Source: Plicaturopsis crispa FD-325 SS-3 (taxonomy: Eukaryota > Basidiomycota > Agaricomycetes > Amylocorticiales > Amylocorticiaceae). Taken from it: 64,000 nt of DNA. Below are positions 1-64,000 of this stretch, piece by piece (the first letter of the stretch is position 1; the number at the start of each line of letters is the position of its first letter). The stretch lies in assembly GCA_000827205.1 (NCBI GenBank), contig KN832560.1:1702320-1766319 (forward strand). Direction: 5' to 3'. The notes beneath the pieces were generated by a model. The model saw only the letters and a program-made list of their open reading frames with translations. It did not search any database and was not told the DNA's origin. The position numbers and the translations under genes are program-made.

Positions 1-1
1 T

Positions 2-412
2 CTCGCAAAGGGGATGTATGGCTCATGGGAACGCCTCGGCGATATTTCTGCGGCCATTAATCACATCCAGCGGGTCAAGAAACAGGTCGGATCTGCCCTT
101 GGTGCAAAATATCACGGACGATCCCATACCACCCCCGACACATCAGCATCAGTGTGGAAAGTGTTTCACAAGGTGCAGGAGCTCAATCTCCTCAAATTCG
201 ATGCTGACCGCGATGGAAACGATGCCACTAAAGCGACGGTCGACATCTTGAAGTCCGGGGAGCAGAAACTCAAGAGCTCGACGCTCGGAACATTCAATAA
301 AAAACTCAAAGCGTTCCACACAGGTGTCAGCATTGATGATAACGAGACGGATGAGCTGCCAGCAGTTGCAATCAACGTCGCGAGCAATGACGAAGTACTC
401 TCGGAGGCGTAG
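2..412 (+). CDS. DUF6589-like protein, C-terminal fragment (5' end outside window)
   Basis: The frame is open from base 2 and ends at TAG 410-412, giving about 136 residues; the first in-window ATG (14) is internal. The start reads LAKGMYGSWERLGDISAAI, followed by a helical segment and an acidic tail. This resembles the C-terminus of the large Agaricomycete proteins annotated as DUF6589, usually several hundred residues long and often multi-copy. The family's function is unknown to me, and the assignment is from memory of the motif rather than a search. No intron is visible in the fragment. The next 2 kb carries no gene. Confidence 0.55.
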   Translation, partial: LAKGMYGSWERLGDISAAINHIQRVKKQVGSALGAKYHGRSHTTPDTSASVWKVFHKVQELNLLKFDADRDGNDATKATVDILKSGEQKLKSSTLGTFNKKLKAFHTGVSIDDNETDELPAVAINVASNDEVLSEA

Positions 413-2559
413 TAAATATCACAGGAGTGGCACTAGCTTGTAGTAACTATTATCTTGATCATCCTCAAAGATGCTTGCGTAACAAGTGGGGGCTCATTTG
501 CTAAGGTATAATGGATGAGGAATTGTAGTCTTCTGTATCAAATGGAGCTGCCTGCACGATATCGTATGCCTATCCGCGAGCCTTCGGTCAAGACGGACAC
601 TTCACTACCAGTGTACCACAGCGGACGCCGCCCGCGTGTAATCACGTGGTCCTGGTTGAGGGTAGGTTTTCCTGTATAATCCAAATCGAGACGTTTGTCG
701 CGGTCAGCCAAATTAGAACTCAGATCGGCCAGTCTGGATATCGACGCTTGCTCATTATCCAGAGTGGTCACCAGTCTACTTTTTTGCGAGCGCAGCGAGC
801 AATTATTCGCTAAAGGACTGAACCTCGCAGACAAACAAGTGCAAATTCTACTGTGCAGTGGCTGAACCAAGTTTTGGCAGGGGAGACTTTTAATCGGCCT
901 CAAACACGCACAGTTCTGCACCTTTTCCCTTGAATTTTGCATGAGGCGCTGGCGTAGGCTTATAGCTATCCACAGATACCAGCACCTTGAGATACATGAA
1001 GGATAACATAGGTTTTGAGCCTCCTCTTTGAAATTCTACCCACAAAGAAAGCCGAGTTCCGACTGCGCGAGCACCGGCGCGTCTCGCGGATCCATATTAC
1101 GGTATCCGCGCGAAACTTTGATTGAAATCACACAAGAGCTTTCCGCGCCGTTTCCACAATCCTTTTAGTCTCTCCTAGACAGACTACAACAGTCGTACCT
1201 CCATTCTGAAGTCTGTTACTTATCGCGCCCCGGGCATGCGGAGGTCGGGTTGTTACATAATCTCCCCAATGCGGACGCACTTAGGCGCGTCGCGTCTGTT
1301 GTGCCCACCGCCTGTATTCTCTGTTTTACATGGCTTTGCTGCGCGTTTTCTACAAATACTACGCGTCTGTACCCCTCTGCACCCCCTGCGATACATTTCG
1401 GATAAATATGGTCAATTCGAACCCCCACAAACGATTGTATAGCACGGGCGCAAACCGTTTTTCCGCTTCGCAATCCGCAACCTCTGGCATCAACACAGCA
1501 CATTCCTCCCAGCCTCGCCTTCGTGCCTGTTCGATAAAGCAGACCATGCTATGCAGCTCATTTCCAAGGACTTAACCGCTCCAGGAATCGCTTGAGCGCG
1601 ATCTAGCGTTCTCGTCCGCTGTTCCTTATGGCGACATCCGTTTTGCGTACCCTGTGCTTTCGATTTATCTCCTGAAAAACTAGTATGGGGGACGCGAATA
1701 CCGCTCATTTGCCATCACTGGTCGCGGTGACTGCCAGTATGTCTTCATTGTCCAATATCCGAGCTACAAGATCTAAGTAGTTGCCAGTCATAAAGTCCAT
1801 CAGGCCAGTCAGCTACCTGAGCCTTGATTATACACTGTATAGTAGTCCTGCCAAGTTGGCCCTTCCATTTGTGGCGAGCCATTAGGGTATCGAGAGCATA
1901 CAAAGCACGGTATAGCGAGAGGCGAGCGTACGGACATGGTGCAGACGCGTCTGACGGGTACGATAGGGGTGTTCTGCTTTTGGGACTTTACGTAATAACC
2001 CGACCTTCCTATGCATGGGGGCGCGATAGCTACAGGACTACAATCCTTTGGCTTTGCGGTGTATTCGAGTTTCACGCCGATTTCAACACCAACTTCGTCA
2101 ACTTCAGGTTGTTTTCGTCCCGTCCCGCGTTGCCCTCCTCTTCAAATTTCCTTGGACAGTACTGGCAGCAAATATAGCCCAGAAAGCCGTGCAGATGTAC
2201 GTCGTGAGCAAATGTGTATCAGGCCGGAGGCTGTCACTGCAACGATTCGCGTCCACATGCAGATTCTTATGCAGGCGACTGCGGCAGGCCCTGCGCGCTT
2301 TCTTTCGTCGTCCCAGTAATTATACTGGCCAGCATCGGGAGGTGTTTAGCCTACCGTAGATGCTTGTCAAATCCAGTGCGTCCTAGCTTAGATTCACCTC
2401 TGATCCCTGGCTCTGCGTCTGAACAAGACTAGTGGAATGAAGCCGAGCACTATACTATGCAGGTGCGTTGCATCTACTAAACCCATTGGATCATCACCGT
2501 TTCAACTCACATCGACTTAGATTTGGTTGCCGATTGCAATAAATTTAATAGGCAGAAAT
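413..2559. other. Intergenic stretch without a supportable gene
   Basis: Short reading frames exist on both strands, the longest 134 codons at 538-942 minus, but none shows a recognisable domain, a codon pattern like the neighbouring genes, or a joinable exon series. Composition is close to 50% GC, lower than in the genes. A small inverted repeat with 7-bp arms (CGCGGAT/ATCCGCG) lies near 1087-1112. It may contain decayed repeat sequence. Confidence 0.5.
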
Positions 2560-2899
2560 GTGTCCCTTTGATTGAGGTGTACACCGGCGGTGACGGCCAT
2601 GCGTGTACTTGGGCCGAAGTGCTCGTAAAGTCGACATATTTATCCACCACTGGTCGTCTCAGATATGTCCATGACGCATGTAGCCAGTGCAAGCGTCTAC
2701 TTGCGGGGTCGCTTGTCGAAATCAGCAAAACGTCAGCGCCTTTCCCAATGTGCAAGCCCGCTCGCACAAACCAGCCCGCGTACTCCCCCGAGCTCAGACC
2801 CATCGTTGTCCGTGCTTTGGCCGTCCATGCAGGTGCGCCGTATCAGTATCTTCTGCGTCGACCCTGTTTACAACGGCTTCTATTTCCCCGGATGGTAAT

Positions 2900-3180
2900 A
2901 ATCTCTTTGTTCCCTTTGGCTCGTTCCTCGGGTTCTGTGGACAAAACGGACAAAGCGAGCGCCCACAAACTGTCTCAGAATATCGAGGTTAGGCGATAGC
3001 CCCTGAGTAACCGTGTATATAAGGCTGCCCTCCTCCCTCCAACTCTACTACCACTGCTTTCTTTCCTCCCCTCATCTCCTCCCCGGTCAAGTCTTGTCTC
3101 TTCTGCTTTCGTGTATCCTGGCTTGCGCTCTCTCTGGGTCACTCGTTTAGGATCTCTACAACAGGTGAGTTATTTTGTGG
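2900..3180 (+). promoter_or_regulatory. Promoter-like block and donor-like motif of repeat unit A
   Basis: Conserved parts are: the words GTGGACAAA and CCCACAA; GCCCCTGAGT; TATATAAG at 3016-3023 (TTTAAA or TTAAAA in most other copies); about 40 bp later a pyrimidine tract containing CCACTGCTTTCTTTCCTCC; then ACAGGTGAGTTAT near 3167. Equivalent blocks occur in B (about 5690-5950), C (32770-33060, minus), D (35220-35510, minus), E (44415-44700, minus), F (53470-53750) and G (56300-56520, which lacks the donor-like motif). The spacing resembles a fungal core promoter, pyrimidine-rich start region, short first exon and 5' splice site. Transcription is inferred. Confidence 0.5.
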
Positions 3181-3299
3181 CGTTTGCGGTGGCGTCGCGC
3201 TGAATGGCTGGTACACCCGTTAGGACGGCCGACTGTGCGATGCCGCACAAGACGGTGAAGACCTTGGACTTCAAGACCCTGCGCTACAGGACCTCAAGA

Positions 3300-3965
3300 C
3301 TTCAAGATCTCGCGCTCCCATCCCAAGTAGGCTCTGGTGAAGGCAAGACCGTCGGAGCGGGCGGCGCGTGGATTTATTGGACGACTTCGGACTGGCCTCA
3401 AGACTGCAAGACGGCGCTCCCATCCCTATATTGTGGGCTCTGGTGAAGGCAAGACCGTCGGAGCGGGCGGCACGTGGACATCGACGACGCTGCAAGACGT
3501 CAAGACTTCAAGTCCCCGCGCTCCCATCCCAATTATGTGGGCTCTGGTCGTTGGAGCGGACGGCAATTCTGGATCCCTGGACGACGCTCGACCGCCCCAC
3601 AAAACGGTGAAGACCGTGGACCTCAAGACGGCGCCCCCATCCCAATTTTGTGGGCTCTGTTCAAGGCAAGACCGTTGGAGCGGACGGCGTGCGGATTTCT
3701 TGGACGACTTCGGGCTGGCCTCAATACTTCAACACGGCGCTCCCATCCCAGTCATGTGGGCTCTGGTCAAGGCAAGTCCGTCGGAGCGGGCGGCACGTGG
3801 ATTTTGACTTCGGAATGGCCCTTCAAGACCTCAAGACGGTGTGGTGCGCTCCCATCTCTGGTGAAGGCAAGTCCGTTGGAGCGGGCGGCGCGTGGTTCCC
3901 CTGGACGACCTCCAATTGGCCTCAAGACCGCAAGACGGCGCCCCCATCCCAGGTTATGCGGGCGG
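3300..3965 (+). repeat. ~105-bp GC-rich minisatellite in repeat unit A
   Basis: About six units plus a partial one, spaced 103-110 bp, each carrying a version of CTCTGGTGAAGGCAAGACCG followed by TCGGAGCGGGCGGC, CTCCCATCCC and CAAGAC words. All three forward frames are partly open because of composition, and the reading frame shifts from unit to unit, so it is not a coding repeat. The same unit occurs about four times in D, eight in E, one to two in C, F and G, and as a remnant in B. Confidence 0.85.
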
Positions 3966-4704
3966 CACCTCTGGCTCTCTAGGCTCTTCTCTGGCTCTCA
4001 ACACCTCAACACTTTGGCCGTGCTCGTTTTCTGCATCTTGGCGACTCTCGTGGGCTGGCCGGTACTGATTTTGTTCTGGGCTCGGCAGCGAACCTTGGCG
4101 ACCTCCTCGCTGGACATATTCAACTTTTTCGGCGACATCTTCAGTGGCTGGCCGCTTGCTCTTGTACTAGGCGACGTTACTGTGCGTTTCTCTGGCACCG
4201 TCTGACTGGCTTCTCTGGGCGATATCCAGCATCAAGGTGGCGCGTTCGCCATAGAACCAAACTCACACGCATCGGTACGGCGGTCACATTTTTTGTCGAC
4301 GCAACGCTATGAGACTAATATACTTCTTACAGAACAACGACGACCCCTTGTCTACGTCGTGGTGAGTCGTCCTTTCCTCCTTCGTGACTCCCCGGCGCGT
4401 TGCTCCGTTTATATGTACGCCGGTGAGTACTGCACTTAGTATCACTCGCTGTCACCATTTTATGCCCAGCTTCAGGAGTGTCTCTCCGCTCCGCGGTCGG
4501 CTATTCCGCGCATGACTGTGTGGACCGTGGTGAGTGGTCGCATGCCTTCTCGACATTCATCCCTCCTTGTCCAGGTCATCACCACAATTCCCCACCCTCG
4601 CTATACAAGCCTGCTAACGTGCGTTCCCAACCTTTCTGGCACCGTTTGCTGACTGCCCGGACTTTACGTTGGATGCTATATCTGTTCCGTTGTCCCTTCC
4701 TTTA

Positions 4705-4880
4705 TAGCTCTCGCCCTGTTCCTTCTTCCTCGGTGCATTGGTGAACGCATCGCAGGAGAAGGAACACGACGACTTTGCCGCTGCACTCCTGGCTTGGTCG
4801 TCGAGGGCAACTCCTTTTTTCTTTTTGCTGGCCGTGTCATTCCCATCAGTCGATGTGCGAAGACGCGCCCAGCAAATGGA
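4705..4880 (+). repeat. Conserved 3' hairpin domain of repeat unit A
   Basis: Three consecutive inverted repeats are present. Hairpin 1: 4718-4736 with 4747-4765 (18 bp, two single-base bulges, 10-nt loop). Hairpin 2: 4767-4774 with 4796-4803 (CGACGACT against GGTCGTCG). Hairpin 3: 4824-4831 with 4869-4876 (TTTGCTGG against CCAGCAAA). A T-rich run (4814-4826) separates stems 2 and 3. This is the best conserved part of the family. Structure is read from sequence; expression is unknown. Confidence 0.65.
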
Positions 4881-5030
4881 AATCACGGATCATCTCAGTT
4901 GTTACTCGCTTGCTTCGAAGCTTTCTGTATGCCTCTCCGATATATCGTACTGTGTATTAGCTGTGGTACCGGTCTCTTTTGAGTGCCTTTCGTGTAACCT
5001 TGCGCTTGACTTTTACTTTTCGGCAGGCTT

Positions 5031-7290
5031 GGTGGCTGGCCTATGTTTGTGCGTGCTTGGCTACAGCCTCTCGTTCGTTGCTCCTCTTCGCAACGTAAAA
5101 AAACTTGGTTGTGATCCTGAGCTCCAGAGGCACTGCATATGTGGCTGCCTACAGTATCTCCTGAGTGCGCATATGCACTGGTACGTCACGGTTTCTCCAA
5201 TAATTTGGAAAGTTTATATGAAGTTGACGTTGTCATAGTAGATGCCCTGCAGAGTCACGAGTCTGCACCCTTTGAAAGCTTTACGCCGCATACGAACTGC
5301 TTTCCAAATACATATATTGTTTGCATGTAGGCTGTCTGAGCTGCGTGGACAGCTCTCTGCGCGCTTCTGTGTACGTGAAATGGACGGTGCGTATGGACGT
5401 CGGCTTGGTATGGCGTACTTATCACCATCACGGACCCATGTTCGCATACTCTATATGCATTTGGTGCGCAATCCAAAATATGCATGCGATGGCAAGCGCA
5501 AGTACCAGAGGCCGCAGTGCGTCTGTGTATCACGCTGTATATCGACTTCCGGGTCTCAAACGGTCAAATTGCCGAAGTGCAGCTTTGACCATCGTTCACG
5601 GTGCGTCGTCCTCGAGGTTGCCTATCGACCCTGTTAATGCGTCCTTCTATTTCCAAAGATAGTATTATGTCCACATATGCATGTGGCAATGCTCGCATTG
5701 TCCCTTTCGGACTGTGGACAAAGGGTGCGCCCACAACTTGTCTCGGAATTTCGCAGTCAGCCGAAAGCCCCTAAGTGCCCACCTTAAAAGCGCTGCCCTC
5801 CAGTCAAATTCGTCCACCACTGCTCTCTTTCCTCCCCCATCTTCTCCCAGTCTTCTCTTGTCTTCTCTAGTTTTGCTGTGGATTTTCTCAATCTACTTGG
5901 GTCATCTCTTACGACGTCCGACAGAGTACCTACATCAGGTGAGTTATCTTGTGGCGTTTGCCGTGGCATCGTGCTAAATGGTCAGTACATCGTTCAGGAT
6001 GCCCGACTTTGCGATGCCACACAAGACGGTGAGAAATTTGGATATGAAGGCCGCGTTCCCAATCCGCGGAGGGTCTAGTCTTCACAGCGGGCGCTACTCG
6101 TGGATCCTTACTCGGCACTCTGGAAACATCTCAAGATGATCGTCTGTGCTATGTCTCGTCTGGATCTGGATCTAGGCGACTTTCGTAGGCTACATTTCTG
6201 GCCCTTCCGCAAATTTCTCACTGTCGACTTCTTCTCGATTTCTTCCGTGTGGCGCTCTTACTGGCGACATCTCAAAAGGCTCTCGTTTCTGTCTCTCCTC
6301 TAGTCTGCACAATGGTTCCATCTCTGGTGGTGCCTTCTTGCTTTCGTCCTTACTCATCTCAAGGTGCCCTCGTTGTGTTTGTCTTCTGCATTTACTAGGC
6401 GAGTCTCGTACACTCCATCCTTTTCTGCGGCAACGGCTTGGGAGGCTTTGGCGACTCTGCTACAGTTCCCTATCCTCGCGTCTATTCTCTTCGAGCTCTC
6501 GGCGACTTTGCTTTCGGGCTGGTTCTGGTTCTAAATTTCCTTCTCTGGCCTACGCGACAGTCTTCGGCGATTTTCTTTCTTTCTGGAAACACTTGCTTGC
6601 TTTCGTCTTTACTTTGGCCTACTTTCTTGGACGACATAAGAGGTCGCTCTGGCTAGGTCCCTTTTCGATTCAGGCGACATACTGGGCGATTTCGACCACA
6701 AGGCGACAAGGTTGACGACGTCGACGGCATCCGAAATGTCTCATGGGGACGTTGTTGTGAGTCATCCCTGCCTCTCTTCTTGACTGATGGGTCCTTTGCC
6801 TTCGCGCCCATATAGAGACGAGCACTGCGTTATCTAATTCGTTTTCTGCGACGCAATACGTGAGTTTTCACCAGGTGAGTGCCCTGCATTAAAGCGTCCG
6901 ATTGCTCAACTTCTACCCACTCTGCCTGCTTGATCCCGTGCATGACATCGTACGTTCCACATGCTCTTTCGTTACTGAACATTCTTTTTGTAGGCCATCT
7001 ATCTCTGATACGCGATCATACTTCGGTACGTTCTAGAATTGTCCGCACCCGTTTGCTGAACGCCGGACTTCGTCGGATGCGCCTGAGCATCGCTTCTGTC
7101 GTTCTTTTCTTTACAGCTCTCGCCCTGTTCCTTTTGCCTCGGCGCATTGGTGGCCGCGCCGCAGGAGAAGGAACACGATGACCTTGTCGCTGCACTCTTG
7201 GCTTGGTCGTCGAGGGCACCTCTTTTTTTCTTTTTGCTGTCCGGGTCATTCCCATCAGTCGATGGCGAAGACACGTCTAGCAAATGGGAA
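5031..7290 (+). repeat. Repeat unit B (second of pair A-B)
   Basis: Begins with the unit-start motif (ATGTTTGTGCGTGCTTGGCT, near 5040, followed by CTCTCGTTCGTTGCTCC) that also starts C, E, F and G. About 700 bp later come the promoter-like block (TTAAAAGCGCTGCCCTCC near 5786) and ATCAGGTGAGTTATC near 5935. The 105-bp minisatellite is reduced to a remnant (about 6030-6090). The centre is made of the second decayed repeat (GGCGACATCTC, CTCTCGT words). It ends with the hairpin domain 7115-7288, 345 bp upstream of the RAD7 start codon and on the same strand. Confidence 0.75.
7115..7288 (+). repeat. Conserved 3' hairpin domain of repeat unit B
   Basis: Hairpin 1 arms are 7127-7145 and 7156-7174. 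Its apical part reads CGGCGC/GCGCCG where most copies read CGGTGC/GCACCG, so both sides of one pair changed together. Hairpin 2 is 7176-7183 with 7205-7212 (one G-T wobble). Hairpin 3 is 7233-7240 with 7277-7284, with a wobble and one terminal mismatch. Confidence 0.65.
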
Positions 7291-7633
7291 GAATGCTTTC
7301 ACGGTGTCTAAAAAATCTGCAGGATCTGCAAAGCCTTTCATATCATATATGTCGGTATACGATTGGTTCACTACATTAGTACACCGACTCGGACTGAGTG
7401 TAGCTCGAGCCGTAGTCCAGCCACTTTTCGTCTCCTCATGTGAACCTGGTGACCTTCCCTTTTGGGCTTTTTTTTGCCGACATTCTATTCCCACGGTCCT
7501 TAGTCGCGGTCGCGCAACGCGTCAATTAGCGCTCTTGTCCTCTCAGGCTCTCACTTCATACCGATAGAACTGGCACTGGATATCTCCTCAAACTGCTGTT
7601 GCATACTCTCACAATCTTTATCGTGTCATAAGT

Positions 7634-9867
7634 ATGAGCCGCAACAATGTCAGAGGGCCTAGCTCTGCACTGACAGAGTTCCTTAGAGTAAGTGGCATCT
7701 GCAATGGACGTTGGACTACATTGATGGGGCTTGTTACTTGTACAGGAGCAAGGTATCTCGCACACAACGATAGCACGTCGCGTAGAAACTCGGGCACAGA
7801 ACGACAATGCGCCTGTTGCAGGACCTAGTAATGCGGGGCAAGAGGACGCTGAAGAGGACGACGACGAAGGTGCCGATGAAGACGCGCCGGGGCCGTCTCG
7901 TCGTACCCGCAAGCGAAACAGGGTAAGACTTCGAACGCGTCATCCTTCTACAGATAGCTAACGTACTGTTTGTGCAGGCTAGTGGCTATGCATCCGATGA
8001 CTTGGACGAACCGGAGGAAGAGGAGAAGCCCGCGCCGAAGAAGCGAAAGCTGAGCAAAGCTGCGCAGGCCAAAGCCACTGCGAAAGAGAAAGAAAACGCG
8101 AAGAAGAAGGCGAAGAAGGGCAAAAAGGATGAAGACGACGATTATGATGAGGATGAGGATGCGTACACTGCCCTTTCCAAATCGACTCGAGTGAACACAG
8201 GGAAGCCCCCTGTGGGCAACTTCGAGACATGCGCCGAATGCGAGAAACAGTTCACTGTGGTATGTCGCTTTGACTCTTTCTTCCCGAATGCGTCTCAATG
8301 TGACTTTGCATCCTATAGACGAAATACACTATCGCAGCGACTCCCGGTCCGGGCTTTCTATGCCATAATTGCGCAAAAAGCAGCGGCACTGATCCTTTCA
8401 AAAAGCCCGCTCTCCCGCGTAAACGCAAGAATCCAAATGAGAAACGCACTGTGGTCAACTTTGAGGAGAAGCGTTTCCCGTCTTTGGCATCCCTCTGCAT
8501 CCAGGTGTGTTCTTCCCTCAACTTCGATACAACGCGTCCGTTCTTACGTCGGACCAACATAGATCATAACTCGCCATATTGACGACGTCGAAGCGCTAGG
8601 GGACATTGGTGCTGTGAACCTCGATGAGATAGCCAAAGCGATTGCTCGTAATCGGAGCCTGTAAGTGTCTCTGCTGGTTGGCACCTTTCTTTTATTGACC
8701 GTATGTCTAGGACTACGGAAAATGCACAGCTCTTTTACGATGTTCAGAACGAGAGACTCACTCTCTACGACTGTACCAGTACGTCGAGCGCTGCGATACC
8801 TTGTTATCCTGGCTCACTGCTTTTCCGTAGAAATAACTGCCCCGGGGCTTTGCACTCTGGCATCCCTGAATCCGAACCTTGTTTCCTTGCGTCTCGACTT
8901 CTGTGGTCTCATGGACGACACTGTCACAACGTCGTGGTGCACGGCGCTGCCGTCTCTCCGGCGTCTCGAGCTCTTGGGGCCTTTCCTCGTCCGCGTCCCC
9001 GGCTGGGTCGCATTCTTCGAAGCACACCCCAAGCTCGAAGGGTTCTTGATCACGCAGAGCCCGCGCTTCAACATGGAGTGCGTCCAGGCCCTCGTCAAGA
9101 ACTGCAAAGGCCTCACGGAACTCCGCCTCAAGGAGGTCGGGGCCATGGAGGACGGGTTCATCACCGAGATCAAGAAGCTCAAGACGAGCATGCGACTGCT
9201 CGACCTGTCCGACCCGACGAACTCGTGCAGCGAAGACATGCTGATCGACTTGATGCGCGCGTTCGGCCCGCACCTCACACACCTCGACCTCTCTGGGCAC
9301 ACGCTCCTCACTGACGCGTTCCTCGACGAGGGCCTGAAGCCCCACACGCGCAGCCTCGCATCTCTGACTCTACGCAACGTGCCTATGCTCACCGATGAGG
9401 GCGTCGGCGCGTTCTTCGACACGTGGTGCGGCGCCGCGACAGCGCGGAAGAAGGCGAACCCGTCGCTCACCACGCTTGACTTCTCGCGCAACCCCGAGCT
9501 GGGCAGCCTCGCGCTGACGGCAATAATGAAGCACTCCGGTGCGTCGCTCACGCGGCTGAATATCAACGGGTGGAAGGGCCCGTCGGAGGCAGCGTTGCGC
9601 GAGATTCCAACACTCGGGAAGATGCTGCAGTCGCTGGATGTGGGCTGGTGTAGAGAGATGGACGATTTCATCATGAAAGATTTGATGGAAAAGTGCCCGC
9701 ATTTGGTAGAGGTCAAGGTTTGGGGATGCAACCATCTCACGCAGAACTGCCCAAAGAAGGTGGGTGACAAAATCCTTGTTTGTACTCAACGACGATAACT
9801 GATAGTACACATCTTTTCGCAGAGAGGCGTAAGTATTTACGGCGTGGAGGCGCAGAACGTGTTGTGA
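7634..9867 (+). CDS. RAD7: RAD7-like nucleotide excision repair protein (leucine-rich repeats)
   Basis: Modelled exons: 7634-7687, 7746-7922, 7978-8259, 8319-8504, 8563-8660, 8711-8778, 8831-9759, 9823-9867; they sum to 612 residues in one frame. The N-terminus NNVRGPSSALTEFLREQGI matches the conserved start of yeast Rad7, which fixes the ATG. Next come an acidic and Lys-rich linker (about 45-150), a CAEC...CHNC pair (C162/C165, C186/C189) that could bind zinc, and about 400 residues of leucine-rich repeats. In yeast, Rad7 with the ATPase Rad16 forms the damage-recognition complex of global genome repair in the nucleus. The 45-nt last exon encodes RGVSIYGVEAQNVL. Identification is from motif and architecture; I am confident. 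Confidence 0.92.
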
Positions 9868-10610
9868 TCTAAGTAGAATGCCTACGCCGGGCGCTGCTAT
9901 CGAATGTTGGTTCGTCAGGTATGCAGATTGCAGTACACCTTTCGTAGCAGCTCCATTGCTTACACGTATATGCCTCCACAGCACTTTTTGAGTTAAATCG
10001 TATGGACGCTCTTCCTTCGTCAATTATAAATATTGCCCGATCCCTTCTACGACGCTGGGAAACGATATAGTAGGTGCGGCCATCGTCAGTCCATGTGTCC
10101 CGCGATATTTATTGCGCTTCCAGGTGTTTTAATGTGGGTGCATATACCGAATATATCATTATTGGTTTCCCCTTGAATGCGCGGAGTGACTTGCTGGTCA
10201 TGCCAATGAGACCAGCATGCAGTTTCATTCAAGCTCCCTTCGTCATTACTGAGGGGAGGTACGATTGCTATTTGTGCGTGTTTGCTATTGGCAGACCTTA
10301 CTGATTCCTAAAGGTCGATTGTCTGCATCTATTTGTTACCGCCAGGAAAGCCTCGGACATGTTAAGCAAGTTGAGAAGGTTAAAGTGGTAGCAGGCCTAG
10401 GAGTGGGTTGTAGGCAACTTTGAACTTTATTACTTGGGATATATATGTCGTGTGCGATTAGGGTGTACATATGCGATCAAGCGAGTATAGGATACCGTGT
10501 TTTGTTATACATGCTATGCAGATACCATTCCGTTCGATTCTTATGAGCGACGGCCACGACGTTCAAGGGGACGTAGCCAGCGACGTCCAAGGCGACGCGG
10601 CCAGCGACGA
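9868..10610. other. Intergenic, 3' flanks of convergent genes
   Basis: Lies between the RAD7 stop and the stop of the minus-strand gene at 10611. An AT-rich TTATAAATATT occurs near 10023, but no downstream frame looks like a gene. It probably holds the 3' UTRs of both genes. Confidence 0.5.
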
Positions 10611-11693
10611 TCAAGGCGACAGCGGCGAGGACGCGCGCGGCACGGGGCTGCTTGGTCTCGATGGCCTGCGGCGCACGGGCGCGGCGTCGTGGTGTCGCAG
10701 GATGAGCGCGGCGACGAGCTGTGGCATGCTCATCACGGGCGCGTCGGGGGCGCTCGACGTTGAAGCACGTGGGAGCTCCGGCGTTGGCGTTGGCGTCGTC
10801 GGTGAAGGCGGTCGGGTAGGTGCAGGTGAGGGCACGGGCGTCGCGTCGAGCAACACGGGGCGGCAGCCCTGCTCGACGAGGCTGTGCCATATGCGCTTGA
10901 CGAGGATCCTGTCCTGCGCCGTCAGCGTACTCCCCTTCCCTTCCCCTTTCCCCTCCTCCGCCCCATCCGCATGCCCAGTGTCCATATCCATCCTCGCCCC
11001 CGAGTCCATCCTATACCCCCCGTCGTCGCGCAGACGCCACAGTAAGCTGCGGTGCACGGTCGCGAGGAACTGCAGGTCCGCGGCGCGGCGCTTCCCGCGG
11101 TAGCTCGACGCGCTTGCGCTGCGGGTCTTGCGCGCGCGCTTGGAAGCGGGGCGGTGCTGCGTCGGGAGAGAGGAGGAGGCGCGCCGGCGCGGTGGGTGTG
11201 GTGACGAGGGTGGGGACTCCGGGTGTTGCGTGGGTAGTTCGCAGACGTCCATAGCGTCGTCATCGTCAGAGGTGGGGAAGGCGGTGGATGGCGGACAGGC
11301 GATAGGTGCGGAGGAAGGGAACGGGATGTCGTTCGTGCGTGTCCGTGGGCGCACTGGCAGTGGCATAGGCAGAGTGGCTACGGTGCTGCTATTAGATGAA
11401 ATTGGTGTAGTAGGCTCGGAGTGGATATTGGTAGTGATACAAGTAGCGTTCGCGTTGGCGTGCGAGAGGGCGAGTGTGGGCGACGCTTTGCGCGGGCGCG
11501 AGAGGCTGAAGCGCGGGTACGGGAGGCGGAGCCTGTCCTTGAAGCTCGTCGTGCTCTGCGTCCGCGCGCGCACTGCGTTCGTGGAGTCGCCGAACGCGCT
11601 GGCGCTGGACGGTGACGCCCTGCTCGTGCTGGACGGCGCCCTGCTCGTGCTGGACTGGAGACCTTCGAGGTTCGAGTACATGAAGTTGAGCAT
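10611..11693 (-). CDS. Hypothetical Ser/Pro-rich protein, single exon
   Basis: A 360-codon uninterrupted frame from ATG 11693. The N-terminal third is Ser/Thr-rich, followed by proline-rich stretches and basic clusters (PASKRARKTRS, YRGKRRAAD) that look like nuclear localisation signals. Two ordered patches, AADLQFLATVHRSLLWRLRD and LTAQDRILVKRIWHSLVEQ, look like conserved helices. A TATA-like atataaa (minus) at 11834-11840 is about 145 bp upstream of the start, a normal fungal spacing. I recognise no domain and propose no function. Long frames on the opposite strand (for example 11128-12042 plus) are read as GC-driven shadows. Confidence 0.65.
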   Translation of the reverse strand: MLNFMYSNLEGLQSSTSRAPSSTSRASPSSASAFGDSTNAVRARTQSTTSFKDRLRLPYPRFSLSRPRKASPTLALSHANANATCITTNIHSEPTTPISSNSSTVATLPMPLPVRPRTRTNDIPFPSSAPIACPPSTAFPTSDDDDAMDVCELPTQHPESPPSSPHPPRRRASSSLPTQHRPASKRARKTRSASASSYRGKRRAADLQFLATVHRSLLWRLRDDGGYRMDSGARMDMDTGHADGAEEGKGEGKGSTLTAQDRILVKRIWHSLVEQGCRPVLLDATPVPSPAPTRPPSPTTPTPTPELPRASTSSAPDAPVMSMPQLVAALILRHHDAAPVRRRPSRPSSPVPRASSPLSP

Positions 11694-11833
11694 CCTGCGC
11701 GTTGCGAGTGTGGTGCCTTTGTCGTCGTCGTCACGGTGGCGGGAGTCTTACTGCTCTACGCGCTGCGAGTACGTGCGATTATGCTATACGAGAGTCGTAT
11801 GCGGTATACGAGAGAGGGTGAGGGAGTGTGGGG

Positions 11834-11840
11834 TTTATAT
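11834..11840 (-). promoter_or_regulatory. TATA-like box of the Ser/Pro-rich gene
   Basis: ATATAAA on the minus strand, 141-147 bp upstream of ATG 11693. It is the best TATA match in the interval and supports the minus-strand reading. Confidence 0.4.
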
Positions 11841-13216
11841 GCTTAGGAGCCGGTGTGAAATGAGTGAAAGGGAGTCGAGGAAGATGTGGGGAAACAAGCC
11901 ACGATTTTATTCATTACTGAAGGCTTTTATGAGGCGCGCTGGAATCGCGCGCCGCGGCGGTAAATTTGCTTCCGTCGCCGTGTCTCTCAGGCTAGTCAAG
12001 CAAACAAATGCGATGATGGTATGTACTGGTCAAAGCGTATAGCAAGTACAAGAGTGCATGTGTCTAGTAGGCTGAAGAGGCGCAGGCCTGACCATCCAAG
12101 CGGACGAGACGTCACGATTCACACGCACGCGCGGAGTCTACTAGGCCAAAGGAGAGCACGAACAAGATATGCTTCAGCGCACCCAAGGGCGGGCCTGTGC
12201 ATTGAAGTCAAAGTTGATAAACGATGCCAATGGCGCCTTTGCGAGCAGCGTGACGGTGCGGCTTGAAGATGAGAGGGGGCGGTCTTGTCGCGGATGCTGG
12301 TGAACTCAACTGCGAGTGAAAACGTCCAAGGGCGCTCAAGCGAACCCTTTCCGCTGCATCGTGCGGCGGCTAAAGCCAGCCGGGGGTATAGGGACCCTTG
12401 CCATGTGCGCCTAAGCGGGTCAAAGCGCCACGGCGACAGTCCTGAGTCAACCCTGCGTCGGGAGTAGATTAATTAGCGACGCGTCCGTGCATACGAGAAG
12501 AAGGAAGTCGATACAACAATGAGCGTTCGTTTAGAGGTGAAGGGACGATCTCCAGCCGCGAGTCGATGCTGTGATGAGCTGCAGGGGGTGGCATTGTTTT
12601 TGTGAGTGGCACTGTGACGATCATGTGAGTCGACATTGTTGTACGTTGAATTTACGTTGGATCGCCAAAGGCAGATATGCCGCCGGGTTCGGGTCGAGGA
12701 CTGCAGCAATTAACGCGACGCTCCTGCATACAATGAGTCTTGTTCAAAGCCACCGTGTTGTATGAGAATAGGGTGAGAGCACCTTGGGATCGGCGCGCCA
12801 TGGCTATTTAGCGAGACCGTTTAACCTCCGCGCGCAGGACAAAGCTGTGAGAAGCGCTCGAAAGAGGAACGAGAGCAAAGATCCACTCGCCAACAATAAA
12901 CGGCCTTGTCTTTTCGCGCGTCTCCGAGTCCGCGAGCATGCGTCCCAGCTCGACGCTCGCGGAAACAAAGTCTCCCTTGTAGGCGCTTTGCCCAGTTTAC
13001 GCTCGTCCGAAAGCTTCCCGGCCGCACAGCGTTATTGTAAGGTGTCGCAGCGGATCGTATGGACTGTTCATTGTGAACGCAAGAGGCAGGCGTTGTCCCT
13101 GTTCTCGACGTTTCTCTTCGGAGTCAATGCGGCATCAAAATCGAGACAGGGGCTAAAGTGGTCCAGTCACACGAGAACTGGACAAGAACGGTGACGGCGT
13201 CGCTCTCAGCTCCAGC
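11841..13216. other. Intergenic region between divergent small genes
   Basis: Contains frames of up to 136 codons (12784-13194 plus) with no domain, no start context shared with neighbours and no compositional bias like the flanking genes. Probably shared upstream sequence of the minus gene at 11693 and the plus gene at 13362. No repeat-family sequence was seen. Confidence 0.45.
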
Positions 13217-13224
13217 TTTATAAA
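13217..13224 (+). promoter_or_regulatory. TATA-like box of the 13362 gene
   Basis: TTTATAAA, 138-145 bp upstream of ATG 13362, followed by a CA-rich leader (CACAGAAACACACTCACAGA) typical of fungal transcription starts. Confidence 0.45.
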
Positions 13225-13361
13225 CGACCCTCTTTCCAGTTGCCATCTTCACAGAAACACACTCACAGACACAGACTTGCAGCTCAACTCGACTCGACAA
13301 CGTACACCACCGCACATCTTGCTAGCCACCGTTCAAACCCCCGCCAGAATCGACACCGCCG

Positions 13362-13961
13362 ATGTCCAGCTACGCATCCTCGTCCTCGTCGTCGAGCACT
13401 ACGACCGCATACCCGCCAGGTCTCGGCCTCGGCGCATGGCGCACACCGTCCTCTATCCCTCGCGCGAAGCGCGCCGCCTCGCCCGCACGCAACTTTCCCT
13501 ACGCATCTCGCGCCCCGCCCCCTGAGCGTGCACCCCCTGTGAGCATATACACGAGCAGACACAGCGCTGCGCAGCAGCCCCCACGCACACTCGGAGACGA
13601 CGAGTGGCTCTTCAGGGAGCCCATACAGCTCGTCCCCGCCATCGAAGAGCGTCCAACCCGCTCGACGCCAGCGAGCGTCACCGCGGCCTCCTTTGACACC
13701 CCACCACCACCACCGTCACCACAATCGCACCTGCCACCGCCCCGATCACACCGATCAGGCGCTAGCGGGCACAGGCCCGCATATACGATGCAAGTGCAGC
13801 CGCAGTCGACGCGCACACAGGAGGCGAAGGAGCGGGACCTCGCGCGCGTGGTGGCGAATATCCTCCTGAACCGCGCGTACCCCGTCGGACGGCCGCGGAG
13901 CGGGCCGAAGACGGGCTATGTGCGGAGCGGGCTGTCGAGGGTGGTTAGCGTGGGCTGCTAG
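13362..13961 (+). CDS. Hypothetical Ser/Pro-rich small protein, single exon
   Basis: A 199-residue frame with no intron. It starts with a serine run (MSSYASSSSSSS), then disordered Pro/Ser/Arg-rich sequence with a poly-proline run (PPPPPSPQ). The only ordered part is C-terminal: AKERDLARVVANILLNRAY, a likely amphipathic helix, then a basic GRPRSGPKTGYVRSGLSR tail. A TATA box and CA-rich leader at normal spacing support transcription. No signal peptide or membrane segment. I recognise no family. The conserved helix plus basic tail may be the functional part. Confidence 0.65.
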   Translation: MSSYASSSSSSSTTTAYPPGLGLGAWRTPSSIPRAKRAASPARNFPYASRAPPPERAPPVSIYTSRHSAAQQPPRTLGDDEWLFREPIQLVPAIEERPTRSTPASVTAASFDTPPPPPSPQSHLPPPRSHRSGASGHRPAYTMQVQPQSTRTQEAKERDLARVVANILLNRAYPVGRPRSGPKTGYVRSGLSRVVSVGC

Positions 13962-14695
13962 CCTGGGGTCTGTGAGAGAGAGGAAGGATGGGGGGAAGGA
14001 CGGGTCGGACTCGCGCGCTCGCATTCGGTTATCGTGCTGCGTACCCTCACTCTCATTCTTATTTTCCGTTTCTTTTCCGTCCTCCCATCACATAGACGCC
14101 CCGTATAATCCACTAATTGGATCACCACTACGCATTCTCACTATTGTCCGCATTGCAAGGGCACTGTTGTCGTACATCCCTCTCCCATTCATTGTATCAC
14201 TTTCCACTCAATAACCGTTATCGCTTTGTTCACTCACTCTTCAACATGAGCTTCCGCATCGTTGGCCATTTCCTGAACGGTTTGCAGGCGTCTTGACAGT
14301 GAACTAATTTTGCTCCATGCGTAGAACGTACTCTCCGGTACTTATCAGATAAGTGCCATGCAGGATAAGGTCGCTGGTAAGCACTATGCAACTCTCTGCA
14401 TACTCTCTGTTACAAAAACGTTAATGGCATCGCACTACCTTCAACCTCGACAGACACATTACTTCGAGCATCGGCCCCCGACCAGCAGTGCCGCCATGGT
14501 GCCTCAGTTGCTCCCCTTCGCAAAGTCATGCAGGTCTCATGATTCAACGTCTTCAGCTTCAAGGCGGTGCTAGTGGGAAGTTGTGGATGGAGCACCTCGG
14601 TCTCGCGAGGCATGCAGCTCGTGACCAATGGAGGCTGTGCGTGTGCGTGTCTACACCGACCTTATACAGTTGGGGAGATTTGAACAGCGAACGCA
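13962..14695. other. Intergenic, no gene seen
   Basis: A pyrimidine-rich stretch follows the 13362 gene (about 14030-14220, probably 3' UTR). The remainder is upstream sequence of the gene at 14696. Frames of up to 98 codons show no domain. Confidence 0.45.
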
Positions 14696-15450
14696 ATGGA
14701 CTCGCAAATCACCCTCGTACCAGAACCCCCTTTCCCCTCCACCACAAATCAACCCAGTACCCTACTCGTCCTCGACCGCGATAGCGTGTTCAACGCGCAC
14801 CTCCTGCGACCCGGGACTAACGAGCGCGTGTACACCATCTCGTCAAATGATACGGCCACACAGACGACCCTCCGACGAGTGGGCAGCGACATGCCCATTG
14901 CCGTTGTGACGCGCCACACGATCCTCCCCGAGGAGATTGCTCTCCACGGGGGCCCGCCGATGAAATTGAAGAAGTGGCTCAAGAGTGGCGTGCTTTCGGA
15001 CTTGTGAGTGCTGCGAGTCCTCGTATTGCTAAATTCGATCTCCATAACGGCACCTCCAAGCCCGACATCGTTCGAAGAGGCGGACCAGAAATACACTTGG
15101 CGAGTCAACCCCATCGGCCACATAGCGGTGACTACTTACGTCTCATTTCCCTCCTCCCCATCATTCACTGAGTGCGTACCTCTGACCCATACACGAAGCT
15201 CTATGCAGAGGACGATCCCAAAGCGCCTATAGCATGGTTCACGCCATCGCGGAAGCGTATCGTCGACGGCGCGCCGGTGCAAGTGCCAGCATCAGTGGCG
15301 TTGCAGCCCCGCGGCGAGGAGATCCAGGAGCTGGTCCTCGCCTCGCTGTTGGTCGTCGAGTTGAGGGCTAGGAATGTTAGGAGGGGCCAGGCGGTTGCGG
15401 CGGGGCGCGCTGCGTTGACTGCTGCGAGTGCTGGGTTCCCGGGGTTTTGA
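14696..15450 (+). CDS. DUF6593-like protein
   Basis: Modelled exons 14696-15003, 15061-15127 and 15199-15450 give 208 residues in one frame. The layout fits the DUF6593 beta-rich fold common in mushrooms: a start with LLVLDRDSVFNAHLLRPG, the middle KYTWRVNPIGHIA, then LYAEDDPKAPIAWFTPS, and a C-terminal helix EEIQELVLASLLVVELRARN. The third exon uses the acceptor after ACGAAG (15198); the nearer AG at 15172 would break the frame. No signal peptide. The function of the family is unknown. The family name is from motif recall. Confidence 0.7.
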
Positions 15451-15678
15451 TTGGGTTGCATATCACTGTGCCCACACGTACCATTTAGGTATTATAACTG
15501 AGCATTTTCGTTTGGGACTGTTCGAATATGACAACGTAACATTCCCCCTTAAAAACCCAGTAGTGAGACAACAAACAGATGCTAGCGATACAACATTTAT
15601 GATGAGTACAAGATGAATAAATATCAGTGGGCCGCGCCGAGCCCTGCAGAGTGCACTACGCTGCATGGTATAAGACGA

Positions 15679-17974
15679 CTACGCCGCAGGGGGAAGGACG
15701 ACCACATCTCCGTGTGTCGCGTCTTGTCGAAGATCCGGGTGGCAGCTGAAGGTGATGTCTTCGTCCTTCACGGCGACCATATCCGTGTGCTCGTCCGGGC
15801 AGTGGAAGGTCGAGAACTTGACGCTTGTGTTCAGGTTCTTTGGTACGAGGTGCGTTGGTTTGTAGGTCGCTGTGATAAGCAGATTAATTCGGTCAGTCGA
15901 AGGGAGACAAGGCGAATGGATAAGAGACGTACGTTCCAACTCCCGGGAGGCCACCTTCGACCAGTCCCTGCAAGACGCCACCCCGTTCATTAGGAAGGTT
16001 TGGAGCACACATTAAATCGGAACATACCAATCCGGGCCCCAATACGGATGTCTCTTGATACCCTCAATACCTAGTCTGCCCTGTCGTCCGGGAAGAAGGA
16101 TCTGCAATATTCAAATCGAGAAAAAATGAGACCGGCTTGGGCACAAGATCTGGGCATACGACGTACCGCAAACAGCAGCCCTTCAGCCGCCTTATCGTGC
16201 ACGCCGACGAGTTTGGTGATCTTGTTCAGGAGCATGGCGCGCGTCCTGACCTTGGGTTCGACCTCCGAGAATGTCTAGACGATCATACTATCAGCACCTC
16301 GCCACAGGAAGAGCCAGCTGGAAGAAAGAATGACATACCTGGCCGCCGCCCACGTACATGTCGAGCACGATATACGCCCACCCGTACAGGTCCACGCTGG
16401 CGTCGTACTCCGTGTGGCCGTCAACCTCCGGCGCAAGGTAGCCCTCAGTACCGCAGTACTCGTCCATGACGTACATCTCGAGCTTCCCCGGGGTCCCGTG
16501 AAACGACTTGGAGAGCCCGAAATCAGCGATGGCGATGTGGCCGTTGGGCGCGATGAGCACGTTGTCCGGCTTCATGTCCCGGTGGACGATCTTGAGCGAG
16601 TGGAGTTCTTCGATGCCTAGGAGCTTTATAACTCGTGAGTGGCGGTTACGAGGCTAGAAAAGGGACGGTGAACGTACCAGTTCAGCGGCATAGAGTTTGA
16701 TGTCCTCGAAGGGGAGCCGAGGGCGCACAGGCTCATCTGCAAAGCTCCGGATCCGGTGCACGAGGTCCTCGCTGTACATGTTCTAAAGAAGGCCACAAAT
16801 GAGCGAAATTCGGAACGCAGAAAAGTCAGAGTGGACGTACCATGACAAGATAAACATTGCGCTCATCCTGGAACGAGCACAGCAGACGCGTCAAGAACGG
16901 ACCCCCACTCTCGGTAACCAATTTCAGGACGTCGATTTCGGTCTTCAGGTAGTTGACACTAGGGGAAGTCGCGCCAAACGTCGATGTCCAGCTCCCTTCG
17001 ATGTCCGATGCGTACATCTTCGGCTTGTGTAGTACTTTGACCGCAACATTCTCGCCGAGGCTCGAGCGCGCGTGGAAGACACGCCCGTAGCCCCCCTCGC
17101 CGATGATCCCCGCGAACGTGTAGGTGATGCCGTCGTGAGTGACGGTGTCCGCGATCTCTGAGTACGGCGATACATCGTCGAATCCGTCGTCAGATGAGTC
17201 CTGGTCCTCGTCGAAGTCCTCGTCTAGGTGCTCAGGTATGCCGTTGGAAAGCGAGCCGTGAGAGTTGATTTCAGCTAGCTCGTCGCAGTTGTTGCCAGTC
17301 CAGATGGTGATACTACCAGTTGAGCGCACGTCAAGAGGGGATGACAGCTGCACAGGACTTTGAGTTCCGCGGTTCCTCGAGAACACTGGCGTCAAGATAG
17401 AGAGAGGAGCAGGAGCTTTCTGCGCAGGAACAGACTTCGTTTTATCGTTGGAGTGGCGCAGGAGGATCGGCTCAAGTGCTGGAGTAGAGGCGCTCCGCCA
17501 GCCGCCTAGTCGGGCATCATACCAAGGCAAGGGTGAGACCGGATGTGCCAATGGTCCTTTCGGGAACCCCAGTAAGTTACGCGCCACAGTACCCTTGGAG
17601 CGTTCTTTAGGGTTCAGGACCTCGGAGTCCCAGAGAAATAGCGGGGAGCAGCTGGTCAGACAGAATTGAAAGCCCAAGCGTGTGGCAACAGTCCCGAGGG
17701 CAGGAACCCAGACTTCAAGAGCAGGGAGATAATCGACGATGGAATCGACGCGGGTGGTGGCGTTGGCCAGTCTGCGGAGTGTGGCGTAAAGAGAAGGGTC
17801 TGAGGGGAGGGCAGAGAGAGCCCTAAGCAAAAGAATATGGACATGGGGGACCTGAACAGTGACATCTCGGATGTTCTCTTTGGTAGACGACGCAGAGAGA
17901 TCTGCGGCGACATCCTCTCTGCGTCGAGAACCGAAGAGGTGGTTGTACAGGCGGGTGAACAGGCCTGAGAGCAT
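15679..17974 (-). CDS. Serine/threonine protein kinase, AGC-like
   Basis: Modelled exons (minus): 17974-16841, 16782-16678, 16623-16339, 16274-16167, 16101-16028, 15967-15933, 15869-15679; total 643 residues in frame. About 300 N-terminal residues are basidiomycete-type sequence with an acidic EDFDEDQDSSDDGFDD linker. The kinase domain follows: glycine loop GEGGYGRVFHA, VAVK lysine, catalytic VHRDMKPDN, ADFGLS and activation segment GTEGYLAPE. The C-terminal extension ends HPYWGPDWDWSKVASREL, then EPTYKPTHLVPKNLN, as in AGC-family tails. All catalytic residues are present. The frame stays open upstream to an ATG at 18178; I chose MLSGLFTRLYNHLFG because it begins the ordered region. Substrate unknown. 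Confidence 0.88.
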
Positions 17975-18582
17975 CGTAGGGTACAATAAAGTTATACACA
18001 GAACGGTATCAGAGGGAGGTGACTGGCCAGGAGTAAGGCGCAATTTTGGGAACAGAGTGGTATAAAAGGACAACGCCAAAGCGGCGAAAGTGTCCACAGC
18101 CATTTTCGGCTGGTCCACATTTCCAAACATGCGTAAACCTGTCATGGCAACGATCCGAAAACAGAAAACACCGTCCAATGCTTGGAATACGGTGTCTTCA
18201 TCTTTACGGTGCGTTTAGGCGACAAACTGACGGCGACACGAAAACAAAACGAACGAGGGAAAAGACAAGAGACAGAGTTTAGTTGTTTGATTACGAGGGC
18301 TTCCTTGTTGGGAGACCCACGTGAGTTCCGGGTTCCGATTGATCGCGACTCGGCGACAGAATCAACGAAACTGGGAACCTCTACGTTCATGGCGCCATCA
18401 TAGACGCGGTGTTTTCTATCACTTTTGACGTCTAGGCTGATCGTATTCCACGACGAATCGGTAGATACTGCCCACAACTTCAATGTGACCTGCTTTGACG
18501 CGCTTTTCCCAGGAAAATCGGCTGGCAGACGCCACCGCACGATCAACATACGTACTTTGACGCCGCGCATTCGCTTGCCAAG
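17975..18582. promoter_or_regulatory. Divergent promoter region between kinase and CM1 coiled-coil gene
   Basis: A 608-bp gap separates two start codons on opposite strands, so it must carry the control sequence of both. No clear TATA box was seen on either side. If the kinase starts at the alternative ATG 18178, the gap shortens to about 400 bp. Confidence 0.5.
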
Positions 18583-21500
18583 ATGTCTGCGGCGCTGAAC
18601 ACGCACGCAGACACGTCGAACCAGTCTGGGATGATGCACCCAGACGTGTCTTTAGGATCCCTCGCATCGGGCTTCTCAACGCCAGCGAAGAACCTACGGA
18701 TCCCATCAGCGTCAACGGCACCGTCTTCCGCGCCGCTTTCGACGCCCTCACCCCCAAATCCCTCTTTCGCGCGACGAAAAACAGACGAAACACGGCGGAT
18801 TGCGCTCACGCATAATGACGGCGATGGCGACGAGATGGAGGGCGATTTTCTCGATACACCGGGTCAAAAGGAGAGGTGGACAGATGGTACTACGCCTGCA
18901 AGCAAGCGCACGCGAAACAGCGTAGGTGGAACGAAAGGTGTCGCTCTCACTCTTCGAGATCAAGAGAAGGTGCGTGTGTACGGCTTGCGAGACGTGTGCT
19001 TGGCTCACCGAGGGCACTGTAGCACATCGATAATTTGAAAAAGGAGAACTTCAGCATCAAGCTAAAGGTCCATTTCCTTGAGGAGCGCCTTGCTCAGCTC
19101 GCCCCCGACCAAATAGATGCGGCGCTCAAGCAGAACATCAACCTGAAGATCGAGGTGCAGCAGCGGGGGATGGAGTTAAAGAAGTTGAAGAAGCTAGTTC
19201 TGGAGCTGCAACAGGAACTCGAGCGACTTCAGCGGGCCGGTGGCGGGGCCTCTCGATCACGAGAACGGGAGCTCGAGGAGAAGCTGGAGGAACGCGAACG
19301 CGAGCTACGAGAACTGCGGCGGCGCAGGTTAGGTGCGCAGGACGACGCTGCGCTCAGGGACGCTGATGCACGCAACGCTGCGTTGGAGGAGGAGCTGGAC
19401 AATGTCAAGGGCCTCCTGGAGGATAACATGGACGAGATCGAGAGGCTCAGGGAGATGCTTGAGCGGCGGGGAGACGAGTCTGGTGCTGGAGAAGGGGGAG
19501 ACAGTCGACGGGATCGGATGAAGCGCCGCATGGAGGAACTCGAGGCGGATAACGAAGACCTGCGCGCGCGTGTCGAGGAGCACGCAGAACTTATCGCCCA
19601 AAGGGATGACGAGAAGGAGGATCTAGCGGACGAGATTGACGCTTTGCGGTTGGAGATCGAGGATATCCAGCGGAGACGAGAGGCCGAGAATCTGGAACGC
19701 AGTCAAAGTCGTTCGCAGATACTGGAGGAGCGAGAAGAGCGCGAGGCAGTCGAGGATGACCTGAATGCTCTCCGGGACAAGCTTGCCGCAGCGACGATTG
19801 AGCTCCAACAGAAGGACGACGAGCTCGAGATGAAGAATCGCGATTTCGACGACCTCATGGGCGAGCACCAGCGAATCGTTGATCAAGTTGAGCAGGAGTG
19901 GCGAGGGGAAGTCGACGAGGCCCGAAATCAAGTCGAAGAGCTGCGCGATGTAAGTTCATGACTCGTAGCGGAGGGCACGTCTGTTGCTAACGTTAATTTT
20001 CAAGGTACTCGCCGAACGTGAGGCGGAGTCGAAGGACCTGCGATTGAACATCTCCGAGCTCGAAGCAAACACTGATGATTTGCACGCCAAGTTCGAGGCT
20101 GCCCTCGCTCACCTCGAGCAAGAGATGGAAGACAAAGACTCCGAAATCGAAAACGCGAATAGAGATATTGAGCGGCTCGGGGAACAGGTCTATCTACTTG
20201 AGGAGGAGGGAGAGAGACTCAAAGAGGAGCTGGAGCATGTCCGGGAGGAGGAGGGCGTCGAGCGGGATCGCTTAGAAGCATTGACTGCAGCTCTTAAAGA
20301 GGTGAGTTTGGATGCAATGGATCGATTGCTCGTCCTGATACATTTTATCCGCAGAAAGTCGCAAATCTGAAATCTCAACTACAAGAGATGACGGAGCTTT
20401 ATGAGACGTGCAGTCAAGACATCATAGCGCACCGCTCGCGTCAGGAAGAGCTCGCGCGACACGTCGAGGACCTCGTGGAGGAAGTTCAACGTGAACGGCA
20501 GGCGCGCGAAGGCGTCGAAGCTGACTTGGATGCTGCCGATAAAGAACACGACATGGCTATCCGCCGCGAGCGTCGTGCCCTCGAAGCCAAGGAGTCTGCG
20601 CTTCAATCCGCACTCAACGACCTTGCGCGCACTCAGTCGCTGCTCGCCCAGCGCGAGTCCGACCTGGAAGCCGTCCAGACCGCCCTTCAGACGATCGAGG
20701 CAGAATCCAAACGGGCGGGTGAAACGCACACAACGGCCCGATTCTCCTTGCAACTAGAGGTGGACCGTCTGAAGCGTGATATCGAACGCCTCGAGGACGA
20801 GCTCGCACGCGCTCGGAAGGACCTAGACGAGCGCGACGGCAAAAGTCGTGATCGAGACGGTGCCCTGGATAAGTTGCACGCTGAAAATCGGGATCTTGCA
20901 TCTCAGCTTGCTGCACAGACACAGGCCCGTCTCAACGTGTCTGAGAAACTCGATGGCGTCCAAAGCAGCCTCAGGACGTCAGAGTCGGAGCTTGCTACTA
21001 TGCGCTCCCGAGTTGCCGATTTGGAGCAGCGTCTATCCAAGGATCAGCGTTCGCTCTTGACGGCTGAGGCACAATATCGCGATCAGCTGACCGAGCGCAA
21101 TACTCTTCTCCTCACCATATATCAATACATGGACAAGATACTTGGTGTTGACAAGACTCCGGTAAGTCCATTCGTATCCTTGATTTACATGTCGAAATAA
21201 CGTCGTATCGGATTGTAGAAAAAGGGCGGACAAGCCGAAACAAAGCCCTTCACGAATTTCGGCGTCTTCCACGACAATCTGATCACAAGGTTGAAAGCCT
21301 TGAGCCAGATTCAGCTCGATTTCGATAAGCGCGTCAAGGAGGCAGAAGCCAAGTTCACCGATAAACTGACCGAGATGCGGAAACAGCTGGATCACCGGTG
21401 GAAGCAGATCGACAAATTCGAGGCCAGCGTCAAGTCTTATGCCGATACGAAGACGATGTGGCGACGAAAATTCGCGACGAAAGAAGGGGAGCTGGAAGCA

Positions 21501-22021
21501 ATCAAGGTGGGTCTCAGTTCTCAGATATGATCATTTTTCGTGTGACTGAGGTCTTTTCAGGCCACGAACTCCGATATGGCTGCTCAGCTGGCCGGTATGA
21601 AGCGCCCAGGGAACACAGATGCCATGGAGCTCCGGGCACTCTCCGCTCGAGCCACAAATGCGGAACGACGGCTCATTAACACGCAAAATCAGCTTGTAGC
21701 CTCTGAGGAGAAGATATCGTCGATGAGTCAGAAGACTGCTGCCGCGGACAATAAATGGGAGGCCAGGGTCAAGGAATATGAAGCCCGACTGAAGGCAGCC
21801 GAGGAACGGGTGAAACGAGAACGACAGGGCAGCAAAGAGCGAGTTGCAGAGCTGGAACACAGCCTTAGGTGCGTGTTTGTTTCGCTTTTCGAAACGGGGG
21901 ACTCATTTGACGATTTTTGTCCAGGAGCCTTCAACGCCAAGTTGACCTGGCTCAAAAACGAAACCAACAACTGACCGACGTTATCGAGGTCAACAAAGCC
22001 TCCTCTAGTCCTGCACGATGA
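18583..22021 (+). CDS. CM1 (centrosomin N-terminal motif) coiled-coil protein, microtubule-organising type
   Basis: Modelled exons 18583-18969, 19023-19949, 20005-20301, 20355-21161, 21219-21506, 21561-21868 and 21925-22021 give 1036 residues. Residues about 120-185, from TLRDQEK HIDNLKKENFSIKLKVHFL through DQIDAALKQNINLKIEVQQ, are a strong centrosomin motif 1. This is the element that recruits and activates the gamma-tubulin ring complex in Cnn, CDK5RAP2, and fission yeast Mto1 and Pcp1. Nearly all the rest is Glu/Arg/Leu coiled coil (heptad-rich to about residue 1000). The first 115 residues are disordered and may be phosphorylated. It is probably at the spindle pole body or cytoplasmic microtubule-organising centres. 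Whether it is the Mto1 or Pcp1 equivalent cannot be told here. Confidence 0.88.
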
Positions 22022-22426
22022 TAACGTTCCTCTTTTCCTTACGCTATGACGATTTCACGTTGCTTTGCTTTCCTTCACTTTGTTCCCGCTGCTCTTCCGC
22101 ATACGTTTATTATCTCTACGGTCACATCTGTATCACCATTAGCATCGGCCCTTACCTTGTCTTTACATCTACCTACCTCACCGCATCTTGCTGTTAATGG
22201 ATTCGTTTGCATCAGAATTTCTATCGGAATCTTTGCCCGCTTGGGTGCAGCCGCGAGGGCATGGTGTGGCGTCGACAGTGGCTGGGAACACATGTTTCGC
22301 CTTGAGGCAAACTTCAACCTACCTGCCAGCTTATATCGTTCTGGCCTGATTTCCTCTCTTTCTTCACCTCTTCGTTGGACGGTTTGCGAGTGCTATGGAC
22401 ACTAATTTACTCTGATGATCGTTGTG

Positions 22427-22534
22427 AGTCCAACCGTTGTATTTTCTTTGTGCAATGCCTTTGTTTGCGCCAGCAACGGCCAAGCAAACGGGCGCCTTTT
22501 TCCCGCTGGTCTGACCGTTGTCCTCTGCGATTGT
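22427..22534 (+). other. Possible 5' UTR intron of the 22552 gene
   Basis: A GTGAGTCC donor at about 22427 and a GCGATTGTAG acceptor at about 22534 bracket 108 bp ending 17 bp before the ATG. Splice-like ends only; no transcript evidence. Confidence 0.35.
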
Positions 22535-22551
22535 AGGATTGGAAGCCAGAC

Positions 22552-24335
22552 ATGGCAGAACTAGATAATTCCAGTATACCCATGGCCGAATCGTCGCTCC
22601 TCGCGTTTTACGGGCATTTTCCGCCCGCAAAGTCGATATCGCAACAGAATCATTGTCGCCGTAGCCCCCACACACCTTCGACACCTCCCCCGAGTCGCCG
22701 TCAGTCACCGCCCTCGCAACGAGGCGTTTCCTTTGATCCGTGTCTTCCAGGTGCGGCAGGATCGAACCCACAAAACGACATCGCGCGACGCGATCCTACT
22801 TCGTCTTATCCTTCGCCTCCCACCTCGAACGCCCATCTGAAGCACTCCGTTCCTCTCCCTTGTTCAGCGCATCGTGTCGAATTCATCGGGGTCCTCGACT
22901 CGCCGCCGCTCATGCGCAATGAGGACCTCTATACGGTTGCGCCGCTGTCGCCGCCGCCAACGCTTCCCACGAGCACACACGCTTTACCAGAGATGGACTA
23001 CGAAGAACAGGAGGAACAACGTCTCATGTCGAGTACTTCTCAGCTGCTGTCGCCTATATCGCCCACGTGGGATGCTGAGGACTGCGGGGACTCGATCTTC
23101 CATTTGTGCGAGAAACAGCATGTCCAGCATCTCGGCGACTACAATTACCAAGACCCTGCGGGTTCATCTTGGACGTTGAGTCCCGAGTCGCTCTCATCTT
23201 CGATGCCACCCTCTCCCTCGCCAATATATATGGCGTCCGACGACGTTTCTTCGCCTCCCGCTTCGCCTAGGCCGTCCCGACGGCCCTTGCTCTCTCTTTT
23301 AGATATCCCTCCATCACCTCCCGGGTCCCATGATGCTCATGACAGCCCAGGTTATCACGACGACAACGCCTCATCCGACGAGGAAAATTTTGAGTATGAA
23401 TCGGCCTACTTCCCACCGCATGAAAATCGGTTCCGATCGACGTCGCCTATCGACATGGACGATGAGCTAGATCTCACACCTGGCTCTCCCGTCCTGCAGA
23501 TGCGCTCACTAGATCTCGATGACAGCGGTTCCGCGACACCTGGCCTGTTCGACGCACCGTCTTCACCCTCTCGGCGGTCTTTTTCCTCTCTTCCTGATCT
23601 CGAGTTCGACGACCCCAGCGAAACATTCGACGCACCTTCCTCTCCGGGCCTGAGTCTGCTGGCTCTCCCCGGTGCCGATACGGACGACGACCTCGTGCCC
23701 CCACCCCCGGAGGACTTCTCCGCGCCGCCCTCCGTCCTGCTTCCCCCGCCCTCTCCCAGTAACAGCCTCCTCCTCATCGACGATCCGAATGACGTGCCGT
23801 ACCCGCGCTCGCCGTCGCCCGAGGACTTCGACCTCGACTTCGACGACGTCGCGGACCCCGAGCTCGCGAAGATGAACGACCTGCGCAAGCGGGCGGTCGC
23901 CGCGGAGCGCGCCGCGCGACATGCCGAGGCGCAGTACACGGAGCAGGGCGTTCTCGGGCTGCGCGCTGAAGCGCGGCGCGTGCGCAGGCGCGAGAAGGAG
24001 CGCAGGAAGGAGGTCGGCGCGTTACTGCAGCTCAAGCTCGGCGGCCGCGCGTCCTCTACCGGGGACGCGTATGCCGGCGTACGGGGCAGTTTGTCGTCGT
24101 TGGTCGCTAAGATGATATTTCGCCGCAACGAGACGTTTAGATCCCTTCCAGATCGAAAGAATGTACCGGAACAACGGAGCCACCCTAGGTCGCCTCTTTT
24201 CAAGACTCATAATTTCTCGGATCTCCCACCGTGTTGGGATGCGGAGACGGCAGCGTCACAGGTGCGGCCGTTTTGGTGCCATTTTCTTTGGACGGCGGTT
24301 ATTAATATTGTTCCTTTTTATAGCGAGAGAGCTAA
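22552..24335 (+). CDS. Hypothetical Pro/Ser/Asp-rich protein with C-terminal basic coiled coil
   Basis: A 22552-24261 exon plus a 4-codon last exon (24324-24335, ending RES-stop) gives 573 residues. It is disordered, with many SPP, PPSPS and acidic motifs, then a helix-rich arginine/glutamate segment (about 440-500) with DLRKRAVAAERAARHAEAQY and LRAEARRVRRREKERRKEV, and an ending rich in basic residues (SSLVAKMIFRRNETFRSL). The unspliced frame stays open to 24672, but that extension is AT-richer and looks like UTR. The 62-nt intron with GTGCGG donor and TATAG acceptor is therefore preferred. I recognise no family. Repeated SPxxSP-type motifs suggest heavy phosphorylation. Confidence 0.65.
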
Positions 24336-24898
24336 GGTTGTCAATGTATACTCTATCATGGGACATTTTTCTACCTCGCATGCATTGTATCTTTTACTGT
24401 CGGCATTTTACCCATACCCACCATCTACCCGTCGTGCTATGAAATCTACTTGGCTTTTTGTTACTTCCTACTCACCCCCCGTTGTCGCCGCTCTAGGCGG
24501 CTCTATGTCCTGCGTCGGAGGATGGCGGGAAGACAACAACGGCGACGTTTACTTACGGACCTACCTACCACCTATTATTTGGGTCGATGCTGGTTCTTCA
24601 CGAATCATGTTTTTACCTGTGTTAACGAGAATATACATGGATGCTGCTTGTTCGCACACTCTAAGTCTGTGAGTTGATAATGTTTATCTGCTTCCAATGC
24701 ATACAATGACCCCTTGTGATATGAGCCCCCAGCGCGTAAGCTTGAGGTCGTTTCGGCGGACGTCTCGACGCCCCCGATTCACCCCCAAAGATTTTGGTCA
24801 ATCGACCCTGCTGGAGGGAGAGAAAGGTAAACGAAACCGGACTGCCTGCATATTCATAATACAGATACTCACCTCTCCCCATAAATTTAAATGCTTGA

Positions 24899-26935
24899 TC
24901 AGTTGTTGTCCGCCGTCGAATAGCCCACGTCGGCCCACGCGCGCATGCGATCACCATAGTGGATAGTAGTCCACAGCAGCCTGCACACCAGTCGCGTCAG
25001 CCCACGCTCCAAGTCTCCACACCCCAGCAACAGCATGGGTGCTCACCCGAATCCGGCCCACGCGAGCAGCGCGGATATGCCCGCTGTGTACACGATCCCG
25101 ATGGTGTTGATGAGCGGAAGGATGACCGTCGTCGCCGACGCGAGGATGATCGCGCGAGTGCCCCTGCACCATGGCGCAGTTAGCAGCCAGTACACAAGGA
25201 GATAGAGGACGAGAGGCTCACCCGCTTGCGGCCATAACCTCCGCGCTGTGCGCGTGCAGGATGTCCGTGCCGTACGCCGACGACGGGCTCAGCACCATAT
25301 CAATCTACATCCATCCGTCCGTCAGTAAGCCAGCCGCGTTTGACAAGGAGAATCAGACGCACGCCAACGCCATTGAAGTAGAAACATATCAAAGTCAGCG
25401 TGAGCCCGAGCGTGCCGGGTACATATGTCATGAACAGGCCCGCAGAGAACACGGACAGCGGGACGAGCACGAGTGCGCCGGAGAGCGTCGCGCGCAGCCT
25501 GTCCTCCGGGACCCACACCCCGCCGCGGCGCTTGCGCCACTTCACCACGACCCGGTCCGAATACCATCCCGCGAGGGGCGCGCCCGCTGTAAACGTAGAT
25601 GGGTATGGATGCGTGTGGGGGCGAGGGAGAGGGTGGGGCTTACTGATGTTCCCGAGGCCGGCGGGGAGGAAGCACGCGCCGATGATGGCTTCGTTGGTTA
25701 TGTTGAAGCGCACGCCCTGATAGGTAACGGTTAGCGTGCGATGCGATCTTTGACAGGTATCATCCTTACGACCGTGTACGCCATGGGTATGAGAAGAACT
25801 GCGAGACGCGTCAGACCAACGCCGTGCCATATGACGGATTGGACGCACCGAAATCTGTCAGCAAGACGGCCGTTCCTGCAAGCATCTGTCGAGAACGGAC
25901 GTCATCAACAATTCGCCTAGCAAAAAATGACCACTCACGACAGCAACCAAATTCGGGCTTCGCAGGAGCCTTAAGCTACCCATTGGGTTTACCCATACCC
26001 ATTTTCTGGGCGTGACGCCCTCCGGTAGCCCCTCTTCCGCCGCTAACTTGTCTATTCCGCGAGCGTTCGGGTGGCTTGTTTCGGGCAGGAGGAAGTACAT
26101 GAGTACAAACGCGATGAGACCGCTGAGCCCCAGCGAGAGCTGCATGACGCGCCACGATGCATAATGCGCGGCGAGGCCTCCTGCCAAAGGTGCTAGTGCG
26201 GGCCCGAGAAGTACGCACTGCACACATCCGCGAGTTCAGTTTCTACGCGTTGGTTTTTTTGGGGGAAACTAACCGCAAAGAAGATGCCCATGGCAGTCCC
26301 TCGCTCCTCCAGCTTGTAGATGTCGCCGATGACACCGGAGCCGACCGACATACCGCCTGCCGCGCCGAACGCCTGCATGACGCGCCATAGCATCAGCTCT
26401 GTGACGCTGGATGCGAGGGCGACACCCAAGGATCCGATAACGAGGAGGGGCAGACCGCAGAGGTACACTATGCGGCGGCCGTCTGGAGGGTCTGCACTGA
26501 GAAACGGACATGTAGACGCGGAGGAAATTGACGTACAGAACGTCGAGTACGAGGCCCAGGTCAAGCCTCCCATTGCGGAGGAGAATATGGAGACGCTCAC
26601 AGCGAGGCTGGCGGCGATTTTAGTCGGCGTTGCTCGATGTGAATTTCATTGCTCACTTGATAATTGGCCCTGTCGTGTCGAAATCGCGGGCTATCTGGGG
26701 TATAGAGGGCACGAACGACCCGGACACGAATACTGTGCGAGGAGTCAGCATCAACATGCCACAAAAAATACGGAGACCACGCACATGGAAGCAGACCAGA
26801 CCAGGATACGAGAGAGAGGATGATGCGTTTCTGTGGTCTGGTGAACCGTTCGTACACTGCATCGTGAGGGTTGATTGTGCTGGCGGGGCTGCCGCTACCG
26901 CTTGGCCTTAGTAGGGGTTCTGTCTCGTCGGGCAT
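24899..26935 (-). CDS. Major facilitator superfamily transporter, DHA1-like
   Basis: Multi-exon gene with about ten short introns. It starts MPDETEPLLRPSGSGSP (cytosolic, with a dileucine-like motif) at 26935 and ends ADVGYSTADNN at 24899. Membrane segments appear in order: FVPSIPQIARDFDTTGPIIK, SVSIFSSAMGGLTWASYSTF, motif A-like PPDGRRIVYLCGLP, then a helix LWRVMQAFGAAGGMSVGSGV. After ERGTAMGIFFA comes the GPALAPLAGGLAA helix (motif C type), then a central loop with LPETSHPNARG. The C-terminal half has FNITNEAIIGACFLPAGLGN and AGAPLAGWYSDRVVVKWRK. This fits 12-helix drug:H+ antiporter (DHA1) proteins; the substrate is unknown. Exon joins were read by hand and two short ones are less certain. 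Confidence 0.85.
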
Positions 26936-27729
26936 TAGTTACAGACTAGAGGAGGGAAAGAACAGGAAGTACCGTATTGATTGGCGCAATTTTGTCATGG
27001 ACATGGCGGAAGCTTTCGAATCCGGGCCCTGACTTCGGCCTGACTCGATAAGTAACGATTTGTTTATCTTATCAAACCTCTGGCGTAATCTCATAAGCGA
27101 ATTGCGCTGGGCGCCCGGAGAGCACGTTGAAGACTTTTGTGCAGTAGTTATAAGGCCTGGGGTAAGGAGTAAATGAGTACTTCCTTCGATATGTGTGCAA
27201 GTAACTGACAGTACTTGTGAGTGGAGAAAATCATGGCTGTTTTTTTCGTGAGTAAAATCTGAGGTACTGGACTCCGAACCCGTTCAAGGCTTACTATGTC
27301 ACCAGGTGCTCAGCGACAAGCCTGCGTTTAGGATAAAGCAAAGGAAGAGTTGACAATGTGAGGACAAGAAGCTGGAGTCAAGCTCAAGGTATAAAAGTCT
27401 CCGAAAGGCATCTGTCGAGACAATTTCTTCAATGATCTTAGACTCCCAGTTGCGAGCTTGAATATCCTGGTCTGATACTGTCTGGACACGCCCATGTTTG
27501 TAGCTCAAGCGCTCAAGCTTTATCAAAATGCCGGACAGTTCAAGGTCAAGGATCCAGGGGGAGGCGACGACGAGAATATAATGGGTCCTGGAGATGGGTA
27601 AGAGTCATAGTAGGTACAGTAGGTATAACAAAGAGTAGGACATCAGTACACGAGTTAGTGGTTACACCGACTATGCCTTCAAGTCTAGATGGATCGTACA
27701 TACTTAGCACATACAAAGAAATTAGAAGA
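26936..27729. other. Intergenic, no gene seen
   Basis: AT-richer sequence between the MFS start codon and the C2 gene stop. It contains no frame above 75 codons with gene-like composition before the C2 gene. Presumably the transporter promoter plus the 3' UTR of the C2 gene. Confidence 0.5.
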
Positions 27730-29340
27730 TCAGGAGATGTTAGCGTCGTCCAAAGGCGGAATTTCCTCCTTTGCCTCCTGCATACGCAGTGACGCGTGCG
27801 AAAGTGTCTCCTCCGTCTCACTCGTCTTATGGGGCTGGAATTCCTCCTGGTGCACCCCGCGATGCTCAAGGGCATACTTCCGACACGCGTCCGTGCTCTT
27901 CCCAAGCTCGGGATCCTCGTGCGACATCGCAAGGATATCGAACCCGGGGAAATTGTACTCCAACAACGCCTTCAAGTCCGGCAGCAGCGCCGGGTCGGGC
28001 GAATACGTCCCCGAGTTATTGTCGATCACGAGCTCCCACTTGACCTGGTCGTCAGGCGTGTCGTCGCTGAAGCCCTCCCAGCCGCCGTGCGGGCGCGGGT
28101 GGAACTCGCCGCTGTAGCGCACGGCCTCCGCGCAGTTGCTGTGCAGCGCGTGCTTCGACGCGAAGTCGACGAAGAACGCCGCGCCCGTCTCGGAGAAGCG
28201 GAACGAGTCGTCCTGCACCGCAATGACGTAGGTGTACACGGCGGGCTTCACGCGGTGCGCGTAGCCGTCGGGGCCCTTGCCGCCCCACAGGATGCCCAGG
28301 ATGTCCTGCGAGGACTCGATGGTCCCGAAGGCGTTCGCGGTGGTGCGCGCGTAAAGGAGGCGGTGCCCCGCCTGGATTCCGGAGCGCACCGCGATGGAAG
28401 CGGGGCCTTGGAAGATGTCCTGGGCGGCTTTGTAGTTGACGTTCCAGTGCTGGGTGCGGTCGCCGAAGAATAGCGGGATGCCTTTGATGTACATCTTCCA
28501 CGTAGAGTACAGGCGGGCATCGTTGATGTTTGTGAGGCGCCCGACTGTGGGGGAGTTGTGGCGCGAGTAGCGGATGGGGCCGTCGAATAAATAAGGATGG
28601 TCTGCTGCGTCGTTTGCATTGGATGGCGTAGAGTCGATCTGGCCCAGTGTGAGGCTCGACACGAAAAAAATACCAGGCTCTGAAAGCGGCTCACCTTTAG
28701 CCAAAATGTGCCTTTCGAGCGCTTCAGGATGGGGCCCTCGATCTCAGCCTCCTTGGTCCCGGGCGATATCGTCGTCTCGAACTTGCCAATGTAGTCATCT
28801 GTCGGCCCTTCGTCCTTGTCGAACACCTTCACATCGAGCGCGGCATGCAGCGGCACGTTCTTGATGCGCCATACCTCGTTCCACACGGGGGCGAGAGTAT
28901 TGGGCTTGACCGTCGATCTGCTCGCGCGTGCATCAGCAGCAACCGACGATTGAATAGCAGGCATCGCACACGAATGATATCTTCCCGTCGATCTTGGCTA
29001 CGAAGTACGGATCGGCCGAGCCGACCTACAAACACACGGCCGTCAATAGGCACCCTATCCCAAAGCAAATATCGACTCACGACGTCCATTCTGGGCAAGT
29101 TGTTCGCGCCTATAAACTGACCAGCCAGTGGTGTTTGAGCATATCCTATCCGTGTAAGTGTTTGCACGGACTCACCTGTATCACGATATCGCAGTACGCC
29201 GTCTTGAAATCCTTTTCCTCCCGGAAAGCCTTCGTCAGTTGCTTCACATCGTGCGTGTTGTTGCGCGCCTTGTCCACCGCTTCGTGGATGTGCTCAAGGA
29301 CGTTGGACACGCCCATGACGATGCTCCTGCGTTTGGACAT
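27730..29340 (-). CDS. C2-domain protein
   Basis: Five or more exons, about 460 residues. The N-terminus is MSKRRSIVMGVSNVLEHIHEAVDKARNN (start 29340). A C2 domain follows, split by introns: CDIVIQ-FIGANNLPRMDV-VGSADPYFVAKIDGK, then KPNTLAPVWNEVWRI and LDVKVFDKDEGPTDDYIGKF. The aspartates of DV, SADPY and DKDE sit where C2 domains bind calcium, so Ca-dependent phospholipid binding is plausible. The last 300 residues, in one exon, include IRYSRHNSPTVGRLTN and HWNVNYKAAQDIFQG and are known to me only from uncharacterised fungal C2 proteins. No signal peptide or membrane segment. Probably cytosolic and membrane-recruited. Confidence 0.75.
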
Positions 29341-30160
29341 GGAGGTCAGGAGTGCGAATGTGGAGCGAAATGAAACGCGCTCGTACGTGAAATTGGATGG
29401 GCTCGCGCTGGTGGATTTGCGTGCGGATTGTGCGTGGACGTCCGTAGGTACTGGGACTGGACCGTCTCTGGCAGTGTCTGGCAGTGAGCGCTCTGCACCG
29501 CCCGGTGCCCGTCGGCATCACTGCATCCCGTTTTTGTGCGAACAGCGCCATGGAATTGGGAAGGATCTCGCGATCAATCCGTGTGCTCGCGTGTCTCGGC
29601 AAGATAAAAACTTTGAAATTGCCGTCGACGGCTTTCTTCCGAAACCATTTCAGCAGCGCGAAAGCGCTGCGAGTATTTTCAGTGCTGTCATATTCATTCC
29701 TTAATACGCTACGCTTTCATTACCAAAAAGCACGATGCAAAAATCATACTGAGCTGTCGAGGATACTGCGAGTGAACGCGACTACCTGGATGACGATACT
29801 CAGTATGAGAGTCGGCATAGAATGGAGTTGTGCCCTGTCTACTTATTCCATACGACAACGCCGTCTGTAACGGAGCATTACAGGACGACATACGGGCCCA
29901 AAACATGTCTTGAAACGCGTTTTCCAAAGGGTATCGCCATGTTAGATGCCGGCCACAGGCACGAGGGCTGTGTCCGTGTCCCATCTACTTAACTGGTCTC
30001 GGCCGCCTGCTAGCGTACTTAAAGTGCGCGTTCGCCCAATGTTATCGGTGTGTCGCTGGTCCACCCTCACTCCCTTTCACGTCCTTTCATCTTCAGGCCT
30101 GGTGCCCTTCTCTTTACGCTAATAAATCTAATTCCTACCCTTAAACTATTCCTATTCATC
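29341..30160. other. Divergent upstream region, C2 gene and expansin-like gene
   Basis: Between two divergent start codons. A frame of 236 codons overlaps it (28994-29704 plus) but is antisense to the C2 exons and has no domain. A pyrimidine-rich leader (about 30050-30160) precedes the small secreted protein gene. Confidence 0.45.
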
Positions 30161-30790
30161 ATGATTGCTCGTGTTTCCTTCCTTGCCGTGTTTGCTTTCC
30201 TGTTGTCGATCGTGAGCGCGACCAAGATTGGGCAAGGTGTGTTCTCGATGATATGTGTTCGACGGTGTCACCCTATGGTCGCTCATCGGACTTCTGCCTA
30301 CAGGGACCTTTTTTGAGCCCGGAGAGGGCGCGTGTGGACACTTCAACACGGCTGCCGACAGCATCGTAGCCGTATCGTCCAAATTCTTCACCACCTTCCC
30401 GTACGTCCCTCCCAGAAATTTAAATCGAATCGAGGAAACTAACGATGGACTTTTTGATTGCAGTGGTGCTGGCCCAAACCCCAACACGTATGTATACGGT
30501 AGTATCTGTATCTCTCCGAGGCCTGGATTATAATCTTCTTGCAGGAACCCAATGTGCAACAAGCAACTCAAGATCACTTGTATGTCCTACTTCCTGTAAT
30601 AATATGTCGCCGAATGTCCTGACGAGCGTCGTCGTTTACAGACAAGGGAAAGACGGCAAAGGCCACCGTGACGGACGAGTGCCCCTCGTGCCCGGGCAAA
30701 TTCGATCTCGACATGTCCCCGGCCGTCTTCAACCAGCTGGCGGATCCCAGTGTTGGGCTCTTGAAGGGCATCTCGTGGGAGTTCATCTGA
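30161..30790 (+). CDS. Small secreted RlpA/expansin-like (double-psi beta-barrel) protein
   Basis: Exons 30161-30236, 30304-30400, 30464-30487, 30545-30579 and 30642-30790 give 126 residues in frame. Residues 1-20 (MIARVSFLAVFAFLLSIVSA) are a clear signal peptide. The mature chain has the double-psi beta-barrel pattern of barwin/RlpA-like fungal proteins: GQGTFFEPGEGACG, then AVSSKFFTTFP, CNKQLKIT, KGKTAKATVTDECPSCPGKFDLDMSPAVFNQLAD and the end GLLKGISWEFI. Four cysteines could form two disulfides. Such proteins are extracellular; related expansins loosen cell walls without hydrolysis, while some fungal members act during fruiting or plant contact. Repeat unit C starts about 430 bp downstream on the opposite strand. 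Confidence 0.9.
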
Positions 30791-31218
30791 GCGCGACGTT
30801 AGCTATCATGTATCATGTTTATTTTGGGTCTTATGGGAATTGTATTGTTAGCTTCAAAAGTGCGCCGCAGTAAAATCCGCAAGTGCATGCAGGAGTAATT
30901 GTTTGAGCTGATCGTCAAGATGGTCCGCTTTTCGTCAAAGCAAACAGCAATTCTATTCGCAGGCTAGCAGCGTCGAACCCGAGCTCCGAGTCCTACAAAT
31001 ACATTGAATGGGGTTGACGGTGTATAAGGGCACTTCGGTCGGTTATTGGGAGTCTGTGAGCAATCACAAAGGCATTCGCAATGGCGGACCGGCTATACAT
31101 TGACGAAGACACGACACGAAAGGGGGATGCATGATACGCGTTAAGTATACCTGTGACACCATGAACCAGCAGGTCATTGGATACCCCTGGGGATTTGCGG
31201 AACTTAAACTCCTCTGTT
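30791..31218. other. Intergenic, 3' flank of expansin-like gene
   Basis: Contains the probable 3' UTR of the gene ending at 30790, then unassigned sequence up to the 3' hairpin domain of repeat unit C. No frame of interest. Confidence 0.45.
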
Positions 31219-31395
31219 CCATTTGCTAGACGCGTCTTCGCCATCGACGGATGGGAATGACCCGGCCAGCAAAAAGAAAAAAGAGGCGCCCTCGACGACC
31301 AAGCCAGGAGTGCAGTGGCAAGGTCGTCGTGTCCTTCTCCTGCAGTGCGGCCGGGAATGCACCGAGGCAAAAGGAACAGAGCTGGAGCTGGAAAG
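31219..31395 (-). repeat. Conserved 3' hairpin domain of repeat unit C
   Basis: On the minus strand, hairpin 1 keeps CGGTGC/GCACTG (one G-T wobble), hairpin 2 is CGACGACC/GGTCGTCG, and hairpin 3 is TTTGCTGG/CTAGCAAA (wobble in place of G-C). All three stems survive although the flanking repeat body has drifted. Confidence 0.65.
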
Positions 31396-33655
31396 AAAGG
31401 GACGACAGAAGGGATGCTCGGGCGCATCCAACGAAGTCCGGGCGGTCAGCAAACAGGAACGGAAAAGGTGGAAACACACTGGGTTGTATAGCTGAGACCC
31501 AATGCTTGCATGGCCGTAGATTTGCGATGACGATCTACGAAGAAGAAAAAGGTAAGCGACGAGAAGACATACGAATACTCACTAAGTCTCATCGTAGCGT
31601 GATCGAGGGAGTAGTCGCCAGCACACCGAGGGGCATATTTGATGAGATGCGCGCCGACTTGCCAATAATACGAAAGAGTGCGATGGGAGTCCGCCTTCCG
31701 AAAATTGCAGCGCAGCCCTGAGGTGTCGTCTAGTACAAGAACAAACAGCCAGCCACTTGAGAGGTCGTTGAAAAGCACGCAGCAAGAGTATAACGAGAAA
31801 ACTTGTCGCACGAAGAGGTGGCGCCGGGCACCGTCGCCTAGGCCAGGAGAACAAGCAGAGAGCGAAGGGGCGGGATGTCGACTAGCAGTGACGAAACAAA
31901 TCCAGAGCCCCTCCAGACACTGTTAGGAAACATCCTAGAGAAAGAGAGAAGAGGCCTCAAGCAAGAAAAGAGCCGAAGACGAATAACGTAACCAGAAGAG
32001 AGCTAGAAGTGTCGCCCGCTCTGATGTACCAGTCTTCACAATCGCAATAGCGCTACGTCTCGAGGTCCTAGGCCTTCACCGTCTGGTCCGTCAGTTCAAA
32101 GTCGCCCGGTAGCAGTACCCAGAGTAAGCAGGAAAACGAGAACAGTCAGATAAAGCGAGAGACAGACAGCTACAACGAACAAGCATAGAATGAGTATCTC
32201 GAGGTGTTGCCAGAAAGAACGCCACAGTAGTAAGACAGATGTCGCCAGTAAGGAAGGGTGTCGCCAAAGCCAGAGGATAGACAGGCAGCGAGAGCTAACG
32301 CAGAGCAATACAGCCTTCGAAGATCGCCTAGACGGAGCATGCACCAAGACTTCGGATGTTCACAGAAAAACCGCCGCAATAGCTCGAGAAATGTCGCCAG
32401 TAAAGAAATCGCCAAAGACCGCCGCCCAAACCAGATAGATAGCGCAGGCCCAGAGAAGAAGGGAGCAAAAAGAGTCGCCTAGACGCCAAAAAGGAACATA
32501 GCCAGACAAGAACGTAGACAGCCAGACGCCGATCGCTCCAGGGACTTGCTTTGACTAGGGGATGGGAACGCGCGGTCTTGATGTCTTCATCGTCTTGTGA
32601 GGCCGGTTCGAGGTCCAGAAGAGTGTTTCCCGCTCCAACGGTCTTGCCTTCACCAGAGCCTACCAGGGATAGGAGCGCGCGGTCTTGAAGGCTTGAAGGC
32701 TTGATGGGCAGACGAGGTCGGGCAGGCCAGACTATGTAGCAGATATTCAGCGCGACGCCACCGTGAACGCCACAGGATAACTCACCTGCGGTAGACATCT
32801 TCGACGAGTGACCCAGAGAGAGCGCAAGCCGAAATACGAAAAAGTAGAGACAGGTGTTGGGCCGGGAGGAGATGGGGGGAGGAAAGAAAGCAGTGAAGGA
32901 CAAGTGCGACGGGGATGGCAGCGTTTTAAAGGCGGCGACTTAGGGGCTATCGGCTAACACTGTGACAAGTTGTGGGCGCGCGCTTTGTCCACCTTGTCCA
33001 CAGGAAGTGGAGCATGAGCCAAAGGGGACAATGTGATAGCGACCATCTGTGGACAGATTACTATCTATAGACATGGAAGGCCACGTTAACAGGGTCAATG
33101 GAGAAACACGAGGAGGACGCACTTGGGACAATGGGCGGTCAAAGCGCAGGGTCCGAGCTCGTGTTACGAGGAGAACTTGAGCAAGTCGATGACTCAGCAT
33201 ACAAATTTCAGGATGTGCTTCGCGGCTACTGCTGGCATTCGCCTTCGCATATGCAGTTCATTTTCCGTGTTCGACGAGGCAAAGGTGCGATGGATTTCTA
33301 TGATGGAAGGGGTCGTAGAGGTTATAGATCATACCAGGGCATGCATATAATTATGATATCTTTTGAGGCGATAGACGCACAGCGCACGCGCCAAAAGCAA
33401 GAAAGACAATTCGTAGATCAAGTCTACGTGGCGCCACCGATGTGCACCCTGTCAACTCTGCACTGCTAGAGATAAGTTCATGTATAGCGGCGTAACTCTC
33501 GAAGAATTGTCGCGCACCCAATGATTGTACACATGCGGGCAATATCACAGCGACGTTGTGTATAAGTCGCAGCTCCTTTCCAGGATTGAGTTTGGTTGAG
33601 TAAGATCGGAGGAGCAACGGCCGCAGGAACGTCGGAGGCCGCAGGCAAATATGGA
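31219..33655 (-). repeat. Repeat unit C (downstream member of pair D-C)
   Basis: Read on the minus strand it starts with the unit-start motif near 33655 (TGTTTGTCCATATTTGCCTG). The promoter-like block follows about 700 bp later (CTTTAAAACGCTGCC near 32930), then GCAGGTGAGTTATCC near 32790, about two minisatellite units (32530-32700), a long centre of the second decayed repeat (many CGCC/GCGAC words, 31600-32520), and the hairpin domain 31219-31395. No coding frame. Length is about 2.4 kb. It is more diverged than A, D and E. Confidence 0.75.
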
Positions 33656-33850
33656 CAAACATCTATCAGCCACTGCGTTTCGCCGGGCGCCCTGCCACGG
33701 ATTGGCCACGGACGAACTCAAACGAAAGAAGGGAAAAATCAAAAAAGGAATTGCAAGCTAATGCAGAAGCATTTCGAAGGGATATCGCAATTAAGAGTGC
33801 CTCACAAAACTAATGAAATTTACGAAAAAGCAAGCTCCAATCTAGGTTCT

Positions 33851-34030
33851 CCATTTGCTGGACGTGTCTTCGCACATCGATTGATGGGAACAACCCGGAC
33901 AGCAAAAAGAAAAAAGAGGGAGCCCTCGACGACCAAGCCAGGAGTGCAGCGGCAAGGTCATCGTGTTCCTTCTCCTGCGGCGCGGCCACAAATGCGCCGA
34001 GGCAGAAGGAACTGGGCGAGAGCCGGAGAT
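33851..34030 (-). repeat. Conserved 3' hairpin domain of repeat unit D
   Basis: On the minus strand, hairpin 1 reads CGGCGC/GCGCCG at its tip, sharing with unit B the double change relative to CGGTGC/GCACCG in E, F and G. Hairpin 2 has CGATGACC/GGTCGTCG with a T-G wobble. Hairpin 3 keeps seven of eight pairs. Confidence 0.65.
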
Positions 34031-34749
34031 CAAAGGACATTTGAACGAATAGGCATCCAACATGAAGTCCGGGTAGTCAGCAAACGGTGGCGGAAAGGTC
34101 GGGAACGCACAGTAATAGGCCTGCATAGCGGCGCTAGTGAATTGCGATGACGACCTAGACAAGGACGGATAAATGACGAAAAGGCATGCGAGTACTCACC
34201 ACAGTCCACACACGGCTGCGTGTGGAATAGTAGAAGGTGGAGTGGAAAGACGCTGGAAAAGCTAGACGTGAAAAGGTGACAACGAGTCATAGATGCAGTA
34301 CTCACCGGCGTATATACGAGCGAAGCAACGCGCTGGTGAGTCACGAAGGAGGAAAGGACGACTCACCACGAGGTACGAGAGGTCGTCACGATTCTGTAAC
34401 AAATAGAAGCTTTGAGTCTCATAGCGCTGCGTGACAACAATGCGACCAACGTACCAATGCATGCGAGTTTGATGCCATGTTGAATGCCCCATCTTGATGC
34501 TGGATATCGTCCAGGAAGAGCGCCTCGGATGAAGCCAGGGAAACGCCGAGTAACGTCGCCTAGAACAAGAACAAACAGCCACTTGAGATGTCGCCGCCAG
34601 AGTAGCATGTCGCCAGCAAGGAGATCACCAAGGTGCGTTGCCGAGCTCAGGAAAGAAACAGTAGCAACCAGCCCAGGAGAGTCGCCTAGATGCAGAGAAG
34701 GAGAACCGCGAGAGCGTCTTGAGATGTCGCCAGCCAGAGAAAACTAGAG

Positions 34750-35130
34750 AGCCAGAGGTGCCGCCCGCTCCGACGGACTTGCCTTGACCAGAGCCCACAG
34801 AATTGGGATGAGAGCGCCGTCTTGCGGTCTTGAGGTCTTGCAGCGCAGTCGAGGTCCACGTGCCGCCCGCTCCGACGGACTTGCCTTCACCATCGACTTG
34901 AGATGAGAGCGCTGGGACTTGAGGTCTTGAGGGCTGGTCGAAGGTCCAGATCCACGCGCCGCCCGCTCCGACGGTCTTGCCTTGACCAGAGCCCACTGAA
35001 CTGGGATGGGAGCGCCGTCTTGAGGTCTTGAGGTCTTGAGGCCAGCCAAAGGTCCAGATCCACGCGCCGCCCGCTCCGACGGTCTTGCCTTCACCAGAGC
35101 CTACTTGGGATGGGAGCGCTACGTCTTGAA
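34750..35130 (-). repeat. ~105-bp minisatellite in repeat unit D
   Basis: Four units with CCGCCCGCTCCGACGG at about 34753, 34862, 34960 and 35065 (98-109 bp spacing). Same unit as in A and E. Confidence 0.85.
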
Positions 35131-35840
35131 GTCTTCACCACCTTGTTCGGCATCGCAAAGTCGGGCGTCCTGAATGATGTACCAGCCACTCAGCGCGACG
35201 CCACCGTAAACGCCACAAAATAACTTACCTTTGGTAACGATCCTAAACGAGTGAACCAGACAGAACGCAAGCCAAGAGACACGAAAGCAGAAGCGACAAG
35301 ACTTGACCGGGGAGAAGATGAGGGGAGGAAGAAAGGCAGTGGTGGTCGAGTTCGAGGGAGGAGGGCATTATATACAGGGTCACTCAGGGGCTATTAGCTG
35401 ACCTCGAAATTCTGAGACAGGTTGTGGGCGCTCGCTTTGTCCATTTTGTCCACAGAACACGAGCAGCGTGCCAAAGGGAACAAGGAGATAATTACCATCT
35501 GGGGATAGAAGCATCGATTAACAGGGTCGACGATGAATATATATGAACACGACGTACCTGCATGGACGGTCAAAGCACTGCCGAACGGGCTCAAGCTCGG
35601 GGGAGGAGACGGGTTAGATAACGTTGGTCCAAGCGCAATGACCGGGCGTGTGCATTTCGACCATTGGCATGCACGACTGCGGCATTATATGCACCCCCGC
35701 CCACATATTCCACTTATTCTTGTGCGCTGACGGCGCGCGGCATTGCATTTCGGAGGCGGCCAGTGATGTACATTGGGGAGCGTGTATGTCAATTTTGCGC
35801 GCCCTGTGGCCTAAGTACACGCTTGCCGTGCATACCCTGA

Positions 35841-37526
35841 TTAAGTGAGATAAGTCCCATCTACCCAATCGTCAAGATCGGAACCGAGAATCTAAGTCAA
35901 ACAAACACGGTAGGTAAGATATGGCAGCCCAATGATCGATGTAGCAGAGAAATGCAACGCACCTGGATTGTATACTGTTCGGCCTCATCCGACGTGAGTA
36001 TCTTCGTGAAGCTCGCGCGATTAGCCACGCTCGCCCCCGGTCCCGTATTATTAAATTCAGCAAGAACCGAGTCCGCCGTGTTGGGAGTCGCGTCAGACCA
36101 CTCTTTCTAAATGCCTCGAGTGAGTCATTCCATTCAAGCGCGGGTGAGCAGGGGCGACGCACCCATCCTGCAGGATTGAGGTGCGAGTCCAAGAACGAGT
36201 CGCGAAATATCGATTTCCCGAATGCCTTCCACGGCCGACCGAGGAAGACGGCACCCGTCGTATTGGAGGTAGCAGAAGCTGCGGGGATTATCTGGCACTG
36301 TTCAAACACGCTGACCTGGTATTAGACGTGGCCTTACGAGCTAGTGACGGACGCACTAAATTTGGCCGGCATCTGCAGTCTCGCCTCCCGGCGCTGATAA
36401 CGATGAGGACCACAAGAAATATTCGAAAGTGGAAAGCAGACGTACCAGTAATACATCCCGGACTGGTCTACAATACAAAGCCTTTGAACAAGTCATTGCT
36501 ACGTTGGGTAGAACGAACATACGGATTCGATAGAGTCTTTATAGAAGTACGCAGGCGCACTCTGTCCAAAAATGAAGTCTGCCAAGAGGTGGCTAAGTAC
36601 CAGGACCCAAAAAGCAAGTACTGTAGCCACGCACCAACTGCGCCAGCAATGCGCGAGTGAGCGTAAACCTGCGCACCGGCATCCGCCAGAAGGGTGTCTT
36701 GATAGCCTGTGAGATTCACCCCATAAAATCCGCCTATGGAGTGGGTCATCCGGTTGGCGTGGGTCGAAAGATGGAAGGGAAGAGCTCATGCCTCGGTTGC
36801 CTCGTGCACTGAGTGCCATGGCTTGGCATTGGCACCCGGATGCAAAATGGCTTCGAGGGCGATGTCGATATGAGCAGCACGACGGGCCGAGCAATGGATT
36901 AACGTCACGCACCCAAATGTATTTTCGATACTGTAGGTGAGACCATGATCATAAATCAGCATGATGGCAGCCACTCGATCTCGCAACAAAAATACATACT
37001 TGAGATTGTACAACGTGATATCGTCGGACTCTGCACGCACCGTGCCGGAAAGATCGTTACTTCCCGCTGCCGTAGCCGAAATGTCTAAAAGTGCAATTCA
37101 GCTCAAAAATTCAACCCAATTCACTGGGAGATACACTTACCATTGGTTATAGTCACTTGGTTATTCGTGTAGTCCGTGCGGTCGACCGTATATCCTTGTA
37201 TCGTTGTAGGGAAGTTGCGCTTGATGACAACTTGTTCCGTGTAAGCTACATTGTCACGGGCACATCAATGAGCCTGTACATCGGAGCAGGGGTATGAACT
37301 CACTTCCGGGATATACGAAAATCGAGCCAGCAGCGCTAGGCAAAGCGGCGACCGCAGCGCTGATGGTGGAGAAATCGCAGCCAGTCATCGGCGCTTTGCA
37401 CACAGTGACATCGCCTGCACTTGGTTGCGTCCCGGAGGTGCTGGCGCGCTGTATCAGCGGAGTCGCACCTGCCGGATAACAAAAGCCTGCGAGAGTGACC
37501 AGTGCAGTGGGAAGGCCGTAGAACAT
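35841..37526 (-). CDS. Pectin methylesterase (carbohydrate esterase family 8)
   Basis: Multi-exon minus-strand gene; the first exon is 37526-37304, the second 37245-37141. Signal peptide MFYGLPTALVTLAGFCYPAGA. The mature enzyme shows CE8 landmarks in order: DFSTISAAVAALP and IFVYPGTYTEQVVIKR, then TGYQDTLLADAGAQVYAHSRI (active-site Gln), DFIFGQSAPAYFYK (catalytic Asp) and FLGRPWKAFGKSIF (substrate-binding Arg/Trp). The end is SDLDDWVDGTYLT, stop 35841-35843. It removes methyl groups from homogalacturonan in plant cell walls, opening pectin to lyases and polygalacturonases, and is secreted. Complete as far as I can splice it. Repeat unit D begins immediately after the stop, so its 3' UTR must lie inside the repeat. 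Confidence 0.92.
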
Positions 37527-38850
37527 TGTAGTGTCAAGGAGGCACTGGAATTTGCATGATCAATGCTTATGAGGGCGTTTTCAAGAACACCGCAGCGCAC
37601 AGAGAGCAAAGGAAGCTACAGCGCCGGCCCGCATGGGAGCTCGGGACAATATTGACATGCAGGGGAAAGAGCACGAGATGCGCGCTCGGAAAAATCTCGC
37701 GAGTTATTGTGTATGAATGAAAGAATCTTGGAAAAGGCACTGGATTGTTAGATTGCATATGCACGGGCGTCTGGTGAGGCGGTCAGCCAGTCACGGCCAA
37801 CGCAACGCGTGCACGCACATAAAATAAACGCAGCGTGCCTATACCATGGGTCTCGATGCATTTTACGCGGGGATGATGCAGCAAGACGGTATCCGACGTT
37901 TGATTTGAAAACCGCCTACATAGAGGGGGATAAATCAAGTGCCGTTTATCGTCGTTGTTGGTCCAATCCCAGGATAGCATGCACACGACGTGAGACCAGT
38001 GGTCGCGGAATGGAAAGCAAGATGGACGACCAGGGAAAACGCACTATATAGTGCCCCGAACAACCCAACATCGTTGCGCCTACACTCCATCAAGAGTCGG
38101 ATGGACACAGGGCCGCTAGCCTCGATCATCGTTCGGGCACGAGACGGTCGATAGACAACCAGCAGATGTGAAGTCGCGAAAGACGCAAGGCGAACATCTT
38201 GAACACCTGTGAGAGACGCGACGGTGCAAGAGCGGTCGCTGGAAGCAGGGCACTCTGGCGCGGATAGATCGTGGACGGGAATGTCTCTACGCGGTATAAC
38301 GGCGTGGCCATAAACGGGGACGGAGAAACACCTTGTGCTCAGTAGCCAGCGTAAACATGGAGGTCCAGAGCTTTGCGCCAGCCAGCAGCAAGTTCGCTCA
38401 AGTTCGCCGTGCAGGTCCAGGTCCGTGCGCATTCGGTTCAGTCCGAAGATGTGGCATGTCGGGTAGAATGCGGTTACTACCTGCGTCGTCCGGTGATGCT
38501 GTCCAGCAGTTATACGTAGTCGTGGCACTGACTTGAGAAAGCAGAGGAAGAGAAAGACGACCGTAAGGCTTTGCTTAGGGGTTATTTACCCCAGAATTTA
38601 CCTCCGACGCCTCGAGGCTCACAAGACACAGAGGCGCATGCGGCGGCGAGCGCTGCCAACTTCACCGCAACCTTCTGCAACGACCGCGCTACACTACGTT
38701 GACCTCGCATACGGTGAACAGACCCAAAAATCTCATATAAATACCGACTCTATCGTACACACACCACACAGCCAGCCCACAACCCAATAATTGTCCGCAA
38801 AGATCGTCCATGTCTGCACCAGACCACTTAATATCTCCAAGGCCTCGCGC
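37527..38850. other. Intergenic, pectinesterase upstream region and spacer
   Basis: No gene is supported. A 197-codon frame (37935-38528 minus) has no domain and unlikely composition. A plus-strand TATA-like ATATAAATA near 38737, followed by a CA-rich stretch, points toward the convergent reductase 3' end. The last 100 bp resemble the flank downstream of the second reductase, so they belong to the tandem duplication. Confidence 0.45.
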
Positions 38851-40135
38851 TTACGCTGTTTCCTGAGGGTGGGCGATCAGCTTAAGGCCACTGACTTTGT
38901 CCGCCTTCAGTCTGTCTAGGCCAGCCGGGATACCAGCAAGCCCGCCAGGGAGTACCTCGACTTTGTTCGGCTGCACAAGACACACGCACACCGTTCAGCC
39001 GCTAAACCCTCAAGCATCAGAGTCACCGCGCGACGCACCTTAATCGCACCCTCGCTTAGCAGCGCCCCCAGGCGCTTATACAAACTCACCCCCAGCGCCC
39101 TTGCCGTCGGAATGTTCACATTCCCCACCACGCCCACCACGCGCACCCCCTTCCCCTCCGCCTCCGCCACACTCGGCGGCTGAGTCACCACGAGCGTGCC
39201 CCCCGGTGCGAGCACGTCATACGCCGTCTGCTGCGTGTCCGCGAGCGCGACCGCGTCGTACGCCACGCTGATCGCACTACCCGCGGCGGTGAGGGCGGCG
39301 GACAAGATGGAGGGGGCGGGGAGGTGCCGGTCGATGAAGTGCGTGGCGCCAAGGGAGGTGAGGTGCGCGGCGTGTGCGGGGGAGGCGGTGGTGATGATGG
39401 GGGAGAAGCCGGAGAGCGCGGCGAGCTGGATTGCTATATGGGGAAGAACGATGACGATGAGGATATGGGGGAGAGAGGGTGAGTGAGTGGATGGAGAGAG
39501 GACGTACCGAATTGGCCGACCGAGGAGGACCCGCCGGGGATGAAGATGGGCTGGCCGGCGTACTTGCCTCGGCCTGCTTCCTCCCAGGGATATTCGAGGC
39601 CAGCGCCGGAGCTGTGGTATAAACCGATCGCAGCGGTCGCGAGTGCCTGGGGGAGAGAGGCAGCTTCGTTGAACGAGATGTTCTCGGGTAGCTGTATAAG
39701 GGCGTAAGAAAGAGGTTCTGGGTATATCCAAGGCTTGATGTACCTTGGCGACGATTTCAGCGGGCGCTACCGTGTACTGCTGGAAGGTGGCCTGCTCGTT
39801 GGTGAACCAGCCTTGGGAGACCCTACGCGTAAGGCATCGTCAATGAAGCGCATCTGCGACGGCGGTAGGGAGACTAACACCCGGTCGCCCACTGCGAACC
39901 CAGTCACGCCTTCTCCGATCGCCTCGACAGTGCCCGACGCGTCCCCGCCGAGCACAGCTGGGTATGTCTCGACGATATACCCATATGCTTGGATCTTCCA
40001 GTCGACGGGGTTGAGCGCCGTCGCGAAGATCTTGACGAGCAGTTCGCCGGGGCCAGGTTTCTGGATGTCCTTCGGGCCAACTTCGTATACGCCGTGCTTG
40101 CTCTTCAGATACAGAGCCTTCTGTTGGGCGGACAT
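38851..40135 (-). CDS. MDR-superfamily oxidoreductase (zinc-less, ToxD/enoyl-reductase-like), copy 1
   Basis: Start 40135 (MSAQQKALYLKSKHGVYEVG), stop 38851-38853 after HPQETA. About four introns, about 350 residues. N-terminal GroES-like barrel with [30 protein letters not shown] and FAVGDRV. The Rossmann part has the nucleotide loop [11 protein letters not shown], then ATHFIDRHLPAP and AYDVLAPGGTLVV. No cysteine/histidine zinc set is seen, so it belongs with quinone/enoyl reductases using NADPH rather than with zinc alcohol dehydrogenases. Fungal relatives act in secondary metabolism or detoxification; the substrate is unknown. The neighbouring copy upstream has the same gene structure. Confidence 0.87.
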
Positions 40136-40920
40136 TGCGATTGGTGGTGTTGGAAGCGTTGAAATCGAAGGATGAATGCGGGGAATGTCAGAACGAAGAT
40201 GTTGAGGAGCCGTGAGCGTTCAGTTGTTATAACTGCGAGTGCAGTGGGCAATTATGCATGCACTATTAGTAGGGATGCAATCCGGGTGCAGTGAGTGGGA
40301 CTGTGCGCGTGTTATTGAGCGCAGCATCGCACACAAATCGCACAGCTTGAGAGGGACCATCAGGAACAGAGGAGAGTTCAATATATCGCAACTCGCATGG
40401 AAATCAGGAGCAAACTTGGGTCCAGTTCCTCGTTCGCCGTTGTCTGCTGCCGGATCTCAGTGAGCGTCTGTCAGGTACCTACCCTTGCCTTTCACGATGG
40501 AGGATGGCTCAGACGAGTATAATCGATATCGCCGGGATATCACCGGGGCAGTTCACCATGTACTGGCCCCCTCAATCTTCGTGTACTCCAGCCACCAGTG
40601 TGGGCGACTAGACGGTCGGATCTCGCGTTTATGGGCACGATCTAGCTGCGGAGACTGATACGACACAGCTGTCGCTATGGAGGATGCACTTAGAAAGTGG
40701 TGGGGACCCGAGCAGTCAGGATTATCTTATCTTAGACCCGGTGCCTCGAGGCTCGCACACGGTAAGGAGGCCTGATAACTTCATGTGTATTATCGTTTCC
40801 CTTGTATCCACGATGCAACTGGCACACAATTTCACAAGATCGATTCGCACATATGTCTGCGCCAAACCACTTTAATAGTACAATTTCTTGTCCAACGCCC
40901 ATATATCCGAGTCAACTCAC
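40136..40920. other. Spacer between tandem reductase genes
   Basis: Upstream region of copy 1 plus downstream flank of copy 2. Short stretches match the flanks of the other copy (CCTCGAGGCTC near 40745 and 38610; ATGTCTGC(A/G)CCA near 40850 and 38812), showing that the duplicated unit extends about 150-200 bp past the stop. No other gene is seen. Confidence 0.5.
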
Positions 40921-42194
40921 TCAAGCAGTTTCCTGAGGGTGCGCAATCAGCTTCAGTCCACTGACTTTGTCCGCCTTCATCCTGGCTAATCCATCCGGGA
41001 TACCAGCGAGCCCGTTCGGGAGGACCTCGACTTTGTTCGGCTGCATAACACATAGAGATATAAATTCTGCAGCCAAGGCCAGAGCTACGAGACACACCTT
41101 GATCGTACCGTCGCGCAGCAGCGACTCCAGCTTCGCATACAGGCTCACCCCGAGCGCCCTATTCGGCGGCATATTCACATTCCCAGCCACATTCACCACA
41201 CGCACCCCCTTCCCTTCCACCTCCTTGTACGCAGGCGGCAGCGTGAGCACGATCGCGCCGCCGGGCGCGACGACGTCGTACGCGGTCTGCTGCGTCCCCG
41301 CGAGCGAGATCGCGTCGTACACGACGCTGATGGGGCGCCCGCCGGCGTTTGCGGTGACGGCGGCGGCGATTTCGGGTGCGGGGAGGTTGCGGTCGATGAA
41401 GTGGGTGGCGCCGAGGGAGGTGAGGAATGCGGCGTGTGCCGGGGAGGCGGTGGTGATGATGTTCGAGAAGCCGGAGAGCTTGGCGAGCTGGATGGCTGTG
41501 TCCAAAAACAGTGATGAGGAATTGGGAGATGGGTACGATGTGAAAGGGGGACGAACCGTATTGGCCCACCGACGAGGACCCGCCGACGATGAAGATCGAC
41601 TGGCCGGCGTACTTGCCGCGGCCGGCCTCCTCCCAGGGGTATTTCAGGCCAGCGCCGTCATCGTTGTACAGACCAATTGCGGCGGTGGCGAGTCCGAGCG
41701 GGATAGATGCTGCTTCATCGAACGAAACGTTCTCGGGTAGCTGTCATTTATGTTAGAAAGAGCTTTCGGCTAGGAAGAGGAAGGTCCACGTACCTTTGCG
41801 ACAATCTCAGCGGGGACTACAGCATACTGCTGGAACGAGGCCTGGGTGTTGGTGAACCAGCCTTGGTGAACGCTGCGTGCGTGCGCCGTCGTCAATACAA
41901 TGCATATGCAACGGTGATACACAGTAAGGGAGCTTACACCCTGTCGCCCTTGGCAAATCCGACTACGCCCTCTCCGACCGCCTCAACCGTGCCAGAAGAG
42001 TCCGTCCCAAGTATGGCGGGGAAGTTCTCGAGGAAGACCCCGTACTTTTGGATCTTCCAGTCGACGGGATTGAGCGCCGTCGCGAAGATTTTGACCAGCA
42101 GCTCGCCCTTTCCCGGCGTGGGGATATCGTTGGGTCCTACTTCGAGGGCGCCTTGCTTGGCTGTCAACCACAGGGCTTTTTGTTGAGGAGACAT
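40921..42194 (-). CDS. MDR-superfamily oxidoreductase (zinc-less, ToxD/enoyl-reductase-like), copy 2
   Basis: Start 42194 ([20 protein letters not shown]), stop 40921-40923. It has the same exon layout as copy 1: [30 protein letters not shown] and FAKGDRV, then the cofactor loop [23 protein letters not shown] and the end [14 protein letters not shown]. By eye the two proteins are about 70-75% identical, and the intron positions correspond. Cytosolic NADPH-dependent reductase by family; substrate unknown. An upstream TATA was not identified. A trace of repeat family sequence begins about 400 bp upstream. Confidence 0.87.
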
Positions 42195-42604
42195 TGCGTG
42201 CGACCGGGGGAAGATGGTTCAAGTAAAGAGGAGTACGGGGAAGGTCAGAACGATATTTTTGTCGGGCACCGTTGGCATCCTGCGGTTTATATGCATGCGC
42301 TAAACGCTCCTGTACTGGCCAACTGCTTGGTAAATCTCTACAGCCCTGCTTTGCAAGTTCTCCAGTGCTTAGTAGGCGCTTTGTACATTGCCGGGAAACT
42401 CGGAGTTAACACTGCTGATGTATATTTGAATCCGCGCGTCATTCTACTGACAAAGAGCGGGCCGTGTCAATGCAGAATACACGACGTGCACTGTGTATCA
42501 TGGTTACGAGGCGTCTGGTTTCTGGAAAGCTGAGCAATTCGTAGATTCGTAGACGTGCGGCGGATGATGAATCGTGGTCCGTGGATGTCGATGACTGAGG
42601 AGAA

Positions 42605-42815
42605 CTGGTACAAAAATACGCCGGCAGGCAAAGCTGCAGGCAAACATGGACAAATACAGTGTGGCGGAAGGTACCAGATAACTTGAAGGTACGCACGCAC
42701 GCACAAACTATATGCAACAGCAAAATAAGGTCAAGGAGAAAGGATACGGGTCAAACAAACAGTCCGCAAAACTGACAGTAGCCCTTTATAAACGAAAGCG
42801 ATGCAATCCGTGATT
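42605..42815 (-). repeat. Start of a truncated next unit after repeat E
   Basis: Following the hairpin domain of E on the minus strand, the unit-start motif recurs near 42650 (TTTGTCCATGTTTGCCTGC), as it does between A and B, D and C, and F and G. Only about the first 100 bp can be followed, so the next unit is missing or decayed. Confidence 0.5.
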
Positions 42816-42995
42816 TCCATTTGCTGGACGCGTCTTCGCACATCGACTGATGTAGACGACCCGGCCAGCAAAAAGAAAAAAGGAGGTGCCCTTGACGACC
42901 AAGCCAGTAGTGCAGCGGCGAGGTCGTCGTGTTCCTTCTCCTGCGGTGCGGCCAGGGATGCACCGAGGCAGAAGGAACTGAGGCGAGCTGGAAAG
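42816..42995 (-). repeat. Conserved 3' hairpin domain of repeat unit E
   Basis: Minus-strand arms GTTCCTTCTGCCTCGGTGC and GCACCGCAGGAGAAGGAAC pair over 18 bp with two bulges. Hairpin 2 is intact except for its outermost pair. Hairpin 3 is TTTGCTGG/CCAGCAAA. Confidence 0.65.
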
Positions 42996-43554
42996 GAAAG
43001 GATGATCGCAGGCGCATCCGGGCATTCAGCAAACAGGCGCGGAAAGGGCGGCGACGCACGTGCGTATACCATAAGGATAGTCACGCTTGACAGTTGTCTG
43101 CGAGCTTGAGAACGACCTACAGCAAGACTGGTAAGACTGGTAAACGATAAGCGATATAAAATTACTCGCCGGCCTCGACAGAAGGGAGACTCGCGTTACC
43201 GTGCTGTCACAAACGGGGACGTTGAGTCCCGTAGCATAATGATGAGGAAACACGCCGCTAACGTACCGATACATTGTCTGGACGATCTCGCTGGTGCTTA
43301 GACAGAGATATCAGTAGTCCTCTTAGGGAGTCGCCAGTAGTGTCAAGAATAATCGGCCAGCCTTTGAGATGTTGCCGAAAAAGAAAGAGACGTCGCCAGA
43401 AAGTGATTGGCCGAAGAGCGTCGCCGAGCCCAGAGAAGAAACAGAAGCAACTAGCCTAGAAATGCAGCCCACGAGAGTCGCCTAGATGCAAAGAAGAAGC
43501 AGAGCGAGAGCCTCTTCTGATGTCGCCAGCCAGAGATGAGCCGAGAAAGCCAGA

Positions 43555-44350
43555 GGTGCCGCACGCTCCGACGGACTTGCCTTGACCAGAACCCACTGAA
43601 TTGGGATGGGAGCGCCGTCCTGAGGTCTTGAAGCTCCATTGGGGTCGACGCGCCGCCCGCTCCGACGGACTTGCCTTAACCAGAGCCCACAAAACAGGGA
43701 TGGGAGCGCGTCTTGAGGTCTTGAGGTCGGAAGTCGTCCGGAAGATTGACGCGCCGCCCGCTCCGACGGTCTTGCCTTCACCAGAGCCGACACAACTGGA
43801 TGGGAGCGCTGTCTTGAAGTCTTGAGGCCAATCCGAAGTCGAGATCCACGTGCCGCCCGCTCCGACGGTCTTGCCTTCACCAGAGCCGACACAACTGGGA
43901 TGGGAGCGCACCGTCTAGAGGTCTTGAGGTCCAGTTCGAAGGCGTCCAGAGATCCAGAGGTGCCGCCCGCTCCGACGGATTTGCCTTGACCAGAGCCGAC
44001 ATAACTGGATGGGAGCGCTGTCTTGAAGTCTTGAGGCCAGTCCGAAGTCGAGATCCACGTGCCGCCCGCTCCGACGGTCTTGCCTTCACCAGAGCCGACA
44101 CAACTGGGATGGGAGCGCACCGTCTTGAAGTCTTGAGGCCAGTCCAAAGTCGTCCAGGAGATCCACGCGCCGCCCGCTCCGACGGACTTGCCTTGACCAT
44201 TGTCTTGAGATGGGAGCGCAGTGTCTTGGAGTCTTGCAGCGCCATCGGGGTCCAGGTGCCGCCCGCTCCGACGGTCTCGCCTTCACCAGAGCCTACGTGG
44301 GATGGGAGCGCTGGTCTTGAAGTCCAGGGTCTTCACCGTCTTGTGCGGCC
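43555..44350 (-). repeat. ~105-bp minisatellite in repeat unit E
   Basis: Eight units with GCCGCCCGCTCCGACGG or one-base variants at about 43559, 43651, 43756, 43854, 43964, 44064, 44170 and 44267 (92-110 bp spacing). Confidence 0.85.
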
Positions 44351-45238
44351 GCGCCGAATCGAGCGTCCTAGACGGTGTACCCGCCATTAAGCACGACGCC
44401 ACAGCAATCGCCACAAAATAACTCACTTGAGGTAGAGATCCTGATCGAGTGACCCAGACAGAGCCGAAGCCAAGAGACAAGAGGGCAGCAGAGAGAAGAC
44501 TTGACCAGGGATGAGATGAGGGGAGGAAAGAAAGCAGTGGTGGTCGAGTTGGATGGCAGAGGGCAAGGCTTTAAAGGCAGCACTCAGGGGCTATGCGCTG
44601 ACATTGAAAACTCCGCGACAATTTGTGGACGCACGCTTTGTCCACAGTACCAAGGGGACAAAGGGCGCATCGCCATATGCTTCTGTGGACAAGATCGTTA
44701 TCTGCGGAGATGGAAGATTTTGTGATCAGGGTCGATAGAGAAGCGTGATCCATGAGGACAACGCGCCTAGTGTGGACAATGGACGGCCAAAGCATGGCTG
44801 GTCGATACAAGCGCTTTGGGCATTTTCGCAATTCGGCCGGTCGAGCACCACGGCTAGCGGTGCCAGCACTCGGAGCTATCATGCATGGCATGAATGTTTC
44901 ACGTACGCAGTGCCCGATGATGTAAGTATGCTCGACGAAAGGTCCGCAATCTCTTCACGCTTACCAGGATCTGTTCTTTTCCAGTATGCAGGACGACACA
45001 GCGCTGAGGAAAACTGGTAGTTTTCAATTTGAAACATAGTCTGTGAGGTGATTATGTATGTGAATGTGCAATGTGCAGACGCGTCGACTTAGCAGACTCT
45101 GCAGAACATACCAGCGGCGTCAGTTCGTAGCTAATCCGCAGAACCGTTACGCACCTTGTACGCAGTATCATAGCCAGCAGCGATACAAATTTTGCCTTAG
45201 CCAGTGTCACAGCTTCAAAGTTTGAATCTGGTACCGAG

Positions 45239-46342
45239 TTGTGTTCGGTCTTGTCAATGTTTTGGCAACGTTCGGTAGAGGCGAAGCGAACCAGAGGCTG
45301 CAGTCAAACAGTTACAAACAACAACCGGCCCGATGGCTCCGAGTCGTCGACTCAGTGCCGCTCAGCGCTTAGCCTAAGTGAGGAACTTGGCCGCGTTCAT
45401 ACTACTTGCTCTCGTGGCTCTGTCCCTGCTCTTGCTGGTATCTGTTTCTTGAATGCTCAGCACCAGTTTCTGTACACAGCGACGCGTTGCAAGCTCCAGT
45501 CAGAGCACAAACAACGACGCATTCGATTCAAGCTAGTGACTTCGAAGGTCGCGTTGAACCCCAAGACCGCCGTTTGGAGTGTTCAGTGGGAGGACACTCC
45601 TCGACGTTCAACTATGGACTACACTTATACGGGAAGCTCTGCCGCTTCGAGCCCCGCCCCTCCATGTTGGCTTTGCGACGGCTAGTTTGCCGGTCTGGCC
45701 GCGTGTCTCTCAGCCCATTGCATCGTTGTAGGAGTCACCACTATTCTTGCCACATACATCACTGCCTGTGGTGAGTCCTCCGCTGTCAATGCCACTGTAC
45801 ATCACCTCGCTGATACTTTCTCGCAAGCTTGTCACGCGTAAAAAACCGAGCTTTGGGGTAACAGAAACGATTACCGGGCCTCCATTCCGGACAACAGAGG
45901 TACTGCAACGCTCGACCTGGGCAAGCTCGGTCCATCCGATTTTCAGGATCTATCTGGCACCAGTCAGCCCAAGATCCAGATGCGCGTGTCCGAGACATGT
46001 CATGGAAGTACGACGATGGTCATGGGCGACTTGGGAAAACTCCCCTTCGGCCCACGCGAATGCCCGCCAGTTGATGAGAACTTGCGCTCAGACTTGGTGT
46101 TCGATCGTCGTGTCGATTCTCATCATAGGTTCTTTGGCATTTGCTCTCGCGGGCGCACCCGTGTATCTGACCGTGCTCTCCACTTTACTACATGCTGTCG
46201 TGTGTTTGCTGCGAAGCAAAGCGCCACATGTTCTTATATATCCCAGTGCGCAGTGTCTCCATCACATTCGAAACGGGATTCAGCTCATCGTCTCAAGTTT
46301 CCGTCAGATTATATTTCTCCGTCGAAGTCATTGTATCAGTGA
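45239..46342 (+). pseudogene. Probable relic gene: one frame with two in-frame stops
   Basis: A single forward frame runs about 1.1 kb with only two stops (TAG 45683-45685, TAA 45839-45841). It contains gene-like stretches: MDYTYTGSSAASSPAPPCWLC, a hydrophobic segment AHCIVVGVTTILATYITACG that could span a membrane, and RASIPDNRGTATLDLGKLGP. I found no splice pair that removes both stops while keeping the frame. The first 80 bp overlap repeat unit E. I recognise no family. It may instead be chance open sequence. Confidence 0.3.
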
Positions 46343-46703
46343 ACCTTGTTCTCATGGCCCCACGGCGTCTCCAGCTCCAGCATCTGTAGATCGGCTGACC
46401 CACACCATTTGTCAAATCTAAGTCATATCTAAGTTTCTCTTCACTGGAGTTCACGTTAGCCAGACATCTATTCCGTGCGTTCGCTCGTTTGCACTTCTTC
46501 GCCGACTTGTTATCAGTGGCTAACAATTCCTTTGCCGTGTAGGTAAGTTATTCTTGGTCAAGTGCAGCTCGATACGTGGAACAAGTTCGGCGGTCAGTTA
46601 CTTGCTCATTTGCAGAGATGACGGTATATCCTCGGAAAAATACGCGAGTCGCGTGCCCTGCACGCCCTCGCGTCTCTCGAATCTTGGGTGGCGCGGATAA
46701 TCG

Positions 46704-46710
46704 CTATAAA
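46704..46710 (+). promoter_or_regulatory. TATA-like box of the beta-glucosidase gene
   Basis: CTATAAA, 82-88 bp upstream of ATG 46792, followed by CCACCCCACAGCC just before the start codon. Confidence 0.45.
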
Positions 46711-46791
46711 GCACGTAGCGGATGCGCCCTGATTTCCCCTAACGTCTGGTTCCTGCGCGTCACCCAGACAATCTAGGTCCACCCCACAGCC

Positions 46792-49700
46792 ATGGCGCCT
46801 TCAGACTTTGCAAAGGCCGATATAGAACAGATTTTGGCGGAGTTGACAACCGATGAAGCTATCCTCCTCACTGCTGGTGTTGGGTTCTGGCATACGCATG
46901 GCGTCCCGAGGCTGGGGATACCTGCAGTCAAGGTGTGTATGTCCATTCTTTCGTGCGGGCGCGCAATTGAACGCTACATTATGTAGGTCTCCGATGGACC
47001 CAATGGTGAGTAGACCGATCCGAGCCTCTGTCAGAATAGATGTTGAATGGACTTGGACTCATAGGAATCAGAGGAAACCATTTCTTCATGGGAACTCCTG
47101 CGAAATGCCTTCCCGTACGTCGCCTGTCCTCGAAGTGTATATGTGCGCTCAGCATGGGATGCAGTCTGCTACTGCCCTTGGGGCTACTTGGGACCCCGAA
47201 TTGATCGAGGAAGTTGGGCTGAAGCTACTCGCCGCTGAGTCCAAACTTAGAGCAGCGTCGGTGGTTCTCGGCCCAACCTGCAACATCCAGCGCGTGAGTT
47301 GAGTTCAACATGTTCAATCCCCGTCTCATGAATATCGTACTTTGCAGAATCCTCTAGGTGGTCGCGTAAGTCATCTTCAGGTCTATCTGCCCAGACAGTC
47401 ACTGACGTTCGCTGCACAGAGCTTCGAGAGCTACTCCGAGGACCCTTACCTGTCCGGCATTATTGCCGCGGCCTATGTGAACGGCGTGCAGAAGGGTGGG
47501 ATAGGCACTGCTATCAAGCACTTTGTGTAACTTGTCCTCCATATACATGCTAGCCCCCGGCTGACTCCAACACTTTTAGGTGCAACGACAAGGAGGATGA
47601 CCGCATGGGATCAGACAGCGTCGTCAGCGAGCGTGCGCTGCGTGAAATCTACCTCATGCCATTTATGCTCGCCCAGAAATACTCCAAACCATGGTCGTTT
47701 ATGACCGCGTAAGTCGTCTACTTCTTATATGGTCACCGAAAATCATCCATTTATACCTGTGCAGATACAACCGCGTCAACGGCATCCACGCGTCAGAGAA
47801 CACGCACCTCCTGCAGGAAATCCTGCGCGACGAATGGAAGTTCGACGGGCTCCTCATGAGCGACTGGTACTTCGCCCCCATCCTCTCACCAAACAGCGTC
47901 GTCACTTACTTGATTAACTTGGTGTTCTCGCTAGGTTCGGGATCTACAGTATCGACACGAGCATCAACGCGGGGCTCGACCTCGAGATGCCGGGCACGAA
48001 CAAGTGGCGCACGCTCGACCTCATGAACCGCTCGATCGGCTCGCGCAAGCTCACCGTGCGCACTGTGAAAGAGCGCGCGCGCAAGGTGCTCGAGCTCGCT
48101 CAGAGGTGTGCGCAGGGCGCGCCTGAGGTGAGTCGCGAGTCATCGTCGATTAGAATTAGGATCAATGTTGCGGGACCTGACGCGTGCACTAGGTGCTCGA
48201 CGGCGACGGCGAGGAGCGCACGGTGGAGAGCGAGGAGGACAAGGCGCTCATGCGGAAGCTTGCGGCGGAGTCGATCGTCCTCCTTAAGAACGAGGGCGGG
48301 ATTCTGCCCCTGCAGCCCGAGAAACTGAAGAAAATCGCGATCGTCGGCGGGAACGCCAAGGCGATCGTGCTCTCCGGCGGAGGCTCCGCGTCTTTGAAAC
48401 CTTCTTACTATATCTCCCCTTTCGACGGGCTTGTTAGTGCTCTTCCCTCCGATGTTGAGGTCACGTACAGTGAAGGTGCCCGAGGTACGCCATCGCATTC
48501 TCCGGTACTTCCAGTGTGGATAACGATGTTGACATTTCGCACCCCGCAGCCTACATGACGATGCCTTCGCTAGACTACGAGATGTTTACTGCGAACGGCG
48601 AGCGCGGGTGGATCGGGACGTGGCACAACCACACCAGCGACGACAGCATGGAGGTCGTCGAGGAGCCCATCCAGACCTCGCTCATCGACGAGACGCGCAT
48701 GTTCATCAGCACGTCGTACCCCAAGGGCATCACGCGCAAATGGACGCTCAGACTGCGCGGGCAGCTCGCGCCGCGGCCTAAGGACACGAATTTCGAGTTC
48801 GGGCTCATCGCCTCGGGGCGCGCCAAGGTCAGTCGGCATCAATCCCATCTCCATACTCAGTATCGGCACAGCAGTCTCACAACTCTTTACTACGTAGTTA
48901 TTTGTAGACGGCAACCTCGTCATCGACAACTGGACGCGGCAGCGGCGCGGAGACGCGTTCTTCGGCTCGGGCTCGCAGGAGGAGAAGGGCGTCTACACCC
49001 TCAAGGCTGGCACCAAGCACGACGTGTTCGTGGAGTTCTGCAACGTGCGCGCGCCGGCGGACGGGGACGAGGACGAGGCGGTGATGGACAGCAACCCCGG
49101 CGTGCGCCTCGGTGGCGCGGAGGTGCAGGACCCCGACGAATTGATGGCTGCGGCGGTGGAGGTGGCGAGGGAGGCGGACGTCGTGCTCGCCGTGGTGGGC
49201 TTGAACGCGGACTGGGAGACGGAGGGGTACGACCGGACGACGCTGGCGCTGCCCGGGCGCACGGACGAGCTGATACAGAAGGTGGTCGCTGCCAACCCGA
49301 AGACGGTGGTCGTGACGCAGTCGGCAAGTCGTCTGTGTTGTGTCGACTGTGGCGTTTCGTGCTAATGGTGCGGTTTGTGGCTAGGGATCGTCCATCACGC
49401 TGCCGTGGGCTGATTCTGTGCCTGCGATCGTGCACGCTTGGTACCTCGGAAATGCGACCGGGGACGCTATCGCGGACGTCGTATTGGGCAAGACGAATCC
49501 CTCCGGGAAATTGTCGCTGACGTTCCCCAAGCGCGCCGAGGATCTCCCGTCGTTTGGACACTTCCACTCGGAACATGGAAAAGTATGTTCTTTGCTGTGT
49601 CGATGGAAGAGTTGAACGTTGAACCGTTACATCTATTTGCCATCCAGGTCCGTTACGCCGAAAACTTATATGTCGTGAGTCCTTGACTGCCTATTCGAGA

Positions 49701-50240
49701 AGTTGCATCTGTGCTTACGATAAATACAAGGGATATAAACACTACCACCATCGCAAGATAGCCCCCCTCTTCGCTTTTGGGTGCGTATACTGCGACCCAT
49801 GATAGCTCCCTCAATTAATGCTAGTGCACAGGCACGGTCTATCTTACACACAATTCGCCTACTCGGACCTGCAGTTGTCCGCCCCGTCCGTGTCGAACAG
49901 TGAGTTCGCGCTCACGGCCTCGGTGACCATCACGAACACAGGCGCCGTGCGCGGCTCGGAGGTGGTGCAGCTCTACACCACCCTGCCCACCACCTCAGAG
50001 CTCACCCACCCGCTCCACGTCCTCCGCGCCTTCGGCAAGGCCAGGGACCTCGAGCCTGGCGCGAGCCAGACGGTCGTGCTGAAGCTGGACAAGTACGCGG
50101 TGTCGTACTGGGACGAGCGGATCAGCAGATGGGTCGTCGAGCAGGGTGTGTATACGGTGAGCGTGGGGCCGAGCAGCGAAGCGCTGCCGCTGCAGACAAC
50201 GTTCACGATTGGCCGGGGTTTCGAGTGGAACGGTCTGTAA
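46792..50240 (+). CDS. Glycoside hydrolase family 3 beta-glucosidase with PA14 domain
   Basis: About 14 exons, roughly 850 residues; start [19 protein letters not shown], stop 50240. No signal peptide, so probably intracellular. The (beta/alpha)8 part has [62 protein letters not shown] and YNRVNG. The catalytic nucleophile aspartate is in GLLMSDW, followed by AGLDLEMPG. The second domain ([15 protein letters not shown]) is interrupted by a PA14 insert ([20 protein letters not shown] through [12 protein letters not shown]). Then come [41 protein letters not shown] and a C-terminal fibronectin-III-like domain ending [10 protein letters not shown]. It hydrolyses cellobiose and other beta-glucosides to glucose. 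Some exon joins are approximate. Confidence 0.94.
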
Positions 50241-51064
50241 TGTTGTTCGTCGCAATGCTATCGCATGAGGTGCCCTTTCGATTTTCGACCGCGCTGTGTG
50301 TTATGTGAGAATATGCTGATTTCTTAGTCTTTGAGGACCAGCGCTGTCCCAATAGCTCGAGAAGCGTCACAGCGCTGTACAGGGGAGGCAGCCTCTGCGT
50401 CGTCTCCCGAAAGGTATATCGTGTCGTGCTAGCGCTTCATCTGCCACAACGAACTCTGCGGTCCTGTTAGGTGCGTGTCCTCGTTTTGTAGCGCAAGGTG
50501 CGCCCGCGTTGCTTATCAAAGTCGATCATTTCCTCTTCAACGAACGCTAAAATGAAGGAATGTTTGAGCAGGTTTATCCATCGCGCCGTCGAGTGTTCAT
50601 CGCAGTCGAGGTATAGCAACAGGTCAGTACGTCCTCGTATCATCGCGAGTAACCATTGGCCACCGCTATTGGACATCACTCACATCCTCATTCTAAGCTG
50701 GCAGATGCTCTGTTCAGTGAGCATGGGGAGCATTTGAGGAGTATTGGAATCCCACCAGTACGGCATCGAGGCCACCGGATGTGGCAACATGATCCCCGAC
50801 CGAAGCGGAAGGGGAAGTTCTGAAGCCGAAATTGGTATCGACTCTCGGGCGGGCGCCTTATTCCCTGCTTGCGGACCTGGTCATCTGTCCGTTGCGTCTC
50901 GCTCGGCATTCCTCCGAGCCCCCACGAGAACGGCAACATGTGAGCGAAAACGACTACCGCACCCGCTGACACCGGGCACACGACCCCAATGCCAAAATGC
51001 ATGATAAAGTGCGTGCCCGTGTGCGTGAGCACACACTATCTTTAACACCTATCCAGCCCCAGCC
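50241..51064. other. Intergenic between beta-glucosidase and alcohol dehydrogenase
   Basis: 3' flank of the GH3 gene and upstream region of the dehydrogenase. Frames up to 114 codons lack domains. ATGATAAAGTG near 51000, about 60 bp before the ATG, could be a weak TATA substitute. Confidence 0.45.
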
Positions 51065-52638
51065 ATGACCGTCGAAATCCCTCAAACACAGCGCGCGGCG
51101 GTGGTCACCGCGTTCGGCAAGGACCACGAGATCAAGGACGACGTGCCCGTGCGGCAGGCCGCCGAGCTGCGGCCCGGCGAGTGCCTCGTCAAGATTGACT
51201 ACGCGGGCGTGTGCCACTCGGACCTGCACCTCAAGCTCGGGGACTGGCCGACGAAGCCGTCGCTGCCGAAGATCGGCGGGCACGAGGGCGTCGGGCACGT
51301 CGTCGCCATTGGGCACGACTCGCCGGAGGACGGCGTGAAGGTCGGTGACAGAGTTGGCTTGAAGTGGATCGCGAAGACGTGCACGCGGTGTGATGCATGC
51401 AGGAAGGGCAAGGATGCGAGTGCGTACTAGTCTCTGTGCTTGCGTGTTCAGAAACTGACAATGCGTGTAAGGCTGCCCCACCCACAAAACGCACGGATAC
51501 TCGATCGACGGCGTCTTCGCGGAGTATGTGGTGAGTCTTCACTAACTTTACTGCGCGTCGAGCAAATCTCATGATGTCTTCAAGGTATCGTACTTGGACT
51601 ATGTCACCCCCATCCCGGAGAACCTCGACAGTCTATCCGCCACAGCCGTCCTCTGTGCCGTGCGTTTTACCATTCGCATGTCTTCTAGCTCGTAAAATTT
51701 ACCCTTTTCCAGGGCATGACCGTCTACAAAGCGCTCAAACAGACAAACACCGTCACCGGCGACTGGGTCGCCATCCCCGGTGCAGGCGGTGGCCTCGGCC
51801 ATCTGGGTTAGCCACGCAATTCTGTCCGAATGCCCTCTGCTTACCATACTGCATTATAGCCGTGCAGTACGCGGTCGCAATGGGCCTGCGCGTCATAGCC
51901 ATCGACACGGGCGCGGCGAAGAAGGAGCTCTCGCTCGCGAACGGCGCGGAGCGCTGGATCGACTTCGTCGAGTCCGGGGACGACATTATCAAGCACATCA
52001 AGGAGGCGACGGGCGGCGGCCCGCATGCGGCCGTCGTCACTGCCGGCGTCGTACGTCTCTCACCCGTTCAACTACTTCAGCGCATTGGGAATCTGACTTA
52101 GAGGCGACTTTAATTGGTGTGTTGTGTTGCGTTGCGGATAGGCGGCGCCATTTAACCAGGCGGTGCTGTACTTGCGCCCGTCAGGGACGCTCGTGGCGGT
52201 CGGCATGCCCGCAGGCGCGTTCTTGCACGTGCCCATCATAGCTATCGTAGCGCGGGTACGTCCCTTCGCCTCATCATCATGCCTAGCTATATTTACTGAC
52301 GAGATCTCGGGTGGCAGAGTATACGCATACAAGGGTCTGCAGTCGGGTAAGCACTTGGCATCGACTGGTAGAGTGGCTGTTTGTGGAGCTGACGCGGAAA
52401 TGGGGGTTGTATAGCAACAGGCAGGACTGCATCGAAGCGCTGGATATTGCCGCGCGCGGGAAAGTGCACTGCGCGTCGGAGGTGGCGACGCTGGACGATC
52501 TGAATGCGTGCGTCGTGCCTCTCTCTGGCCATTCCCTTCGATCGACGCCTGTACATGTGCTGATATATTGTTATCCGTAGGACGTTCCAAAAAATGCAGG
52601 AGGGGAAGCTGGTGGGGCGCGTTGTGCTCAAGTTCTGA
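51065..52638 (+). CDS. Zinc-dependent alcohol dehydrogenase (fungal ADH1 type)
   Basis: Seven or eight exons, about 350 residues; start [18 protein letters not shown], stop 52636-52638 after LVGRVVLKF. Catalytic zinc ligands: Cys in GVCHSDLH, His in GGHEGVGHV and a later Cys. The structural zinc cysteines lie in [17 protein letters not shown]. The NAD-binding loop is [11 protein letters not shown]. Later landmarks are [35 protein letters not shown] and [23 protein letters not shown], as in yeast ADH1. It interconverts ethanol and acetaldehyde or other short alcohols, in the cytosol. A short exon at about 52318-52346 restores the conserved IQGSAVGNRQD. Same strand as the upstream GH3 gene, 825 bp apart. 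Confidence 0.92.
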
Positions 52639-52809
52639 AGGTGAACTTGAACTTGTTGGGGCGGCGGAGTACAGCAGTATCTGAGTGTTTTACGAATAAT
52701 TGTAGCAGAACAGGAAACAGGACCGTGTAAAATAACGATATCTATGACATCTCGCGTAAATACTCATACTTCGGAGAAAATGAGCAGCATGAACACAGCG
52801 GGACGACGA

Positions 52810-55670
52810 GCCGCCACCCCCGTGATGTTTGTGCCTGTTTGACTGCAGCCTCTCGTTCGTTGCGCCTCCACTAAAAAAAACTTTGTATCAGATTCATATG
52901 TTCCGTTACCGTACCGGATTACCAGTTGAGCCTTGTAACTGCGACGCTCAAAGTCAGTAATGTTTCTGGCTGTGATACTGCATGCATGAGTATAGAGACG
53001 AGGTGCGCTGTGATTTTGTGGTTCATGAGTTAAACTGACGCCACTGTGTACAGACCAGCTGTGTATTACTAGAGTCAACAGGTCTGCCAGCTTGCACGTT
53101 CGAATATTCACCGCAGTTCAGTATGAATCACTGCGTGTCAAGTCACAAATAGTGAGGATGCTTATGGGCCCGTGTACTATCAATGCATGGCGTAAGGATT
53201 CCCGCCCTGCGTCCCTTTCCATTAAAATCGAGTTTGCGTGCACTCGGTACGTGAAACCAGCATCGAAGGAACGTGCTACCCGCGGACCATATTGCTCGAA
53301 TAGCCCCGTATGTCAACTTGCCAAAGTACCAAAATGCCCAAGCGCTGGTAACGACGGCTTAGACCCTATCATGCTTTGGCCGGCCATTGTCCTACATAGG
53401 TGCGTTCGCCTCATGTATCTCGCTTCGTCGCGGAACCTGTTAACAGAGTCTTCTATCTCCCTAGATAACAATCTTGTCCACAGAAGCATGTGGTAATCCT
53501 CCCTTTGTCCCTTTGGCGCTGTGGACAATGGGCGCGCCCACAACTTGTCTCGGAAATTCAATGTCAGCCGAAGGCCCCTAAGCATGCGCTTTAAAAGCGC
53601 TGCCCTCTCCGTCCAATTCGTCCACCACGGCTTTCTTTCCTCCCCCATCATCCCCTTTGCTGAGTCTTGTCAGGTCTGTCTTATAGTCTTATGGCTTGCG
53701 ATTGTCTGGGTCTTTGTTCAGCTTGAACGCCACATGTGAGTTGTCCTGTGGCATTTTCGGTCACGACGTGCTGAATGCCTTGGAATGGTCTAGGATGCCT
53801 GATTTTGAGCTGCAAAACAAAACGGCGAGGCCTACCCATCTCAAGTCCACGGTGAAGACGAATCCATCGGCGCTACCGGTACCTGGATCTATTGGACTTC
53901 GGACTGGCCTTTAAACCTCGACTTCGCGACCAGACGCTCTCATCTCAAGTCGAAGATCAAGACGAGTCTGGCGGAGCGGGTAGCACCTCTGGACGACGAC
54001 TTTGCCCTCAAAATACGAACCTCAAGATCGCGCTCCCATCCTGATCCCGCAGGCGATTCTCTCGGCTCTCTGGTCTATTCTTTCTGGCAACACCTCAAGA
54101 GGCTCTCGCTGTGTGGCGTCTCGCTTTGCTCCAGCTCTCATCGACTTTTCTGTACGACGGTCTCTTCTCGGTTCATTCTAGCTGTCTCCGGCCTGGGCGG
54201 CAGTCTCGAGGGCATCGTTACTGGCAGCGTTCGTTCTAGGGTCTCGCCGTGATCGTTCTCTGGATCTAGCCGCTGGTCTTATGCTACAATCGTCTCGGGG
54301 TTGGGTCTTGCTATGCTTTCCTCTGGCCTGCGCGACGGTCCTCGGCTCTTCTCTTGGGAAACATGTTTTCGCTTTCGATTTTGGCATCCAGGCGACTCTC
54401 GTACTCTTCTCCGACTAAGCCCTCTTTCCTCTCCTCGCTTACAATCTCATCGCGCTGCTGCATTCCTTTGGCAACATCTCAAGACCCTATGGCTGATTTC
54501 TTTCTCTTCATCTTGGCGGCTCTCGTGTACTAGCTTTTGATCTGAATCGACATCTCCCGAGATTTTGCTCTCCTGGCCGGCGCGACGCTCTTGGACGATC
54601 CTCTGTCTAACACTTCTCGTTTCGTTTGGTTCTCGCGCTTCAGCCGTCCTTTCTGGTGACATCTCAAGTTGCTCTCGCCATGCTCGTTACCTGGATCTAG
54701 CCCACTGTCGCCTGCTGCAAGTCTATCTGGATTAGGTCTGGCCGTCGTACAACATTCCTAGTAGATCTGGCCCTATATTTTCTCGTGCTAGGCAACACTC
54801 CCTGGATACGCACTGGCAAAACGCGAGGATCCTTTTCGACCGCCAGGCAATAAAGCTCAATCCAGCTACCTGATACACGACGACGGCTACGGCCTCTGAT
54901 ATGGTTCATCTGGACGTTATGGTGCGTCGTCTCTGCCTCTCTTCGGGACTCAATGCCTTTTTTCTTCGCGGACTTTGAGCACAGCACTCTCTGGAAGTCG
55001 ATGCAATGCACCTTATTTGTTTTCCACCTCGAGGACTGTATAGCACTTGGTGAGCTCTCTACCTCTCGCCGTCCGCTTGCTGAACCTCTATGCATCCGGC
55101 CTGCTGAATTCCGCACACTGGCATGAACGTGGTGAGTTCCATGATCCCTGCTCTTAATTTAACAATCTCCCCGTAGGTCGTCCACACCGATCATTGCTAT
55201 GCGAGCATATCTATTCCGGTGCGTTTCCGTCTTCTCCGCACCCGCTTGCTGAACACTTGGACTACGTCGGATGCACCTGCTCATTCCTTCGGCCGTTCTT
55301 CTCTCTCCAGCTCGCCCAGTTCCTTCTCCCTCGGTGCACTCGTGGCCGCACCGCAGGAGAAGGAGCACGACGACCTTGCCGCTGCACTCCTGGCTTGGTC
55401 GTCGCGGGCCCCTCCTTTTTTTCTTTTTGCTGTCCGGGTCGTTCCCATCAGTCGATGTGCGAAGACGCGTGCAGCAAATGGAGAATCGAGAGCGCGAAAT
55501 GCTTCTGCGTCAATTCTCCAATCTACTGTATATATTGCCGCACTGATGTATACTACGTCGTCTCTCCAACTCTGAAAGACGGTGTACAGACTTGGGTGTG
55601 CCTGAAATGCAATCTAATGCAATATTGTTCCGTTGAAGATCGCCAGTCGGACTCGGAGGACGCAGTGGCT
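52810..55670 (+). repeat. Repeat unit F (first of pair F-G)
   Basis: Starts with the unit-start motif near 52820 (TGTTTGACTGCAGCCTCTCG), about 170 bp after the alcohol dehydrogenase stop. The promoter-like block is about 775 bp later (CTTTAAAAGCGCTGCC near 53590), then ACATGTGAGTTGTCC near 53734, one or two diverged minisatellite units (53810-54040), a long second decayed repeat (54060-54720), GGTGAG-bearing segments (54920-55230), and the hairpin domain 55309-55482. About 2.85 kb. No coding content. Confidence 0.77.
55309..55482 (+). repeat. Conserved 3' hairpin domain of repeat unit F
   Basis: Hairpin 1 arms (GTTCCTTCTCCCTCGGTGC and GCACCGCAGGAGAAGGAGC) pair with one wobble. Hairpin 2 CGACGACC/GGTCGTCG is perfect. 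Hairpin 3 TTTGCTG/CAGCAAA has seven pairs. Confidence 0.65.
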
Positions 55671-57413
55671 GGACAATGTTTGTGCATGTTTGCCTGCGGC
55701 CTGCGGTTCGTTGCTTCTCTTACTCAACGCCACACAGTCCAAAGGAGCTGCGACTCGGATGCACACGTAGCATCGATATCTTACTGCCTGCCACACTGAC
55801 ATTGGACGCGTGCGTATTACCATCTAGCTCGCGAATTCACCCTCGACACTTACACCACCGCACTTGCTTGTCATCTACAGTCCCCCACCGTGTCGTTCAT
55901 CGGTGGTGCTACGAAGTTGGTACTGTGTACAAACTGCCTTTCCAAATTTACAGCATGCCCATCGTCACGGCGCTCCTATACGCGCGCGGGAGCAAACTCG
56001 GCTCATGGGCATCCCGATACGGTGTACATACGTTGCCAACCTCTCCATAAAAATTACACAAACACACCGGTTCTGTGACTCGGAGCTGATCTGTACAGAT
56101 GGGGAGTGCATCGAAGTGCCGTAGCCGCGGAGAGCCATCAATTTGTCCCTCGGAACACACCTGTCGCTGCCATAATGTGATATATCCACGCGCTCGTAAC
56201 AGGAGCTTTGACCTGCTACTGCGCTTTGGCCGTCCATTGTCCCAGGTGCGTCCCCATCAAGCAGAAGTTCTTTATCAACCCTGTAACCAAATTCTACTAT
56301 TTCCACATATAGCAATCCTGTCCACAGACGCATGCGGCGATGCTCGCTTTGTCCCTTTTGCACTGTGGACAAAGGGTGGCCACAACCTGTTTCAGAAGTT
56401 CAATGCGGAAAGCCCCTAAGCACGCGCTTTAAAAGCCCTGCAATCCTCAGTCTCACTCTTCCACCACTGCTCTCTTTCCTCCCCCCGTCCATTCCGCTAC
56501 CTGTTTCTGTCTGCTTTCCTTTCGTGTCTCCTGGCTTTCGCTCTTCATCAAGACTGACTCTACTGGACGACTTTCAAGACCTCGACTTCACGACGTAGCG
56601 CTCCGGTCGATGGTCAAGACAAATCTATTGGACGGGTAGCACCTCTGGACCCCGCCTTTGGCCTTGCAATACGACTCTCAACACTGCGCTCCCATCCTGA
56701 GTCTTCAGTCGACACTTTCCGCTTTTCGGGTCTTCTTCTGCCAACACCTCAAGAGAGTCTCCTTGTGCTATGACTTGCTGTACTCTAGATCTAGGCGACT
56801 CCTGTATGCTTCAGTCTCCGGTGGATCCTACACGGCTATCTCTATCGTCTCTGGCCTGAGCAGTTTTAGCAACAATCTCTCCCTTCCCTTCTTACTCTGG
56901 CAGCGTTCTTTATGGCCACCTCTGGCTTGCGTGGCGGTGCTCCTTCTCTGTCTGGCGTGGCATTTCTGCTTCCGTTCTGTGCACCTAGGCGACTCTCGTT
57001 GGCTATCCTCTCCTCCGGCTAAGCTCTAGTTGTTTACAATGTTTACAATGTGATATACGCCTTTGCCATAAAGACTCAGGTCTGCTCCAAGGAGACAGCC
57101 TCGACGTACCCAAAATAAAGCAAGCAAACCGCTGCGAATGTAGAACAAGCTAACCCTGAGAGGGCTATACGAACAAAGACCACATCAACGCGTCGGAATG
57201 CAAAGCCCAAAACCAGTACCACACTAAATCCAACTCCTTCAATGGCGAGAGGGCACAAGGATATGGCCATCGACGAGAGCTGATCCCACGAGGGCTAGGA
57301 TAGCACGAAGAAATCGAATCGGAGGATGGGTGGACACCAATCCGCATGATGATGTGGCGGGTATATGACGACGAAGCTGCATCCACGAGTGCACGCAGCT
57401 CCATCCTATGGGG

Positions 57414-58031
57414 TTAGGGAATGAGCCGATGTTGGAGGAATCGAGGGTGTAAGTGCGTGAACGGTGATTGGGATAGCAGTGAATGTAGCAAGCTGTTGTC
57501 TGGTGCACCGAACGGGGATGTCATCATAGGGTGGAAAAGCGTCGAAATTGCCTTCTGCTGCGCCTCAAACCTCTCGTAATATGCCTCAGCCTTCTCGTAA
57601 ATGAGACGTCGCCGCAATGAACAGAGCTCCTGGAACCGTTGAAGCCGTATGCGAAATCCCTTCAAAACTAGTGCGACCCGACCATGTAGCTCGGCCATGC
57701 TCCTGCACCGGCGTAGACGACGCACGCGTGAGTTGATTCGCGCAACAAGGAGGTCGAAGCGGGAGTTCAAGCGTTCGAGCCTCCGAGTGAGCTCGGCCAC
57801 GCGGAGCTGGTGGTCGGGCTTGCGCCGAAGCCGGTAGCGAGCGCATGACGCGCGATCCGCTCGAGGTGGGAACCGGCGATGGTGTGGTAGGCCAGCTCGT
57901 CGAGAATGGGGTGTAGCGCGGTGCGGAACGGAGGTGGATGTGTGCTGAACGGCGAGGTAGGGGTGAACTAGAGGGTGAGTATTGGGTGACGTGGCAGCTG
58001 CGAGCGCGCGAAATCTCGTGTTTTCGGCCAT
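57414..58031 (-). CDS. Hypothetical Arg-rich coiled-coil protein within repeat unit G
   Basis: A single-exon 205-residue frame, ATG 58031, stop at 57414. The N-terminal 70 residues are His/Pro/Arg-rich and disordered. Residues 75-165 form an amphipathic, leucine-heptad region (LRVAELTRRLERLNSRFDLL, VALVLKGFRIRLQRFQELC) likely to be coiled coil. The tail is FGAPDNSLLHSLLSQSPF. GC-rich codon use resembles the host genes and differs from the surrounding repeat, which supports a captured or retroposed gene. I recognise no family; no function is proposed. Confidence 0.45.
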   Translation of the reverse strand: MAENTRFRALAAATSPNTHPLVHPYLAVQHTSTSVPHRATPHSRRAGLPHHRRFPPRADRASCARYRLRRKPDHQLRVAELTRRLERLNSRFDLLVARINSRVRRLRRCRSMAELHGRVALVLKGFRIRLQRFQELCSLRRRLIYEKAEAYYERFEAQQKAISTLFHPMMTSPFGAPDNSLLHSLLSQSPFTHLHPRFLQHRLIP

Positions 58032-58143
58032 GAGAACGTCGTTGGCGACGTAGAACGACCCGGGGCACTGACGACGACAGCGGTAAAGGGTCTTAATCCT
58101 CGCTGAGGCCGGAACAACGACCGCGAGCCCAGCTGGGGGTGCG

Positions 58144-58145
<2 letters not shown>

Positions 58146-58181
<36 letters not shown>

Positions 58182-58182
58182 C
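58146..58182. repeat. (GTT)n microsatellite
   Basis: About eleven consecutive GTT triplets at the right edge of the inserted segment in unit G. Confidence 0.9.
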
Positions 58183-59424
58183 GTTCCCTTCTAGGCGATC
58201 CTGACCACCTTGGTTCTGATCACACTATCGCAGCATTCTTCTAGGCAGCATTTCACTAGGCTTTTCACGATTGTTCTCTGGATGTACCCTGCTTTCAGCT
58301 TCTACAATCTTCCTGGTCTGCGTCTAGCTGTGTCAAATCCGTGTTTCACTTCGCCTGTGCGACGCTCTTCGGAAATGCTCTCTCTGGAAACGTGGTTATG
58401 TTATCGATCTTGACATCTGGGCGGCTCCCCTAGGCTGACATTCTGGCTGTTCTATTTTCTCTGGCCTGCGCGACGGTCTTAGGCGATCCTTTTCGACGAC
58501 ATCTTCACGCTTGCGAGCTTGCCTTCACCGCGCCCTCTCTGGCTACACCTCACGAGGATCTCTACGCTCGTTCTCTGCATCTAGGCGACTCTCGTATACT
58601 CCGCTTTCTTCTGGGATATCGCCGACGGCTCTGACTTCTTTAGTACTCTATCTTGTGCGACGCTCTTAGGCCCTCATCCTGGCGGCATTCTCTCACTGCG
58701 CGGTGATCTTTCTGGTAACATCATTATCATGAGGCTCTCCACTCGTTCCTCACAGCTCGGTTACTCTCGTACGCTACATATTTCCCTGGACTGGTTCGAG
58801 CTGCGTCATATTGGTTTCTTCTCTACCTTGCGCCACGGTCCTGGGCTACTCTCCTTCTGGAACCATCTTCTCGCTTTCATCTTTACTCTCGGCTCTCTCT
58901 TGAACAACATGTCCTGCAACTCTGGATTTCGTCCTCGTCCTAGGCAACACACTCGGAATATCCACTGGCAGCGCGCGCGGGTCGACGCACTGACTCCTTA
59001 CTCCTTGCTCTGCAGCCGCGCGTTCCTCGTCCGCCTACACGCATCGGTATGGATATCCTCCTTGACCGACAGGCGATTGATTCCAGTCCACCAATGCGTT
59101 ACAGCCCGGCGCCGAATGTTCCGTGTCGTTATGGTGAGCCGACCTTTCCTCGATTTAGCGACTCACTTGCTCGTCGCCGTCGTGCACATATAGACACCTG
59201 AACAGCGCCGTATTTCCAAGTCCTTGCAAGCTACTAGATTCGCCAGGGTTCGCATGGCATCTGGTGAGTGCGCTGCCTCTCCGCGTCCGCTTGCTGACCA
59301 TCTACCCATTCCGCATGCTTCGCATCCAACTACTTCGATCTGCAAAACCACATACTCCGGTGAGTTTCCTACCTCTCCGCACCCGCTCGCTGACTGCCCG
59401 GATGCACCTGGCCGTCCTTTACTT

Positions 59425-59600
59425 TCCAGCTCGCCCAGTTCCTTCTTCCTCGGTGCATCCCTGGCCGCACCGCAGGAGAAGGAACACGATGACCTCGCCG
59501 CTGCACTCCTGGCTTGGTCGTCGCGGGCACCTCCTTTTTTTCTTTTTGCTGGCCGGGTCGTTCCCATCAGTCGATGTGCGGAGATGCGTCCAGCAAATGG
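59425..59600 (+). repeat. Conserved 3' hairpin domain of repeat unit G
   Basis: Hairpin 1 GTTCCTTCTTCCTCGGTGC/GCACCGCAGGAGAAGGAAC, hairpin 2 CGATGACC/GGTCGTCG (T-G wobble), hairpin 3 TTTGCTGG/CCAGCAAA. All three stems are intact although the unit body is disrupted. Confidence 0.65.
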
Positions 59601-59605
59601 AAATT

Positions 59606-60278
59606 GGGGAAACGCCTCCTTTGTTTTTTGTTGCTTGCATGCTATGCCGTACTCTAACGGCTTAGGTACGGGCTTGCACTGCACTGTCAGGTAGTAATCT
59701 TGTGAAGGTCATTTGTGCACCACTGCTGCAAGTCCCAAGTTCACCCTAATGAGTGAACGATCGTCTTCACTCTAGGGCCTACGGGAGAGTACAAGTTCAC
59801 ATTCAAACTCGCCGGTCGTTGGGGTCAACACCATGACAGCCAAACTTGATACTCGATACACCACGCTTAAATCACAGGAATCGGAACAGGACTGAGCAAA
59901 TGGAAAGTCACATAAAAGCCGCACTGGGAATGTGTCAAAGAAAGCAGGCGGCGACCAGAGGAGCAGAGCGAAAGTTTTGTACAAAGACGGATGTGAAGAG
60001 GAACGCATAGGCGAAAGCCGCGCGCATAGGCGATGGCGGATGCCACACGCGTAGGCGGCTGTGGACGAAGGAAATAGCACAATAAACAGAGAAGAATAAA
60101 CTATCCAGTGTCCGGTAGGGCGAGAAAAAAGAGCGACGGGGAAAACGAGCGTGGCGCGCGGAAGCGTGAGTGTGGGCGTAAGCAGTGTGGAATAAATACG
60201 ATAGATAAGTGGCCGGCGAGGACGCGACGGAGAGGGTATACCCGGCGCGCACGCGCATGGATCCGTTTTGTGTGCCGT
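59606..60278. other. Intergenic, no gene seen
   Basis: Right flank of repeat unit G and 3' flank of the minus-strand gene ending at 60279. A short GCGCATAGGCGA/GCGTAGGCGG repeat lies near 60005-60060. Frames up to 126 codons show no domain. Confidence 0.45.
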
Positions 60279-62230
60279 TTACTCGTTGGCAACCTGTGCG
60301 TAGAGTAAAACGCATCAGTCAAGTCCACTCACAATCCAAGAACGGAGAAGAAGGAAGAAGACGTACCCTGAGTGTCCGTCGCTGGCCGTAATCCTCCTCG
60401 TCCTGGAAGCTCCCACGGCTCACCGCGTGCCCCTGCGCGTCCCCATCGTCCCGTAGCACGTGCTGCGGCGACTCCCCTTGCCCCTCGTCCCCGCTCTCCC
60501 CGCCATCCGCATACGCACCCGCCGCGTACGGGTGGTCGTTTGCGTATGAGTGGTCGGGCGAATGCGCGTCGAACGGATTCGGCAGCTCGCCGCCCGCACT
60601 GACCTGACCGCCCGTGCCCTCCCCGCTGCTCGCCCCGCTCCCTCCGGCCCCGTAGTAGCTCCCGTCCGTGGCCCCGCTCTTGTTGCGTCCTAGACCAGGT
60701 CCTTCTGTGTATAGCGCATGCTGCGACTGTCCGCGTGTTAGCGCGTGCGCGCCCTGTGACGGTCCGCGCGCGAGCCCGGCCGCACCGGCACCAGCACCCG
60801 CGTACCCAGCAGCGCCGTACCCTTGCTGCGGCTGCTGCCCGTAACTCAGCGGCTGCGTGGGTGGGCCCGCGAACGCAGGGTACGGGCTGCCGCCCTCGTA
60901 CTGCCCGCGCGCGCCGAACCCAGCGATGCCCGGCGCGCTGTCCTTGCGCGCGCGCATCTCCGCCATGCCGTACGCCTCGGGCGGCTGCGGTGCGCCGCCC
61001 GGATAATCATGGTAGTCGTACACCGCGCCGGGGACGAGCGCGGGCTGCGCGTACGTCCCATGGCTCGTGTCCGTGTACGGCTGGCTGCCGTTCCCGCTCA
61101 GGTGGTCCGTCCCGTACGCGTCGTCCTGGTACCCCCCGCCCCCGCCGCCGTTGTGCCCGTAGGCGGAGTACGCGTGGTGCGAGTAGGGGTCGGCGTCGTC
61201 GTCGAAGGGGTGCGCGCTGGAGGCGGCGGCTTCCTCGGCGGCTTGGGCGACGTCGCGGTCGAATGCGCGGGCGCGGCGCCGGCGGATGGCGGTGGTAAGG
61301 AGTACGACGACGAGGGCGAGCGCGACAAGGCCGACTACGGTGAATGTGCCTGCGACTGCGCCCTTGTTTTGGAAGAACCTGTGGGAGTGAATGTAGGATA
61401 AGTCATGAGAAATACGGAGCCAGACGGTCGCCAATGTATCGACCCAACAGATGGGGCAACGAAGGGGTTAAATAGCACGATATGGTCGTCGACACTGAGA
61501 ATCGACAAAGACTGATAAATATCGCACACGTCGGCGAGCATCGCTGACTCGTCTCTGTCCAACTTCACTGGCCTCTACGCAGACTCGGACACCGCACACA
61601 GTGACCGTATCGTGTCAGCCGTTGCTCGCGCATTCGACGACTCCGGACCGACGAGCAAGGGAACGCGGAGACTCACGATTTACTTGTGGTGGTCGCAGCC
61701 GCCGTTGAGCTTGCGCTCGCACTCGTGGTAACAGGGACAATGCTGGTCACGGTGATCAGCCCTCCTCCGCTCTGCGAGCTGACCTGCGTGGTAAGCTGCG
61801 TTGTGGTCGGGGTCGTGCTTGTCGAGCTAGTAGACGAGCTACTGCTGCTAAGACTTGTACTCGTAGCAGACGTCGACGTCGGTGTAGTGGAGGTGGAGAG
61901 TGACGTCGAGGTCGGCGTGGACGATGTCGAAGTTGGTGTAGTCGTCGGTGTCGAAGTGGAGGTAGGGGTTGTCGACGTCGACGTCGGTGTCGTCGATGTC
62001 GAAGTGGGTGTTGTCGACGTCGGTGTAGTTGCCGACGGCGACGAAGACCTGTTCCGTCAAGCAAACGCATATGCGGGGTAACCATAAGTATGATATAAGC
62101 ACGATGCGAAGATAAATCGACACATACGTCGAAGCCCCGCCTGGCAAACTAGCTGAGATACCTCGCGCAGACCATCAGTGACACTCTGTGCGATAAAACA
62201 TACGGAAAACATACTGCTTGGTAGCGCCAT
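60279..62230 (-). CDS. Single-pass membrane protein with Thr/Ser-rich ectodomain and Gly/Tyr-rich cytosolic tail
   Basis: Modelled exons (minus) 62230-62215, 62152-62128, 62048-61677, 61378-60367 and 60293-60279 give 479 residues, all phases consistent. The N-terminal part is a Thr/Ser/Pro tract made of (TPTST)-type repeats, expected to be O-mannosylated. Then comes the membrane helix GTFTVVGLVALALVVVLLTT with a stop-transfer RRRRAR, and a 330-residue cytosolic tail rich in Gly, Tyr, Pro and Ser, ending TLRVANE. This is the layout of Mid2/Wsc-type wall sensors and related fungal proteins, but no cysteine-rich head is present and this model lacks a signal peptide. The first two exons are least certain; another 5' exon may exist. 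Confidence 0.65.
61850..62045 (-). repeat. Coding Thr/Ser/Pro minisatellite
   Basis: ACGTCGACG-type words repeat at 12-24 bp inside the membrane-protein exon and encode TPTST/TSTTPTS units. The array is in frame and likely to vary in length between strains. Confidence 0.7.
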
Positions 62231-63359
62231 AGCGGTAGTAAATAATAAAAAAGAGCGTGAGGGCTGACGCTTGCAGGACAGACGACGACGAGACGAGGAT
62301 GGGAAGAAATGAAGAAGGCTTGCTTAGATAAGATTTTAATTGTGGCTGAAAGGTCCCGCCGCCGTTGTGGCGCACGACTTGTCCTCGTATTCCTCCTCGA
62401 CGGCTGTCTTTGGATCACAATGTTTCGACTATCTAGACTCTGGTCAAGTCAGTGCACCTCTACCTACAATGCGTCTCCCCAGACCGAATATTGTACGGCT
62501 ATTCTTGGAGTTTGCTAGGGCTGGCGGGCGAGCAAAGATCAGAAATTAGTGCATTGCAGAGGAGCCTTGCATGCCGTGAGTATTGCAATGCTGCTCTTAT
62601 TATATATCTTTTCGCTCATACTGTTCCTCGCAAGGTACTTGCCACACGGGCAAGGAGCCAGGGCCCTGTATCCCCGCCGGGTCTCCGTGTGATCGGAAAC
62701 AGACAGATACATACTTGTATACTACAACGCTCGACCCGCGCAGCTTTCCCATCCTAGATATCGGGGTAAAGGCCACGGCTCCTATTGATCTTAGAATCAG
62801 TAGCTGCGCACGCGGGCTTCGAGCTGGGAGGCCTAACTGCGCTTGCGTAGCACTGCGAAGATCATCCGTACACTGGGCAGAGACTTGGTCCCACTTTGAA
62901 GTTGTTCTCGATCCTCGACTGTTACTTAGACGATTGCACTCGTCCGTCTTTTCGCTGTCCCGGAGGAGAGCAAACGTCGTGTACACAAATAGTAGCTGAT
63001 GGCTGTTTACCGGTCGCATGCAATACATCGGTCAAACGACATAGAGCACGCATTCCGTAAGTATCGCATCGCAGATTGGGAGACGAAAGTGCACCGACTT
63101 CCACCAAATGGTTCAATGCAAACCATGGCTCGTGAACGGACACGATCCACAGAGGCGTAATACTGCGATGGATGAAAGTGCCGGAGATTTGTGGACACCG
63201 CGGAGGCTTGCGCCGCGGGCGTTTCTCAACGTCTCAACAGTCGCAGAGCCCGAGCGGTTGTTCCCTCTCCTTTCAAGCTGTAGAAGGGCCGTACAGCACG
63301 ATACCCTGGAACTAGGAGCTAAGCATTTAAAAATCTCCGAGTATCACCGTGAACCACAC
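62231..63359. other. Intergenic between membrane-protein gene and DBR1
   Basis: Upstream region of the minus-strand membrane-protein gene and 3' flank of DBR1. Frames of up to 142 codons have no domain. No repeat-family sequence was recognised. Confidence 0.45.
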
Positions 63360-64000
63360 CTATTCCATCGACGGCCCGGGTGCAGCATCCTTGGTCGGTG
63401 GAGGCACAGCGTCCGCACGAAGGGGAACAGCTACACCGGGCGGCGGCGGATTTATCTTGTTCTCAACCCCCAACATCTTGCAAAACGCCACCGTCTGCGG
63501 ATTCGTATACCACGGCGCTACACCCCAGCATCAGCCACCTCACACCCCGCAAAATACGACTGCAGCAGCACTCACGTTGCTGGTTCCGATTCTCACTGCC
63601 CGGCCCCGGCGCGGTCATCACGAACTCCTGGCACACGTCCACGCGCAGGCTCTCCGCGGGGACGTGCGCGTCGACCCACTGGCGCGCACGCGCGACCATC
63701 TCACGCGCGGCGTCCTCGGGCGGGAAGGGCGGCTGGTGCCGCGTGGTGGAGAGCAGCGGGTGGAAGGCGCGCGCGATGGCGAGCCACTCGGGGTCGAAGG
63801 TGAGCATGGGCGGGCTGGAGGGCACCGTGGTGGGCGCATCGATAACCTGTGAGAGTGTGTGTTAGTGGGAGCAGTGGAAGGTGAAAAGGAGGACGCGGTT
63901 TGACCTCGAGGAACTGGCGCCGCGGGAGGCATTTGTCGAGGGCGAGGAATTTTGTGGTGCGCGGGGGCTCGGGCGCGGGTTTAGAGACGTCTTCTTCTTC
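63360..64000 (-). CDS. DBR1: RNA lariat debranching enzyme, C-terminal part (5' end outside window)
   Basis: Visible exons (minus): beyond 64000 to 63905, 63846-63576 and 63517-63360. The sequence TTKFLALDKCLPRRQFLEVID followed by LTFDPEWLAIARAFHPLLS is the hallmark of the Dbr1 C-terminal domain. It continues with FPPEDAAREMVARARQWVDAH and ends WYTNPQTVAFCKMLG, then a Pro-rich tail GPSME (stop 63360-63362). Dbr1 is a nuclear metallophosphoesterase that cuts the 2'-5' bond of excised intron lariats. The catalytic half lies outside the window. One donor (GAG then GTCAAA at 63904) is unusual but preserves the conserved protein. Confidence 0.88.

Follow-up and report, generated by a model that had tools for sequence, protein, structure and literature searches.

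The window, by which we mean the whole 64-kb stretch of DNA analysed here, contains seven copies of a domain of ca 172 nt whose fold is conserved, belongs to the sense strand and coincides with splice-like signals. The reading that best explains these observations is a structured 3′-terminal module shared by noncoding RNA genes that form an unclassified multicopy family in a fungus. In the more specific form of this reading, to which we give somewhat better than even credence, the domain would serve, as predicted, as the last exon of spliced noncoding transcripts, presumably made by RNA polymerase II, and act as a folded 3′-end module that stabilises or anchors them. Among the options offered by the initial annotation of this DNA, that of a functional non-coding RNA end appears to fit best.

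Seven copies and the units they end

The initial annotation had described seven dispersed copies of a structured domain of ca 175 bp, and a profile built from these copies recovers all of them as full-length matches in the 64-kb window, with E-values of 5.9e-54 to 7.6e-59 and no eighth copy. The other 16 rows of the profile search (E 2e-5 to 8) are due either to hairpin arms that match these same seven copies on the opposite strand or to chance. We refer to the copies on the plus strand as A, B, C and D and to those on the minus strand as E, F and G; in the initial annotation they were lettered by coordinate. It should be kept in mind that the sample consists of seven copies from one window, which are homologous to one another.

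For copy A (plus strand), the profile match covers 4710–4881 and the predicted structured terminal exon 4708–4881, as judged from this match, an acceptor AG ending at 4707 and a fold z-score of −7.1. The predicted last intron spans 4619–4707, with the donor at 4619, CTGA at 4649 and the acceptor at 4707. Unit A (2775–4881, plus strand) includes a promoter-like region, a TATA-like box at 3016–3022, a first donor-like site at 3165, subrepeats of ca 100 bp and the terminal exon. On the same strand, the predicted terminal exon of copy B lies at 7117–7289 (profile match 7119–7289, predicted last intron 7026–7116) in unit B, 5601–7289; that of copy C at 55311–55483, identical to its profile match (intron 55219–55310), in unit C, 53320–55483; and that of copy D at 59430–59602, also identical to its profile match (intron 59360–59429), in unit D, 56186–59602, the middle of which looks interrupted. 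On the minus strand, the predicted terminal exon of copy E is at 31217–31387 (profile match 31385–31217, intron 31479–31388) in unit E, 31217–33170, and that of copy G is at 42815–42987 (profile match 42987–42815, intron 43059–42988) in unit G, 42815–44837. The domain of copy F, on the same strand, is at 33849–34023 (profile match 34020–33849) in unit F, 33849–35613, with a donor-like site at 34110 and CTGA at 34080. The units are arranged in head-to-tail pairs, A-B, F-E and C-D, with G alone.

In all seven copies a GTRNGT donor-like site is located exactly 30 nt before a CTGA[AC] branch-point-like motif, with one of each in the stretch searched. An acceptor AG is present a few bases before the domain in six of the copies, in which the predicted intron measures 70–92 nt, while a search for one at the domain start of copy F found none. 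The domain coincides with the predicted last exon. Since the copies are homologous, these splice-like signals reflect conservation and do not amount to seven independent observations. A promoter-like region common to the units is found at the end opposite to the domain, with a TATA-like box seen by eye in 7/7; it is followed by a GTGAGT or GTAAGT site in six units, unit D being the one that lacks this first donor-like site. Both the promoter-like and the splice-like calls are sequence signals, read by eye and by pattern.

The 3′ border of the domain is sharp. In bins of 20 columns, with gaps counted as differences, the identity is 0.80–0.96 inside the domain and 0.70 across the acceptor. Downstream it drops to 0.45 in the adjoining bin and to 0.15–0.35 beyond, and upstream it is at most 0.56, except that the bins of the donor and the branch point reach 0.66 and 0.79, respectively. 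As stated in the initial annotation, each of the seven units ends with the domain. A search for seven polyadenylation-like hexamers within 110 nt downstream gave hits only after copies C and G. The 8 nt that follow CAAATGG are purine-rich (41 of 56 bases), yet their sequence differs between most copies. In folds with 14 nt of flank, these purine-rich bases can pair with the pyrimidine tract and so lengthen hairpin 3.

Some further features of the window can be described here. The promoter-like region (ca 2800–3165 and its six equivalents) contains GGACAA and CCACAA blocks besides the TATA-like box, and an ACAAAG in it presumably recalls the pheromone-response sites of fungal HMG-box proteins. 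Subrepeats of ca 100 bp, GCGCTCCCATCCC...GGAGCGGGCGGC, occur in units A (3280–3960), F (34746–35135) and G (43544–44330), with fewer in E (32560–32700); for 18 copies of them from units A, E, F and G, picked from 34 loose pattern hits, no convincing common fold was obtained. Unit D contains, at ca 57000–58190, a stretch of ca 1.2 kb that by eye is unlike the rest and has a minus-strand open frame without a Pfam match, as well as a (GTT)11 repeat at 58149. Finally, the segments 38831–40196 and 40901–42253 form a tandem duplicate of 73% identity, in which open frames in both members match Pfam ADH_zinc_N.

The dispersed, multicopy occurrence and the abrupt 3′ boundary could also be accounted for by a mobile element, SINE-like or LINE-like, in which the structure would be the 3′ recognition end that serves the copying. 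This was the other option put forward in the initial annotation. However, the copies have kept splice-like signals and promoter-like regions, which is unlike copying through a spliced RNA, and no shared tail or simple repeat is visible after the domain in any of the seven. The similarity upstream fades gradually, with no single edge, and six of the seven units stand in head-to-tail pairs, as expected of duplication at the DNA level. Intronless copies with a tail, the mark of a retroposed element, are not found among the seven. A role of the structure in copying is thus not supported, and we consider this option quite improbable.

The fold and the constraint on its pairs

We now describe the structure of the domain. 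Copies A and B, folded alone, give the same shape, with fold z-scores of −7.36 and −4.88, respectively, and the consensus structure of all seven copies (alignment A2) has 58 pairs. The z-scores of the minimum free energy on the sense strand are −4.8 to −7.1 in the seven copies, and 0 of 100 dinucleotide shuffles are as low in any of them; on the antisense strand the z-scores are −2.5 to −5.6. In the numbering of copy A (plus strand), hairpin 1 is found at 4718–4765 with 18 consensus pairs, hairpin 2 at 4767–4803 with 12, and hairpin 3 at 4820–4880 with 24, and the conservation stops where hairpin 3 stops. The loop of hairpin 2, GCUGCACUCCU, shows a one-base difference in 3/7 copies. Hairpin 3 is led into by a U6-7CU5 tract that is kept in 7/7 copies (U6CU5 at 4815–4826 in copy A).

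The three consecutive hairpins reported earlier for each copy are present in all cases, with a mean helix probability of at least 0.79 in each of the 21 folds computed, in which every one of the seven copies was given 0, 30 or 100 nt of the flank downstream. In addition, when the domain is folded alone, hairpins 1 and 2 are enclosed in a three-way junction by a stem of 4 bp, P1, formed by GCCC at 4713–4716 and GGGC at 4805–4808 in copy A. The mean pair probability of this stem is 0.74–1.00 for the exon alone, 0.16–0.98 with 30 nt and 0.03–0.99 with 100 nt of downstream sequence, the stem being lost in several copies once that sequence is included. As the pairing of the hairpins persists in all 21 folds while the closing stem is conditional, we take the three hairpins to be the robust part of the structure. 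In these folding models, only an RNA that stops close to hairpin 3 is likely to form the junction, which is otherwise uncertain.

As to the details of the stems, the G-T wobbles listed in the initial annotation for hairpins 1–3 are all seen in alignment A2, and so is the pair of hairpin 1 that is T-A in five copies and C-G in two, which corresponds to columns 30/45. The two C-G copies, lettered B and D there, are those at 7115 and 33851, here B and F. There are also pairing failures that had not been listed: copy G (42816) breaks four pairs, pair 128/166 is broken in copies B (7115) and F (33851), and copy E (31219) has a one-base deletion in the stem of hairpin 1.

The way in which the copies differ supports selection on an RNA fold of the sense strand, as had been proposed from the sequence at the outset. 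The structure obtained from one copy pairs 93.8–98.8% in the other six, compared to null means of ca 87.7–89.1% when each change is reassigned to another position that carries the same base (in round numbers, 94–99% vs ca 88%). The observed value is reached by 3 of 2000 nulls for copy A and by 0 of 2000 for each of copies B to G. When changes are simulated on the domain tree with the same number per column, the observed fraction paired is reached by 2 of 1000 simulations. Loops indeed drift while stems hold: variable columns make up 22 of 115 paired columns vs 26 of 56 unpaired ones (p = 0.0003), where the consensus structure behind this comparison, as behind the tree-null, covariation and some coding tests and part of the strand tests, was derived from the same alignment. 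The changes in the stems are, moreover, largely of kinds that preserve pairing through a wobble, 15/22 vs 5/31 elsewhere with classes assigned by hand (p = 0.0002) and 14/22 vs 5/31 with strict classes (p = 0.0005). Taken by itself, the ratio of C>T to G>A (11:2 within stems, 4:4 outside them) does not differ significantly (p = 0.15).

Because a G-U pair on one strand is an A-C mismatch on the other, the wobbles point to a sense RNA. The pairing cells amount to 395/401 in sense vs 364/401 in antisense for a structure that was chosen on the sense strand, and with each strand's own folds the leave-one-out pairing is 94–99% in sense and 86–95% in antisense.

Next, we consider the compensatory changes, which the initial annotation had adduced for the fold. 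Two pairs are changed on both sides, and only one of them is clean, namely the pair at columns 30/45 (U-A in five copies, C-G in two). The second, 128/166, is broken in two copies and is U-G in one. The number of such pairs is not above chance, being reached by 150 of 500 shuffles, and since B and F are placed next to each other in the tree of the domains (support 0.919), the clean change from U-A to C-G is perhaps a single event. The argument from compensation is weak. The covariation score and the percentage paired are marginal, with each reached by 24 of 500 shuffles. In the simulations on the domain tree, the fraction paired is reached by 2/1000 (see above) and the number of double changes by 44 of 1000. 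Significant covariation at several pairs was not seen in these seven sequences, which offer little power.

That the hairpins are connected by a linker which is partly single-stranded, in a unit that appears to be noncoding, might also suggest that the last exon holds a snoRNA of the box H/ACA or C/D type, a known ribozyme or some other curated RNA family. Rfam, however, gives 0 matches at gathering score in the 64-kb window, and the 4 matches obtained for 2700–7400 at E-values up to 5 are all far below that score. H/ACA RNAs are recognised by an ACA box and an ANANNA hinge, and C/D RNAs by their C and D boxes. By eye, there is no ACA box near the end of the domain, no ANANNA hinge and no C or D boxes, and we regard a known family as very improbable. 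An origin by RNA polymerase III was set aside because the T-tract falls within the conserved RNA.

Searches outside the window gave little. Pattern scans of viral contigs with three pieces of the domain returned 0, 1 and 3 stretches, and one pattern scan of prokaryote genomes returned 4. The alignments inspected, which cover seven of these eight loci, are all of short length or low score (8 to 13 bits), and we regard them as chance. No match was obtained with blastn against plasmids at E up to 0.001, and Pfam, run on 30 of the 95 open frames in the window, gave nothing that explains the units.

Coding potential and probable exchange between copies

An alternative to a selected RNA fold is that the domain is a protein-coding terminal exon, in which a conserved peptide (majority SFCLGA--AAPQEKEHDDLAAALLAWSSRA) is specified by the first ca 92 nt, the hairpins being incidental. 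One sense frame is in fact stop-free over the first 92 nt in 7/7 copies, and its pN/pS is 0.30, compared to 1.02 and 1.08 in the other sense frames. Synonymous changes account for 14 of 28 in this frame vs 7/25 and 8/25 in the other two. The permutation p-value for this coding-like signal is 0.003, or 0.026 over six frames, and it is 0.022–0.031 if the paired or unpaired state of the positions is kept, which means that the signal, although weak, is not explained by the fold alone. Upstream, an in-frame ATG is present in the unspliced sequence of three copies (D, F and G).

However, the variable columns are distributed as 8, 6 and 10 over codon positions 1, 2 and 3, with little bias towards the third, and no in-frame ATG is found inside the 92-nt block, nor upstream in the unspliced sequence of the other four copies. 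The phases in which the exon would be entered are also in conflict, being 0, 0, 1, 1, 0, 0 and 2 for copies A to G (F without an AG acceptor), and the open lengths vary from 49 to 93 codons between copies. Furthermore, the frames in hairpin 3 differ as a result of the one-base deletion in E, changes in the length of the T-tract and a base of GATG(T)GCG that is missing in B and E, while hairpin 3 is conserved as well as the rest of the domain. We find a coding exon unlikely on these grounds. The earlier statement that a protein is not what is selected is likely to hold, although it has to be qualified for the first 92 nt by the low pN/pS of one sense frame.

Another question is to what extent the likeness of the domains stems from exchange between them. 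The pairwise identities are 0.86–0.93 for the domain and 0.59–0.86 for the promoter. In the promoter tree A groups with F (support 0.999), while in the domain tree it is B that groups with F (0.919). The A and F promoters are 86% alike and the domains 87%, so that the domain of this pair has been conserved hardly more than its promoter. The disagreement of the two trees on F requires either exchange of the domain between copies or convergence, and it appears that two or more of the copies have exchanged their domains. That the F domain (33849–34023) goes with the B domain (7117–7289), and the F promoter with that of A, can be noted as a sign of exchange between dispersed copies.

One could go further and propose that gene conversion alone keeps the domains alike, with the fold as a by-product that has no selected function. 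The uniform identities of the domain, as opposed to the wide range of the promoters, and the grouping of the F domain and F promoter with different copies are in line with this. Conversion, however, is blind to whether a base is in a stem or in a loop a few bases away, and it therefore fails on its own to explain the contrast between 22/115 variable paired columns and 26/56 variable unpaired ones, in stems and loops that are only a few bases apart. The stem changes are also biased towards wobble-preserving kinds. In our judgement, this proposal has only a small chance of being right.

A proposed 3′-terminal module and its likeness to known systems

On the preferred reading, that of a structured 3′-terminal module of a noncoding RNA, each unit would be transcribed, presumably by RNA polymerase II, and then spliced as predicted, with the domain as the last exon. 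The sense RNA would fold into hairpins 1 and 2, which the short stem could close into a three-way junction, and into hairpin 3, entered through the U6-7CU5 tract. Located at the 3′ end of the RNA, the module would stabilise or anchor the transcript and could present a protein, or the tail, with a structured platform that is common to the copies, while the middle of the transcript would be much freer to change. We infer both the making and splicing of this RNA and the action of the module at its 3′ end, and the stabilising function from the position of the domain alone.

A more detailed scenario, which we consider rather unlikely, is that the module acts as a clamp for the poly(A) tail. Polyadenylation would then take place directly downstream of hairpin 3, and the tail would turn back to pair with the U6-7 tract as a duplex, not as a triple helix. 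Hairpin 3 would thereby be lengthened into a closed end, in which the tail is out of reach of deadenylation. Such a clamp would explain why the U-tract is kept while the genomic bases opposite to it vary. When A20 is added after hairpin 3 in silico, the stem is extended in 7/7 copies, by −4.4 to −5.5 kcal mol−1. A U-rich tract at this location is expected to pair similarly, and the calculation is thus consistent with the clamp but is not a test of it.

If the units are transcribed, they would constitute a spliced noncoding RNA family in which the last exon is a conserved folded module. The domain also presents a directly testable unit of 172 nt, with seven natural variants in which the broken pairs are known. 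It raises the questions of how the 3′ end of a noncoding RNA is protected or anchored, and of why scattered copies keep the module so similar when the remainder of the transcript is free to drift.

We have found no description of this RNA family in the part of the literature covered; it may exist under another name. A survey of structural RNAs in fungi (Nucleic Acids Res 2021, PMC8216456) started, according to the accessible part of its text, from five query genomes, none of which is a basidiomycete, the group to which the present fungus presumably belongs. It reports 17 structures, predominantly single-copy, for which at least 3 significant covariations were required. These RNAs resemble the present domain in being structured noncoding RNAs found by comparison of sequences, whereas the domain is multicopy and has so far one compensatory pair. 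Within the basidiomycetes, intergenic noncoding transcripts are documented by the lincRNAs of Ganoderma lucidum (PMC4059649). As far as the available description goes, these are set apart from our units in that no conserved fold or multicopy family is described for them.

At the level of the 3′ end, the closest comparison is with the ENE or MALAT1-type triple-helix elements, which occur also in plants and fungi and in which repeated U-rich tracts form internal loops, as stated in the accessible text of PMC12501189. Like these, the domain has, close to the 3′ end of the predicted RNA, a stable stem with a U-rich tract next to it, and may protect that end. Unlike them, it has a single U-tract, and the opposite strand is AAAUGG plus purines. 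A triple-helix reading of the ENE type was rejected, as the repeated U-rich internal loops given in that text are absent, the domain having one U-tract only.

At the level of the family, the units can be compared to Pinci1 of Phytophthora infestans, for which the available portion of PMC12566771 gives multicopy noncoding polyadenylated transcripts, more than 400 copies, and a length of ca 700 nt for the two that were studied. Pinci1 belongs to an oomycete, and in that portion no conserved structured terminal exon is described, a distinction that is drawn from the description only. The two systems have in common that they are clustered multicopy families of related noncoding transcription units, predicted as such in our case, in a filamentous microbe.
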